From Candidatus Zhuqueibacterota bacterium (GTDB lineage Bacteria > Zhuqueibacterota > Zhuqueibacteria > Oceanimicrobiales > Oceanimicrobiaceae): a DNA stretch of 47,749 nt. Below, piece by piece: positions 1-47,749 of the stretch (position 1 is its first letter; each line of letters opens with the position of its first letter). Both the position numbers and the translations under genes were made by a program. The notes below the pieces were generated by a model. The model was not told where the DNA came from. It saw only the letters and a program-made list of their open reading frames with translations, and made no database searches. Where the stretch lies: contig JAJDAE010000353.1 in NCBI GenBank assembly GCA_029262035.1, positions 1 to 47,749 on the forward strand. The letters run 5' to 3'.

Positions 1-1298
1 ACACGCGACAGCTCATCCTCGGGAATACCGTAGCCGGTATCCTGCACAACAATAGCAATTTTGTTTTGATGTCTGGACAGTTCAATTTTAACAGAACCTT
101 TTTTAGGTGTGTAGTGCAATGCATTTTCAATTAAGTTAGACAACGCCCGTTCAATCATGCCGATATCACCAATTACCATGGGCAAGTCTTTAGGAAAATT
201 CATGAAGAAATTTATATTACGGCTCTCGGCCTTAGGTTTAAATTTCATAAACACATCCTGTGTGAGTTCGGTAATCGAGAATGGCTCAGGTTGCGGCTGC
301 ACTTGCTTGGCATCATACTTTGACAGTTCAAACAATTCCGCAACCAACTGGCTCAAACTGATGGAACTGTCATAAATAGTGTTTAGATACTTTTTCCGTT
401 CGGCAGCAGTCAGGGATTCATCTTTCATCAAAATGGTTTCGAGGTAACCCTGAATAGAAGCCAGCGGGCTGCGCAAATCGTGCGATACATTTGCAACCAA
501 TTCTCGTCTCTGTTTGTCCACTCGTTTAAGTTCATCCATATTGGCAACGATAGTATCAGCCATCTGATTAAACGCATTGGCAAGCTGTCCTATCTCATCT
601 TCAGACTCAACATCAATTCTCTGACTGTAATCTCCGGCTTCAAAATGTTTCACCGTTCGAGTCATTTTACGAAATTTTTTAGTCAGAAAACTAAAAGCCA
701 ATAGACCAACTATTGCGGTAAAAATTAGTGTAACCAAAATGCTTCTGCTCATCGTTTTAAAAATATAGCTCTCCCGGATCATCGATGATGCCGTATCATA
801 TTTTTCACCGCCCAGAATAATATACAAATAGCCATCAATCTCAGGGCCGATTTGCAGTCTTGAAGCAGAAAAAGGCTTCAACAAGCCGATATTACGTGGG
901 TCATCTCCAAGAATTGGCAGCTCAGCGCCTTCGGCTAAAAACTGATGAATAGGTTCCAAATTAATGTACTGCAACTTGACTTTCTTTTGAGGCTCAGCAA
1001 AAAAAGCCAGAACTTTGCCCTCATCGTCCATTAAATAAAATTCAATGCGCGGGTTCATTATCATCAGTTCGTGGATCAGATGTTCTATGCCATCCAGATC
1101 TATACTGTCGGTTAAGAATGGTTGGAAATTATTTGCAACATCTCTGGCGAGCTCTTCATTCAATGCTTGATCAGATTCTCGGACAAAAGCCATGGACGAA
1201 TTTACTGATAGCCAGATTTGAACCAAGCCCACACAAAACAGCAACACCAAAAAAACAATTGAAATTTTCAGGTAAAACTTATGCAAAAATGTTTTCAT
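1..1298 (-). CDS. Sensor histidine kinase, partial (C-terminus beyond window)
   Basis: My translation of the minus strand gives an open frame from an ATG at 1298 to the window edge (about 432 codons). It begins MKTFLHKFYLKISIVFLVLL, an N-terminal membrane segment, followed by an extracytoplasmic sensor region, a second membrane segment near 740-700, a HAMP-type stretch (EDEIGQLANAFNQMAD) and a HisKA H-box (VSHDLRSPLASIQGY). At the edge lies the ATPase G1 box (DTGYGIP). It is therefore a classical membrane kinase that autophosphorylates the H-box histidine and passes phosphate to a regulator. Its ATG overlaps the stop of the OmpR-type regulator gene (ATGA), so the two are co-translated and almost certainly partners. 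The signal sensed is unknown. Only the last part of the catalytic domain is missing, and this is due to the window end, not to gene damage. Confidence 0.93.
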   Translation of the reverse strand, partial: MKTFLHKFYLKISIVFLVLLFCVGLVQIWLSVNSSMAFVRESDQALNEELARDVANNFQPFLTDSIDLDGIEHLIHELMIMNPRIEFYLMDDEGKVLAFFAEPQKKVKLQYINLEPIHQFLAEGAELPILGDDPRNIGLLKPFSASRLQIGPEIDGYLYIILGGEKYDTASSMIRESYIFKTMSRSILVTLIFTAIVGLLAFSFLTKKFRKMTRTVKHFEAGDYSQRIDVESEDEIGQLANAFNQMADTIVANMDELKRVDKQRRELVANVSHDLRSPLASIQGYLETILMKDESLTAAERKKYLNTIYDSSISLSQLVAELFELSKYDAKQVQPQPEPFSITELTQDVFMKFKPKAESRNINFFMNFPKDLPMVIGDIGMIERALSNLIENALHYTPKKGSVKIELSRHQNKIAIVVQDTGYGIPEDELSR

Positions 1299-2017
1299 TC
1301 ATCAAATTCCTCAGGTTCGGCAAAACCATAACCAACACCCCAAATGGTTTTAATGAAACGACAATTTGCAGGATCTTTCTCTATTTTGCTGCGCAGTCTA
1401 TTTATATGAGAATTTACAGTATGCTCATAACCATCATAATTGTAGCCCCACACAATGTCGAGTAACTCTTGCCGGCTGTAAGCACGTCCCGGCCTCGAAG
1501 CAAAAAGAGCCAGTAAGTCAAACTCACGGGCAGTTAAATCAATATATTTACCATCAAGACTCACTTTTCTTTTTTCCGAATAAATAATCAGATCGCCAAA
1601 AACCAATTTTTCGTTGCTTGTTGGGGAGGGTTCATTTTTCTTCTTGTCTACCTCAATCCTGCGAAATATCGCTTTAATGCGCGCTACCAGTTCGCGGATA
1701 CTGAACGGTTTGGTCAAATAATCATCAGCGCCAAGCTCCAATCCCAGCACTTTATCTAACTCCTCAGATTTAGAAGTAAGCATCAAAATGGGTGTATAAT
1801 TATTATCCGCTCGGATCCTTTTACATACTTCAAAACCATCAAGTCCGGGCAGCATGATGTCTAATATAATAAGCTCATATTCCTGATTATTAAATTTTCT
1901 CAGCCCGGACAATCCATCTTTAGCCCAATCCATTTTGCAATCCATATCGGAAAGATGAATTTTTAACAACTCAACTATTTGAGTATCATCTTCAATAGTT
2001 AGAATTTTCTTCTGCAT
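1295..2017 (-). CDS. OmpR/PhoB-family response regulator
   Basis: 240 residues. The receiver domain occupies residues 1-120, with acidic pocket E9/D10/D11, phospho-acceptor D53 in LIILDIMLPGLDG and the conserved Lys in LTKPF. A winged-helix DNA-binding domain (about 140-235) ends in the typical WGVGYGF motif. The length is normal for the OmpR family. It is expected to be phosphorylated by the kinase encoded immediately downstream, whose start overlaps its stop by four bases, and then to bind DNA as a dimer. The regulon cannot be told from this window. The 84 bases upstream (2018-2101) are AT-rich and are the likely site of the operon promoter, but no clear hexamers were identified. Confidence 0.95.
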   Translation of the reverse strand: MQKKILTIEDDTQIVELLKIHLSDMDCKMDWAKDGLSGLRKFNNQEYELIILDIMLPGLDGFEVCKRIRADNNYTPILMLTSKSEELDKVLGLELGADDYLTKPFSIRELVARIKAIFRRIEVDKKKNEPSPTSNEKLVFGDLIIYSEKRKVSLDGKYIDLTAREFDLLALFASRPGRAYSRQELLDIVWGYNYDGYEHTVNSHINRLRSKIEKDPANCRFIKTIWGVGYGFAEPEEFDE

Positions 2018-2101
2018 TTTGTCTATTTCAATTTAAATTAGAAGGAAGGTAAGAAAAAATTATCACGAAAATATCACAAAACAAAATAAATCTCTAACTT
2101 T

Positions 2102-2809
2102 TCAATCAAGCTGAATCTTAATCCGCTTGTTCATTTTTCCTTTGCTTTTGTGTTCAACTACCTTGATGTGGCCGACTTCTCTGGTATTTGCGACATGGGT
2201 GCCGCCATCAGCCTGTAAGTCCAGACCAACAATTTCAATCGTTCGCACTTCTTCGATACCTTTTGGCAGTAGATTTATTTTCGTTCGAATGAGATCCGGA
2301 ATTTCAAAAGCCTCGGCTCTTGGGAGAACATTCACTTTTATCGATCGCTCTGCAGCTACTTCTTTATTGATCAAACTTTCAATTTTTTCAGCAAAATCAG
2401 AAGACATGGATTCAAGCTCAAAATCGAGGCGTCCGGTGCACGGTTCCATATTACCGCCGGTAACCTGTGCCCCGAAATCACGCCAGATAACACCGCATAA
2501 AATATGCAGCGCCGTATGGGTGCGCATTAACCGGTAGCGCCGCTCCCAATTGATTTTGCATTTCACAAACTGCCCGACCTCCGGCAGAGGGCCATCGACC
2601 CAGTGCAAAACATTTTCACCGCTGCGTTTCACTTTGGCAATACGGGCAACATAGCCATGAAACAGCAGTTTCCCTTCATCCGCAGGTTGACCGCCGCCGC
2701 CGGGATAGAAAACGGTTTTCTCCAAAATTAAAGCGTCATCTTCAATTGCAACGACTTTCGCTTTGACTTCTTTTAAGTAGCTATCTGTGTGAAATAGAGA
2801 TTCGGTCAT
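2102..2809 (-). CDS. AlaX-type alanyl-tRNA editing protein
   Basis: About 235 residues, matching the free-standing AlaRS editing domain (AlaX, tRNA_SAD superfamily), which hydrolyses Ser- or Gly-tRNA(Ala) in trans. The N-terminal part has the glycine-rich PGGGGQPADEG loop. The zinc-site motif HTALH is present. The second zinc motif reads ADGGTHV, with Asp where AlaRS has Cys in CGGTH; I believe this change occurs in other AlaX proteins but could not check. The frame is open to an ATG at 2833. I prefer the ATG at 2809 because the protein then begins MTESLFHTDSYLKEV, like family members, and an AGG lies nine bases upstream. It appears monocistronic. Confidence 0.88.
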   Translation of the reverse strand: MTESLFHTDSYLKEVKAKVVAIEDDALILEKTVFYPGGGGQPADEGKLLFHGYVARIAKVKRSGENVLHWVDGPLPEVGQFVKCKINWERRYRLMRTHTALHILCGVIWRDFGAQVTGGNMEPCTGRLDFELESMSSDFAEKIESLINKEVAAERSIKVNVLPRAEAFEIPDLIRTKINLLPKGIEEVRTIEIVGLDLQADGGTHVANTREVGHIKVVEHKSKGKMNKRIKIQLD

Positions 2810-2950
2810 TTTAAATAGCCTGGGATTATTCATAGCTTTGAAGCGGTCAGCTTTTTTTAAGTACCTGATTATGAATATCAGGCGCAGAAGTGACTTTCTT
2901 TATACTATTTTTTAAAACTGAAAGCTGACTACTGAAAGCCGATGGTTTCA

Positions 2951-3006
2951 TTCTCTTACTCTCTTCCCTCTTCTCTCTTCTCTCATCCCTCTTCTCTCTT
3001 CCCTTT
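2951..3006. repeat. Polypyrimidine/polypurine tract with a 15-bp direct repeat
   Basis: 56 bases contain only C and T on the plus strand except for A at 2958 and 2985. Within it CCCTCTTCTCTCTTC occurs twice, at 2966-2980 and 2987-3001, 21 bases apart. It lies between the AlaX gene and the 3' end of the minus-strand lipoprotein gene (stop at 3048). Mirror-like polypurine tracts can form triplex DNA and change length by slippage. No coding or terminator role is evident. Confidence 0.75.
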
Positions 3007-3047
3007 ACATCTTTCCGATTTGGTCTCTCGATTTGTGAATTACCAAG

Positions 3048-3683
3048 TCAGTGCGATTTAGCGTATCCCTTTTCACCTGCATAAATTGCAACCGGCAACG
3101 TATTTTCGGCAGGTGGAATCGGGCAATTGTAGGTAGTTTTACCGTAGGCACAAAGTGGGTTGTAGGCCTCATTGAAGTCAATAACATAGTAACCGGATTC
3201 ATTTTCCTGCAGATCGATATAGCGGCCACCGCCATAAGTTTCATCTCCGGAGGTCGCATCTCTAAATGGAATAAAAATATGCCCCGGATATTTGTCTTGA
3301 ATATCCAAAATTTTGTAAGCATACAGCTTACATTCTACCCCGTCGAGATCAAATTCAAAGAAACCGGTACGTTCAGTGTCACGTTCGACTCCCCGGCTGG
3401 TTATAATTTTGAATACATCCGGCTTCTCAAAGGCTTTCAACGACAACTGCATTCGGTATTTGGAATCAACAGGGTAATATTTCAAGGCGGTAAAGGCAGG
3501 AATATTTTCAGCAGGAATCGGGGAATCCTTGCCACCTGTTTTAAAACTAATATCTTTTTGCTGCCTCTGGTCGATGATTCCGGCTTTTAAAATTTCATTT
3601 TCAGCAGGGGTGGTCTCGGGTACTTTTTCTTCACATGAAAGAAAAAGTAAAATTGGTAATGCACAAAATGATAATTTTAGCAT
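3048..3683 (-). CDS. DUF1684-like lipoprotein
   Basis: 211 residues. The N-terminus MLKLSFCALPILLFLSCEEK is a lipoprotein signal peptide with lipobox LFLSC, so the mature protein should be anchored through its Cys. The C-terminal two thirds resemble the DUF1684 family: a region around ERTGFFEFDLDG, FIPFRDATSGDETYGGGRY, YVIDFNEAYNPLC and NCPIPPAEN, which is the usual conserved order. The biochemical function of this family is not established to my knowledge. It lies 35 bases downstream of queC on the same strand and might be read from the same transcript, but nothing else links it to queuosine synthesis. Confidence 0.8.
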   Translation of the reverse strand: MLKLSFCALPILLFLSCEEKVPETTPAENEILKAGIIDQRQQKDISFKTGGKDSPIPAENIPAFTALKYYPVDSKYRMQLSLKAFEKPDVFKIITSRGVERDTERTGFFEFDLDGVECKLYAYKILDIQDKYPGHIFIPFRDATSGDETYGGGRYIDLQENESGYYVIDFNEAYNPLCAYGKTTYNCPIPPAENTLPVAIYAGEKGYAKSH

Positions 3684-3718
3684 AATTCAGGTTACCCTCA
3701 TTATAATTTTCACGTCAA

Positions 3719-4405
3719 TTATTGATAAAATGGTCTGGTCTCATACTGAATCGGGTCTTCCACATTCATTTCCTGAAAACCGCGCAAACGAAAAGCGCAG
3801 CTATCGCAGACACCGCACGCCTTATCATTGTTTTGATAACATGACCAGGTTAACTCAAATGGCACACCCAGCTCCACACCCTTTTGAACAATCTCAGATT
3901 TCTTCATTGCAATAATGGGTGTAACTATTTTAATTTTTGTAGAAGGTTTGGTGCCAGCGTCAATGGCTTGTCCAAATGCATCATAAAACTCACGGCGGCA
4001 ATCAGGGTAACCGGAGCTATCTTCATCTACTGCGCCCACAAATATTTTATTTGCAGCAATAACCTCTGCCCAACTCGTTGCAATTACCAGAAAATTAGCA
4101 TTTCTAAAAGGCACATAAGACGAAGGGGTTTCCTCGCTTTCAAGGTTGGCTTTGCTAACAGCCAATTTTTTGTCGGTTAAACTTGAACCACCAATTTGAG
4201 CGAGATGTTTTATATCCACAATCAGCCGTTTATCTATTTTGTAATGGTCGCATAAATCGTTGAATGACTTCAGTTCCCGTTCTAAAGTTCGTTGACCGTA
4301 ATTCAAGTGTAAGGCAGCAAGCTCATAATTCTGGGCTGCTATTCCGGTGGTTACAGCACTATCCAGGCCGCCGCTCATCAAAACAATTGCTAACTCACGC
4401 GCCAT
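3719..4405 (-). CDS. queC: 7-cyano-7-deazaguanine synthase
   Basis: 228 residues, the usual QueC length. The N-terminal PP-loop motif SGGLDS (residues 11-16) binds ATP. The C-terminal zinc cluster is visible as CYQNNDKACGVCDSC. QueC converts 7-carboxy-7-deazaguanine with ammonia and ATP to preQ0 in the cytoplasm. The gene starts one base after the queF stop, so the two steps preQ0 formation and preQ0 reduction are translationally coupled. The queD and queE steps are not in this window. Confidence 0.97.
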   Translation of the reverse strand: MARELAIVLMSGGLDSAVTTGIAAQNYELAALHLNYGQRTLERELKSFNDLCDHYKIDKRLIVDIKHLAQIGGSSLTDKKLAVSKANLESEETPSSYVPFRNANFLVIATSWAEVIAANKIFVGAVDEDSSGYPDCRREFYDAFGQAIDAGTKPSTKIKIVTPIIAMKKSEIVQKGVELGVPFELTWSCYQNNDKACGVCDSCAFRLRGFQEMNVEDPIQYETRPFYQ

Positions 4406-4406
4406 G

Positions 4407-4748
4407 TCACGCCCTTTTATAAACAGCTTTAATTGTAGAAGTTATTCCGCCGCGCGCGGTAAATGCACCAACCACCTCCATGCTTCTCGGTTGACAGGCT
4501 TCTACCAAATCATCCAGAATCTGATTGGTCACCGCTTCATAAAAGATGCCTTTATCCCGAAACTCAAGAAAATAATACTTCAACGCTTTTAGCTCCAGGC
4601 ACTTTTTATCAGGCACGTAATTGACGGTGAAAGTCCCATAGTCCGGTAAACCGGTCATGGGGCAAACTGAAGTATATTCAGGATTTACAATGGTGATTGT
4701 ATAATCGCGATCAGGGTATTTATTTTTAAATGTTTCCAGTCTTTCCAT
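4407..4748 (-). CDS. queF: NADPH-dependent preQ0 reductase, short unimodular form
   Basis: 113 residues, the short (YkvM-like) QueF type. The nucleophilic Cys lies in TSVCPMTGLPDYG, which forms the thioimide with the preQ0 nitrile. The QueF signature ELKALKYYFLEFRDKG follows, and the C-terminal AFTARGGI is typical. It reduces preQ0 to preQ1 for queuosine in tRNA. An AGGAG ribosome-binding site lies seven bases upstream of the ATG. It is the first gene of a queF-queC pair. I looked for a preQ1 riboswitch in the 85 bases upstream and saw none. Confidence 0.97.
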   Translation of the reverse strand: MERLETFKNKYPDRDYTITIVNPEYTSVCPMTGLPDYGTFTVNYVPDKKCLELKALKYYFLEFRDKGIFYEAVTNQILDDLVEACQPRSMEVVGAFTARGGITSTIKAVYKRA

Positions 4749-4833
4749 TAAAAACTCCTAATTCTAAGCTTGGGAAAATAAAACACCCACGACGGAAAAA
4801 GCAAGGGATATTTTGTGAATTTATAAACTGAAA

Positions 4834-6657
4834 TTAATTACTTGAAGGAAAATACCGAAGTGAACTGGTTTTAATTGCTTCTTTCATTGAATCAGGCGCC
4901 GCCTCTGCCAGGAAATCCATAACTCCCTCAACAATTGCTCCGGCCATTGCCTGCTTAAACTCTTTGCTTAACAAGAGCATTTCATCTTCGGGATGCGTGA
5001 GGAATGCAGCTTCAACCAATACCGAGAGAAAATTTGTTTGCCGGGTAACCACAAATGGTGCGTAACGGGTTTTGTGCGAGTTAAGGCCAATACCGGTCAT
5101 GCGCTTGTAGATAGACTTTGCAAGTTTATACGATTGGGGGTGACTGTAGTAAACGCTGGTACCTTTAAATTTCATTGGATCAACGTTTATCGGAATTGAA
5201 TTATTATGAATGGAAACGAAGATATCAGTATTTGTCATTTGCGCAATTCGCACACGGTCCGATAAGGAAAGCGTAGTATTTGAGTTGCGCGTTAAAATCA
5301 CTCGAGCGCCGTGAGAAGTCAGCAGTTTGGAGACCTCAAGCGCAATTTCGAGATTCGCATCTTCCTCTCTCATTCCTGTGGGACTAACACCACCCAGGTA
5401 TTCCCCACCATGACCTGGGTCTACACAAAGCGTTAACCCGGCCAATGGCAAACCATAATTTCCATTGAAAATTGGTGCTTTTTTAATTTTTAGTTTGAAA
5501 ACTTTGTCCTCATAACCAGCCTCATATCCCCAGGAATGCTCCTGTTCCAACTGCACCTTCAATACCAGAATAGCGCCATTTTTTTGCCTGGAACTTACTT
5601 TTTTAATGAAAGCGCTTTCCGGTTGTGGCATCACCCAATTTGCTGCCCGGACAGATCGGTAAAAGGACACTTCCAAAGTTCTCCTTCTGGTGTTCTCCTT
5701 AACCTCAAAAGGAACAAGTCCCGAAACTTCAAATTCAAAATTTACATGAGTTTCATCCTCAGAGAATTGCATACCGCCAATAGATGAGTAGGGATATTTT
5801 TCTCCCGGTAAAACCGTAATATTTCTCTGGTGAATAAAATACTCTTTACGCTTTGCATACTGCACTTTAAAATAGTTATCGTACTTCCCTGTAATTCTCA
5901 TTTTTAAACCGGGCGGCAATGTGTACAAAATTTTCCCGGCAGGCCTTTTTCGAATTAAGTTTATTGAATCATTTGTGACGCCAACTAAAATCGTGTGCGG
6001 GCTGAGAATTTTTAATTGTCCCGGAGCTGTAAATTTAAAAGAATGCCCATCCTTGCCTTGAAAGTTATAAAACAGAGGTTGGGAATCCATAATTTCTGAA
6101 CGAGGCGCTTTTAACTTTATCTGATAAAACCCCGTTTTGCCACCATTCCGGTAACTAGGGACTTCCGGAACTTCCACGCTTTCTGCCATACCCGGAATTG
6201 ATAGAAAGGCTGTCCCATTGGGGCTTCCCCAAAAACCGGCATGGAATTTTTCTCCCTGGCTCACCCATAAATCGGATAATGGGAAAACGCTGTTATGTTC
6301 AACCGAGGTTGGGATTTCGGGGTACTCAAAAGGGCTGTATTTATGAAAAACTCTGACCGTGTCGTTGATAACACCATGGCGATCAAGAATACGGAAAATC
6401 AGGGAATTCCAGCCTTCTTCGATTTTTGCAATGCCCACAAAAGCGCCAGTTGGGTAAACTTTCAAACGCTTGCCATTAAACCAGATATTTGCATCGGGTA
6501 GGCATGACCCAGAAAACCTGACTTGCCCAAAGTTCAAAGTATCCCCGGACTGTGGAAACACAATGTTTAAGCAAGAAGCGTCATGCAATGTTTTACTACC
6601 TGCGGCAAGCGCAACCCAAGTCGACAGACTAAAGATAATTAAAAGTAGTTTTTTCAT
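4834..6657 (-). CDS. N-acetylmuramoyl-L-alanine amidase (AmiC/Amidase_3) with SH3-like and AMIN-like regions
   Basis: 607 residues. A Sec signal peptide (MKKLLLIIFSLSTWVALAAG) directs it to the periplasm. The catalytic Amidase_3 domain occupies about 405-590, with the zinc-binding His of VDPGHGG, Glu of MREEDAN, His of SIHNN and catalytic Glu of VEAAFL all present. Before it lie a possible bacterial SH3-like segment (about 220-285) and a beta-rich AMIN-like segment (about 300-395); the N-terminal 200 residues are unassigned. The enzyme cleaves the amide between MurNAc and the stem peptide during cell separation. The ectodomain is much larger than in E. coli AmiC. Denuded glycans made by such amidases are the ligands of SPOR domains, one of which is encoded at 45716-47662. 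Confidence 0.93.
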   Translation of the reverse strand: MKKLLLIIFSLSTWVALAAGSKTLHDASCLNIVFPQSGDTLNFGQVRFSGSCLPDANIWFNGKRLKVYPTGAFVGIAKIEEGWNSLIFRILDRHGVINDTVRVFHKYSPFEYPEIPTSVEHNSVFPLSDLWVSQGEKFHAGFWGSPNGTAFLSIPGMAESVEVPEVPSYRNGGKTGFYQIKLKAPRSEIMDSQPLFYNFQGKDGHSFKFTAPGQLKILSPHTILVGVTNDSINLIRKRPAGKILYTLPPGLKMRITGKYDNYFKVQYAKRKEYFIHQRNITVLPGEKYPYSSIGGMQFSEDETHVNFEFEVSGLVPFEVKENTRRRTLEVSFYRSVRAANWVMPQPESAFIKKVSSRQKNGAILVLKVQLEQEHSWGYEAGYEDKVFKLKIKKAPIFNGNYGLPLAGLTLCVDPGHGGEYLGGVSPTGMREEDANLEIALEVSKLLTSHGARVILTRNSNTTLSLSDRVRIAQMTNTDIFVSIHNNSIPINVDPMKFKGTSVYYSHPQSYKLAKSIYKRMTGIGLNSHKTRYAPFVVTRQTNFLSVLVEAAFLTHPEDEMLLLSKEFKQAMAGAIVEGVMDFLAEAAPDSMKEAIKTSSLRYFPSSN

Positions 6658-6735
6658 TTATATTAATTTGAGCCAATCTATATTTCTTACTATATCTCTT
6701 ATCGAACGGAATTGAGTTAAATTCAAGGTAGTTTC

Positions 6736-6766
6736 AAAAAAAATCCCCGGGATAATTCCCGGGGAT
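6736..6766 (-). terminator. Strong Rho-independent terminator
   Basis: A perfect 10-bp inverted repeat (ATCCCCGGGA, loop TAAT, TCCCGGGGAT, 6743-6766) is followed on the minus strand by eight T residues (A tract at 6736-6743). It lies 79 bases upstream of the amidase start and about 250 bases beyond the terminator of the HAD gene. It therefore must end a short transcript that starts in 6767-7013, or act as an attenuator in a long amidase leader. Confidence 0.85.
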
Positions 6767-7013
6767 ATCGAGGAGGAAGGGTAAAAATAGGAGGTTACCA
6801 ATTATTACCTTCCAGGGCTTTCAAATATTCTAACAAAAGTAAAAGCCATTATCTTCCAGGAAAATCAACTTTTTTTAATTTTTTTTAACAAACTAAATTT
6901 TTTAGAGGGCCTCCCGATTAAATAAATGTATTTAGAAAAGAACCAAGTACCTTCTTATCTAAATCAGGAACAGATTTGCAAAGACACGGATGTCAAAGAT
7001 AATTGGTACAATT

Positions 7014-7040
7014 AAAAGCGGCTCATAACGGGCCGCTTTA
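7014..7040 (-). terminator. Rho-independent terminator after the HAD phosphatase gene
   Basis: An 8-bp stem (AAAGCGGC at 7015-7022 paired with GCCGCTTT at 7032-7039, 9-nt loop) starts ten bases beyond the stop codon. On the minus strand it is followed by TTTTAATTG. It could also work on the plus strand, where TATTTTTT follows. Confidence 0.85.
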
Positions 7041-7049
7041 TTTTTTCCC

Positions 7050-7736
7050 TCAATCCAAAATCTCAATAAACATTTCAGGCTCGGCAAAATTTTCGAACAT
7101 ATAATCCGGCTCAGTTTTTTTTAATTGGTCCACTGAAAAATAGCCGGTTGCCACGGCCACACTTTTGGCGCCATAAGGTCTGGTGCACTCGACATCTTTA
7201 GGCGTATCGCCAATAACGTAAACATTTTTTGGTTGGATGGGCTTACCTTTTATTTGCGAAAATCTTTTTGCTGCAATTGGCGGCAGTTCGTTGCGTACCC
7301 AGGCATCATCCGCATAAGCGCCAAATTCGAAAAAATGCCACAAATCAAAATGTTGTAATTTTGTGCGAGCGCCCTGCTCCCAGTTCCCGGTTAATAAAGC
7401 TAAGGTGATATCGTCTCTTTCCTGCAACTTGGGCAGAAGCTTCAAAATACCCGGTTTAATTTCCTGACTTTTATCAGGTTTAATTATTTCTTTGACCAGA
7501 TGTTTGAGGTAAGAATTTTTAAATTCATCTTGTTTTTGCTGGTTCCACTCCCCCTCAACCTGGCTAAGCGCTTCACGAAAAATACCACCATCTGTATTGC
7601 CGGCAAAACTCACATTCTTCATTGCAGTGTGTCCATTCCCGAGAATTTCTTCAAAAGCCAGACTCATTGCCCGGCGGCCGCAGCCACCTGTTTGAATGAG
7701 GGTTAAATCTACATCAAATAACAATAATTTTGTCAT
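7050..7736 (-). CDS. HAD-superfamily hydrolase, phosphoglycolate phosphatase-like
   Basis: 228 residues. HAD motif I is at the N-terminus (LLFDVDLTL, nucleophile Asp and second Asp), motif II is in LLTGNWEQGARTKL, and motifs III/IV lie in IGDTPKDVECTRPYGAKSVAVATGY. A helical cap (about 20-85) includes GNTDGGIF, typical of Gph-like members. A small phosphorylated metabolite is the expected substrate, but the exact one cannot be assigned. An AGGA ribosome-binding site precedes the ATG. The gene lies 35 bases downstream of the MFS transporter gene on the same strand and has its own terminator. Confidence 0.9.
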   Translation of the reverse strand: MTKLLLFDVDLTLIQTGGCGRRAMSLAFEEILGNGHTAMKNVSFAGNTDGGIFREALSQVEGEWNQQKQDEFKNSYLKHLVKEIIKPDKSQEIKPGILKLLPKLQERDDITLALLTGNWEQGARTKLQHFDLWHFFEFGAYADDAWVRNELPPIAAKRFSQIKGKPIQPKNVYVIGDTPKDVECTRPYGAKSVAVATGYFSVDQLKKTEPDYMFENFAEPEMFIEILD

Positions 7737-7771
7737 AGCTTCCTGAACTTCCCGTTATAATTTAACACTTA

Positions 7772-8980
7772 TTATCTGTTACCACCAGCCATTTTAATTG
7801 CTTCCGGCGATTTGTATAGTAAATACATTGATACTCCACCTACGATAGGTCCAAGCCCTAAAATTGCAAAGGCAATACCCCAACCTGCAAAAGTTTTTAT
7901 AATCGGAATGATATGAATCGACAGAATTGTAATTAAAAAACCGACACTGGTTTGCATGGTTAAAGCCGTACCCATATATTCAGGCTCACAGAGTTCTGAA
8001 ACCGCAGCAGAGAATTGAGCAGAATCAGCAACCACTACAAATCCCCAAAATAAACAAACTCCAAAAAGCAAAAGTGGATTTGAGTTCATAAGAAATCCAA
8101 TACCAAAACAGCATAATCCACTAAAAAATAAACTTGTAATTGTAGATTTACTCCGTCCTATTTTATCTGCCCAAAAGCCATAAACAACACATCCTACTGC
8201 ACCGATGGCAATAATGAGAAAAGCCATAGTACCCGACGAAAGATAAAAAGGCTCATTATTTCTGCCCAATGCTTCAATTAAAAAAATCGGTATCCATGTC
8301 CACATGGCGTATAATTCCCACATGTGCCCAAAATACCCAAAATATGCCAAACGTGTCGGCCGGTATTTCATGACTGTATATGCGTACTTGAAGTTAAATT
8401 TCGAAGCCGGTAAATGATATGGTCCATCTTTTACAAACAGGAATATTATAATAGAGGCAAGCCCGGACAAGCTTGAGCTGGAAATAATTGTCAATTGCCA
8501 ATCCTGCCGCAGTAAATCGCCAAGCCAGTGCGGCATCGCCGAACCAATGGCAATGGCACCAACAAAAATGCCGATGGCAGCGCCTCTTCGGTCTTTAAAC
8601 CAACTGGTAATCACTTTCATACAAAGTGGATAAACACCCGCCAATCCAAAACCGGTTAGAAATCTAAGGACCAGACCGGCAACAAAATTCTCTCCCAAAT
8701 AGATATAGAGCAGATTAACAATCGCAGTCAAAACCGAAGCCATAGCTATAACGATACGGGGATTGAAAACATCGGCAAGATTTGTCATCGCTATAAATAA
8801 AGTGCCTGCTACAAAACCAAGCTGAAGGGCAATCACAAGTGCCGATATTTCGCTATTATTCAATCCAAACTGAACACTTAATGCCGGGGCAACAGCTGAA
8901 ACGCTAAACCAGGTTGTCATCGCAAAAAGCCCGGCAATACTTATAAGCGCAAGCATTTTCCACTGTGACGCCATATTCAT
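7772..8980 (-). CDS. Major facilitator superfamily transporter
   Basis: 402 residues, almost entirely hydrophobic with about 12 predicted membrane helices. The MFS loop 2-3 region (NLADVFNPRIV) and the helix 4-5 segment GFGLAGVYPLCMKVITSWFKDRRGAAIG are recognisable. The second half repeats the pattern (YGFWADKIGRSKSTI is the matching cytoplasmic loop, A-D-x-x-G-R). The overall look is of the anion or nitrate/cyanate-type MFS branches, but the substrate is unassigned. It lies upstream of and close to the HAD hydrolase gene. Confidence 0.9.
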   Translation of the reverse strand: MNMASQWKMLALISIAGLFAMTTWFSVSAVAPALSVQFGLNNSEISALVIALQLGFVAGTLFIAMTNLADVFNPRIVIAMASVLTAIVNLLYIYLGENFVAGLVLRFLTGFGLAGVYPLCMKVITSWFKDRRGAAIGIFVGAIAIGSAMPHWLGDLLRQDWQLTIISSSSLSGLASIIIFLFVKDGPYHLPASKFNFKYAYTVMKYRPTRLAYFGYFGHMWELYAMWTWIPIFLIEALGRNNEPFYLSSGTMAFLIIAIGAVGCVVYGFWADKIGRSKSTITSLFFSGLCCFGIGFLMNSNPLLLFGVCLFWGFVVVADSAQFSAAVSELCEPEYMGTALTMQTSVGFLITILSIHIIPIIKTFAGWGIAFAILGLGPIVGGVSMYLLYKSPEAIKMAGGNR

Positions 8981-9079
8981 ACCTAATACTGAATCTATTT
9001 AAAATTACAGCTTTGGGAAGGTCTATTGAGAAGTTTGACTATGAAAGTGAAAATAGTAAGAAATGAAAATGTCTTTTTC

Positions 9080-9424
9080 TTAGAGTCCTTTTAAAGCTCC
9101 TTCTTCCGTTCCAAAGTGCGCCATATACTTCGTAATACCAACCATATCGAATATCTTTTGAAAGTGTTCTGTTAAACCAAATCCACGCAAACTTTGTTCG
9201 CGCTCTCTACATTTAGTAAGAATACTGATAATTACCGCCATGCCGGCACTATTAATGTAAGAAACATTGCTAAAATTAATGACAATTATCTTCAGGCCTT
9301 CAGAAGAGAGAGTTTCATATACCTGTTCTATTACATCTTCGGAAAAACTTGTTATTTCACCACTTACATCGAGTATGCCTGTTATGTCTACAATCCTGGA
9401 ACCAACTTCTGTATTATTCTGCAT
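9080..9424 (-). CDS. STAS-domain protein (anti-sigma factor antagonist-like)
   Basis: 114 residues, a single STAS domain. The phosphorylation-loop equivalent reads VSYINSAGMAVI (N58-S59-A60-G61), so the conserved Asp before the phospho-Ser is Asn here. Such proteins bind an anti-sigma kinase or another partner depending on Ser phosphorylation. The gene overlaps the glycosyltransferase gene by 11 bases and is the last of a long minus-strand run. The closest RsbW-like kinase in the window is at 28761-29207, which is the only visible candidate partner. Confidence 0.88.
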   Translation of the reverse strand: MQNNTEVGSRIVDITGILDVSGEITSFSEDVIEQVYETLSSEGLKIIVINFSNVSYINSAGMAVIISILTKCREREQSLRGFGLTEHFQKIFDMVGITKYMAHFGTEEGALKGL

Positions 9425-10340
9425 TTCCTGCCTCTAAGTTACGCTTCGAAAATAAAGTCTTTGCCATATACAATAATACTCTTATAAAAGCGACTCCCCA
9501 TAAAATAATAGCAAAAATGTGATTTACAAGGATAAAGTGCGGTCTGTATTTTTTTAAATACCGGATGAAGGATTTATGCGAACTTATTATCATTTTCACG
9601 CGGTTGCGATAAATGCTTACACCTTTTTTATGATCTACTTTGGAGGTTGGTTCAAAAATAATTTTGTAACCCTGTTGACTCACACGTGCGCACCAATCCA
9701 CATCGCTAAAAAACATCGGAAAACCTTCATCCCACAAACCAACTTTTTTCAGTATTTTATTTGAAAAAAGAAGGCATGCGCCTTGCGGTTGGTCAACTTC
9801 GCGTCTTTCATCGTGGGAAAAATCCCCCATCTTCCAATGATTAAACCGGGGACTATTGGGAAATAAATAACTCAAGCCTGACATTTGAAAAACCAAATCG
9901 CGGTAACGAGGAAACCGGCGGCACGACTGCTGAATGGTACCCTCCGGGTTGAGTAATTGTGGCGCCGCTGCACCTACTTCTGAATTTTCACTGATTACAG
10001 AAAATAATTTGACAAGACTACCCTCTCTCAAAAAAGCATCAGGGTTAAGCACCAGAACGTAACTGCCTTCACACTTTGTGAGTCCTTGATTTAGGCCAGC
10101 GGTAAAACCAACATTTATTTCATTCGCAGCAATAACCATTTGATACCGGTCATTGCTATTTTTAGTTTTGAAATTTTTTGCAATTTCAACTGTGTTGTCG
10201 GAAGACGCATTATCAATTATATGAATTTGAAAAGTGTGAAATTTTTTATTAGAAAGTAAACAACGAAGGCAGGGCTCAATCTCGTTTTCATTGTTGTAGG
10301 TAACGATTACAACAGAAACATCAGGGGTTCTAGGCGACAC
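9414..10340 (-). CDS. GT2-family glycosyltransferase (rhamnosyltransferase-like)
   Basis: 308 residues. The GT-A fold start is PDVSVVIVTYNNENEI, with IDNASSDNT and the metal-binding motif region LVLNPDAFL (NPD in place of DxD). DEGFPMFFSDVDWCAR is the acceptor-side signature common in the rhamnosyltransferase-like branch. A hydrophobic segment near the C-terminus (ILVNHIFAIILWGVAFIRVL) suggests membrane association. It probably adds a sugar to a surface polysaccharide or lipid-linked glycan. The start is GTG, inside the last codons of the peptidase gene (11-base overlap), so it depends on translational coupling. Confidence 0.9.
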   Translation of the reverse strand: MSPRTPDVSVVIVTYNNENEIEPCLRCLLSNKKFHTFQIHIIDNASSDNTVEIAKNFKTKNSNDRYQMVIAANEINVGFTAGLNQGLTKCEGSYVLVLNPDAFLREGSLVKLFSVISENSEVGAAAPQLLNPEGTIQQSCRRFPRYRDLVFQMSGLSYLFPNSPRFNHWKMGDFSHDERREVDQPQGACLLFSNKILKKVGLWDEGFPMFFSDVDWCARVSQQGYKIIFEPTSKVDHKKGVSIYRNRVKMIISSHKSFIRYLKKYRPHFILVNHIFAIILWGVAFIRVLLYMAKTLFSKRNLEAGNAE

Positions 10341-11400
10341 AAACCGTCTCTCTGGAAATCGGTGTTAAATTTTCAACACCCGTTTCTGTGATTAGAAAAT
10401 CGTCTTCGATACGCACACCGCCCAAATTCGGGATATAAACACCTGGTTCCATTGTAATCACATTACCAGCCTGCAATAAGTCTGTACTTCTCTCTCCTAC
10501 TCGTGGCAGCTCGTGAACATCCAACCCAATGCCATGACCCAGCGAATGCTTAAAATATTTCCCATAGCCATTATCATTAAGAAAACTTCTGGCGGCCATG
10601 TCCAACGCTTTAGCAGACAGACCAGGTTTGGCAACAAGTTCGGCCGATTTTAAAGACATTGTCACCATTTCAATCATTTCTTTTTGTTTTGAATTTGGTT
10701 CTCCAATCATCACAGTTCTGGTAAAATCAGCGATGTAGCCGTTCACAGTGGCCCCAAAATCAATAATTACCAAGTCACCTTTTTCAAGCTTTTTTGGTGA
10801 AGAAATTCCATGTGGCAAAGCTGACCGCCAACCGCTTGCAACAATTGGCTCAAATGGATCGCGCTCGCTACCGTCTTTCATGCACTGATAGGAAATTTCA
10901 GCGGAGACATCTAATTCGCTAAGACCCTGCTTGACAAGCATCACAACGTTCTCGAAAACTGACTGAACAATTTTTGCCGCTTCACGGATGTTTGAAATTT
11001 CGTCTTCATCCTTTATGCTGGCGATATTTTCTACAATTCGTTCAGAAGCCATTAGTTTTACTTTTGGCAGCAATTTTTTAAGCTTATGATATTCATTAAG
11101 CCGCAAATGTGTTGCTTCGACGCCAAGCTTAAGACCAGGTCGAATTTCTGTTATTTTTTTTAATTCAGAAAATAAATCTGTGCGGGCAATTACAATTTCT
11201 GCGTTTGAAACTTCAAGGGGTGCTTGATCGGCATAGCGTCTATCTGTAATTAAAATACAAAGGTCGGATGCAATTAAGGCGATCGCATTCGACCCGGTAA
11301 AATTAAATAAATATCTAATGTTGGTTTGTGAAGAAATCAGAATTGCGTCTAAACCAAATTGAGCGACTCGCTCACGTACGCGTTCAATTCTCTCAATCAT
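10330..11400 (-). CDS. Xaa-Pro aminopeptidase/dipeptidase (M24B)
   Basis: 356 residues: a creatinase-like N-terminal domain (1-125) and a pita-bread catalytic domain. Metal ligands are seen as two Asp in VIIDFGATVNGYIADFTRT, His in HGIGLDVHE, Glu in TMEPGVY and Glu in VRIEDD. The length is that of short PepQ/PepP-like enzymes. It removes N-terminal residues before proline in the cytoplasm. The ATG overlaps the end of the TPR gene by eight bases, and its own end overlaps the glycosyltransferase gene. Confidence 0.94.
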   Translation of the reverse strand: MIERIERVRERVAQFGLDAILISSQTNIRYLFNFTGSNAIALIASDLCILITDRRYADQAPLEVSNAEIVIARTDLFSELKKITEIRPGLKLGVEATHLRLNEYHKLKKLLPKVKLMASERIVENIASIKDEDEISNIREAAKIVQSVFENVVMLVKQGLSELDVSAEISYQCMKDGSERDPFEPIVASGWRSALPHGISSPKKLEKGDLVIIDFGATVNGYIADFTRTVMIGEPNSKQKEMIEMVTMSLKSAELVAKPGLSAKALDMAARSFLNDNGYGKYFKHSLGHGIGLDVHELPRVGERSTDLLQAGNVITMEPGVYIPNLGGVRIEDDFLITETGVENLTPISRETVCVA

Positions 11401-12931
11401 CTCCAGCGTCTTCTAATTTCTTTTTTAGATCCTGAATTTTATTGTTGTAGGATTCATTATCAGGATGTTTTTTTAGAAGTCCTGTAAAAACATCGATGGC
11501 TTTCGTGTACTGCCCCTGGGCTGCATAAATCTCGCCCAAAGTTGGGGTAACTATTTTATCACTTTTACTTTTAGCTGTGGAGGGTGATGGCTTCAGAGGT
11601 TCATCATCTGACTCAATATCATCATCCTTGCTAAGCTCCTGTGGCGCAGGGTTTGACGGCGGTGGCGTAAATTCAGGCGCTGGCGGTGCTTTCGGCTCGG
11701 GTTTTGGTGATTGAGAAAAATCATAATCATCTTGAGTAGGCTTAGAAAAATCTGGAAAATCATCTTTTTCCGGCTCCTGCTGCTTTTCAGTTTCTTGAGT
11801 ATTTTGCGGGTCCTTATCCAATTCCTGAAAGCCTTGCATAAAACTATCGGCCTCGCTATCTAAAGCTGATTTTGCCTGCTCTTTAGAGACTTGTCGCTCT
11901 GTAGCAGGTTTTTCATCAACACCATCTTCCTTAAAAATATCTTCAAGAATATATGAAAACTCTTCAGCCTCTTTTTCTCCTAACTCGCCCTCATCGACTT
12001 CTGTAATTTTTTTAGAGGAATCATGCTCTGGCGTAATAGGCGTCTCAGTTGCGTCAATTTCAGGTTCTGACTCAATTTCCGGTGAAACTTCATCACCAAA
12101 AACCAAATCCTCTTCTTCCTCGGTTATAGACATGGGGCTAATTGCTGCAAGGTCTAAATCGTTTTTTAAGATATCCTCTTGCTTTTCATCCACATTAAAT
12201 GGCTCTGGTTCCTCCATCGGTTCAGGTGATGGTGTAAAAACAGGTTCTTCTTTAAACGGATTCAATTCTATTTCTGTTGAATCCGGAGCCTCTTCCATTT
12301 GAGACGAACCCAAACTGTCTGGTTCCGTAGGTTCTTCAGTAAATACCGTTTCTTCCAGAGCGTCTGATTTTGGGGATAATTCAGTCTCGGCTGGAAAGTC
12401 TGACTTTTCCGACCAGTCGGAACCTTGCGCCCATTCATCCTCCTGCTCATCCAGGCTTTTAGGAGGAGGTTCAGCATTTTCAGATGAAGCCAACGAAAAC
12501 TCCGATAGATCTTTTGTTGAATCATGCTCTTCGGTTTTTTCAAGCGCTTCTGTCACAACATCTTTGGCAATATCATCAAGGGGATCGAACTGCATAATTT
12601 TTTTGTAGCTCAATTGGTAGGTGTTTTCCCAACCGATTTCACGCATCAGGTCGCCATATAACTTATGAGCCCTTAGGTATTTAGGATCGAATAAAAGCAC
12701 CCGCTTAAATTCTTTTTCAGCTTGTTCGAATAAACTATTCGCCATATACCCTTTTGCCAAAACAAAATGACCTGTGGCGTAATATGGGTGTTTTTTGATT
12801 CCATTCTCGCATAATTGAATTGCATCTTCTACACGTTTCGCATCCAAATATGCATCGGCCAGCCTGGCAAACATCAGTGAATCGGGATGATCTTGAATAT
12901 AGTTTTCTAAAAAATTAACATCCATAATCAT
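11393..12931 (-). CDS. TPR protein with long acidic, proline-rich linker
   Basis: 512 residues with no signal peptide. Residues 1-125 form about three TPR units (DSLMFARLADAYLDAKRVED, YYATGHFVLAKGYM). Residues 130-445 are strongly acidic and rich in Glu, Asp, Ser and Pro, so likely disordered. A final TPR unit lies at the C-terminus (TLGEIYAAQGQYTKAIDVFT). The layout of an acidic linker followed by a terminal TPR recalls FimV-like hub proteins, but there is no LysM or membrane segment. An ATG six bases downstream (12925) fits the AGGA sequence better and may be the true start. The function is not known; a scaffold role is inferred. Confidence 0.82.
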   Translation of the reverse strand: MIMDVNFLENYIQDHPDSLMFARLADAYLDAKRVEDAIQLCENGIKKHPYYATGHFVLAKGYMANSLFEQAEKEFKRVLLFDPKYLRAHKLYGDLMREIGWENTYQLSYKKIMQFDPLDDIAKDVVTEALEKTEEHDSTKDLSEFSLASSENAEPPPKSLDEQEDEWAQGSDWSEKSDFPAETELSPKSDALEETVFTEEPTEPDSLGSSQMEEAPDSTEIELNPFKEEPVFTPSPEPMEEPEPFNVDEKQEDILKNDLDLAAISPMSITEEEEDLVFGDEVSPEIESEPEIDATETPITPEHDSSKKITEVDEGELGEKEAEEFSYILEDIFKEDGVDEKPATERQVSKEQAKSALDSEADSFMQGFQELDKDPQNTQETEKQQEPEKDDFPDFSKPTQDDYDFSQSPKPEPKAPPAPEFTPPPSNPAPQELSKDDDIESDDEPLKPSPSTAKSKSDKIVTPTLGEIYAAQGQYTKAIDVFTGLLKKHPDNESYNNKIQDLKKKLEDAGDD

Positions 12932-12999
12932 ATAATCCTAGTCTTAACGACAATTACTTCTAAAGTAAAGAAAACAAAAGACATAACGCAACAACTTTT

Positions 13000-13530
13000 T
13001 TACCAACCGGAAACACTTTTATTTAATATTTCACCTGCGATTTTTGTGACAGCCTCATCAATGGCCGCCTCACGAGTTGAATTTTCATTATCTGAACCGT
13101 CGGGATTAAACGTTCCCCATTGAGAAAGAACCTCTTCCCAAATCACTTTTCGTTTTTTTAAGTCCTGGTATTTAACGGAAACAGAAATTGTTATTTTAAT
13201 ATCCTGAACTGTTTCATCCCGGCTAAACGCTCCTGCCTGGTCATCAACCCGTACAATTTTCCCCTCAAGTAAGGAATCAGCATTTCTTCTGTCATCGATT
13301 TTTAGTGTGTTATCTTTCGTAAACTCATCAATAACTATATCCGTTAATTTTTCACGTATTCCGAATTCGGATGTCTGATCCTGGAAAATGGGGATGGCTA
13401 TGGATTTAATACCAGAGCCGCCGGAACTTGAGAATGAGTAAACACCACAACCCGAAACCAGAGCTATAGCTAAAAGTACAAAAAAACTCAAAAAGTAAAA
13501 ATTGCGTCTTTTATTAAAATGGTAAATCAT
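13000..13530 (-). CDS. LptE-like (LptE/RlpB family) outer-membrane lipoprotein
   Basis: 176 residues. A lipoprotein signal with lipobox LVSGC (Cys28) follows a basic start. The body has the LptE pattern: CGVYSFSS, then [28 protein letters not shown] and an element of the form [10 protein letters not shown]. LptE plugs the LptD barrel and helps to place LPS in the outer membrane. The gene overlaps the end of the sigma-54 regulator gene by 17 bases. lptD is not in the window. Family assignment rests on my reading of the pattern; sequence conservation in this family is low. Confidence 0.82.
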
Positions 13531-14677
13531 ACTCTTTTATCTTACGATATAGTGTACGTTCGCTTATCCCAAGTTTTTTAGCAGCTTTCCTTTTGCTGCC
13601 ATTATTATTTTCAAGTGCCTGATTAATCATACGCCTTTCCACATCAATCAACTTCATACCTTCCAGGTCAACCAATTCTTCTTCCAAATTATCCACCATC
13701 ATTCTTTTATCTTCTTCATGAAAGACTTCAGAAAAAACAGGCAGGGATTTAGTTGCGCCGGATGGGCGGTAGACAGTCTGATAAATATCTTCACGCAGTT
13801 TACCGATTTCCGATTTCAAATCGATAAGCGCCCGATATATAAATTCACGTTCAACCTGGTCAGACGAGCGATTTGTCGGAACAGGTAAATTTCTATCAGC
13901 TGAATGCGGTGGTTTAATATAATTAGACAACGTAAATTCGTCGATTACACGGCCTTTCTCAAGCACGATCATGCTTTCAACTGTATTTTTCAGTTCACGT
14001 ACATTACCACGCCAGTTATGATTGACAAGAATATTCATCGCAGTTTCAGAAAATCCACCAAACTCAATTCGATTCTCTTTTGCAAACTCGGATTCAATTT
14101 TGTGAATTAAAAGAGGAATATCATCCCTGCGTTCTCGCAAAGGTGGAATTTTTATATGAATCGCATTTAACCTGTAAAATAAGTCTTCTCTAAACTCCTC
14201 ATTGGCAACGGCTCTTTCAAGATCTTTATTTGTGGCAGCAATAACGCGAACATTTACTTTTTGCAGACTTGAACCACCCACGCGCATAAAATCACCATTT
14301 TCGAGAACTCTCAGTAACTTTACTTGCGTAGATAATGGCATTTCGCCAATTTCATCTAAAAAAACAGTGCCATTATGCGCGAGTTCAAAGTAACCTTTGC
14401 GTGCGCCAACCGCCCCGGTGAAAGAGCCTTTTTCATGCCCAAAAAGTTCGGATTCAAGGATACCTTCCGGAATAGCCCCGCAATTGACTACAATCAAAGG
14501 TTTATCCTTACGCACACTTTGTTCATGAATCGCTTTGGCTACGAGCTCTTTACCCGTACCGCTTTCTCCAAAGACTAATACTGAAATATCCGTCGGGGCG
14601 ACCTGATGGATGGTCAACAACATTTGTTGAATTCCATGCGATCGCCCAATTATTCCGAAATTATTTATTTCAGACAT
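13514..14677 (-). CDS. Sigma-54-dependent activator lacking a receiver domain
   Basis: 387 residues, starting directly with the AAA+ domain (residues 8-240): Walker A GESGTGKE, the sigma-54 contact loop as GSFTGA (usual GAFTGA), Walker [10 protein letters not shown], and the arginine-finger region [11 protein letters not shown] variable linker of about 90 residues follows, then a Fis-type helix-turn-helix ([19 protein letters not shown]). With no REC, GAF or PAS domain, its activity is likely set by level or by a partner protein, as for PspF. It lies between an epimerase gene (11-base gap) and the lptE-like gene (17-base overlap), so a link with envelope status is plausible but inferred. Confidence 0.94.
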
Positions 14678-14688
14678 ATTTTGATTTT

Positions 14689-15615
14689 CTATTTGGTTTC
14701 TTTCTCTTTAAAATATTCAACAGTTTGCTTAAGTCCTTCTCTCACTGTAATTTCGGGTTTCCAACCAAGAACAGTTTCAATTTTCTTGGCCGTCAGGCAA
14801 CTTCGTAATTGTTCGCCCATTTTTGCTTCACCGTGCTTTTCTTCAATATTTGCATTCGTGAAAGTATTGATATGCCCGAAGAGTTCATTTACATCAGTTT
14901 CTACACCTGTACCAATATTGAATATGTTACTCGTATCATAGTCCAAAGCCATAACGCTGGCGCGTACCAAATCATGCACAAAAACGTAATCACGGGTTTG
15001 CTTGCCATCGCCGTTTATAACAGGTTTTGCACCATCAAGCATCCGTTCTGTGAAAATAGCAACTACACCCGCCTCGCCGTGTGGATTTTGTCTGGGGCCA
15101 TAAACATTGGCATAGCGTAAAATAATGTGATCCAGACCGTAAACTTGTTTGTAAAAAAAGAGATACTTTTCGCAACACAGTTTTGTTATTCCATATGGCG
15201 AAAGCGGCCAGGTTGGATGTTTTTCATCGGCTGGAAAATATTCTTGCTCACCATAAACAGCACCTCCGGTAGAAGCAAAAATAAATTTCTTTACGTTTGT
15301 CTTTTGGCAATTTTCAAGAAGATTTAGTGTACCCAAAACATTGATACTCGCGTCGAACCGAGGATCGTCCACAGATTTACGTACATCCATTTGTGCAGCG
15401 TGGTGATTTACTACATCAAAATTCTGGGATTTAAAAAGTTCGCTAATTTTATCATCCTGAATATTCAGCTTTACGAATTCGGCTTTGGGATTTAGATTGC
15501 TTTCGCGGCCGGTAGAAAGATCATCCACCACCACAACTTCATGTCCTTTTGCAATATAAGCATCAACAATATGAGAGGCGATAAATCCGGCGCCACCGGT
15601 TACTAAAATTTTCAT
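14689..15615 (-). CDS. NAD-dependent sugar-nucleotide epimerase (UDP-glucose 4-epimerase-like)
   Basis: 308 residues, extended short-chain dehydrogenase fold. NAD is bound by GGAGFIASH near the N-terminus. The catalytic triad region is ASTGGAVYG followed by YGITK (Tyr-x-x-x-Lys). Substrate-side features include [12 protein letters not shown] and VHDLVRA. Likely activity is C4 epimerisation of a UDP-hexose for surface glycans, which suits the glycosyltransferase in the same gene run. Exact substrate is not assigned. Confidence 0.92.
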
Positions 15616-15657
15616 TTAAGAATCCTTTCTTATTTATAAACATTAAGTTACATAACT

Positions 15658-16938
15658 TTATCGAGCAAGATGCCTCTTAGCTTTAGCACCAATATCTTTT
15701 CGATAATACGCTTTATTAAATGTAATTTTACCTACTGCCGAATAAGCGTTTTCGCGTACCGAGTAATAATCATCAGCAAAGGCGGTTACGCCCAAAACAC
15801 GACCACCATTAGTTACTACATTGCCATTATTACCAAATTTAGTTCCAGCGTGAAAGACTTCTACGCCATCATCAAAACCCTGCTCTAAACCAAAAACTTC
15901 GGTGCCTTTTTCATAATTACCGGGATAACCACCCGCAGCCATTATAACACACATAGCCCATTTTTTGCTTATTTCCCTTTTGTTCTCAATTGGTTTTCCT
16001 TCAGCAATTCGAAGCATTTCATTAAACAAGTCTCCTTCATAGAGTGGCAAAAGAACCTGAGTTTCCGGATCACCCAGACGGCAATTAAATTCAACCACTT
16101 TTGGGCCTTGAGCAGTAATCATTAAACCGGCATAAAGAAATCCGCGATAAGGACGTTTTTCTTTTGCCATAGCACGTACAGTTGGCTCCATTACTTCAGC
16201 ATGAATTTGCTCAAGTAAGGACTTCGTGATAATTGGAGCAGGAGCATATGCCCCCATTCCGCCTGTATTTGGGCCTTTGTCATCATCAAAAATCGCTTTA
16301 TGATCCTGGCTGGGAGAAAAATAAGAAATGTTTTCTCCATCTACCAGTGCGATAATTGACGCCTCTTCTCCAATCATAAACTCTTCAACAATTAATCTAT
16401 CCCCCGCCTCACCAAAGATTTTCTTCAGCATAATATCTTCAATGGCGGTGAGTGCTTCATTTTTATTTTGACAGATGATGCTGCCTTTGCCCGCTGCCAA
16501 CCCGTCGGCTTTAATAACCGTGGGGTAACTTACTTCATTTAAATATTTTACGGCCTCATCATAATTATCAAAAACAATACAGTCAGCTGTTGGAATTTTG
16601 TATTTATCCAAAAGATACTTTGAGAAAACCTTACTTCCTTCAATCTCAGCAGCTTTTTGGGTAGGCCCAAAAATCGCTAAATCATTTTTCTCAAATTCAT
16701 TGACAATACCATTTACCAAAGGTATTTCCGGTCCTACAACCGTCAAACCAATTTTTTCTTTTTTTGCAAATCGAATTAAAGCTTCAGTATCCTCTTGACC
16801 AATATCAAGACACTCAGCTAACGTGCTGATACCCGGATTACCGGGTGCACAGTAAATTTTATCAACCGCCTTGCTCTGACTAATTTTCCAAACTAATGCA
16901 TGTTCGCGACCACCGCCGCCAACCACTAAAACTTTCAT
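15658..16938 (-). CDS. purD: Phosphoribosylamine-glycine ligase
   Basis: About 426 residues, usual PurD length. The start at 16938 gives MKVLVVGGGGREHALVWKI, the family N-terminus, with AAGGA upstream; the frame is open 18 codons further. ATP-grasp features include IKADGLAAGKGS, GEEASI, QDHKAIFDDDKGPNTGGMGAYAP and EFNCRLGDPETQ. The enzyme joins glycine to phosphoribosylamine in de novo purine synthesis. It follows uvrB by 31 bases and precedes the epimerase gene by 42 bases. Confidence 0.97.
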   Translation of the reverse strand: MKVLVVGGGGREHALVWKISQSKAVDKIYCAPGNPGISTLAECLDIGQEDTEALIRFAKKEKIGLTVVGPEIPLVNGIVNEFEKNDLAIFGPTQKAAEIEGSKVFSKYLLDKYKIPTADCIVFDNYDEAVKYLNEVSYPTVIKADGLAAGKGSIICQNKNEALTAIEDIMLKKIFGEAGDRLIVEEFMIGEEASIIALVDGENISYFSPSQDHKAIFDDDKGPNTGGMGAYAPAPIITKSLLEQIHAEVMEPTVRAMAKEKRPYRGFLYAGLMITAQGPKVVEFNCRLGDPETQVLLPLYEGDLFNEMLRIAEGKPIENKREISKKWAMCVIMAAGGYPGNYEKGTEVFGLEQGFDDGVEVFHAGTKFGNNGNVVTNGGRVLGVTAFADDYYSVRENAYSAVGKITFNKAYYRKDIGAKAKRHLAR

Positions 16939-16969
16939 TGTAACCGGATCCTTAAATAACACCACATAG

Positions 16970-18994
16970 TTAAGTCGTAACGTTCCATGCAAATTTCTTT
17001 TTGCCTGTCAGTCTATCTAATTCGTCCCTGATTTCGGCCGCACGTTCAAACTCAAGTTTTCGTGCAGCTTCAACCATTTCTTTTTCCAACCGGTCAAGAG
17101 TTTCTTCTTTTTCTAAAGGTGACATATTTTTCCATTCAGACTGGTTTAGGCCGTTAGATTTTGACTCACCCCATTTAGAAGATTTCACATCAGCAACTCT
17201 TGTTGAGCTCATAATTTGCTCATAAGATTTATAGATTGTCTTAGGTTTGATTCCTTGCTTTTCGTTATACTCTGCCTGTAACTTACGCCGCCTGTCAGTT
17301 TCTTCGACCGTATGCTTTATTGAATCCGTCATTTTATCAGCGTAAAAGATAACTTTTCCACCAGCGTTTCTTGCAGCCCTGCCAGCGATTTGCATAAGCG
17401 ATCTTCTCGAGCGCAGAAAACCTTCCTTATCTGCATCAAGAACGGCAACGAGTGACACCTCGGGTAAATCAAGTCCTTCACGCAACAAATTAACCCCAAC
17501 CAGCACATCAAATTCAGCCAACCGCAAATCCCGTAAGATTTCTACACGCTTTAAAGCATCAATTTCAGAGTGCATATATCTGACTTTAACATCCATTCCA
17601 AGTAAGTAATCCGTTAAATCTTCTGACATGCGCTTGGTCAAAGTGGTAACAAGAACTCTCTCCTCTCGTTGCGCGCACACCCTAATTTCTGCCAGCAAAT
17701 CATCGATCTGATTTGTTACCGGTTTGATCACAATTTCAGGATCCATTAGTCCGGTTGGACGAATAATCTGCTCTACTATTATACCCTCGGCTTTTTCCAG
17801 TTCATAATCCGAAGGGGTCGCAGAAACATAAACCATTTGGTTCATCATGCCATTAAATTCATCGAAGGTGAACGGACGATTATCTAAAGCGGAGGGCAAT
17901 CTGAAACCATACTCAACCAGTGTTTCCTTACGAGAACGGTCGCCGTGATACATTGCATTTATTTGCGGAATTGAGGCATGGGACTCATCAATTATAGTTA
18001 AAAAATCTTTTGGGAAGTAGTCAATGAGAGTATATGGTTTCTCCCCGGGATTTCTTCCGGTTAAATGGCGCGAATAGTTTTCTACCCCATTACAGTACCC
18101 AAGTTCCTGCATCATTTCCAAATCATACTTTGTACGCATTTCAATACGTTGCGCTTCAAGGAGTCTGTCATTTTCTCTATAGAATTTAAGCCGGTCGTCT
18201 AATTCTTCCCTTATCGTACCAATCGCGCGTTTGAGTTTATGCTCGGGAGTTACGAAATGTTTGGCCGGATAAATTGCTACTGCATCCTGGGTTGATAAAA
18301 TTTGCCCGGTCAGCGTGTTGATCATAGAAATTTTTTCTATTTCATCTCCAAACATCTCAATCCGATACGCCACCTCTTCATAAGCAGGAAAAATTTCAAC
18401 AACATCTCCCCTAACTCGAAATGTTCCCCGTGTGAATTCAAAATCGTTGCGTGTGTAATGGCTCTCTACCAGTCGGGATAAAATCAAATTTCTATCAATG
18501 AGCTGTCCGATGTTAAGCATAATCAATTCTTGTTGATAATCTTCGGGATTGCCCAGGCCATAAATGCAAGAAACTGAAGCAATGATGATGACATCCTCGC
18601 GTGATAAAATTGAACTTGTGGCTTTCAACCGCAAACGATCTATTTCATCATTAATGGAGGTATCCTTTTCTATATATGTATCGGAAGTTGCTACATAGGC
18701 TTCGGGTTGATAGTAATCGTAATAACTTATAAAATACTCAACAGCATTTTTTGGGAAAAAACTTTTAAACTCGCCGTAAAGCTGTGCAGCTAAAGTTTTA
18801 TTATGAGAAATAATGAGAGTTGGTTTTCCAATATTAGCAATCAGGTTTGCCATTGTAAATGTCTTGCCGCTACCCGTTACACCTAAAAGGATTTGGTGTT
18901 TATCGCCTCTTTTAATTCCTGCTGTTAAATCAGAGATTGCCTGTGGTTGATCACCCGAGGGAGAAAATTCTGCTACAAGTTCAAACTTTGCCAT
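16970..18994 (-). CDS. uvrB: Excinuclease ABC subunit B
   Basis: 674 residues, full length. Walker A is [10 protein letters not shown], the beta-hairpin region holds [19 protein letters not shown] is the helicase motif II, and [17 protein letters not shown] and QIAGRAARN are motifs V and VI. The C-terminal UVR motif that contacts UvrC is at about 630-665. UvrB verifies DNA damage in nucleotide excision repair. It appears to be the first gene of the long minus-strand run. Confidence 0.98.
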
Positions 18995-19076
18995 TAATTC
19001 CGACCAAACTCATTAACTTCAAGCAGAAAATATAACCAGGCTATGACAAAATGTCAAGCTTGAAATCATAAAAACC

Positions 19077-19105
19077 TTGCATATTTAAGAATTTGCACCT
19101 ATATT
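19077..19105 (+). promoter_or_regulatory. Candidate sigma-70-type promoter of the parvulin gene
   Basis: TTGCAT (19077-19082) and TATATT (19100-19105) are separated by exactly 17 bases, which would start transcription near 19112. Upstream lie two palindromes, TGACA-AAA-TGTCA (19044-19056) and TCAAGCTTGA (19054-19063), which could be operator sites. Confidence 0.6.
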
Positions 19106-19148
19106 TTCAGTTCGAAAATTGTACGTAATTTCAAAGGAGAGTTTTTTA

Positions 19149-20981
19149 ATGGCAGTAATGACTCAAATGAGGGAAAGAGCAACATATATCCTATTCGGTT
19201 TACTCGTGGTCTTCATCTTGAGTATGACAGTTGGCGGATTGGTAGGTGGAGCGGATATAGTTGACATAATCACCGGTAAAAATCCTGACGCAATAGGTGT
19301 TGTCAATGGCGTTGAAATTTCAGCAAAATATTATGATCAAACTTACAGACAACAATTGGAACAATATCGTCAACAGACAAATGGCGAAGTGTCCGCAACT
19401 CAGGAAAATTTTTTACGCAATCAGGTTTGGGAATCTTTGGTTCGCGACATAATGGTCCAACAAGTTATAGAAAAGCAAGGCATTCAGGTTACTGACACTG
19501 AAATTATTTACAGATTATATGATGCCGATACCCCTCCCGAAATTTTGAAAAGCAATCCCGCCTTTCAAAATGAGCAAAAACAATTCGACAAAGCCCGTTA
19601 TCAGGCAGCTTTAAGGGATCCGAGTACAGCAGGGCAATGGCGCCCGGTTGAAGATTATTTGAGGCAATCATTACCCTTCGAAAGATTTTCAGAGAGGCTG
19701 CGTACAACCGTACGTGTTACTGAAAGTGAAATCAAGGACGATTATTTGAAGCGTCTGCAGGAAATCAAAGTAAAATATGTATTCTTTGATCCTAAAAATT
19801 TTGCAAACGACAATATTGAAATATCAGATGCGATGATCCAAAGTTATTACAACGCCAACCAAGATGATTATCAGCAAAAAGAACAGCGCTCAATAGAGTA
19901 CTTAACTTTTTCAACCAAACCGACTTCAAGAGATTCAACAGAAATTTTTGAATTAGCAGAAAAGACTTTAGGTCGCGTAAATGCTGGCGAAGATTTTGCA
20001 GATTTGGCCTCAATATATTCAGAAGACCCGGGAAGTCGTGATAAAGGTGGGGACCTTGGGTATTTTTCTCAAGGAACCATGGTTAAAGAATTCGATGAGG
20101 CCGCTTTTAACGCTAAAGTTGGAACAATCGTTGGCCCCATAAAAAGCAACTTTGGGTTACACATCATCAAGATTGAAGATAAACGCAGAAAAGATAAAAA
20201 GGATGAAATTAAAGCCAGCCATATTCTTTTTAAATTCGCTGCATCCAAGAGAACAATTGACGATGCCAGAGAAGACGCAGCGTATCTCTCTGAGAAAAGC
20301 GATGACAGGGAGTTCGCTGAAATTGTAGCCGAATTGGGCGATTCATTAAAAACTACCGGACAATTTGTAAAGGGCAGTGGATTTATTCCGGGTATTGGCT
20401 TAAATCAACAAGCCAGTAATTTTATATTTGCAAGAGAACTCGGTGATGTGAGCCCGGCATTTGAAATTGCAGATGGCCTTTTAGTTCTTCGCATTGTTGA
20501 AATTAAAGAAGAAAGCACCAAACCATTGGATGCTGTAAAATCCTCTATAAAGAGCAAGCTTCTTAATGAAAAGAGAATGGAAGTAACGGGTCAACATGCA
20601 AATGAAATTTATGCTACAATTGCAAATGGACTGAGCTTAGAAGACGCAGCTCAAAAAGACAGCCTCCAGGTTGAAACAAGCAATTCTTTTAAAAAGTCTG
20701 GTACTGTTGAAAAAGTAGGACGAGATGCTGCTTTTATAGGCACGGCGGCAGGCTTGTCTGAACCGGGACAAATTTCAAAACCAGTTGAAGGCACGCGTGG
20801 TTACTACATTATAGAGTTAGTTGAAAGGAGTACTTTTGATGAAGAAGCATTTACCACGCAAAGACAGGGAATTGCTGCAAATCTAATCAGGGCAAAGCAA
20901 AACTCTGTTTTCTCAAGATGGTATGCCAAGGTTAAAAAAGAAGCAGAAATCGATGATTTTAGAGACAGGCTTAATTACTAA
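19149..20981 (+). CDS. PpiD/SurA-like membrane-anchored peptidyl-prolyl isomerase
   Basis: About 610 residues. The ATG at 19149 is chosen over the one at 19119 because AAAGGAG lies nine bases before it and the promoter start site would fall too close to the earlier codon. One N-terminal membrane helix (YILFGLLVVFILSMTVGGLV) is followed by a SurA_N-like chaperone region, a parvulin domain (about 240-345, with YSEDPGSRDKGGDLGYFSQG) and a second, more diverged parvulin-like unit (KASHILFKF onward). This is the PpiD layout: a periplasmic chaperone fixed to the inner membrane that helps outer-membrane protein folding. It is the only plus-strand gene before 30978. Confidence 0.93.
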   Translation: MAVMTQMRERATYILFGLLVVFILSMTVGGLVGGADIVDIITGKNPDAIGVVNGVEISAKYYDQTYRQQLEQYRQQTNGEVSATQENFLRNQVWESLVRDIMVQQVIEKQGIQVTDTEIIYRLYDADTPPEILKSNPAFQNEQKQFDKARYQAALRDPSTAGQWRPVEDYLRQSLPFERFSERLRTTVRVTESEIKDDYLKRLQEIKVKYVFFDPKNFANDNIEISDAMIQSYYNANQDDYQQKEQRSIEYLTFSTKPTSRDSTEIFELAEKTLGRVNAGEDFADLASIYSEDPGSRDKGGDLGYFSQGTMVKEFDEAAFNAKVGTIVGPIKSNFGLHIIKIEDKRRKDKKDEIKASHILFKFAASKRTIDDAREDAAYLSEKSDDREFAEIVAELGDSLKTTGQFVKGSGFIPGIGLNQQASNFIFARELGDVSPAFEIADGLLVLRIVEIKEESTKPLDAVKSSIKSKLLNEKRMEVTGQHANEIYATIANGLSLEDAAQKDSLQVETSNSFKKSGTVEKVGRDAAFIGTAAGLSEPGQISKPVEGTRGYYIIELVERSTFDEEAFTTQRQGIAANLIRAKQNSVFSRWYAKVKKEAEIDDFRDRLNY

Positions 20982-21001
20982 ACAGGTCATGTAATTCCGA
21001 G

Positions 21002-21034
21002 AATCCCGAGGTTTTAGACTTCGGGATTTTTAAT
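21002..21034. terminator. Bidirectional terminator between convergent genes
   Basis: AATCCCGA (21002-21009) pairs with TCGGGATT (21021-21028), followed on the plus strand by TTTTTAATTTG. It lies 20 bases after the parvulin gene. The hairpin spans the stop codon (21014-21016) and the last codons of the minus-strand kinase gene, so the two genes share a very compact end. Confidence 0.8.
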
Positions 21035-22171
21035 TTGTAGAGGAAAGAAAACTTTAAACTCCGAGCCAACACCTTTTTGACTGCTGACTTTTATACCGCC
21101 ACCATGCGCTTCCAAAATTGTCTGAACATAAGATAAACCTAACCCCATCCCTCCCCCAAGAAACTCTTCTCTACTCGTTCTGTGGTGATCGGTGCTCTGT
21201 ACTTCATAAAATTTTTCAAATATTTTCCCCTGCTCAGAATCTTTAATCCCGATGCCACAATCTTGAACCGTTATTACACCATAATCTCCTTCAATCATAA
21301 TCGTAATTTTGATCTCTCCACCATCAGGAGTAAACTTGATAGCATTTCGAATCAACTCATCAACTACAGCCTCCAATTGAACCTGATCAGCCGCAACGAC
21401 TATTTCACTTTTTGCATTTACAAACGTAAGTTGCAATTTCCTCTTTTTTGCGATGATTTCCTGCGCGTCCACACAATGAAGGACTAAATCATTAAGAACT
21501 ATCTCGGAGATGTTTCTCAAAGTCCGTGTTTTTTTAAGGTTTATTAAATCATGCATATTACTTATGAGGGATTCCAAATCACTTATGGAATTCACAATAA
21601 CCCGCATGCATTGTTTTTTATCATCTTCTGATAACTCATCGTAATACTCATCATTTAAAATTTCGACGTAACCTTTAAGATGGCTTACCGGAGTCCTGAA
21701 TTCATGACTTGTTATCGCGATAAATTTATTTTTCATTTCCTGCAATTCTAATAATTTCAGATTTGCAGCTTTAAGAACTTTATTCTCTTCACCCAAATTA
21801 ATTTTTTCAAGACATTTATCCGTAACTAATCTAATCTGATCAGGTTTAACAGGCTTTAAAATAAAATCGTAGGCACCGTTTTTCATAGCTTGAATTGCGC
21901 TTTCAATTGTTGCAAACGCCGTCATCATTATCACCTCTACATGGGGGAAATCAAATCTAACTCTTTCCAGCAGCTCAATACCATTCATGATTGGCATTTT
22001 ATAATCAGTAAAGACGATGTCGACCTGTGATTCCCTTAGCTTCTCCAAGCCCTGGGCGCCATTTTCAGCAAGAAGAACATTATACCCACGTGAGCTCAGA
22101 CTTCTTGAGCAGATATTTCTGATAACTTCCTCATCATCGACAACCAAAACTGTAGCACTATTTTCATTCAT
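21014..22171 (-). CDS. Receiver-histidine kinase hybrid (REC-HisKA-HATPase)
   Basis: 385 residues, cytoplasmic. A receiver domain with phospho-acceptor D56 (VDIVFTDYKMP) comes first, then a coiled linker (about 125-150), a HisKA domain with H156 (SHEFRTPVSHLKGY), and a complete ATPase domain (N box ELIRNAIKF, G1 DCGIGI, G2 GGGMGLGLSY). Such REC-first kinases are usually controlled by an upstream kinase. Its ATG overlaps the stop of the GAF/DHp protein gene by four bases, so the two are likely one signalling unit. Confidence 0.94.
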   Translation of the reverse strand: MNENSATVLVVDDEEVIRNICSRSLSSRGYNVLLAENGAQGLEKLRESQVDIVFTDYKMPIMNGIELLERVRFDFPHVEVIMMTAFATIESAIQAMKNGAYDFILKPVKPDQIRLVTDKCLEKINLGEENKVLKAANLKLLELQEMKNKFIAITSHEFRTPVSHLKGYVEILNDEYYDELSEDDKKQCMRVIVNSISDLESLISNMHDLINLKKTRTLRNISEIVLNDLVLHCVDAQEIIAKKRKLQLTFVNAKSEIVVAADQVQLEAVVDELIRNAIKFTPDGGEIKITIMIEGDYGVITVQDCGIGIKDSEQGKIFEKFYEVQSTDHHRTSREEFLGGGMGLGLSYVQTILEAHGGGIKVSSQKGVGSEFKVFFPLQIKNPEV

Positions 22172-22959
22172 AGAATAACTTTGTCCTCTCTTCCTTCTAT
22201 GTGTGCTATACTTTGAAATTTGAAAATAAGACTTTCAAGTCTCGACGCCTGCTCTAATATATTTTCCAAGTCACTCATAATTGATTCAGAATTGCCATCG
22301 TTTACTGCTTCCACGATCAAGGCAGCATATCCAGATATGCCGGTTAACGGCTGGTTCAGCTCATGCGCTAAAGATCTCGCCACCCCGATTATCGACAATA
22401 ATTTTTCATTTAACTGCTTCGTATCTTTGAGCTCTTCACGAAAAAATAATTGCCGTACTAATTTGTCATCCTCAATTTTCAAATCAGTAAAAAGAAATGC
22501 CAAAAAAAATGCAACCAAATCTATAAATTCAAAATACTTAGGAATATCAACATTATCTAAAATTTCAAATCTAATTATACCCAGGTTTTGAGAATAAAGC
22601 CGAATAGGTGAACAGGTTTCTATCAAACCACTTCCCGAACTCATTGAACGTGCCATCGATTGTTTATTTGAGAGTGCCTCATTCCAAAATGGCTTGCACA
22701 AAGATTTTGTTATCTCAAATTGTTTGTGGTTATTTTCTGCAGTAAAAATCCACTCTATATATTCTTGGGAGGTGTTAAATAAGCCAAGTTTAAATTGTTG
22801 AAAGGGAATTACCTTTTTCAGTAACGAATGTAAGTCAGTAAACAGATATTTAAGATCAGAACAAGAGGTAAGTAAAGCCGCTATTTCCAGTAATGTGCTT
22901 GAATGTAAGTCATAATCCGTAGAACTTTTCAATTGAGTGCTTTGATTTTTACTAATCAT
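22168..22959 (-). CDS. GAF-like/HisKA (DHp) protein without an ATPase domain
   Basis: 263 residues. Residues 20-160 look like a GAF-type sensor domain. Residues 185-255 form a HisKA-type dimerisation and phosphotransfer helix pair with H199 in SLAHELNQPLTGISGYAAL, an NtrB/HWE-like H-box. The protein ends about 64 residues after the His, with no N, G1 or G2 box. It is thus a complete DHp domain with no kinase engine. The end is not a frameshift: the next gene begins in the usual ATGA overlap and has its own REC and kinase. It could receive phosphate from, or dimerise with, the REC-kinase encoded next. Confidence 0.85.
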   Translation of the reverse strand: MISKNQSTQLKSSTDYDLHSSTLLEIAALLTSCSDLKYLFTDLHSLLKKVIPFQQFKLGLFNTSQEYIEWIFTAENNHKQFEITKSLCKPFWNEALSNKQSMARSMSSGSGLIETCSPIRLYSQNLGIIRFEILDNVDIPKYFEFIDLVAFFLAFLFTDLKIEDDKLVRQLFFREELKDTKQLNEKLLSIIGVARSLAHELNQPLTGISGYAALIVEAVNDGNSESIMSDLENILEQASRLESLIFKFQSIAHIEGREDKVIL

Positions 22960-23083
22960 TTTGGAGAACTTTATCTATGAATAAAACTTATGTCCAAAAG
23001 TTTAACGTTCCAATAGTAAAAATTTGTTCAGTTAAAATCATATGTGGATTATTGGATGAGAAAACAAAAACTATAGACAACTT

Positions 23084-23812
23084 TTAATTTAAAGAGCCCA
23101 ATGCCCCGGGGGCTATCAACTTGTATTCATTATAAAGTAACAGAACATGTGGAATATAATTATTGGTTTCAGCCCAAAGGATTCCCTTTGTCCTTTTACT
23201 CGCAACCCATAAAGCAGCTTTTTTTTCACCGCCATTATAAGCAGCTAAACCGCCCTCTAACTCATATTTATCGATAAATGCAGAAAGTTGCCTGCATCCG
23301 ATTCTTATATTATAGAAAGGGTTGAAAAGTATATCTTCGGCAGAAGTCCAGGTTATACTTTCATAGTGTGCAACCCAAATGCCAGTGGCAGGCATAATTT
23401 GCATGAGTCCCATAGCGCCAGACTGAGAGATAACTTCGGGCTCCCAGGTTCCCCCGCTTTCGTGAGTGATGACGGCACAGATTAGATCAATATCAAGGTT
23501 TGTATAATTTACGCTCGAACTATAAATTGCTTCGGCAATTTCATACTTAATTCCCGATGGCATATTGGGATTATATTTACTGATAATTTGAGTAATTTTT
23601 TTTATCGCGGTAAGCTTTATACTGTCGACATTCATGCCAGATAATATCGCAATAGAGGTTTGCTCAATTTTTTGTAATTCATTATTTTTATTGAAAGCGT
23701 TGTATCCAAGATGCCGGTAAACCAACATAATTGCGATAACGAACAAAACAAAAACTAATAATGTTTTTAGTAGCAAAAAACTGCTTTGATTTGACGAATT
23801 ACTCGACATCAA
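23084..23812 (-). CDS. Membrane-anchored lytic transglycosylase (SLT domain)
   Basis: 242 residues. A single N-terminal membrane helix (LLLKTLLVFVLFVIAIMLVY) anchors it in the inner membrane with the enzyme in the periplasm. The SLT domain (about 95-235) shows the catalytic Glu in AVITHESGG, the GLMQIMPATG motif and AAYNGGEKK. It cuts the glycan strand between MurNAc and GlcNAc, often to open the wall for assembly of secretion systems or pili. It lies 18 bases downstream of the NtrC-type regulator gene. Confidence 0.92.
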   Translation of the reverse strand: MMSSNSSNQSSFLLLKTLLVFVLFVIAIMLVYRHLGYNAFNKNNELQKIEQTSIAILSGMNVDSIKLTAIKKITQIISKYNPNMPSGIKYEIAEAIYSSSVNYTNLDIDLICAVITHESGGTWEPEVISQSGAMGLMQIMPATGIWVAHYESITWTSAEDILFNPFYNIRIGCRQLSAFIDKYELEGGLAAYNGGEKKAALWVASKRTKGILWAETNNYIPHVLLLYNEYKLIAPGALGSLN

Positions 23813-23830
23813 TCATCCTCCATCCTAAAC

Positions 23831-25171
23831 TCAATATTTCAACTTTCTCCATAATGTTGATTTAGAAATTCCAAGTTCGCGTGCGGTCTTAACTTTACTT
23901 CCTTGCATCCGTTCTAATGTCTCTAAAATCACTTTCTTCTCAATTTCTGCCAAATTACCTTGAGACTTCTCAGTTGTATTGTTTTTCTTATGATTTTGAA
24001 TTTGTTCCGGCAATAGGTCGGATGTAATTTCTTCAGTCGTTGCCAAAGCTACTCCGCGATGAATTACATTCTCAAGCTCTCTAACGTTTCCCGGCCATTC
24101 ATAATTCATTAACATTGATTTAGTTCTTTTTGAAAGACGCTTTATCGGGTCCTGATTATGATAATTATATTTTTTTAAAAAATGTTCAACCAGCAAAGGA
24201 ATATCTTTTTTTCGGTTTCGCAGGGGTGGAATATTGATTGGAATTACATTAATTCTATAATACAAATCTTCTCGAAACCTACCATTCTTTATTTCTTCGT
24301 CCAAAACCTTATTAGTTGCAACAATTAACCTAAAATTAACAGTTCTAACTTTGGTATCACCAACCCGACGTATTTCATTTTCCTGTATTGCACGTAAAAG
24401 TTTTACTTGAGTAGAAAAACCCATATCGCCAATTTCATCGAGAAAAACAGTTCCACCTTCTGCGTATTCTAAAATCCCCTTTTTGTCAGAATCAGCGCCC
24501 GTGAAAGCACCCTTCACATATCCAAACAATTCGCTCTCTTGCAAATTCTCGGGTATAGCGCCGCAATTGATTGCAACAAATGGTTTATCTTTTCGATCAC
24601 TCAATGCATGAATCGCTTGAGTAACAAGTTCCTTGCCTGTGCCGCTTTCTCCACTAATCAGAACGGTACTATTTTTGGAAGCAATCCGATGAACCAGATC
24701 CATCAAATTAATTATTTCTGAAGATTCACCTATAATGCTATCGAACTCAGTTAAAGCCCTGAGTTTAGAAAACATTTTATCTTGCTTTTCTCCGGTAACT
24801 TTTTCCTCAACAAATCGACCAACAAGTTCTAATAACCGTGCGTTATCAAATGGTTTTGTTATATAATCAGAGGCACCTAATTTAATAGCCTTTACGCCAT
24901 GTTCAATTGTACCGTAAGCCGTAACAATAATCACTTCAGTGGCTGGCCAATTTCGTTTAATGTACTTAAGTAGTTCCAGTCCACTCATCGACTCCATTTT
25001 ATAATCTGAAATGACTAAATCAAAATAATGCTGGTTCATTTCAGTTATCGCATCTTCCGCACAACAAACGTCTGTAGTTGTGTAATTTGCTTTCTTAAGC
25101 AATTGGCAAATAACTTTTCGTACTAGTGCGTTGTCCTCTACTACAAGTATTTCAAAGGAAGGTACATCCAA
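23831..25171 (-). CDS. NtrC-family sigma-54 response regulator
   Basis: 446 residues. Receiver domain with D56 (DLVISDYKM) and KPFDNARLLEL at its end; AAA+ domain with GESGTGKE, a canonical GAFTGA loop, VFLDEIGDM and FREDLYYRIN; C-terminal Fis-type helix-turn-helix (KTARELGISKSTLWRKL). Phosphorylation should allow hexamer formation and opening of sigma-54 promoters. Likely kinase partners are encoded downstream at 21014-22959. The sigma-54-type promoter at 30876 is the only clear target site I found in the window; the link is inferred. Confidence 0.96.
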   Translation of the reverse strand: MDVPSFEILVVEDNALVRKVICQLLKKANYTTTDVCCAEDAITEMNQHYFDLVISDYKMESMSGLELLKYIKRNWPATEVIIVTAYGTIEHGVKAIKLGASDYITKPFDNARLLELVGRFVEEKVTGEKQDKMFSKLRALTEFDSIIGESSEIINLMDLVHRIASKNSTVLISGESGTGKELVTQAIHALSDRKDKPFVAINCGAIPENLQESELFGYVKGAFTGADSDKKGILEYAEGGTVFLDEIGDMGFSTQVKLLRAIQENEIRRVGDTKVRTVNFRLIVATNKVLDEEIKNGRFREDLYYRINVIPINIPPLRNRKKDIPLLVEHFLKKYNYHNQDPIKRLSKRTKSMLMNYEWPGNVRELENVIHRGVALATTEEITSDLLPEQIQNHKKNNTTEKSQGNLAEIEKKVILETLERMQGSKVKTARELGISKSTLWRKLKY

Positions 25172-25266
25172 TGGATTCCCCTTATTTTTTGTCCATTGAT
25201 TTTGGAAGGATGAACTAATTGAATGATAAAAACTCAGTCAGCCATCCAAAAAATTTATGCCAATTT

Positions 25267-25881
25267 TTAATTACTTAAACTTTTACTCAAATTCATATCA
25301 CTACGAATCTGCGCTATACTACTTTTAATTACTTCGTTCAAAGAGTTACTAATAGCCTTAACAACTTCTATGGGTTCTTTCTTTTCAACCTGGTTATTTT
25401 TTGAAATTACTTTTCGCCATAAAATATCTTTTGAAACATGATTTTCTAAAGTAAAGTCAATAGTTACTACGCCGAACCAATTCTGACCGTCGTCCCATTC
25501 CTCAAACGCTTCTATATTACCACGTAAAATGTAATCTACTTTTGTAGTTGATGGAATTTTGACAACTTTCCTAAATAAACCTGAAACCTCAAACTGGTCA
25601 ACAACTTTTTCGGTCACTATTTTTTTTGGTGGGGCAATCCAACGACGATAATGATAAAATTGTGCTTCATATGGCGAATCGCGAAAAACAATTTTATCGC
25701 TTTCATATAAAACGTCTGTCGTAAATTGTTGAATCCCAACAGTTACAGGATAACCGGGCTCAGGGTTCTCTACACCTTCCGGGGCATAATCGATTCTGTA
25801 GTAATAGGTATGTGGCATGCTCCCGCATCCAATTACCAACATTGCGATAATAACAGATATATAAAGTTTAACCATTTTCAT
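25267..25881 (-). CDS. ABC-type transport auxiliary lipoprotein (PqiC/ABC_trans_aux-like)
   Basis: 204 residues with a lipoprotein signal (lipobox LVIGC, Cys19). The following YYYRIDYAPEG and VGIQQFTTDVLYESDKIVFR, then RRWIAPPKKIVTEKV, match the auxiliary lipoprotein family found with MCE transporters. It probably sits at the outer membrane and receives or delivers lipid from the MCE protein encoded 26 bases upstream. It is the last gene of the Mla-type operon. Confidence 0.86.
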   Translation of the reverse strand: MKMVKLYISVIIAMLVIGCGSMPHTYYYRIDYAPEGVENPEPGYPVTVGIQQFTTDVLYESDKIVFRDSPYEAQFYHYRRWIAPPKKIVTEKVVDQFEVSGLFRKVVKIPSTTKVDYILRGNIEAFEEWDDGQNWFGVVTIDFTLENHVSKDILWRKVISKNNQVEKKEPIEVVKAISNSLNEVIKSSIAQIRSDMNLSKSLSN

Positions 25882-25907
25882 GTAAAAATCCTTGATTATT
25901 TCAACAA

Positions 25908-26810
25908 TTAAGGCAGGTCACGTTCCGGTGGCGCTGCTTTGCGTACCAAGAGCCAGGGGCGTTCTTTAACAGCCCTTGTAAATTCTTCAAAATTTTGCGA
26001 GGCGTATTGAAAGTTTTCCATGATTTCGATTATGCTGGAACCATTTGCTGCAACTAACGACTCGAATTCTCCTATTGTTTTGCGTAGGACTTTAATCAGT
26101 TCGCTTGTTTCAGCGGTCGTGGTCTGGACATATTTTAAGGTCTCGTCAAAATTCCCCTTATTATTAGTCATAAGCTCATTTAAGTCTGCGCTAACCTGTG
26201 TCAAGTTGCCTGAGATTTCTTCCATATTAGCCATCAGACCTAAAAAATTATCTCCGCCAGCTATTAATACAGTATCTATATTTGCAACCATACTATTCAC
26301 ATGCTTCAGGTTTTCATCATTTAGCAGTTTAGTTAACTGGCCAATCAATATCCCTGCATCTTCGCTTAAATCTTCAAAAGGTTCGGCCATCTGCATGAAA
26401 TTTGGAACTTCTTTACCCTCTAAATCTGCACCACCAACTAGAAGTTGTGCATCTAACGAACCTGGAGAAATTTCAATATGCTGCTGGGCCATGAAACTTA
26501 TAGAGGTTACATAAGCGAAAGAGTTTTCCCTGACAGGTGTATTTTTATTTATTTTTAATGTCAGGCGGATAGTAGCATCGATATTGTTAGCATCGGGTAA
26601 ATCTATCTTTGCGATATGTCCTACATCCATCCCTCCGTACTTTACCAAAGACCCTTCAACAATACCAGGTATACTTTTTAAATATGTTTTGTATTCCTTG
26701 GTATCATCTTGCCATTTAATTCCAAAAATAGCTATCAGAAAAACGACTAAAATCGTGAAGCCCATGACGACCATAAAGCCGACTTTTATTTCTTTCGAAC
26801 TATATTCCAT
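25908..26810 (-). CDS. MlaD-family MCE-domain protein
   Basis: 300 residues. One N-terminal membrane helix (FMVVMGFTILVVFLIAIFGI) and one MCE domain (about 35-120, with GSLVKYGGMDVGHI and the SPGSLDAQLL segment). A long helical region (about 140-270) follows, which in related proteins extends the hexameric lipid tunnel. The C-terminal ERPWLLVRKAAPPERDLP is typical of MCE proteins. It is the periplasmic substrate-binding part of the lipid transporter whose ATPase and permease are encoded just upstream. Confidence 0.93.
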   Translation of the reverse strand: MEYSSKEIKVGFMVVMGFTILVVFLIAIFGIKWQDDTKEYKTYLKSIPGIVEGSLVKYGGMDVGHIAKIDLPDANNIDATIRLTLKINKNTPVRENSFAYVTSISFMAQQHIEISPGSLDAQLLVGGADLEGKEVPNFMQMAEPFEDLSEDAGILIGQLTKLLNDENLKHVNSMVANIDTVLIAGGDNFLGLMANMEEISGNLTQVSADLNELMTNNKGNFDETLKYVQTTTAETSELIKVLRKTIGEFESLVAANGSSIIEIMENFQYASQNFEEFTRAVKERPWLLVRKAAPPERDLP

Positions 26811-26828
26811 GCTAAAACCCTAATTAAA

Positions 26829-27617
26829 TTATATCCCGGTTAAAGAACTTAGTTGACGTTCGCGGTCAACTTCTTCATCATCCGGCTCACGATTAAAAAA
26901 CTGATCTATTATATGATCGTTTTTTGCCATTAATTCTTTTTTGGTCCCAACCGCTAATATTTTCCCTTGATGCATCATAGCGATTCTGTCTGCAATAATT
27001 TCCACTGAGGCCATTTCATGTGTAACGGTAACAATGGTCATTTTATAGGCCTTTTTTAGACTTAGTATCAAGTTGTCGATGCCTGCAGCAACTACAGGGT
27101 CAAGGCCGGCAGATGGTTCATCACAAAACAAAATATCCGGGTCCATAGACAATGCCCTTGCCAGGCCGGCTCTTTTTTTCATTCCACCAGAAATTTGAGA
27201 CGGCTTAAAATTGTCGAACCCTGTCAACCCAACCATACCCAATTTCATGTTTGTCATAATCTTAATTGTGCTTTCTTCCAATTCTGTATGTTCACGCAAA
27301 GGCAGCGCAACATTGTCACCAATTGACATTGAGTTAAATAAAGCACTTGACTGAAATAACATCCCAAGCTTTTTTAAAATCTCAACTTTATCTTCTTCTG
27401 GAATTTTTGTTATATCCACACCTTTAATCTCGATTGTGCCGTTTTTCGGTAATGATAACCCAATCATGTGACGTAATAATGTACTTTTACCACAGCCGGA
27501 TTTCCCAAGAATAGCAATCGACTCGCCTTTGTAAATGTCTAAATTAACGCCATCCAGAACTTTGCGAGTTCCATACTGAACGACTAAATCTCTTACCTGT
27601 ATAATTGGTTCTGGCAT
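26829..27617 (-). CDS. MlaF-like ABC transporter ATPase
   Basis: 262 residues. Walker A GKSGCGKST, Q-loop in LFQSSALFNSMS, signature ISGGMKKRAGLARAL (the GGMKKR form seen in MCE-associated ATPases), Walker B ILFCDEPSAGLDP and the switch His in VTVTHEM. It powers phospholipid movement across the envelope. It lies three bases after the permease gene and 18 bases before the MCE gene. Confidence 0.95.
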   Translation of the reverse strand: MPEPIIQVRDLVVQYGTRKVLDGVNLDIYKGESIAILGKSGCGKSTLLRHMIGLSLPKNGTIEIKGVDITKIPEEDKVEILKKLGMLFQSSALFNSMSIGDNVALPLREHTELEESTIKIMTNMKLGMVGLTGFDNFKPSQISGGMKKRAGLARALSMDPDILFCDEPSAGLDPVVAAGIDNLILSLKKAYKMTIVTVTHEMASVEIIADRIAMMHQGKILAVGTKKELMAKNDHIIDQFFNREPDDEEVDRERQLSSLTGI

Positions 27618-27620
27618 AAA

Positions 27621-28424
27621 TCAAAAACTCGAAAAAAACAACCCGGTAAAAAAAACATCCGCAGCGATAATTATAAAAATTGATGCCACGACAGAACGTG
27701 TCGTTGATTTCCCAACTCCTTCTGCTCCACCCTTTACATTAAAACCTTCGTAGCAGCCGATTGTAGCAATTATCAAAGCGAAAAAGAAACTCTTGACCAA
27801 ACCACTGAACAAATCTGTAAACTGTAATGCCGATGTCGTTTGGTTAATATAACGCAAGCTCGTAACATCTATAGTTGCCATAGAAATTAAGTAGCCGCCG
27901 AGAATGCCGAGGAAGTCAGCCATGACTGTTAAAATTGGTACCATAATAAGCATAGCAAGCACTTTGGGAACCACTAAAAATTTAACAGGATTAAATCCCA
28001 TTGTCTTTAATGCATCAATTTCTTCGGAAACTTTCATTGTCCCAATTTCAGCAGTTATTGCTGAGCCACTGCGACCGGTTATGACAATTGCAGTCAAAAG
28101 TGGTGCCAACTCTCTGGTTACTGAAACAGCTACTAAATCAGCTACAAAAACTGTTGCCCCAAATGGGGCTAGCTGGTAAGCGGATTGCATGGCAATTATC
28201 AAACCTACAAAGAATGTTATTAAACCCACAATTGGAATAGAATCGTAGCCCATCAAAACCATTTGCTCAATCGTACTTTTCCAGCGAAGGCCTTTCCCCT
28301 TCAGCGGTCCAATAAAAATCCAGTAAAATGTTTTTCCGGCTAAATCCGAAATTCGGCTTAACTGCACCAAAAAGTCAAGAACATAACGCCCCAGACCTCC
28401 CAAAAATTTTCCTACAATTTCCAT
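27621..28424 (-). CDS. MlaE-like permease
   Basis: 267 residues with five to six membrane helices. The permease signature around VTRELAPLLTAIVITGRSGSAITAEIGTMKV contains the conserved E-x-A-P and GR-GSA-x-AE-x-G-T elements, followed by EEIDALKTMG, the coupling helix. It is the membrane subunit of the Mla/Ttg2-type lipid ABC transporter. It starts 14 bases after a STAS gene, the position that mlaB-like STAS genes can take. Confidence 0.95.
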   Translation of the reverse strand: MEIVGKFLGGLGRYVLDFLVQLSRISDLAGKTFYWIFIGPLKGKGLRWKSTIEQMVLMGYDSIPIVGLITFFVGLIIAMQSAYQLAPFGATVFVADLVAVSVTRELAPLLTAIVITGRSGSAITAEIGTMKVSEEIDALKTMGFNPVKFLVVPKVLAMLIMVPILTVMADFLGILGGYLISMATIDVTSLRYINQTTSALQFTDLFSGLVKSFFFALIIATIGCYEGFNVKGGAEGVGKSTTRSVVASIFIIIAADVFFTGLFFSSF

Positions 28425-28438
28425 ATAGTTTTATGACA

Positions 28439-28774
28439 TTAAAACGCTGCTTTTGCGTCGTCAAGTGTTGGGTAGATATCGAATACTTTGTCAAGGCGGC
28501 TTAACTCGAAAACATCCTTAACAACATCTCTCAAATTCGCCAACTTTAATTTACCTTTATATTTACCAACTTGTTGTAATGCCTCCACAAGCGTTGCAAC
28601 TCCAGAACTATCCATATATTTCACAGACACTAAGTCTACTAAAATACACATTGTTTTGTTTTTTGTTAAATCCAGCAAGATTTTTCTCAATTCAGTAGAG
28701 GAATACAAATCAACTTCGCCCTCTATTTCTACAATTGAGATTTTGTCTTCTGTTTTTGTTCTAACTTCTAGCAT
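28439..28774 (-). CDS. STAS-domain protein, RsbV/SpoIIAA-like, next to the Mla operon
   Basis: 111 residues, a single STAS domain. The phosphorylation loop is KYMDSSGVATL, with D55-S56-S57-G58 placed just as Ser56 of B. subtilis RsbV, so Ser56 is the likely phospho-site. Its gene overlaps an RsbW-like kinase gene by 14 bases, the classic partner-switch arrangement. It also directly precedes the MlaE permease gene. In E. coli the STAS protein MlaB binds the MlaF ATPase. It may thus serve as anti-sigma antagonist, transporter subunit, or both. Confidence 0.92.
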   Translation of the reverse strand: MLEVRTKTEDKISIVEIEGEVDLYSSTELRKILLDLTKNKTMCILVDLVSVKYMDSSGVATLVEALQQVGKYKGKLKLANLRDVVKDVFELSRLDKVFDIYPTLDDAKAAF

Positions 28775-29207
28775 CAGCTTGTCCTCTCTTCTCCGCCGGT
28801 AAATATTTTGCCATGGTTAATTTATTTCCCACCTCCTGCGAGTTATCATATGTGACTTCATCCATGGTGGTTTTTATTAAATGTACCCCCAGCCCACCGG
28901 GTCTCACATCATCCAAGTTTCTGGATTTTATCCTTTTGGGGTCTATTTTTTCCCCAAAATCTCTTAAAACAACTTCGAGTCTATCTTTCAAAATTTCAAA
29001 TTCGGCTATAATTTTTTGATCAGTATTGCCATCATACGTATGTTTAATAATATTCGCAGCGGCCTCATCAACTGCGATGGTCACCGCATTACAGTCGTCC
29101 TCGGAAAATCCGCAAACTTCGCTTATGTGAGCGATGCTGCTTCGAATAATTTTAAGGAATTGGGGGTCGCTAGGCAATTGTATTTTTATTTTATTCACTT
29201 TGCTCAC
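28761..29207 (-). CDS. RsbW/SpoIIAB-like serine kinase (anti-sigma factor)
   Basis: 148 residues, GHKL-type ATPase. The N box AVDEAAANIIKH holds the catalytic Glu and Mg-binding Asn, and the G1/G2 regions are DFGEKID and RPGGLGVHLIKTTMDEV. Such kinases phosphorylate a STAS antagonist and bind a sigma factor or another target when the antagonist is phosphorylated. The overlapping STAS gene and the upstream phosphatase gene complete the switch. No sigma factor gene is nearby, so the output is not evident. Confidence 0.93.
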   Translation of the reverse strand: MSKVNKIKIQLPSDPQFLKIIRSSIAHISEVCGFSEDDCNAVTIAVDEAAANIIKHTYDGNTDQKIIAEFEILKDRLEVVLRDFGEKIDPKRIKSRNLDDVRPGGLGVHLIKTTMDEVTYDNSQEVGNKLTMAKYLPAEKRGQADARS

Positions 29208-29238
29208 TCCTTAGAACCAAAGCGTAACAGAAATTAGT

Positions 29239-30570
29239 TTATGAACCATTCCATTTAAATGACAAAATGGTTAAGTCGTCATGTTGCTGTGTATTTTTTG
29301 AAAACTGTTGTACATCATCTAACAGCTTACTTACCATTTTGTCAGAAGTTGTCTCAGCATGAGACAAAACATCCAATACTCTTTCAAAAGAATAGAGCTC
29401 GCCAGAACTATTTTTTGCCTCAATAATTCCATCGGTAATTGAAACAATATAGTCTCCGGGATTTAATTGAACGCTATCCTCCGGACAAACAACTTCTTTT
29501 GTTATACCAAGGGGAATTGTTTTGCCTCCCTTTAATAACTCAGTTTGTTTTTGAGCAGAGTTGATTCGTATCCACGGCAAATGCCCTGCATTGGAAAAAA
29601 TAAACTGGCCTGACTCAGCATCTAAAACCCCATATTGGAAAGTTACGAACATACCCCTCCGACTGCGGTCAACTAAAAGGCTATTTAACGAATTAATTAT
29701 CTCCGCCGGATTTTTATAACTCTGGGTTTGCTGTCTTAAATCACTTACTAACCTGGCCATATATAGAGCAGCGGGTACTCCTTTTCCAGTTACATCACCT
29801 ACTGCAACCCCAAACTTATTGTTTTCAAATTCAACAAAATCATAAAAATCCCCACCTATCGATGCCGCAGCAATACTTTTTGCATCTATCGAGAAGGCTT
29901 TTGATTTTGAGGGCAAAGCATCAGGCATAAAACTCTGCTGAATAAACCTTGCAGACTCCAACTCTTGTTCAATACGTTGATTTTCAAGTTCTATTTTGTG
30001 CATTCTGGCATTTTCGATGGCCATTGCTACCTGACTGCAAAAAGTACAAAATAATGCTAAATCATCGTCATTAAAAGCTCTGCCATCCACTCTATTAATT
30101 ACTTCTGCCACCCCAATAGTTTTGTTCTTTACGTTAAGCGGCGCGGCCAAAATTGAACGTGTTTGAAAACCGGTTGATTCATCAGCTTTTGCTGAGAAAC
30201 GTGAATCAGTAGAAACATCCGGAATGATTTGCGGCTGACCGTGTTCTGCAACCCAGCCGGCTATACCCTCACCTATTTTTAATTGAATTTTTTTTAGTTG
30301 TTCCCCAACCTCACCCAAAGCAACCTCACACTCCAACATGCCGTTTTGTTCGTTTACCAGCATAACTGAACTTGCCTCTGCCTTCATAACAAACTGAGCT
30401 TTCTTCATTACCAAATGAACAAGGTCATCTAAATCAAGGGTTGAGTTGATAATTATATTGGTATCAATTAAAGTAGAAAGGTCCGCAACTTTAGAACGTA
30501 AATAAGCAAGTTCCTTTTCCAGCTTACCGGAATTCATTTCCGTACCATGAGCTTGCTTACTTTCAGGCAT
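29239..30570 (-). CDS. GAF-domain PP2C phosphatase (RsbU/SpoIIE-like)
   Basis: 443 residues. A short coiled coil (10-40) is followed by a GAF sensor domain (about 35-185, with EGIAGWVAEHGQPQIIPDV) and a SpoIIE-type PP2C domain (about 220-440). Metal-binding Asp are seen in SIGGDFYDF, AVGDVTGKGVPAALYMA and ITDGIIEA. It should dephosphorylate the STAS protein encoded two genes downstream when the GAF domain senses its signal. It is the first gene of the minus-strand transcript, with a candidate promoter at 30614-30642. Confidence 0.95.
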   Translation of the reverse strand: MPESKQAHGTEMNSGKLEKELAYLRSKVADLSTLIDTNIIINSTLDLDDLVHLVMKKAQFVMKAEASSVMLVNEQNGMLECEVALGEVGEQLKKIQLKIGEGIAGWVAEHGQPQIIPDVSTDSRFSAKADESTGFQTRSILAAPLNVKNKTIGVAEVINRVDGRAFNDDDLALFCTFCSQVAMAIENARMHKIELENQRIEQELESARFIQQSFMPDALPSKSKAFSIDAKSIAAASIGGDFYDFVEFENNKFGVAVGDVTGKGVPAALYMARLVSDLRQQTQSYKNPAEIINSLNSLLVDRSRRGMFVTFQYGVLDAESGQFIFSNAGHLPWIRINSAQKQTELLKGGKTIPLGITKEVVCPEDSVQLNPGDYIVSITDGIIEAKNSSGELYSFERVLDVLSHAETTSDKMVSKLLDDVQQFSKNTQQHDDLTILSFKWNGS

Positions 30571-30613
30571 TTAAACGTCAAGGGGTTTTCTTCATATATC
30601 ATTATTTTTGCGT

Positions 30614-30642
30614 AAGATAGGATAATCGTAAAAAAGAATCAA
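30614..30642 (-). promoter_or_regulatory. Candidate promoter of the rsbU-like/Mla operon
   Basis: On the minus strand, TTGATT (30642-30637) and TATCTT (30619-30614) are separated by 17 bases, giving a start near 30607 and a short leader to the ATG at 30570. The -35 hexamer lies inside the first unit of the 15-bp tandem repeat. Confidence 0.55.
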
Positions 30643-30682
30643 GCAAAAAAGAATCAAGCAAAAAAGAATCAAGCAAAAAAGA
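30630..30682. repeat. 15-bp tandem repeat (AAAAAAGAATCAAGC)
   Basis: Three perfect copies occupy 30630-30644, 30645-30659 and 30660-30674, followed by a partial copy (30675-30682). Each copy carries TTGATT on the minus strand. The array sits on the -35 element and upstream flank of the operon to its left, so copy number could alter upstream promoter contacts. It could also be a simple slippage product. Confidence 0.9.
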
Positions 30683-30754
30683 AACATACCAATGTTTATA
30701 AAAATGCACAAATCTTCAAACTGTGTAATTTTACCTACATTTATGGCTCTATTC

Positions 30755-30771
30755 TGTCCACGAAACGGACA
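30755..30771. promoter_or_regulatory. Inverted repeat TGTCC-N7-GGACA, possible sigma-54 activator site
   Basis: A perfect 5+5 inverted repeat is centred near 30763, about 115 bases upstream of the -24 element of the sigma-54-type promoter. That distance and symmetry are usual for enhancer-like sites of NtrC-family activators. Two such activators are encoded in the window (13514-14677, 23831-25171). Which one binds is unknown. Confidence 0.45.
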
Positions 30772-30875
30772 CCTGCTTCAAAAAGACACAAGTCTCACTT
30801 TTTCCAATTTTAAAAAAAATTACGCAAACACATGTAAATGCATTAAATACGCACAATTTTTCCATGTTTTTTATA

Positions 30876-30891
30876 TTGGCACGCAAATTGC
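30876..30891 (+). promoter_or_regulatory. Sigma-54 (RpoN) promoter
   Basis: TTGGCACG-CAAA-TTGC matches the -24/-12 consensus (TTGGCACG-N4-TTGC) at every defined base, with the GG and GC dinucleotides 12 bases apart. Transcription would begin near 30903, giving a leader of about 75 bases before the kinase ATG at 30978. This is the clearest promoter in the window and implies activator-dependent expression of the kinase/FHA/phosphatase genes. Confidence 0.85.
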
Positions 30892-30977
30892 CAATTACCT
30901 AAAATTATTTATTTAATGAAGCTTTATTCATCTTTTCGATTAAAAAATCTTAGAAATTCTCTGAGGAAACCTGCTGC

Positions 30978-33584
30978 ATGACATTGAATAACAACCGCGC
31001 ATTGGACGACAAATACGAAATTGTACGTGAAATCAAAAAAGGTGGCTTTGGGATTGTTTACTTTGGCGTGGATAAAAAACTAAATAAACCTGTTGCGATT
31101 AAGGAGATTGCTCCAAACCTGCTTGATGATCCAAAGTACATTGACATGTTTCAGGAGGAAGCCCGTAACATTGCAAAATTAAATCATAACAATATTGTCC
31201 ATATTTATGAGCTCAAAAAAACTTCCGACAGACACCTTTATATAATAATGGAATATATTGAAGGCATTGATCTTGAGAAAGTTATTCGCTCATTAAAAAA
31301 AATCAGTAAGCCTCTTCCTCCTCATCTTGCTGTTTATATAATTTCCGAAATGTGTATGGCACTTGATTATGCGCACCAACGCAGGGATGCCTTTACAAAC
31401 AAACCACTCAATCTTGTTCATCAGGATATATCACCATCAAACATTATGATCTCTAAGTTTGGCAATGTTAAGCTTATTGATTTTGGTATTGCCACAGTAA
31501 GGAGACATCGGAAAGAAAAAAGAGATAACAAACTAAGGGGTAAAATACCATATATGGCGCCTGAGCAGCTCATAATGGGAAATCATCCCGATAATCGTTC
31601 AGACATATTTTCGCTCGGTCTCGTGCTAAATGAAATCATCACAGGAACAAGACTTTTTGCCAGCCACGAAGAAATTATTGCTGCAGGGAAAAGCCCAAAA
31701 TGGTTTAGAAAATCTCTAAAGGGGAAAAAAATCCCGCCTGCCCTTGCAAAGATTTTATTCAAGGCATTGGAAGTTGACCTTTCAAAGCGATATCAGTCAG
31801 CGAATCATATGTACATAGATCTGCTACAATATTTAATTTCCTGTAATGAAACAGGTGAGTTAATGGACGATTTATCAAGATTCCTGGCAAAATATGTCCC
31901 GACTTCATCTCTGGATACGCCAATTACTGCACCGACTGGATATAACACTCCGGCTCAAACTTCAAGAGAAGTTTCGAATGCTTCTTACTTTAATTCTTCT
32001 CCCGGCAACTCGTCAGATCCTTTTCAAGCGAGCCGGACAGCACCCAACTTTTCCTCAATTAGTCAAGTTACTCAACCTCAATCTTTGCCTAATCAGCCAA
32101 AGCTCAATAACACCAACCATAGCCGCCACGCAATTCCAAAACATCAACCCAATTATCAAACGATAGAATTCGATCTCGAAGAAGGAGAGGAAGAACTTAA
32201 AACAGTAATTGACGTTTTACGGGTTTCTGCTCGCAATAACAAAAAACACCTTTTTCAAATTGGTTTTTCAATCCTTTTTATGATTTGCTTGTTCGGTGTT
32301 TTTGATACGGTTAACGGTTGGACAAGGGCAGGTGTTTGGATTTACGATTTTATCTTTCCCCCTGCGATTGAAATAGTAACCCTACCTGCGAACGCTCAAA
32401 TTTATTTAGATGAAAACCCTGTTGAAGGGAAAACACCTTTGTCGATTGCTGAAATCAACCCGGGTGTCCATAAACTGGTGCTATCTCTTCCGGGCTATAA
32501 ACCAATTACACGATCTTTATTTGTACCCAGAGATGGTGCAATAAAAATTCAAGGCAAGTCCCAGATTCAGGATAATCGCAAATATTTATTTAGATTTTCT
32601 ACTGAAATTAGTATTGATTCTACGCCACCCAATGCACAGGTTTATATAAATGGAATGAGGTACAACCAAATAACGCCATGTAAAATTTCCTGGGAAGTAG
32701 GCAATCCGATATCTATTGCTTTGGAAAAACCTGGTTTTGAAAAACTAAGTGGCTTCAAACTCAATACGATTGATGGTTATGATGAAACTGAAGACCGCAG
32801 ATTTTGGGATTTGCAAGTAATTAATGACAACTCGACAACATATAACGTTACAGGTATTTTCAGGAAACGCGTTGTCATAGAAACAATTCCACCAGGTGTA
32901 GAAATTGTGGATGCAAACACAAAGCAAGTGCTTGGGATTACTGGCGAGGCGTCGGGCGTTTTTCTAATAGCAGGAAAACATAAGCTAGAACTCCGGAAAG
33001 ATAAATTTATTAACCGGCAAATGGAAATTACTATTGATGAATCTTTTGATGGTAAAATTCGGGAAGTTTTGCTACGGAAAGTCAGCTTTTCTGCTTATGA
33101 TTCAAACAGCGCCAATAGAAATGAAATTGGTGCAAATGTTATCAGTATAAAATCCAGCAACAAGGAATATTTAAGAAGGGCGCGAAAAACACCGTTTGAC
33201 ATAAATTTGCCGGCTTTGCTCTATTCAGTGGTTTTTACTAAGCCTGGTTTTAAAAGAACTACGCTCAGATTGGGTACGGAAGCTAGCACAACAAGTGCCC
33301 CAATGCAAAAAGAAATGGCTACATTGGGAATTATTGCATTGGATGCTTTAACAGAGCTTCCTTTGCCAGGGGTTGAAATTTACTACAATTTTTCTGACAG
33401 GCCGCAGACTCTGAATACTTTTCTTGATCAAACCAATTCAGTAGGGACAGCCCAAAGCACGATTGACGCAGGCAATTATATTCTATTGCTTAAGAAACCC
33501 GGGTATGCTGATTTAACAAAGTCTGTACAGGCTTTAGCCGGCAAGCCTACAAATTTAACTTTTAATCTATTTCCAACTAACTAA
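30978..33584 (+). CDS. Transmembrane Ser/Thr protein kinase with PEGA repeats
   Basis: 868 residues. The Hanks-type kinase domain (12-285) has the glycine loop KKGGFGIVYFG, Lys42 in VAIK, alpha-C Glu61, catalytic loop HQDISPSN (Asp150, Asn155; Arg of HRD is Gln), D168-F-G and APE at 194-196, so it should be active. A Ser/Pro/Asn-rich linker (300-400) leads to one membrane helix (about 424-446). Outside are PEGA-type repeats: two clear units start near 463 and 545 (TLPANAQIYLDENPVEGKTP), and two more diverged ones lie further on. Such domains usually face the envelope. The gene follows the sigma-54 promoter and heads the locus. Likely substrates are the FHA protein and its neighbours. Confidence 0.95.
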   Translation: MTLNNNRALDDKYEIVREIKKGGFGIVYFGVDKKLNKPVAIKEIAPNLLDDPKYIDMFQEEARNIAKLNHNNIVHIYELKKTSDRHLYIIMEYIEGIDLEKVIRSLKKISKPLPPHLAVYIISEMCMALDYAHQRRDAFTNKPLNLVHQDISPSNIMISKFGNVKLIDFGIATVRRHRKEKRDNKLRGKIPYMAPEQLIMGNHPDNRSDIFSLGLVLNEIITGTRLFASHEEIIAAGKSPKWFRKSLKGKKIPPALAKILFKALEVDLSKRYQSANHMYIDLLQYLISCNETGELMDDLSRFLAKYVPTSSLDTPITAPTGYNTPAQTSREVSNASYFNSSPGNSSDPFQASRTAPNFSSISQVTQPQSLPNQPKLNNTNHSRHAIPKHQPNYQTIEFDLEEGEEELKTVIDVLRVSARNNKKHLFQIGFSILFMICLFGVFDTVNGWTRAGVWIYDFIFPPAIEIVTLPANAQIYLDENPVEGKTPLSIAEINPGVHKLVLSLPGYKPITRSLFVPRDGAIKIQGKSQIQDNRKYLFRFSTEISIDSTPPNAQVYINGMRYNQITPCKISWEVGNPISIALEKPGFEKLSGFKLNTIDGYDETEDRRFWDLQVINDNSTTYNVTGIFRKRVVIETIPPGVEIVDANTKQVLGITGEASGVFLIAGKHKLELRKDKFINRQMEITIDESFDGKIREVLLRKVSFSAYDSNSANRNEIGANVISIKSSNKEYLRRARKTPFDINLPALLYSVVFTKPGFKRTTLRLGTEASTTSAPMQKEMATLGIIALDALTELPLPGVEIYYNFSDRPQTLNTFLDQTNSVGTAQSTIDAGNYILLLKKPGYADLTKSVQALAGKPTNLTFNLFPTN

Positions 33585-33600
33585 TCTTTTTATATAACAG

Positions 33601-36264
33601 ATGCCGAAACTGCTTATAAAAAAGGGGGAGTCAGTAATAAAAAAATTACTTATTCCCGAGAATATCGAAGCCTTTACCGTTGGGTGCGAAAAAGGCAATG
33701 ATATTATCATTGCTGATGATGCGATATCATTTTTCCACCTTCAAATTGAAAAACAAAATACTGATTATTTTATACGAGACTTGCAAAGTCAACGGGGGAC
33801 TTATGTCAATGGTAAAAAAATCTCTAACATAACACCGTTAAATCACCTTGACAATATACAGATAGGTGAGCATTCAATAGATTTTTTTGAAGAAAGCACA
33901 CCCGCCGCAAAAGCTGAGCAGCCTTCAGAAAGTGCAGCAGAAAAAAGGTTTGAGCAAGGGGAGCAATCGATATCACCTCTTGAAAAGCCCCACTCTTATC
34001 ATAATGGAACTGAAATCTCTCGGGAAGATTCGCACCAGAGAGAGCCTGCTCCTCGTAGGAATGGGTATGCAATAGATCAAGCACATGAAGAAGAAAAAAT
34101 CGACAACTTAAACCCTGACCGTTTTTTAAACAATGGTAACCAAAACTACAATTCAACAAATGAATATGATATAGGAAATATCCCTTCTGACTATGACATA
34201 AGCAATACTTACATCAGTAGCGATATCTCTTTAAATACAAATACGCCTCACATTTCAGAATCAGGCAACGGCCTGCCATTGGATTCAATTCTGGGAAATG
34301 ACTTGGAATCCAATCCATCGGGCTCTGCCCACTCTACATCAAGCGATGTAAAAGATAACTACTACTTGTTGTGCATTCATGGTTATTACCTTGGGCGAAA
34401 ATTTAAAATTAAGACACCGGAAACAAGAATTGGACGCGATAGAAAACTAAACGATATAATTATAAAGAAAAATTCAAAGGGCAACCTGGACCAGAGCGTT
34501 TCCAGAAGACATGCTACTTTAAAATTCAGAAAGAACAGGTGGTACCTCTCAGACAAAAGAAGTAAAAGCCGTACCTGGCTGAACCGTAAAGAATTAGGCG
34601 TTGAAGATGAGGCTAAAGTAAAACTCAACGACGAAATAGAAATAAAAAGTGACAAAAAAAGTCATATTTTTCGAATTGTAGAAAACGAAAACTGGAATTA
34701 CAGTTTACCTCGTAAAGCTGGAGCATGGCACTTAAGAAATGCACAAAAACTAATCTATGTCTTCTCTGCCCTGTTTATTATAAGTGCGATATTTCAATTT
34801 TCAAATGCTTTTTTTGAAAAAAGAAATATTACCCGGCAGCCCAAAAACTTACTGTTCGAAGAAGAACTCTGGGCATTCAAAGACTTGGACGCTAAATTCA
34901 CTAACCTTTCAAACCAAAATTTTTCACTTTTCCCGGCTGCAGGAGAGGTAAATAATGATGGCTATCTTGATCTTATTTATGTCAACAACAAAGGCTATGT
35001 AAGTTGTATTAGCGGGAGGACCAAAGAACTACTCTGGACAAACACGGATTTCAAAGCTTTTAAGCAAGTCCCCGTTTTATTAGAAGATTTGTACGGCAAA
35101 GGGGTTCCGGACATTATTGCAGTTTCACAAGAATCTCGAATACGAATTATCGACGGTAGCACGGGATACGAAATCAACAAAAGTCCCATATTAGCGGGTC
35201 CGCTATCGGGGGCGCCAGCGATTGGCGATTTTAATGGGGATGGGTTTCAGGACATTGCCATTACCTCCGCACAGAACGCTATCTACCTTGCCTTATCAAG
35301 TATAAAAGATTTTAACTGGACCAAAATTGATCTGGAATACCCAATCAAATCAATTATCAGTGTAGGCGATATTACAAAGGACGGTTTGGACAATATCTTT
35401 ATAGGAACCGAAAATGGCAAGTTACTTGTTTTGGATGGTCTTGGGAAAAGAATAATGAACCAAGTTGATATAAATGAGGAACTCAATAAGGCAATTGGGA
35501 CATTTGGACAAGACAACCAAATAAGATATCCTATTACAATTAGCGATGTTAATGGAGATACTACGCCTGATTTGGTTGTGAGTACAGAACAAGGAAATTT
35601 AATAGCTTTGAGTGGCGTTAACATAAACCGGCTTTGGTGTGATATCACCGTCGTCGATACCTCCACAACATTCGAGCAAGGTAATTCTGCAATTTCTTCA
35701 GGGGATCTGGATGGCGATGGGCTGTCAGATATCATTGTAAAATCAGGAACAGGAAACATAAAGGCCATTAAAAGTGCCAATGGCAGTAAGGACAGAATAA
35801 TAACCCTTTGGGAGCACCACTACGACCAAGCGCTTTGGGGGAATCCTGTTCTGGTAGATTTCAACAAAAATGGTACAATGGATGTATTGGTCACCACCCA
35901 GACAGGAATTATGACCATCTTTGAAGGGGCATCCGGACAGATAATATCAGCACACGATGCCGGCACAAAAATTGAAAGCCATCCACTCATCGGTAACTTT
36001 GATAATGACAATTACCTCGATGTCCTATTTCTAAAAAGTGATGGAAAATTTTATAAACTCCGTTCAAACAGTTCAATCCCAAACAATGCAGTTATCTGGG
36101 GCCAGGCATATGGTAATGGCCACAACACAAATATATCACTTTACAAAAGCCCTGATATAAGACAGTATTATGCAAAAATGAGCATATCATTTTTTATAAT
36201 TTTACTCGTTCTAACACTTAACTACCTGGTAATTCGTAGCAGAAGAAAATTGAGTTATTATTGA
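33601..36264 (+). CDS. Double-FHA protein with beta-propeller between two membrane helices
   Basis: 887 residues. FHA1 (1-95) keeps the later motif GTYVNGKKI, but the phosphopeptide-binding Arg is Cys29 (TVGCEKGND). FHA2 (254-355) is canonical: IGRD, SVSRRHATL, and WLNRKEL. Between them lies a 150-residue polar linker. A membrane helix (about 383-402) is followed by about eight repeats of the FG-GAP/VCBS type (DFNGDGFQDIAI, DLDGDGLSDIIV, DFNKNGTMDVLV), which should fold as a calcium-binding beta-propeller outside the cytoplasm. A second membrane helix (about 858-877) and a basic tail RSRRKLSYY end the protein. FHA2 would read phosphothreonine made by the upstream kinase. I know of no named family with this architecture. 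Confidence 0.92.
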   Translation: MPKLLIKKGESVIKKLLIPENIEAFTVGCEKGNDIIIADDAISFFHLQIEKQNTDYFIRDLQSQRGTYVNGKKISNITPLNHLDNIQIGEHSIDFFEESTPAAKAEQPSESAAEKRFEQGEQSISPLEKPHSYHNGTEISREDSHQREPAPRRNGYAIDQAHEEEKIDNLNPDRFLNNGNQNYNSTNEYDIGNIPSDYDISNTYISSDISLNTNTPHISESGNGLPLDSILGNDLESNPSGSAHSTSSDVKDNYYLLCIHGYYLGRKFKIKTPETRIGRDRKLNDIIIKKNSKGNLDQSVSRRHATLKFRKNRWYLSDKRSKSRTWLNRKELGVEDEAKVKLNDEIEIKSDKKSHIFRIVENENWNYSLPRKAGAWHLRNAQKLIYVFSALFIISAIFQFSNAFFEKRNITRQPKNLLFEEELWAFKDLDAKFTNLSNQNFSLFPAAGEVNNDGYLDLIYVNNKGYVSCISGRTKELLWTNTDFKAFKQVPVLLEDLYGKGVPDIIAVSQESRIRIIDGSTGYEINKSPILAGPLSGAPAIGDFNGDGFQDIAITSAQNAIYLALSSIKDFNWTKIDLEYPIKSIISVGDITKDGLDNIFIGTENGKLLVLDGLGKRIMNQVDINEELNKAIGTFGQDNQIRYPITISDVNGDTTPDLVVSTEQGNLIALSGVNINRLWCDITVVDTSTTFEQGNSAISSGDLDGDGLSDIIVKSGTGNIKAIKSANGSKDRIITLWEHHYDQALWGNPVLVDFNKNGTMDVLVTTQTGIMTIFEGASGQIISAHDAGTKIESHPLIGNFDNDNYLDVLFLKSDGKFYKLRSNSSIPNNAVIWGQAYGNGHNTNISLYKSPDIRQYYAKMSISFFIILLVLTLNYLVIRSRRKLSYY

Positions 36265-37610
36265 TGCTAAAAGATAAAAGAGTTAAAACTTCAACTTCTG
36301 TTTATAGTGATGTGGGCAAAGTTCGTAAAGCCAACGAGGACAGTTATTATGTATCACGAGATGAAAACCTTATAGTAGTCTGTGATGGAATGGGTGGTCA
36401 GGTTGCCGGTGGTCTTGCGAGTAAAATTGCAGTAGAAACTCTAAAAGACATATATGAAAATCTAAAAGAAAATGACATTGCTACTTTTTTATACGACAAT
36501 GAACTTGATTTTCCCTTATCTGCCAAGCGCCTCATTGCGGGAGTAAGAGTTGCCAACAGAAGAATATTCAGAATCTCCAAAAAAAATTCTAAACTAAGAG
36601 GTATGGGTACCACTGTTGTTGCACTCAGTCTTGATAGGCTCTTTGCAACAATGGCTCATGTGGGAGACAGCCGTATTTATAGAATAAACCGGGATCGGGT
36701 GTTACAATTAACCGAAGACCACTCCTGGCTAAACGAACTTATTGAAGATAAAGAAATAAATGAAGAGCAGATTGAAACATTTGCTCAAAAAAATGTCATT
36801 ACCAGGGCAATGGGTACCAGCCCAACTATTAAAATAGATATTCACTGTGAAAAATTTAAAAAAAATGATGTTTATCTTCTTTGTACTGACGGCTTGCACA
36901 CCTCTGTTGGCAAAACAGACATTGGAAAATCACATAAAAGAAGCAAGGGTAATTTAGACTACATAACCCGAAGTCTCGCAGAAAAAGCGCTCAAACGCGA
37001 CGGCTCAGATAACATTACTTTGGCAGTTGCAAGAGTAAATGATAACAGTAAAGAAACTAAAAAACCGGGTATTTCTATAACTCTTCCGGAAGAGGGAAGC
37101 AAAATAAGCTCCCGTATCGATAAATTTGTACTCGAACGTTATAGTGAACCTAAAATGAATATCAACAATAACCCTATCGTGAATACTATGAGTCATTCAA
37201 AATTTTATTTGCCCGGTATTATTGCAATAATTGGGCTCGTTGCGTTTTTACTTGGTATCTTTGTACAAGGAAGAAATTCCAGGCAGCCGCAGTATATTCA
37301 ACCACCTGTTACACAATCAAACGTTCTACCAACACATAGCAATTTACAAAACGCCAGCAATGGTTCAGCACAAATTCAACGTTCCATTATTGGCAAGGAT
37401 GCGGTCTTAGCTGTTGTTCTCTTTAACAGCACAAATGACTATAAAAAGGCAAAACTAAATGAAAGAGGCACGGTTATAGAAAACATTGCCCCTTTTTCCA
37501 GAGAAAACGACGCCAAATTCGACAAACAATTTAACATCTTCATGATAGACTCTGAGAGCAATGTTTTATATCGCTCTGAAGCTATTAGTTTACCCGGGAC
37601 TGCAAACTAA
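36264..37610 (+). CDS. Membrane-anchored PP2C-family Ser/Thr phosphatase
   Basis: 448 residues from the ATG at 36264, which overlaps the FHA gene stop as TGATG; an in-frame TTG one codon earlier is possible. The PP2C domain (about 10-260) shows the metal-binding motifs NEDSYYV, VVCDGMGG, HVGDSRIYRI, LLCTDGLHTSVG and GSDNITLAVAR. It resembles Stp/PppA-type phosphatases that oppose bacterial Ser/Thr kinases. A linker leads to one membrane helix (about 315-335, PGIIAIIGLVAFLLGIFVQG) and a 110-residue outer domain with no recognised family. The membrane anchor is unusual for PP2C enzymes of this type and places it beside the kinase and FHA protein. Confidence 0.94.
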   Translation: MLKDKRVKTSTSVYSDVGKVRKANEDSYYVSRDENLIVVCDGMGGQVAGGLASKIAVETLKDIYENLKENDIATFLYDNELDFPLSAKRLIAGVRVANRRIFRISKKNSKLRGMGTTVVALSLDRLFATMAHVGDSRIYRINRDRVLQLTEDHSWLNELIEDKEINEEQIETFAQKNVITRAMGTSPTIKIDIHCEKFKKNDVYLLCTDGLHTSVGKTDIGKSHKRSKGNLDYITRSLAEKALKRDGSDNITLAVARVNDNSKETKKPGISITLPEEGSKISSRIDKFVLERYSEPKMNINNNPIVNTMSHSKFYLPGIIAIIGLVAFLLGIFVQGRNSRQPQYIQPPVTQSNVLPTHSNLQNASNGSAQIQRSIIGKDAVLAVVLFNSTNDYKKAKLNERGTVIENIAPFSRENDAKFDKQFNIFMIDSESNVLYRSEAISLPGTAN

Positions 37611-37613
37611 GAA

Positions 37614-38012
37614 ATGATCGCTGTATTACCGTTTATTCTTCTATTTATATTCTTAATCGCCATGCTTGTCTGGTTTTCGCCGGATTTGCGCATAAACTAT
37701 CTGGTTTGGCGTGGAAACGACAAAAAGGCAAGATTATTAATTGAATCGATTTTGAACCAGAATCCTGAGCGTTTAAATCTCTATCATAAACTGGCAAAAA
37801 TTTATTATCTCGAAAATCGTCGTGACAAAAAAGCGTTACGAATTTATGAAACGATTCTGAAACTGAAAGTACCGTTTGAATGGCGCGATGAGCTATATAC
37901 AATTGTTGCCAAGCACTATGTCATGGAAGGCAGAAAAGACACAGACGCAATTCGGATCTTAGAAAAGGCTATAGATAAAGAAATTATACGCACAAAACGC
38001 ACAGCTTTTTAA
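37614..38012 (+). CDS. Small membrane TPR protein
   Basis: 132 residues. An N-terminal membrane helix (FILLFIFLIAMLVWF) is followed by two to three TPR-like helix pairs (ARLLIESILNQNPERLNLYH, KALRIYETILKLK, DAIRILEKAIDKE). It starts three bases after the phosphatase gene. It ends with tandem TAA TAA, and the downstream TPR-pseudokinase gene begins 15 bases later in the same frame, so together they look like one protein split in two. The cytoplasmic TPRs could dock the pseudokinase at the membrane. Confidence 0.8.
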   Translation: MIAVLPFILLFIFLIAMLVWFSPDLRINYLVWRGNDKKARLLIESILNQNPERLNLYHKLAKIYYLENRRDKKALRIYETILKLKVPFEWRDELYTIVAKHYVMEGRKDTDAIRILEKAIDKEIIRTKRTAF

Positions 38013-38027
38013 TAAGAAATTCCAGAT

Positions 38028-40505
38028 ATGCCTTCAATTGATATTCGAAAAAACAAAGAACTAATAGTCATGATTATGGCTCTGGCCGATGCCTATCTCG
38101 AAAAGGGCTTATATGCCGAAGCCGCAAAACGCTATAACCAGCTTTTGCAGTTTAATGTATCTAATAAGCAGCTATTCGGAAACTTCAGTAAAGTGCTAAT
38201 TGGCTTAAAGCTTTTTGATAAATTTGCGATGGGAATTTATCAAAAAGCTATTCAATACGACATAGCGAACAAAGAAATCTATATTGTTCTGGCAGATACG
38301 TTTTTAAAAGATAAGCGCGATGATGAGGCAGCAATGTATATTTATGAAACTGCTTTAAACTACAACTCACCAAATTCTAATAAATTAGGTTTAGCGCTTT
38401 GTGAAATTTACTATTTGCAAAATAACTTCCCAAAGTGCAAGGAGTTGTCCGAAAAAATCTTATTGACGGAAAGTTCAAATAAAAAAGTAATGAATTACTA
38501 TTTGAGATCTATTGAAAAAACTGCCCAATTCGATGATGCAGCGAACATTTTAAAAAAGCTTCTTGATACAAGTAATAATAAAAAACCTCTATTGCAGCGC
38601 TTGTCAAAGCTCTATCTTCTAAAATGTTTTAACGCAAATAGCGAAACAGTACGTTTTAGCTTTATTGACAGACAGTACGTCATTGACTTTCTAAATACGG
38701 TCACGAATTTTGAAAAGCTACAGGATATCTCATTTTATCTTGAGCTAAAGAGATTTTTGATCAACAAAAAATACTGGGGTGAATTAGCCTATATTTTACC
38801 ACAGCAATCGAGTGGAATGGAAATAGATTTTGACTCATCCATGTTCCGCGCCGAAAGCCCTGCATTGGGAGGAAGAGGCGGTGTTTTTGATATTTGTAAT
38901 GAAGTCATCAATAAAATCAGCCCGATTGATGAACTCACCGAAAACAGTCTAACTCCCCGTTCATCTCTCACTTATGATGATTTCCAGAATGATGGCGCAC
39001 CGATATATAATATGGCAAATGAAACTGAAAGAAAATCAGCACCGCCAAAAAATACTGAAATTATTATGTGCTTTGAATTTTCCAACTTTGACGAGTTGAA
39101 AGAAAAATATAACCGGACAGACCTGGAGAAACTTTTAAACAAATTTTATGCATATCTCCTCGGTCTCTTTGAGAGCTATCAGATTCGGCAAATTTGGGGC
39201 GCCAATAACGGATTTGTGCTTTTCACCAAAGACATTTATAAATCGATCACAATTTCAATTGACTTGTTAAACCGGTTGAGCCAGAAAAATTTCGAGAATG
39301 ATTTGGAGGACAGTATAAATATTTCTATTGGAATTCACCATACAGGGGATTTCGAGACCCTCAGCGAAGAACAGGCACTGAATGGTTTAGCCGCAGCCAT
39401 TAAAGCTTCAACGGTTAATATGCACGACCTTGCAGAAAATGAAAGACAAGAGATAGGCAGGTTGGTACAAAAATCTAATAGAATTATTTTGAGTGATTCA
39501 ACATTCAATTTTATTAAGGATTCAAACAGATATAAGGTTCAATATCTCGGGCAACCAAAGTTAAAATACCTTGATGAAAGCTTTGGTTTGCATGAAGTTT
39601 ACTGGCGCAACCCAAGCAATGAACTCAAATTCGGTCAAATCAGAAAGTTGGGTAGGTTTGAATTATTAGCTGAATTAAGCAACAAGCATTCAATTAAAGT
39701 ATACAAAGCTAAGGATGCCGATTTACAGAGATTAGTGATTTTAAAAGTCATTCAATCTGAACGCTTTAACTCATTACCGGCCAACAATCCCCAAAAAATG
39801 CAATTCTACCAAATTGCCCAGGCTCAAGGTCAAATGAACCATCCTAACATTGTAAATATCTACGAGTTAGATGAGGATCAAGGCTTAACATATATTGCAA
39901 GGGAATACATAGAAGGTACAAACCTTACGAAAGTATTTCAGCCAGGTACCTTTACAATTGATCGTTTTATCAAAATTATTTATCAGGTATTTAAAGGTCT
40001 GCAATATAGTCACAGACTCAGCTTTTTTCATTTAAATTTAAAACCCACCAATATTCTGGTTACAAAGAACGATGAAACAAAACTAGCAGACTTTCTAATT
40101 CCAGGGTTCCTTATAGATGATGCAAAAAAATCATCCACACCAAATGATACGAATACCTACAACTCACCAGAACAATTTCAAGCTCAACAGCTCGACGGAC
40201 GAAGTGATATTTTCTCTATGGGCGTAATTATGTATCAAATAATAACGCAAAGACACCCTTTTGTTGTTAAAAACAATAATGATATTAAGAATGCTATTTT
40301 AAATAAAGAACCGCTGCCACCCTCGGAGGCAAACAATAAGGTTCCCAGAGTTGTCGATTTGATGATACTAAAATGTCTTGAAAAAGAACCGGAGAAACGA
40401 TTTCAATCTGTTGAAGAAGTCGTTAATCTACTAAAAAAGAACTTTGAAAGAACCTTATTTTCGAATTTTAATTATCAAATTTCGAAATCACGGGATTCAT
40501 ACTAA
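38028..40505 (+). CDS. TPR, degenerate cyclase-like and pseudokinase fusion protein
   Basis: 825 residues, no membrane segment. Residues 10-260 are TPR repeats. Residues 343-525 follow the class III nucleotide cyclase pattern (FEFSNFDEL, WGANNGFVLF, INISIGIHHTG, SNRIILSDSTF), but the two metal-binding Asp positions appear to be Glu350 and Asn394. Residues 540-810 form a Hanks-type kinase fold with Lys573 (VILK), but the glycine loop is lost, the alpha-C Glu is Ile596, HRD reads HLN (Asn670) and DFG reads DFL. Both enzymatic domains thus look inactive, so a binding or scaffold role is inferred. No strong ribosome-binding site precedes the ATG, so it probably depends on coupling. It is the last signalling gene before the pilin-like gene. 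Confidence 0.88.
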   Translation: MPSIDIRKNKELIVMIMALADAYLEKGLYAEAAKRYNQLLQFNVSNKQLFGNFSKVLIGLKLFDKFAMGIYQKAIQYDIANKEIYIVLADTFLKDKRDDEAAMYIYETALNYNSPNSNKLGLALCEIYYLQNNFPKCKELSEKILLTESSNKKVMNYYLRSIEKTAQFDDAANILKKLLDTSNNKKPLLQRLSKLYLLKCFNANSETVRFSFIDRQYVIDFLNTVTNFEKLQDISFYLELKRFLINKKYWGELAYILPQQSSGMEIDFDSSMFRAESPALGGRGGVFDICNEVINKISPIDELTENSLTPRSSLTYDDFQNDGAPIYNMANETERKSAPPKNTEIIMCFEFSNFDELKEKYNRTDLEKLLNKFYAYLLGLFESYQIRQIWGANNGFVLFTKDIYKSITISIDLLNRLSQKNFENDLEDSINISIGIHHTGDFETLSEEQALNGLAAAIKASTVNMHDLAENERQEIGRLVQKSNRIILSDSTFNFIKDSNRYKVQYLGQPKLKYLDESFGLHEVYWRNPSNELKFGQIRKLGRFELLAELSNKHSIKVYKAKDADLQRLVILKVIQSERFNSLPANNPQKMQFYQIAQAQGQMNHPNIVNIYELDEDQGLTYIAREYIEGTNLTKVFQPGTFTIDRFIKIIYQVFKGLQYSHRLSFFHLNLKPTNILVTKNDETKLADFLIPGFLIDDAKKSSTPNDTNTYNSPEQFQAQQLDGRSDIFSMGVIMYQIITQRHPFVVKNNNDIKNAILNKEPLPPSEANNKVPRVVDLMILKCLEKEPEKRFQSVEEVVNLLKKNFERTLFSNFNYQISKSRDSY

Positions 40506-40540
40506 AGAGTTGAGTAAGACAAATTTTAAATATTTTCGCA

Positions 40541-40576
40541 AATGTGGTCATCCACCGGACCACGAAAGGAGGTGAT
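40541..40576 (+). promoter_or_regulatory. 5' leader of pilin-like gene: hairpin plus perfect SD (STAB-SD-like)
   Basis: A hairpin (GTGGTC at 40544-40549 with GACCAC at 40558-40563, 8-nt loop) is followed at once by GAAAGGAGGTGAT (40564-40576), a perfect complement to the 16S rRNA 3' end. No usable start codon follows; the pilin ATG is 92 bases further and has its own AAGGAG. This recalls the STAB-SD element (GAAAGGAGG) of Bacillus cry3A mRNA, where a bound ribosome protects the 5' end from decay. Confidence 0.6.
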
Positions 40577-40668
40577 AAATAATTTATCGGGGGAAATAAA
40601 TTACAATACTTATTTCATAACTATGCAAATAATTTTAATCCATTTAACTAAATTAAGGAGTACATTTT

Positions 40669-41085
40669 ATGGGACAACAACAACTTTTACTTATTGTGTT
40701 GAGCACAATTATTGTTGGTATCTCTATTGCTGTTGGTATTAACATGGTCACCTCAAGCTCGGGGCAGGCCAACTTTGATGCCGTTATGCAAGACGTAATC
40801 ACCGTTAGTGAGAGAGCTCGCGAATGGTACCGCAAACCAGAGTTAATGGGCGGCGGCGGGAATTCATTTGCTGATATAGCTGCAGGTACTACTGATATGA
40901 TCGATCTTTTAGGCTGGCCAGCAAACAATGCAAATGGAGATTATACCGTTTCAACTGCCGGTAACGCAACTTCAGTAGTCTTTCAGGGTACAGGTACTGA
41001 AGATGGTGATCAGGACGGCACCTTACTCAGAATCCAAGTTCAAGCTTACAGAGATAGCTTGGTAACAACCGTAGTTAATCGTTAG
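40669..41085 (+). CDS. Pilin-like major subunit candidate with two-residue leader
   Basis: 138 residues. The N-terminus MGQQQLLLIVLSTIIVGISI has a Gly at position 2 followed directly by a polar triplet and an uncharged helix of about 20 residues, as in class III (prepilin-type) signals with cleavage after Gly2. The usual +5 Glu and +1 Phe are missing. The rest is a small polar domain rich in Gly, Asn, Thr and Asp, with GTEDGDQDGT as a possible metal-binding loop; there is no Cys. Position just before the PilC/PilB/PilT-like genes, its own AAGGAG, a stabiliser-like leader and a following terminator suggest an abundant fibre subunit. Identity as a pilin is inferred. Confidence 0.72.
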   Translation: MGQQQLLLIVLSTIIVGISIAVGINMVTSSSGQANFDAVMQDVITVSERAREWYRKPELMGGGGNSFADIAAGTTDMIDLLGWPANNANGDYTVSTAGNATSVVFQGTGTEDGDQDGTLLRIQVQAYRDSLVTTVVNR

Positions 41086-41105
41086 TAAAACAGAGTAATA
41101 ATATT

Positions 41106-41146
41106 AAGGCAGGCACTAGCTGTGTAAATTGTGTCTGCCTTATTTT
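41106..41146 (+). terminator. Terminator or attenuator after the pilin-like gene
   Basis: AAGGCAGGCAC (41106-41116) pairs with GTGTCTGCCTT (41131-41141) over 11 bp with one G-U pair, 14-nt loop, followed by ATTTTAT. It lies 20 bases after the pilin stop and 18 bases before the platform gene. The weak T run suggests partial read-through, so that the subunit is made in excess over the machine. Confidence 0.7.
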
Positions 41147-41163
41147 ATAAATAGACGGAACTT

Positions 41164-42507
41164 ATGCCGGAATTCAGATACAAAGGAATCAATGTCGCAG
41201 GCAAGCCCATTCAGGGTATTCTTTTTAGCCCCGACATAAAAACGGTTAAGGCCAAAATTCGAGATGTGGTCAAAACCAAGGGCGTTAGAATTGATAGTAT
41301 TGATAAAAAAAATGCATATCTATACAAGGTGCGTCGCGGCACGGAAAAACCTATCTTCGGAGAGCAAAAGGCATTTTCTGAAAACGAGGTCCAAAATGCA
41401 CTTGTCAAGATGGGCTACAGGGTTTTTTACGTCCGCAAAAAATTACTTAATTTCAACTTTAAGGTTCCAACTAAAGATTTGGTTCTTTTTATCAGAATTA
41501 GCGCGGACTTATTAAAAGAAAAATTCCCTTATGATGAAATTCTGACACTTGTTGGACAAGATACAGAAAATAAGAGACTGCGTGAAGCACTGTTAGATAT
41601 TCAAAAAGATTTAAAAGCCGGAAATGAGGGGCAGATTGTATATGGCAAACATGCCGACGTTTTCGGCAGATTTACTTCTCACATGTTAGCAGTTGCCTCT
41701 ACCAGTGGCAATATGGCCGAAATTTATGAAAGTACTGCGAAGTTCCTGGAAAGAGACCAGGAATTCAAAAGCAACATCAGGTCAGTCATGGTCATGCCGG
41801 TTGTGGTTATGGGGGCAATGTTTATTGCCATGGGTTTCTATGTGATGTATATTTTCCCCCAAATGACAGAAATGCTAATTAAACATAATATTGACATCCC
41901 CCCTATGACCAAGTTCACTCTGGACTTAAGTCATTTTTTGCAGAATTACTGGTGGGGTGTTTTAATGCTCACGGTAGGGCCGATACTTTTCTTATTAAGC
42001 TGGATTAAAACCGAAAAAGGCCGCTATTTCTTCGACCAGAACATTATCGGAGTACCTGTCATCGGCTCACTTTTGCAAAAAACGAGTATAGAAATATTTT
42101 GCCGGGTTTTCTATTCATTATATAGTACTTCCGGTGAAAATGTTACCGCAATCCGTATTGCTGCAGAATCCTGCCGCAATAATTTTATTGAAAAACAAAT
42201 TAACAACTCTGTAATTCCACGCATGCTAAAAGACGGCAGGAGTTTTGTTGAATGCCTGGCAAGAACAAACTGCTTTACTGTAACCGCAGTACGACGCTTA
42301 AAATCCGGCGAAGAATCCGGTACACTGCGCGAAACGGCCAGGCAAATGGCCAATTATTATGAAAACGAAAATAAGCACAAAATGTCGCATCTTCTCGACA
42401 CAATAAATGTACTGGTTTCCGTTGTCATTACGTTACTTATTGTAGCATTAACATTAGTTTCATCCGAAATTGGTTTTGTCAGTCCACCATCACCGCTAAG
42501 TCATTAA
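41164..42507 (+). CDS. Type IV pilus/type II secretion inner-membrane platform protein (PilC/GspF-like)
   Basis: 447 residues. An N-terminal 120-residue cytoplasmic region (EFRYKGINVAGKPIQGILFS is the usual GspF start) precedes two T2SSF domains. Three membrane segments are seen near VMVMPVVVMGAMFIAMGFYV, WWGVLMLTVGPILFLLSWI and LLDTINVLVSVVITLLIVAL. The domains carry ASTSGNMAEIYESTAKFLER and LKSGEESGTLRETARQMANY, the repeated E-x-G motif of the family. It is the rotor-like platform between the assembly ATPases and the growing fibre. Confidence 0.94.
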   Translation: MPEFRYKGINVAGKPIQGILFSPDIKTVKAKIRDVVKTKGVRIDSIDKKNAYLYKVRRGTEKPIFGEQKAFSENEVQNALVKMGYRVFYVRKKLLNFNFKVPTKDLVLFIRISADLLKEKFPYDEILTLVGQDTENKRLREALLDIQKDLKAGNEGQIVYGKHADVFGRFTSHMLAVASTSGNMAEIYESTAKFLERDQEFKSNIRSVMVMPVVVMGAMFIAMGFYVMYIFPQMTEMLIKHNIDIPPMTKFTLDLSHFLQNYWWGVLMLTVGPILFLLSWIKTEKGRYFFDQNIIGVPVIGSLLQKTSIEIFCRVFYSLYSTSGENVTAIRIAAESCRNNFIEKQINNSVIPRMLKDGRSFVECLARTNCFTVTAVRRLKSGEESGTLRETARQMANYYENENKHKMSHLLDTINVLVSVVITLLIVALTLVSSEIGFVSPPSPLSH

Positions 42508-42517
42508 ATACAGAATT

Positions 42518-44368
42518 ATGATAAAAAAAATAGATAAAAAGACCGATCAGGACAAACCAACTATCACTGCGGAAATCAACCTCAGGCCGCAGACCAAAGG
42601 TCTTGGAAGATTGTCGCAAACTTTGATCGAAAAGGGCATTGTTTCTGAAAGTATCCTACAAGACGCTGTAGACACACAAAGTAGAGAACCGCGCAGTAGT
42701 AAGCGCAAACTTATTGATATATTGATTGATGATTTTAGCGTCAACCGAAATTCAATCTTTATTGAAATGTCAAAATTATATGGTTTCCAAATCATTAATT
42801 TGAATGAAGCGCAAGAAGACCGCGGGCGAATTGACTTCATTAAAGACATCGTTCACAAAATGCCGGAAGAGCTCTCCAATGAACTGCTGCAGAAAAAAGT
42901 AATTCCGTTTAAGTGGCATGAATTCAAGAAGGACGTGCTGGTTTTTGTAACCGGAGATCCTACTAATGAAGAATTTCATTCTCTTGCCAAAAAAATGAAA
43001 ATCGCAGACTTTGATATTGCGTATGCTCCGATTGAAGATATTCAAAACCTCATTCATGAAATCTTCTATTCAAACAATGAATTTTTGCAAAAGATTTTTG
43101 ACGATGCGGAAGAAATTGAAGTATTTGATGACAATAATAAGCAGGTCGATGAAGACGCTTTAGACAGCGAAATCAATAAAAGCCGTCTCGTAAATCTAAT
43201 TGAAGGAATGCTGGTTGAGGCAGTAAGAAGAAATGCCAGTGATATCCACGTTATACCTAAAGATGGAACCGCGACTGACATTTACTTTCGTATTGATGGA
43301 AAACTTATTCATTGGTATACGCAAACGGAAATACGACCTGAAGCGTTAATTGCTGTTGTAAAAGACCGGTCAGTCAACATCGATCGCTTTGACCGCTCAA
43401 TTGCACAGGATGGCTTTATTCAAAGAAAAGTCGATGGTTATTATATCAGGTTCCGTGTTTCGGTAATTCCCATTGTAGGTATCGAATTCGACCGAAAATT
43501 TGAGAGTGTTGTAATTCGTGTGCTTGATGACCGCAAAGTGATTACCGATCTCGAAAAAATCGGCTTGCAAAAGCGAGCGTTTAATGATTTTATAAAAGCT
43601 ATTGAGCAACCGCAAGGCATGGTCATTCTAACCGGCCCAACAGGAAGTGGAAAAAGTACAACTCTGGTCGCTGCCCTCAGCCATGTTACAGATTCCAGTA
43701 AAAATGTTTTGACTGTTGAGGAACCTGTGGAATACCTAATTGAGGGTGCCCGTCAAATTAAACTTAATCCAAAACTCAATTTTGACGGCGCACTGCGGTC
43801 CATATTGCGACACGATCCTGATATCGTTATGGTCGGAGAGATGAGAGACCTGAAATCTGCAGGAATTGCTATCTCCCTGGCCAACACAGGCCACCTCACC
43901 TTTTCCACCCTGCATACAAATGATGCAACGAGCGCGATTTCAAGGCTTTATATGCTTGGCGTTGAACCTTTCTTAATAGCCAATGCAATCAATCTGGTAA
44001 TGGCGCAAAGACTTGTTAGAAAGTTATGTGAAAATTGCAAAAGACCTTTGGAGAGTCCTGACCCCAATAAACTGATGGCCCTGGGTTTTAGCAAAGAAGA
44101 ACTGGCCAACACCGTATTTTACGAAGCTGTTGGTTGTGACCAATGCTATGATGGGTACAGAGGCCGCGTTGCAATCACTGAGGCTCTATACTTTGACCAG
44201 GAAATCAGAAAAGAGATTATCACAGCGAAAGATGATATAGACGAAGAAGCCATTAGAACTATTGCCGAACAAAATAACACATTAACTCTGAGAGCTTCCG
44301 GCCGGGAAAGAATTAAAGCCGGCACGACGACTATTGGAGAAATAATATCTGCAACTGTGGATGCTTAA
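42518..44368 (+). CDS. PilB/GspE-like assembly ATPase
   Basis: 616 residues. An MshE/T2SSE N-terminal domain (about 30-190, with RLSQTLIEKGIVSE) precedes the ATPase core: Walker A GPTGSGKSTT at about 372, Asp box, Walker B-like VGEMRDLKSA and His box HLTFSTLHTNDATSAI. A four-Cys zinc motif (CENCKRP and CDQCYDG) near the C-terminus is typical of extension ATPases of the PilB/GspE class. It powers fibre growth from the cytoplasmic face of the platform protein. Spacing to the platform gene is ten bases. Confidence 0.96.
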   Translation: MIKKIDKKTDQDKPTITAEINLRPQTKGLGRLSQTLIEKGIVSESILQDAVDTQSREPRSSKRKLIDILIDDFSVNRNSIFIEMSKLYGFQIINLNEAQEDRGRIDFIKDIVHKMPEELSNELLQKKVIPFKWHEFKKDVLVFVTGDPTNEEFHSLAKKMKIADFDIAYAPIEDIQNLIHEIFYSNNEFLQKIFDDAEEIEVFDDNNKQVDEDALDSEINKSRLVNLIEGMLVEAVRRNASDIHVIPKDGTATDIYFRIDGKLIHWYTQTEIRPEALIAVVKDRSVNIDRFDRSIAQDGFIQRKVDGYYIRFRVSVIPIVGIEFDRKFESVVIRVLDDRKVITDLEKIGLQKRAFNDFIKAIEQPQGMVILTGPTGSGKSTTLVAALSHVTDSSKNVLTVEEPVEYLIEGARQIKLNPKLNFDGALRSILRHDPDIVMVGEMRDLKSAGIAISLANTGHLTFSTLHTNDATSAISRLYMLGVEPFLIANAINLVMAQRLVRKLCENCKRPLESPDPNKLMALGFSKEELANTVFYEAVGCDQCYDGYRGRVAITEALYFDQEIRKEIITAKDDIDEEAIRTIAEQNNTLTLRASGRERIKAGTTTIGEIISATVDA

Positions 44369-44479
44369 AGAACAATTTTCAGCTTTTAAAGTGACCGCAA
44401 AATCTTGAACTATTTTAATGTTTTGCCAGGAAAAATTCTTAGCAAATAAACTTAAGACTTAACCAATAAAACAAAAAGT

Positions 44480-45712
44480 ATGAACTTCGGGGAAAGTAAA
44501 GAACTTTTAAGCAAACTGGCTGAAAACATGAAAAATCAGTTTGCCGGAGCCAATAGATGGAAGTTTATCGGTGAGTTATTAGATGACAATCCTGAGGAAG
44601 TCAAACTGCATTTAAAAACGCATTTCGACACCTTCTTGCTCAGGATGAAAACAAACGATGCTTCAGACATAGATTTGGGTGGCCCTGGTTGTCATGACAA
44701 AATTTGGTTTAGGCGATTTGGCATTAAAAGCCCTGATGAAAGCCTCCAGAAATACACATCCGACGAAACAGATATCCTCATTTTCAATCTACTGATTGAC
44801 TCTGACAGGAAACATTTATTTGAACAGCGTTACATCGACTTTTCCTATCGTGTTTATGATAAAGAACTGGATTACTGGACGCGTTTTAGAGCAACGGTGT
44901 ATTTTGATTTGACCCACCTAGCCGTAAACATGCGGCGCGTCAACGACACGGTCGTCAGTTTTCCGAAGCTTGGTTTCAATGAGCAAATCGCAAAAGTTTT
45001 AAGTCTTAAATATCAGAAGTCCGGTTTAATCTTGGTAACCGGAATTACCGGCTCCGGTAAAAGTACCACTCTGGACTCCATTATCGATGCCAATAACCGG
45101 ACGATGGAATCACACATTGTCATCATTGCAGACCCGATCGAATATGTTCATCAACCCAATAAATCTATTGTTAAGCATCGCGAGGTTGGGCGCGATGTCC
45201 GCTCTTTTAAAGAAGGTACGACACAGGCACTAAGACAAGATCCCGACATTATAATGATTGGTGAGATGCGTGATGCCGAAACAATTATGACTGTGCTTGA
45301 AGTCGTTGACAGCGGCCATAAAGTGTTTTCTACCCTTCATACTTCATCGGCTGTGGAAAGTATTGACAGAATACTTGGTGAAATTCCCACGAATGAACAA
45401 GAACGGATACGCAACCGGCTGGCGGACACTTTGAGCTGTGTGATTTCTCAAAAATTGATACCCAGCGAAGATGGAAAACGTGTTCTCGCGAAAGAAATTT
45501 TGCTTAACAACGGCTCTATTAAAACCGCCATTCGCAACAATAACCTTGGGGAAATTTATCAAATCATCCACCAATCAGGTGAACTGGGGATGAATACTAT
45601 GGAGCAAGATTTAGCACGACTTCATTCGGATAATAAAATTTCCTACTTTGAAGCATTTATCAATTCAAACAACAAAAAACGCTTAGAAGAACTGGTTAAA
45701 TACGATTATTAA
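44480..45712 (+). CDS. PilT-like retraction ATPase
   Basis: 410 residues with no zinc-Cys motif. A PAS-like N-terminal part (to about 165) precedes Walker A GITGSGKSTT (about 188), PIEYVHQPNKS, Walker B IMIGEMRDAET and His box HKVFSTLHTSSA. The C-terminal AIRNNNLGEIYQIIHQSG and GMNTMEQDLARL match PilT-type proteins. It should drive fibre disassembly, which points to a retractile type IVa-like pilus rather than a type II secretion system. The N-terminal region is longer and less conserved than in classical PilT. The 111-bp gap before it holds no clear signal. Confidence 0.93.
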   Translation: MNFGESKELLSKLAENMKNQFAGANRWKFIGELLDDNPEEVKLHLKTHFDTFLLRMKTNDASDIDLGGPGCHDKIWFRRFGIKSPDESLQKYTSDETDILIFNLLIDSDRKHLFEQRYIDFSYRVYDKELDYWTRFRATVYFDLTHLAVNMRRVNDTVVSFPKLGFNEQIAKVLSLKYQKSGLILVTGITGSGKSTTLDSIIDANNRTMESHIVIIADPIEYVHQPNKSIVKHREVGRDVRSFKEGTTQALRQDPDIIMIGEMRDAETIMTVLEVVDSGHKVFSTLHTSSAVESIDRILGEIPTNEQERIRNRLADTLSCVISQKLIPSEDGKRVLAKEILLNNGSIKTAIRNNNLGEIYQIIHQSGELGMNTMEQDLARLHSDNKISYFEAFINSNNKKRLEELVKYDY

Positions 45713-45715
45713 ACT

Positions 45716-47662
45716 ATGAACCCACGACACGCAATCGGAATAACAATCAATGGCAACGAAGTCAGAGCAGCCTTTCTAACTCTGGTGCGCGGAAAAGCCC
45801 GTATTAAAGCACTGGAATCGATAAAGCTTGAAGATACACTTGAAAATCTTGAAAAGGGGGATTCTGAAGCAATTAACGATCTTGAAAATGCATTTGACAT
45901 TCAAGAACCCAGACCAGAACCGGAAGAAAATGAGAACGAAGATTTTTCAAGCCATTCAAGTAAAGATAAAAATGTTAGCCTGGTTTATTCCTTGCTAGAT
46001 AAATTTCGAAACCAAAAATCGTCTGTTGCTATCAATACCCCTCACCTCACTGTTAAGTACGACTATCTTGATGGTGATCAAATACCCGGAAAAAAGAAGG
46101 GTGGTTTTTTTAAAGGAAAAGTGGACATTGGAGACGAAGACCAGAGCGATGACTCCAGACGTTCAGTTTACCTGTCAATTAGTGACGACAAACATTTAGA
46201 GGTTAACTACGAATATCATCCTTCCAGTATTGAACTCATCGAGGAAGTCAATCAGTTCAGATCAAGCAATTTAAACCTTGTTCTGATGGATACCAATGAA
46301 TTGGCGCTGGTAGATCTTGTCAACGAAATTTATAAATTTGAAAAAGATGACATTACAGCAATTGTCTATATAGAGCAAGACTTCTCCAGGGTGATTTTTT
46401 TAAAGGGCCGAGAAATCTATCACATCACGCCGATTGTTCACAAAGGCAGTATGTCAGACGATGTGCTCGAAGTCATTTACAGTAAAATGATTTTTGCTCA
46501 AGATCATTACTTTATCCCCGAATTCACAAAAATACTTGTCGCCGGCCATTCCTCACGCCTTAAAGCAAAATATTATTTCAGGCAGAAATTCCCATCGGCT
46601 ATAACAGGGTATTTAAATTCAAAAAAGATAGAATCTGACCTGCGCTTTAAAGACAGAGGGATGTTGTTTTCAAGGTATGCGGTACCCATTGCCCTTTCAT
46701 GGAAAGCACTTCAAAAAAATATTGTAAAATCTAAAAGCAACTTACTGCCAGACTACATCCTTGAAAGCAAAACCATTCCCAAGCTGGCTCTCCATGGGTA
46801 TGTGCTTTTAATTTTTCTGGCAGCAACGGCATTTTTCTTTTCCTGGGCTTTGGTCAAAAAGAATATAGAAATAACAGCAGTTGAAAATGACGTCAAGCAA
46901 ATGCGGACTCAAATTAAAAATAACACATCCCTAACAAACCGCGTTCACTCATTCGACGACAAAATTATCAACCTTGAACGTAGAATTGTTCTGGTTGATA
47001 GTTTCAGTAAAGGCTACGACGAAACCATTAGCTTTTTGCGGCGCTTAAACGATGGAATTGGTAAAACAAATGACATCTGGATAACTGACCTCAAAAAAAG
47101 TAAGCAGAGTATAAACTTAGCAGGTATGGCTTTAAAAAGAAATAAAATACCTCAACTTGTCAGTGAAATTGGCGGGGCAAATCTAAAAAAACAAACCAGG
47201 GCAAATTTTAATGGTCGTGATATTTACGCCTTTCAAATTGAAAAAAAGTTAGACGAAAAAGAGAAAAGTAAGTCATCTGACTTTCTTACTTTTTTATCCG
47301 GTAAACGCAAGAAAGTCAATGAAGAAGGAAATAGCAAATTAAATATTCAAAATGGTTCGACAGCCAAAATTGGCACTAACGGGCATGCTACAAATGGTCA
47401 CAGTCTCAACTATGCTTATGGCGTTCAAATTGGAAAGTTCGGTTCACAATTAGAGGCCAAAAGAAAATCATCCGAATACAAGAGCAAAGGATACCCTATT
47501 AGAATAAGTAAAATTAATACTAAAAGTACTCAGAATAAATATACGATTATTATAGGACAGTTTGAGACGCCCGAAACAGCAAAACAATTTCTGAATAACC
47601 TTGACCGGACTTCAACGGGGCAAGCAAGTAAAGTCGTTAAGTACAAAGTAAAATCATCATAA
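45716..47662 (+). CDS. PilM-PilN-SPOR fusion protein
   Basis: 648 residues. The start RHAIGITINGNEVRAAFLTL and the segments LVLMDTNELALVDLVNEIY and AIVYIEQDFSRVIFLKGRE follow the actin-like PilM fold (to about 350). One membrane helix (about 358-382) leads to a PilN-like periplasmic coiled coil and ferredoxin-like region (LRRLNDGIGKTNDIWITDL). The last 75 residues are a SPOR domain (YGVQIGKFGSQLEAK), which binds peptidoglycan strands stripped of peptides. PilM and PilN normally are two proteins joined through a short PilN tail. The fusion makes the link permanent and adds wall binding. Confidence 0.85.
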   Translation: MNPRHAIGITINGNEVRAAFLTLVRGKARIKALESIKLEDTLENLEKGDSEAINDLENAFDIQEPRPEPEENENEDFSSHSSKDKNVSLVYSLLDKFRNQKSSVAINTPHLTVKYDYLDGDQIPGKKKGGFFKGKVDIGDEDQSDDSRRSVYLSISDDKHLEVNYEYHPSSIELIEEVNQFRSSNLNLVLMDTNELALVDLVNEIYKFEKDDITAIVYIEQDFSRVIFLKGREIYHITPIVHKGSMSDDVLEVIYSKMIFAQDHYFIPEFTKILVAGHSSRLKAKYYFRQKFPSAITGYLNSKKIESDLRFKDRGMLFSRYAVPIALSWKALQKNIVKSKSNLLPDYILESKTIPKLALHGYVLLIFLAATAFFFSWALVKKNIEITAVENDVKQMRTQIKNNTSLTNRVHSFDDKIINLERRIVLVDSFSKGYDETISFLRRLNDGIGKTNDIWITDLKKSKQSINLAGMALKRNKIPQLVSEIGGANLKKQTRANFNGRDIYAFQIEKKLDEKEKSKSSDFLTFLSGKRKKVNEEGNSKLNIQNGSTAKIGTNGHATNGHSLNYAYGVQIGKFGSQLEAKRKSSEYKSKGYPIRISKINTKSTQNKYTIIIGQFETPETAKQFLNNLDRTSTGQASKVVKYKVKSS

Positions 47663-47666
47663 TATT

Positions 47667-47749
47667 ATGTTTGCAAAAAGAAACAGCTTAACATTAGTCT
47701 TAATTTGGATTGTGATACTCGCAGTCGGCACATTCTGGTATTTTCAAGA
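47667..47749 (+). CDS. PilO-like membrane protein, partial (cut by window end)
   Basis: An ATG five bases after the upstream stop opens a frame that stays open to the window edge (27 codons): a short basic start MFAKRNS and a membrane helix (LTLVLIWIVILAVGTFWYF). The size of the visible part and the place after a PilM/PilN gene suggest PilO, the alignment subcomplex partner. This is inferred from position and topology only. Confidence 0.6.
   Translation, partial: MFAKRNSLTLVLIWIVILAVGTFWYFQ

Follow-up and report, generated by a model that had tools for sequence, protein, structure and literature searches.

A membrane phosphothreonine module merged with a type IV pilus-like gene cluster in one family of Candidatus Zhuqueibacterota suggests a fibre motor switched by threonine phosphorylation

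Results

A five-gene kinase module is encoded upstream of pilus genes

The window analysed here, a whole stretch of 47,749 nucleotides, is contig C283 of the 5.3-Mb Candidatus Zhuqueibacterota (KSB1) genome G000, which is assembled in 372 contigs. From position 30978 to the contig end, the plus strand carries 10 complete genes and the beginning of an 11th, in the order STK-A, FHA-propeller, PP2C, small TPR, TPR/pseudokinase, pilin, PilC, PilB, PilT, PilM-N-SPOR and the start of PilO. The gene set claimed for this strand in an initial annotation was entirely present at its coordinates, in agreement with Pfam and NCBIfam, which backed all gene names except that of the pilin. The same annotation described a tight spacing, and most junctions are indeed short: 16 bp between STK-A and FHA-A, a 4-bp overlap between FHA-A and PP2C, 3 bp between PP2C and the small TPR gene, 15 bp between the latter and the pseudokinase gene, 10 bp between PilC and PilB, and 3 bp at both PilT/PilM-N and PilM-N/PilO. 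The description does not hold around the pilin gene, separated by 163 bp from the pseudokinase gene and by 78 bp from PilC, or before PilT (111 bp from PilB).

The first five genes form what we call module A. STK-A (30978–33584, +) is predicted to be an active Ser/Thr kinase, with a transmembrane (TM) helix, three PEGA domains, a carboxypeptidase-regulatory-like domain and a juxtamembrane KT409VID sequence. The catalytic Lys, the HxD Asp, the Asn and the DFG motif were intact in all 16 sequences compared (STK-A and its homologues). STK-A resembles PknB-type kinases in its kinase fold, Hanks motifs and transmembrane layout with a periplasmic sensor, but carries PEGA in place of PASTA domains and scored 226 against NF033483, for which the PASTA-kinase cut-off is 450. 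FHA-A (33601–36264, +) consists of a degenerate FHA-1 domain, an intact FHA-2 domain, a TM helix, an FG-GAP propeller and a second TM helix. FHA-1 lacked the arginine of the GR motif in 14 of 15 sequences; the FHA-2 residues R279, S301, R302, H304 and N328, which correspond to the phosphothreonine-binding positions, were invariant in 16 out of 16. The PP2C phosphatase (36261–37610, +) retains the DGMGG, GDSR, TDG and DN motifs, and is followed by a small protein with a TM helix and TPR repeats (37614–38012, +). Hydropathy analysis gave one TM helix each in the kinase, the PP2C and the small TPR protein, two in the FHA-propeller protein and none in the pseudokinase protein.

The last protein of module A (38028–40505, +) combines TPR repeats, a cyclase-like domain and a pseudokinase in which HLN replaces HRD. 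The HRD Asp was absent from all 15 homologues (HxN in 14, another non-Asp residue in one). The AlphaFold model placed TPR repeats at residues 1–255, a domain at 343–530 and a PknB-like kinase fold, for which the best Foldseek matches were PknB-type kinases; the C-terminal part is thus predicted to be a kinase fold devoid of its catalytic Asp. For the domain at 343–530, the predicted order of strands and helices was compatible with a cyclase fold, no more. Its match to the class III cyclase family reached 16.2 bits for a Pfam cut-off of 21.9, and by eye the metal-binding Asp residues were not kept. Searches against solved structures and Pfam returned just this sub-threshold cyclase match, and an active cyclase was rejected. 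The "kinase/FHA/PP2C triad" of the initial annotation is therefore present, but as part of a five-gene module that includes a pseudokinase, and with a second set beyond the machine (see below).

Given these residue states, the FHA-propeller protein and the pseudokinase could act as constitutive envelope anchors for the pilus, with signalling being secondary. Such a role would fit the degenerate FHA-1 and the consistent absence of the catalytic Asp from the pseudokinase, and has a precedent in the type VII secretion system T7SSb, where the pseudokinase EssB contacts the FHA domains of EssC (PMC10765036). In both cases a pseudokinase and FHA domains are found together in a membrane machine; T7SSb has no active kinase or PP2C, and the EssC FHA domains lack the phosphate-binding residues that FHA-2 retains. 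Full conservation of the kinase and of the FHA-2 binding residues would be needless for a pure scaffold, and the machine of other families is encoded without FHA-propeller and pseudokinase genes. We regard a scaffold role as improbable.

The pilus-like machine bears a kinase module at both ends

The gene at 40669–41085 (+) encodes the putative major pilin, with an MGQQQLLL N-terminus that was invariant in 17 homologues of the class. No Pfam family matched it. The AlphaFold model (pLDDT 83) showed a single 54-residue N-terminal helix and a four-stranded sheet, a predicted type IV pilin fold. The best Foldseek matches were type IV pilins, all with E > 0.1; the top hit, minor pilin 4noa (E 0.11, probability 0.72), is not significant alone. 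These pilins have neither the basic class III leader nor Glu5, and we therefore refer to the machine as pilus-like, a divergent type IV pilus (T4P). The same start, MGQQQLLL(I/L)VL, characterises an unusual group of pilins kept across the class (40669–41085 here; loci L148–L166), and minor pilin-like proteins begin alike, with MG followed by a hydrophobic stretch. A single prepilin peptidase gene was found, elsewhere in the genome (contig C193). The genome also contains pilus or secretion clusters with canonical GFTLVEL pilins (C150, C193) and other secretins (C150, C189; loci L170, L171, L173).

The pilin gene is followed by genes for the platform protein PilC (41164–42507, +; T2SSF, 5e-32), the extension ATPase PilB (42518–44368, +; T2SSE), which carries a family-specific N-terminal tail, PT15IT17AEI, and a PilT-family ATPase (44480–45712, +; TIGR01420, E 3e-94, 316.1 bits, just below the cut-off of 319.1). 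A PilM-PilN fusion with a C-terminal SPOR domain (45716–47662, +; weak PilN and SPOR matches) precedes PilO (47666–47749, +). A PilO-like gene had been annotated, and PilO is present, but the window holds merely its first 28 codons and the remainder lies on contig C137. The first 141 bp of C137 exactly repeat the end of the window, an assembly overlap of the k-mer type. It encodes, in order, PilO, a 412-aa secretin (PF00263), three pilin-like proteins, STK-B, FHA-B, a 610-aa TPR protein and pseudokinase-B, beyond which lies a gene resembling type III pantothenate kinase. The same order is uninterrupted on single contigs of two other genomes (G003 and G005), showing that the join between the window and C137 is real. 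The T4P core thus forms one cluster, with PilB, PilC and PilM-N in the window and PilO and the secretin on C137, and this cluster bears a kinase module at both ends (A and B).

The merger is specific to one KSB1 family

Relatives were mostly metagenome-assembled genomes (MAGs) of candidate division KSB1 (Candidatus Zhuqueibacterota, FCB group) and of Calditrichaeota. Family f1, a KSB1 family of uncultured bacteria to which the window belongs, was represented by eight genomes (G000–G007). The junction between module A and pilin was found in the four family genomes with a long enough contig (G000, G002, G003 and G005); in G001, G004 and G007 the contig ends before the junction could be read. Module B followed secretin or pilin-like genes in 6/6 genomes where it was found (G000, G001, G003, G005, G006 and G007). 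No module B was found in G002, where the pilin-like genes run directly into the gene that flanks B elsewhere. G004 (89% complete) is a possible exception: module A is present, with no PilMN or PilB detected. The same order recurs in other genera at about 43% FHA identity, ruling out a chance arrangement; a chance or artefactual assembly was likewise excluded, since the independent MAGs G002, G003 and G005 share the order.

Outside the family, PilMN relatives were found in eight further families. In 19 genomes from other families, pilin, PilC, PilB, PilT, PilMN, PilO and secretin genes were clustered, with varying completeness where contigs end. None of these 19 neighbourhoods contained STK-A-like or FHA-propeller genes; one (L148) had a kinase-domain ORF on the other strand. 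In several other families (L156, L157, L162, L163), the secretin gene adjoins a large lipoprotein-like one that has an ILADG motif and, by eye, resembles invasin-type Ig domains. The clusters of the KSB1 family showed no such gene; their far end is taken up by pilin-like genes and module B.

The reverse was also found: families f4, f6, f8, f9 and f11 have standalone STK-FHA-PP2C-(TPR)-pseudokinase modules, and so does G000 itself, as a third copy, C. The FHA tree resolved A, B and C as one clade each (100/100 support), with A and B both outside the clade holding C. Module C loci (L056 on contig C116 of G000, L044, L074 and L089) have conserved upstream neighbours of unassigned role on the opposite strand. 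More distantly, Elusimicrobia MAGs (L085–L087, L090) carry an FHA-propeller gene paired with a PP2C gene, and some of these loci also have kinases. The pair lies next to genes for a PorV-like protein and, judged by eye, perhaps an S-layer-homology protein; its flanks show no pilus genes.

Divergent from module A, the minus strand at 25267–30570 encodes a SpoIIE-type phosphatase, an RsbW-like ATPase, a STAS protein and an Mla lipid transporter. This cluster is kept beside module A in the family and also flanks standalone modules: it was seen in G040, G025 and G031, and is kept in f9 and f11. The most parsimonious account is that, in the ancestor of the family, the pilus cluster was joined to module A at A's former site and that B took the other end. 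As other families have the machine without the module and the module without the machine, the merger is specific to one lineage and a general property of neither part. The proposal that the module is joined to the pilus machine therefore held at every readable family junction, but at class level the two halves lie apart, which the initial annotation had named as a finding that would count against the link. Most relatives have the module alone, and its original function thus requires no pilus.

These data also bear on whether the two halves are mere neighbours. An STK-FHA-PP2C module for general envelope sensing could share the site, and perhaps a σ54 promoter, while acting on unrelated targets as it would when standalone. 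The standalone modules of five other families and copy C, the old SpoIIE/RsbW/STAS/Mla neighbours retained by module A and the finding that family-specific Thr are not enriched in the machine (see below) are all consistent with this possibility, to which we give appreciable weight while thinking it unlikely. It does not readily account for modules from separate FHA clades flanking one machine, for junctions that persist across genera, for a σ54 element and an NtrC of the pilus type next to module A, or for the family-specific PilB tail.

A conserved σ54-type element precedes module A

A σ54-type -24/-12 element, TGGCACGCAAATTGCC, was identified at 30877–30892 (+), about 100 bp upstream of STK-A. 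The pattern TGGCAYR-N4-TTGC was found upstream of STK-A in all six family genomes, at about 85–105 bp except in G004, where it lies 233 bp from the called start; it occurred at nine sites in all 701 kb of strand searched. When the window alone was scanned with one mismatch allowed, the site was not above chance, and the promoter call therefore rests on conservation. A slightly looser pattern gave no site within 350 bp upstream of three standalone homologues or of pilin genes. With the patterns used, no site preceded the pilin clusters of other families, save a loose one before a PilT gene. A σ54-type site was also noticed before the kinase of L044, a copy of module C.

The genome encodes rpoN. 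An NtrC-type σ54 activator made of a response regulator, an AAA+ domain and a Fis helix-turn-helix (Pfam) is encoded at 23831–25171 (-). Among dozens of paralogues in G000, it was the best match to the NtrC encoded beside the pilus cluster of G040 (51% versus 45% for the next), and it probably regulates the cluster. Transcription may extend from module A into the machine, and the 163-bp gap before pilin leaves room for a separate promoter. Scans for σ70 promoters and terminators gave counts no higher than shuffled sequences. Just 3' of pilin, a hairpin followed by T's (41108–41145; GGCAGGCAC...GTGTCTGCC) looks attenuator-like by eye; it is absent from the list of the terminator scan.

The σ54/NtrC pair and the anti-sigma-type neighbours would fit a module that sets the amount of pilus made instead of acting on the motor, as the Arn network does for the archaellum (PMC5300886). 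The FHA protein sits in the membrane with two TM helices and has no DNA-binding domain, the module holds no transcription factor, and standalone loci keep the kinase module without any fixed regulator gene; we consider control of expression to be an unlikely function of the module.

Candidate phosphosites in the kinase and in PilB

The linker between the kinase domain and the TM helix is variable except for one island, made of acidic residues, K/R (N in one sequence), T409, V/I, I and D. This [KR]T[VI]ID island was found in every class homologue covering the region, apart from module A of genus g2, in which T409 is replaced by A (G007) or P (G001). In two Elusimicrobia kinases encoded in the vicinity of distant FHA-propeller genes, EKTVID precedes a basic stretch. 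Thr followed by Asp at +3 is a classical form of FHA ligand, as for Rad53 FHA1.

In PilB, the tail reads KPTITAEI, KPTITEEI, KSTITAEI or NPTITSEI in four family genera, four sequences in all. This TITxEI tail was found only in the KSB1 family, the PilB proteins of other families beginning at the following domain. T17 has Ile at +3. A comparison of conserved Thr specific to the family in machine proteins showed no overall excess (5 of 57 invariant Thr, a share close to the mean for other residues), and the PilB tail was the sole standout. We propose T409 of the kinase and T15/T17 of PilB as candidate phosphosites. In G007, PilB lacks the tail motif and kinase A lacks T409, and kinase B retains the Thr. 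Joint loss of T409 and of the PilB tail in g2 is a single event and suggestive only.

Discussion

Our data describe a conserved cluster in which a retractile-type pilus machine and a membrane phosphothreonine module have merged, and suggest a fibre motor switched by threonine phosphorylation. We found no description of such an arrangement of kinase module and pilus in the open-access literature. By analogy, the module most likely represents a switch working like the threonine-phosphorylation pathway of the type VI secretion system (T6SS), retargeted to a type IV pilus. In Agrobacterium, PpkA phosphorylates Thr14 of TssL and Fha binds it (PMC3953482). Both systems encode a membrane Ser/Thr kinase, an FHA protein and a PP2C with a membrane machine. 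The T6SS FHA protein reads a phosphothreonine on a machine part; for the KSB1 module, T409 and T15/T17 are candidate sites. It also differs in that its machine is a type IV pilus, in combining two FHA domains with a β-propeller, and in its extra TPR and pseudokinase proteins. FHA-A scored 41.2 bits against the VI_FHA/TagH family (cut-off 120.25), and no T6SS core gene was linked to the module, whose neighbours are pilus genes. The parallel with PpkA/Fha1/PppA drawn in the initial annotation is thus a fair analogy, the three enzyme types being found together, but the module does not belong to that pathway.

The nearest precedents for such a machine are the Arn network and the FHA-bearing Tad-like systems. 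The Arn network (ArnA, an FHA protein, ArnB, the kinases ArnC and ArnD, and PP2A) also places an FHA protein, Ser/Thr kinases and a phosphatase in control of a type IV pilus-like machine, but acts on expression via soluble repressors encoded elsewhere, whereas the KSB1 components are membrane proteins encoded in the machine's own cluster. FHA domains are tied to motors of the type IV filament superfamily in the Tad-like Kil apparatus of Myxococcus (PMC8460266) and in class III CpaF ATPases with an N-terminal FHA domain (PMC12019362). In those systems the FHA domain is fused to the ATPase or found in accessory proteins; in KSB1 it belongs to a separate membrane protein encoded with a kinase and a PP2C, and PilB, PilT and the secretin are of the T4aP type.

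We infer that phosphothreonine may control the motor, with moderate, indirect support from three pointers: the shared σ54 promoter, the kinase Thr motif and the family-specific PilB tail. Our preferred but tentative model, which we hold at somewhat less than even odds, is that one KSB1 family joined a T4P cluster to a membrane phosphothreonine module that already existed, and that the kinase switches PilB via FHA-2. Both the kinase, by way of its periplasmic PEGA domains, and the FHA protein, by way of its propeller, would sense the envelope. Once active, the kinase would autophosphorylate on the Thr of the juxtamembrane [KR]T[VI]ID sequence, which would recruit FHA-2. It might also phosphorylate the short N-terminal tail of PilB, which FHA-2 would tether; the extension motor would thereby be brought to, or kept at, the envelope platform, tipping the balance against retraction by PilT. 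This more detailed scheme, in which FHA-2 reads both the tail and the KTVID Thr and recruitment of PilB is the phospho-switch that opposes PilT, is possible though doubtful. The TPR/pseudokinase protein could serve as a non-catalytic adaptor and the PP2C would reset the switch, while the σ54 promoter and the NtrC regulator would couple expression of module and machine. Against this mechanism we count that the machine works without the module in other families, the lack of an excess of family-specific Thr, a PilB tail known from four sequences, the 163-bp gap, and the gene content of G004 and G002.

Kinase-FHA-phosphatase sets that switch type VI secretion were already known, as were FHA domains in Tad-like machines. 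Here, a module that is mostly standalone in relatives has, in one family, been joined to a retractile pilus cluster at either end, and it offers short, testable candidate phosphosites, KTVID next to the kinase TM helix and TITxEI in PilB. If the proposed mechanism is true, this family shows how a portable kinase-FHA-phosphatase switch with its own pseudokinase gets reassigned to a new machine.
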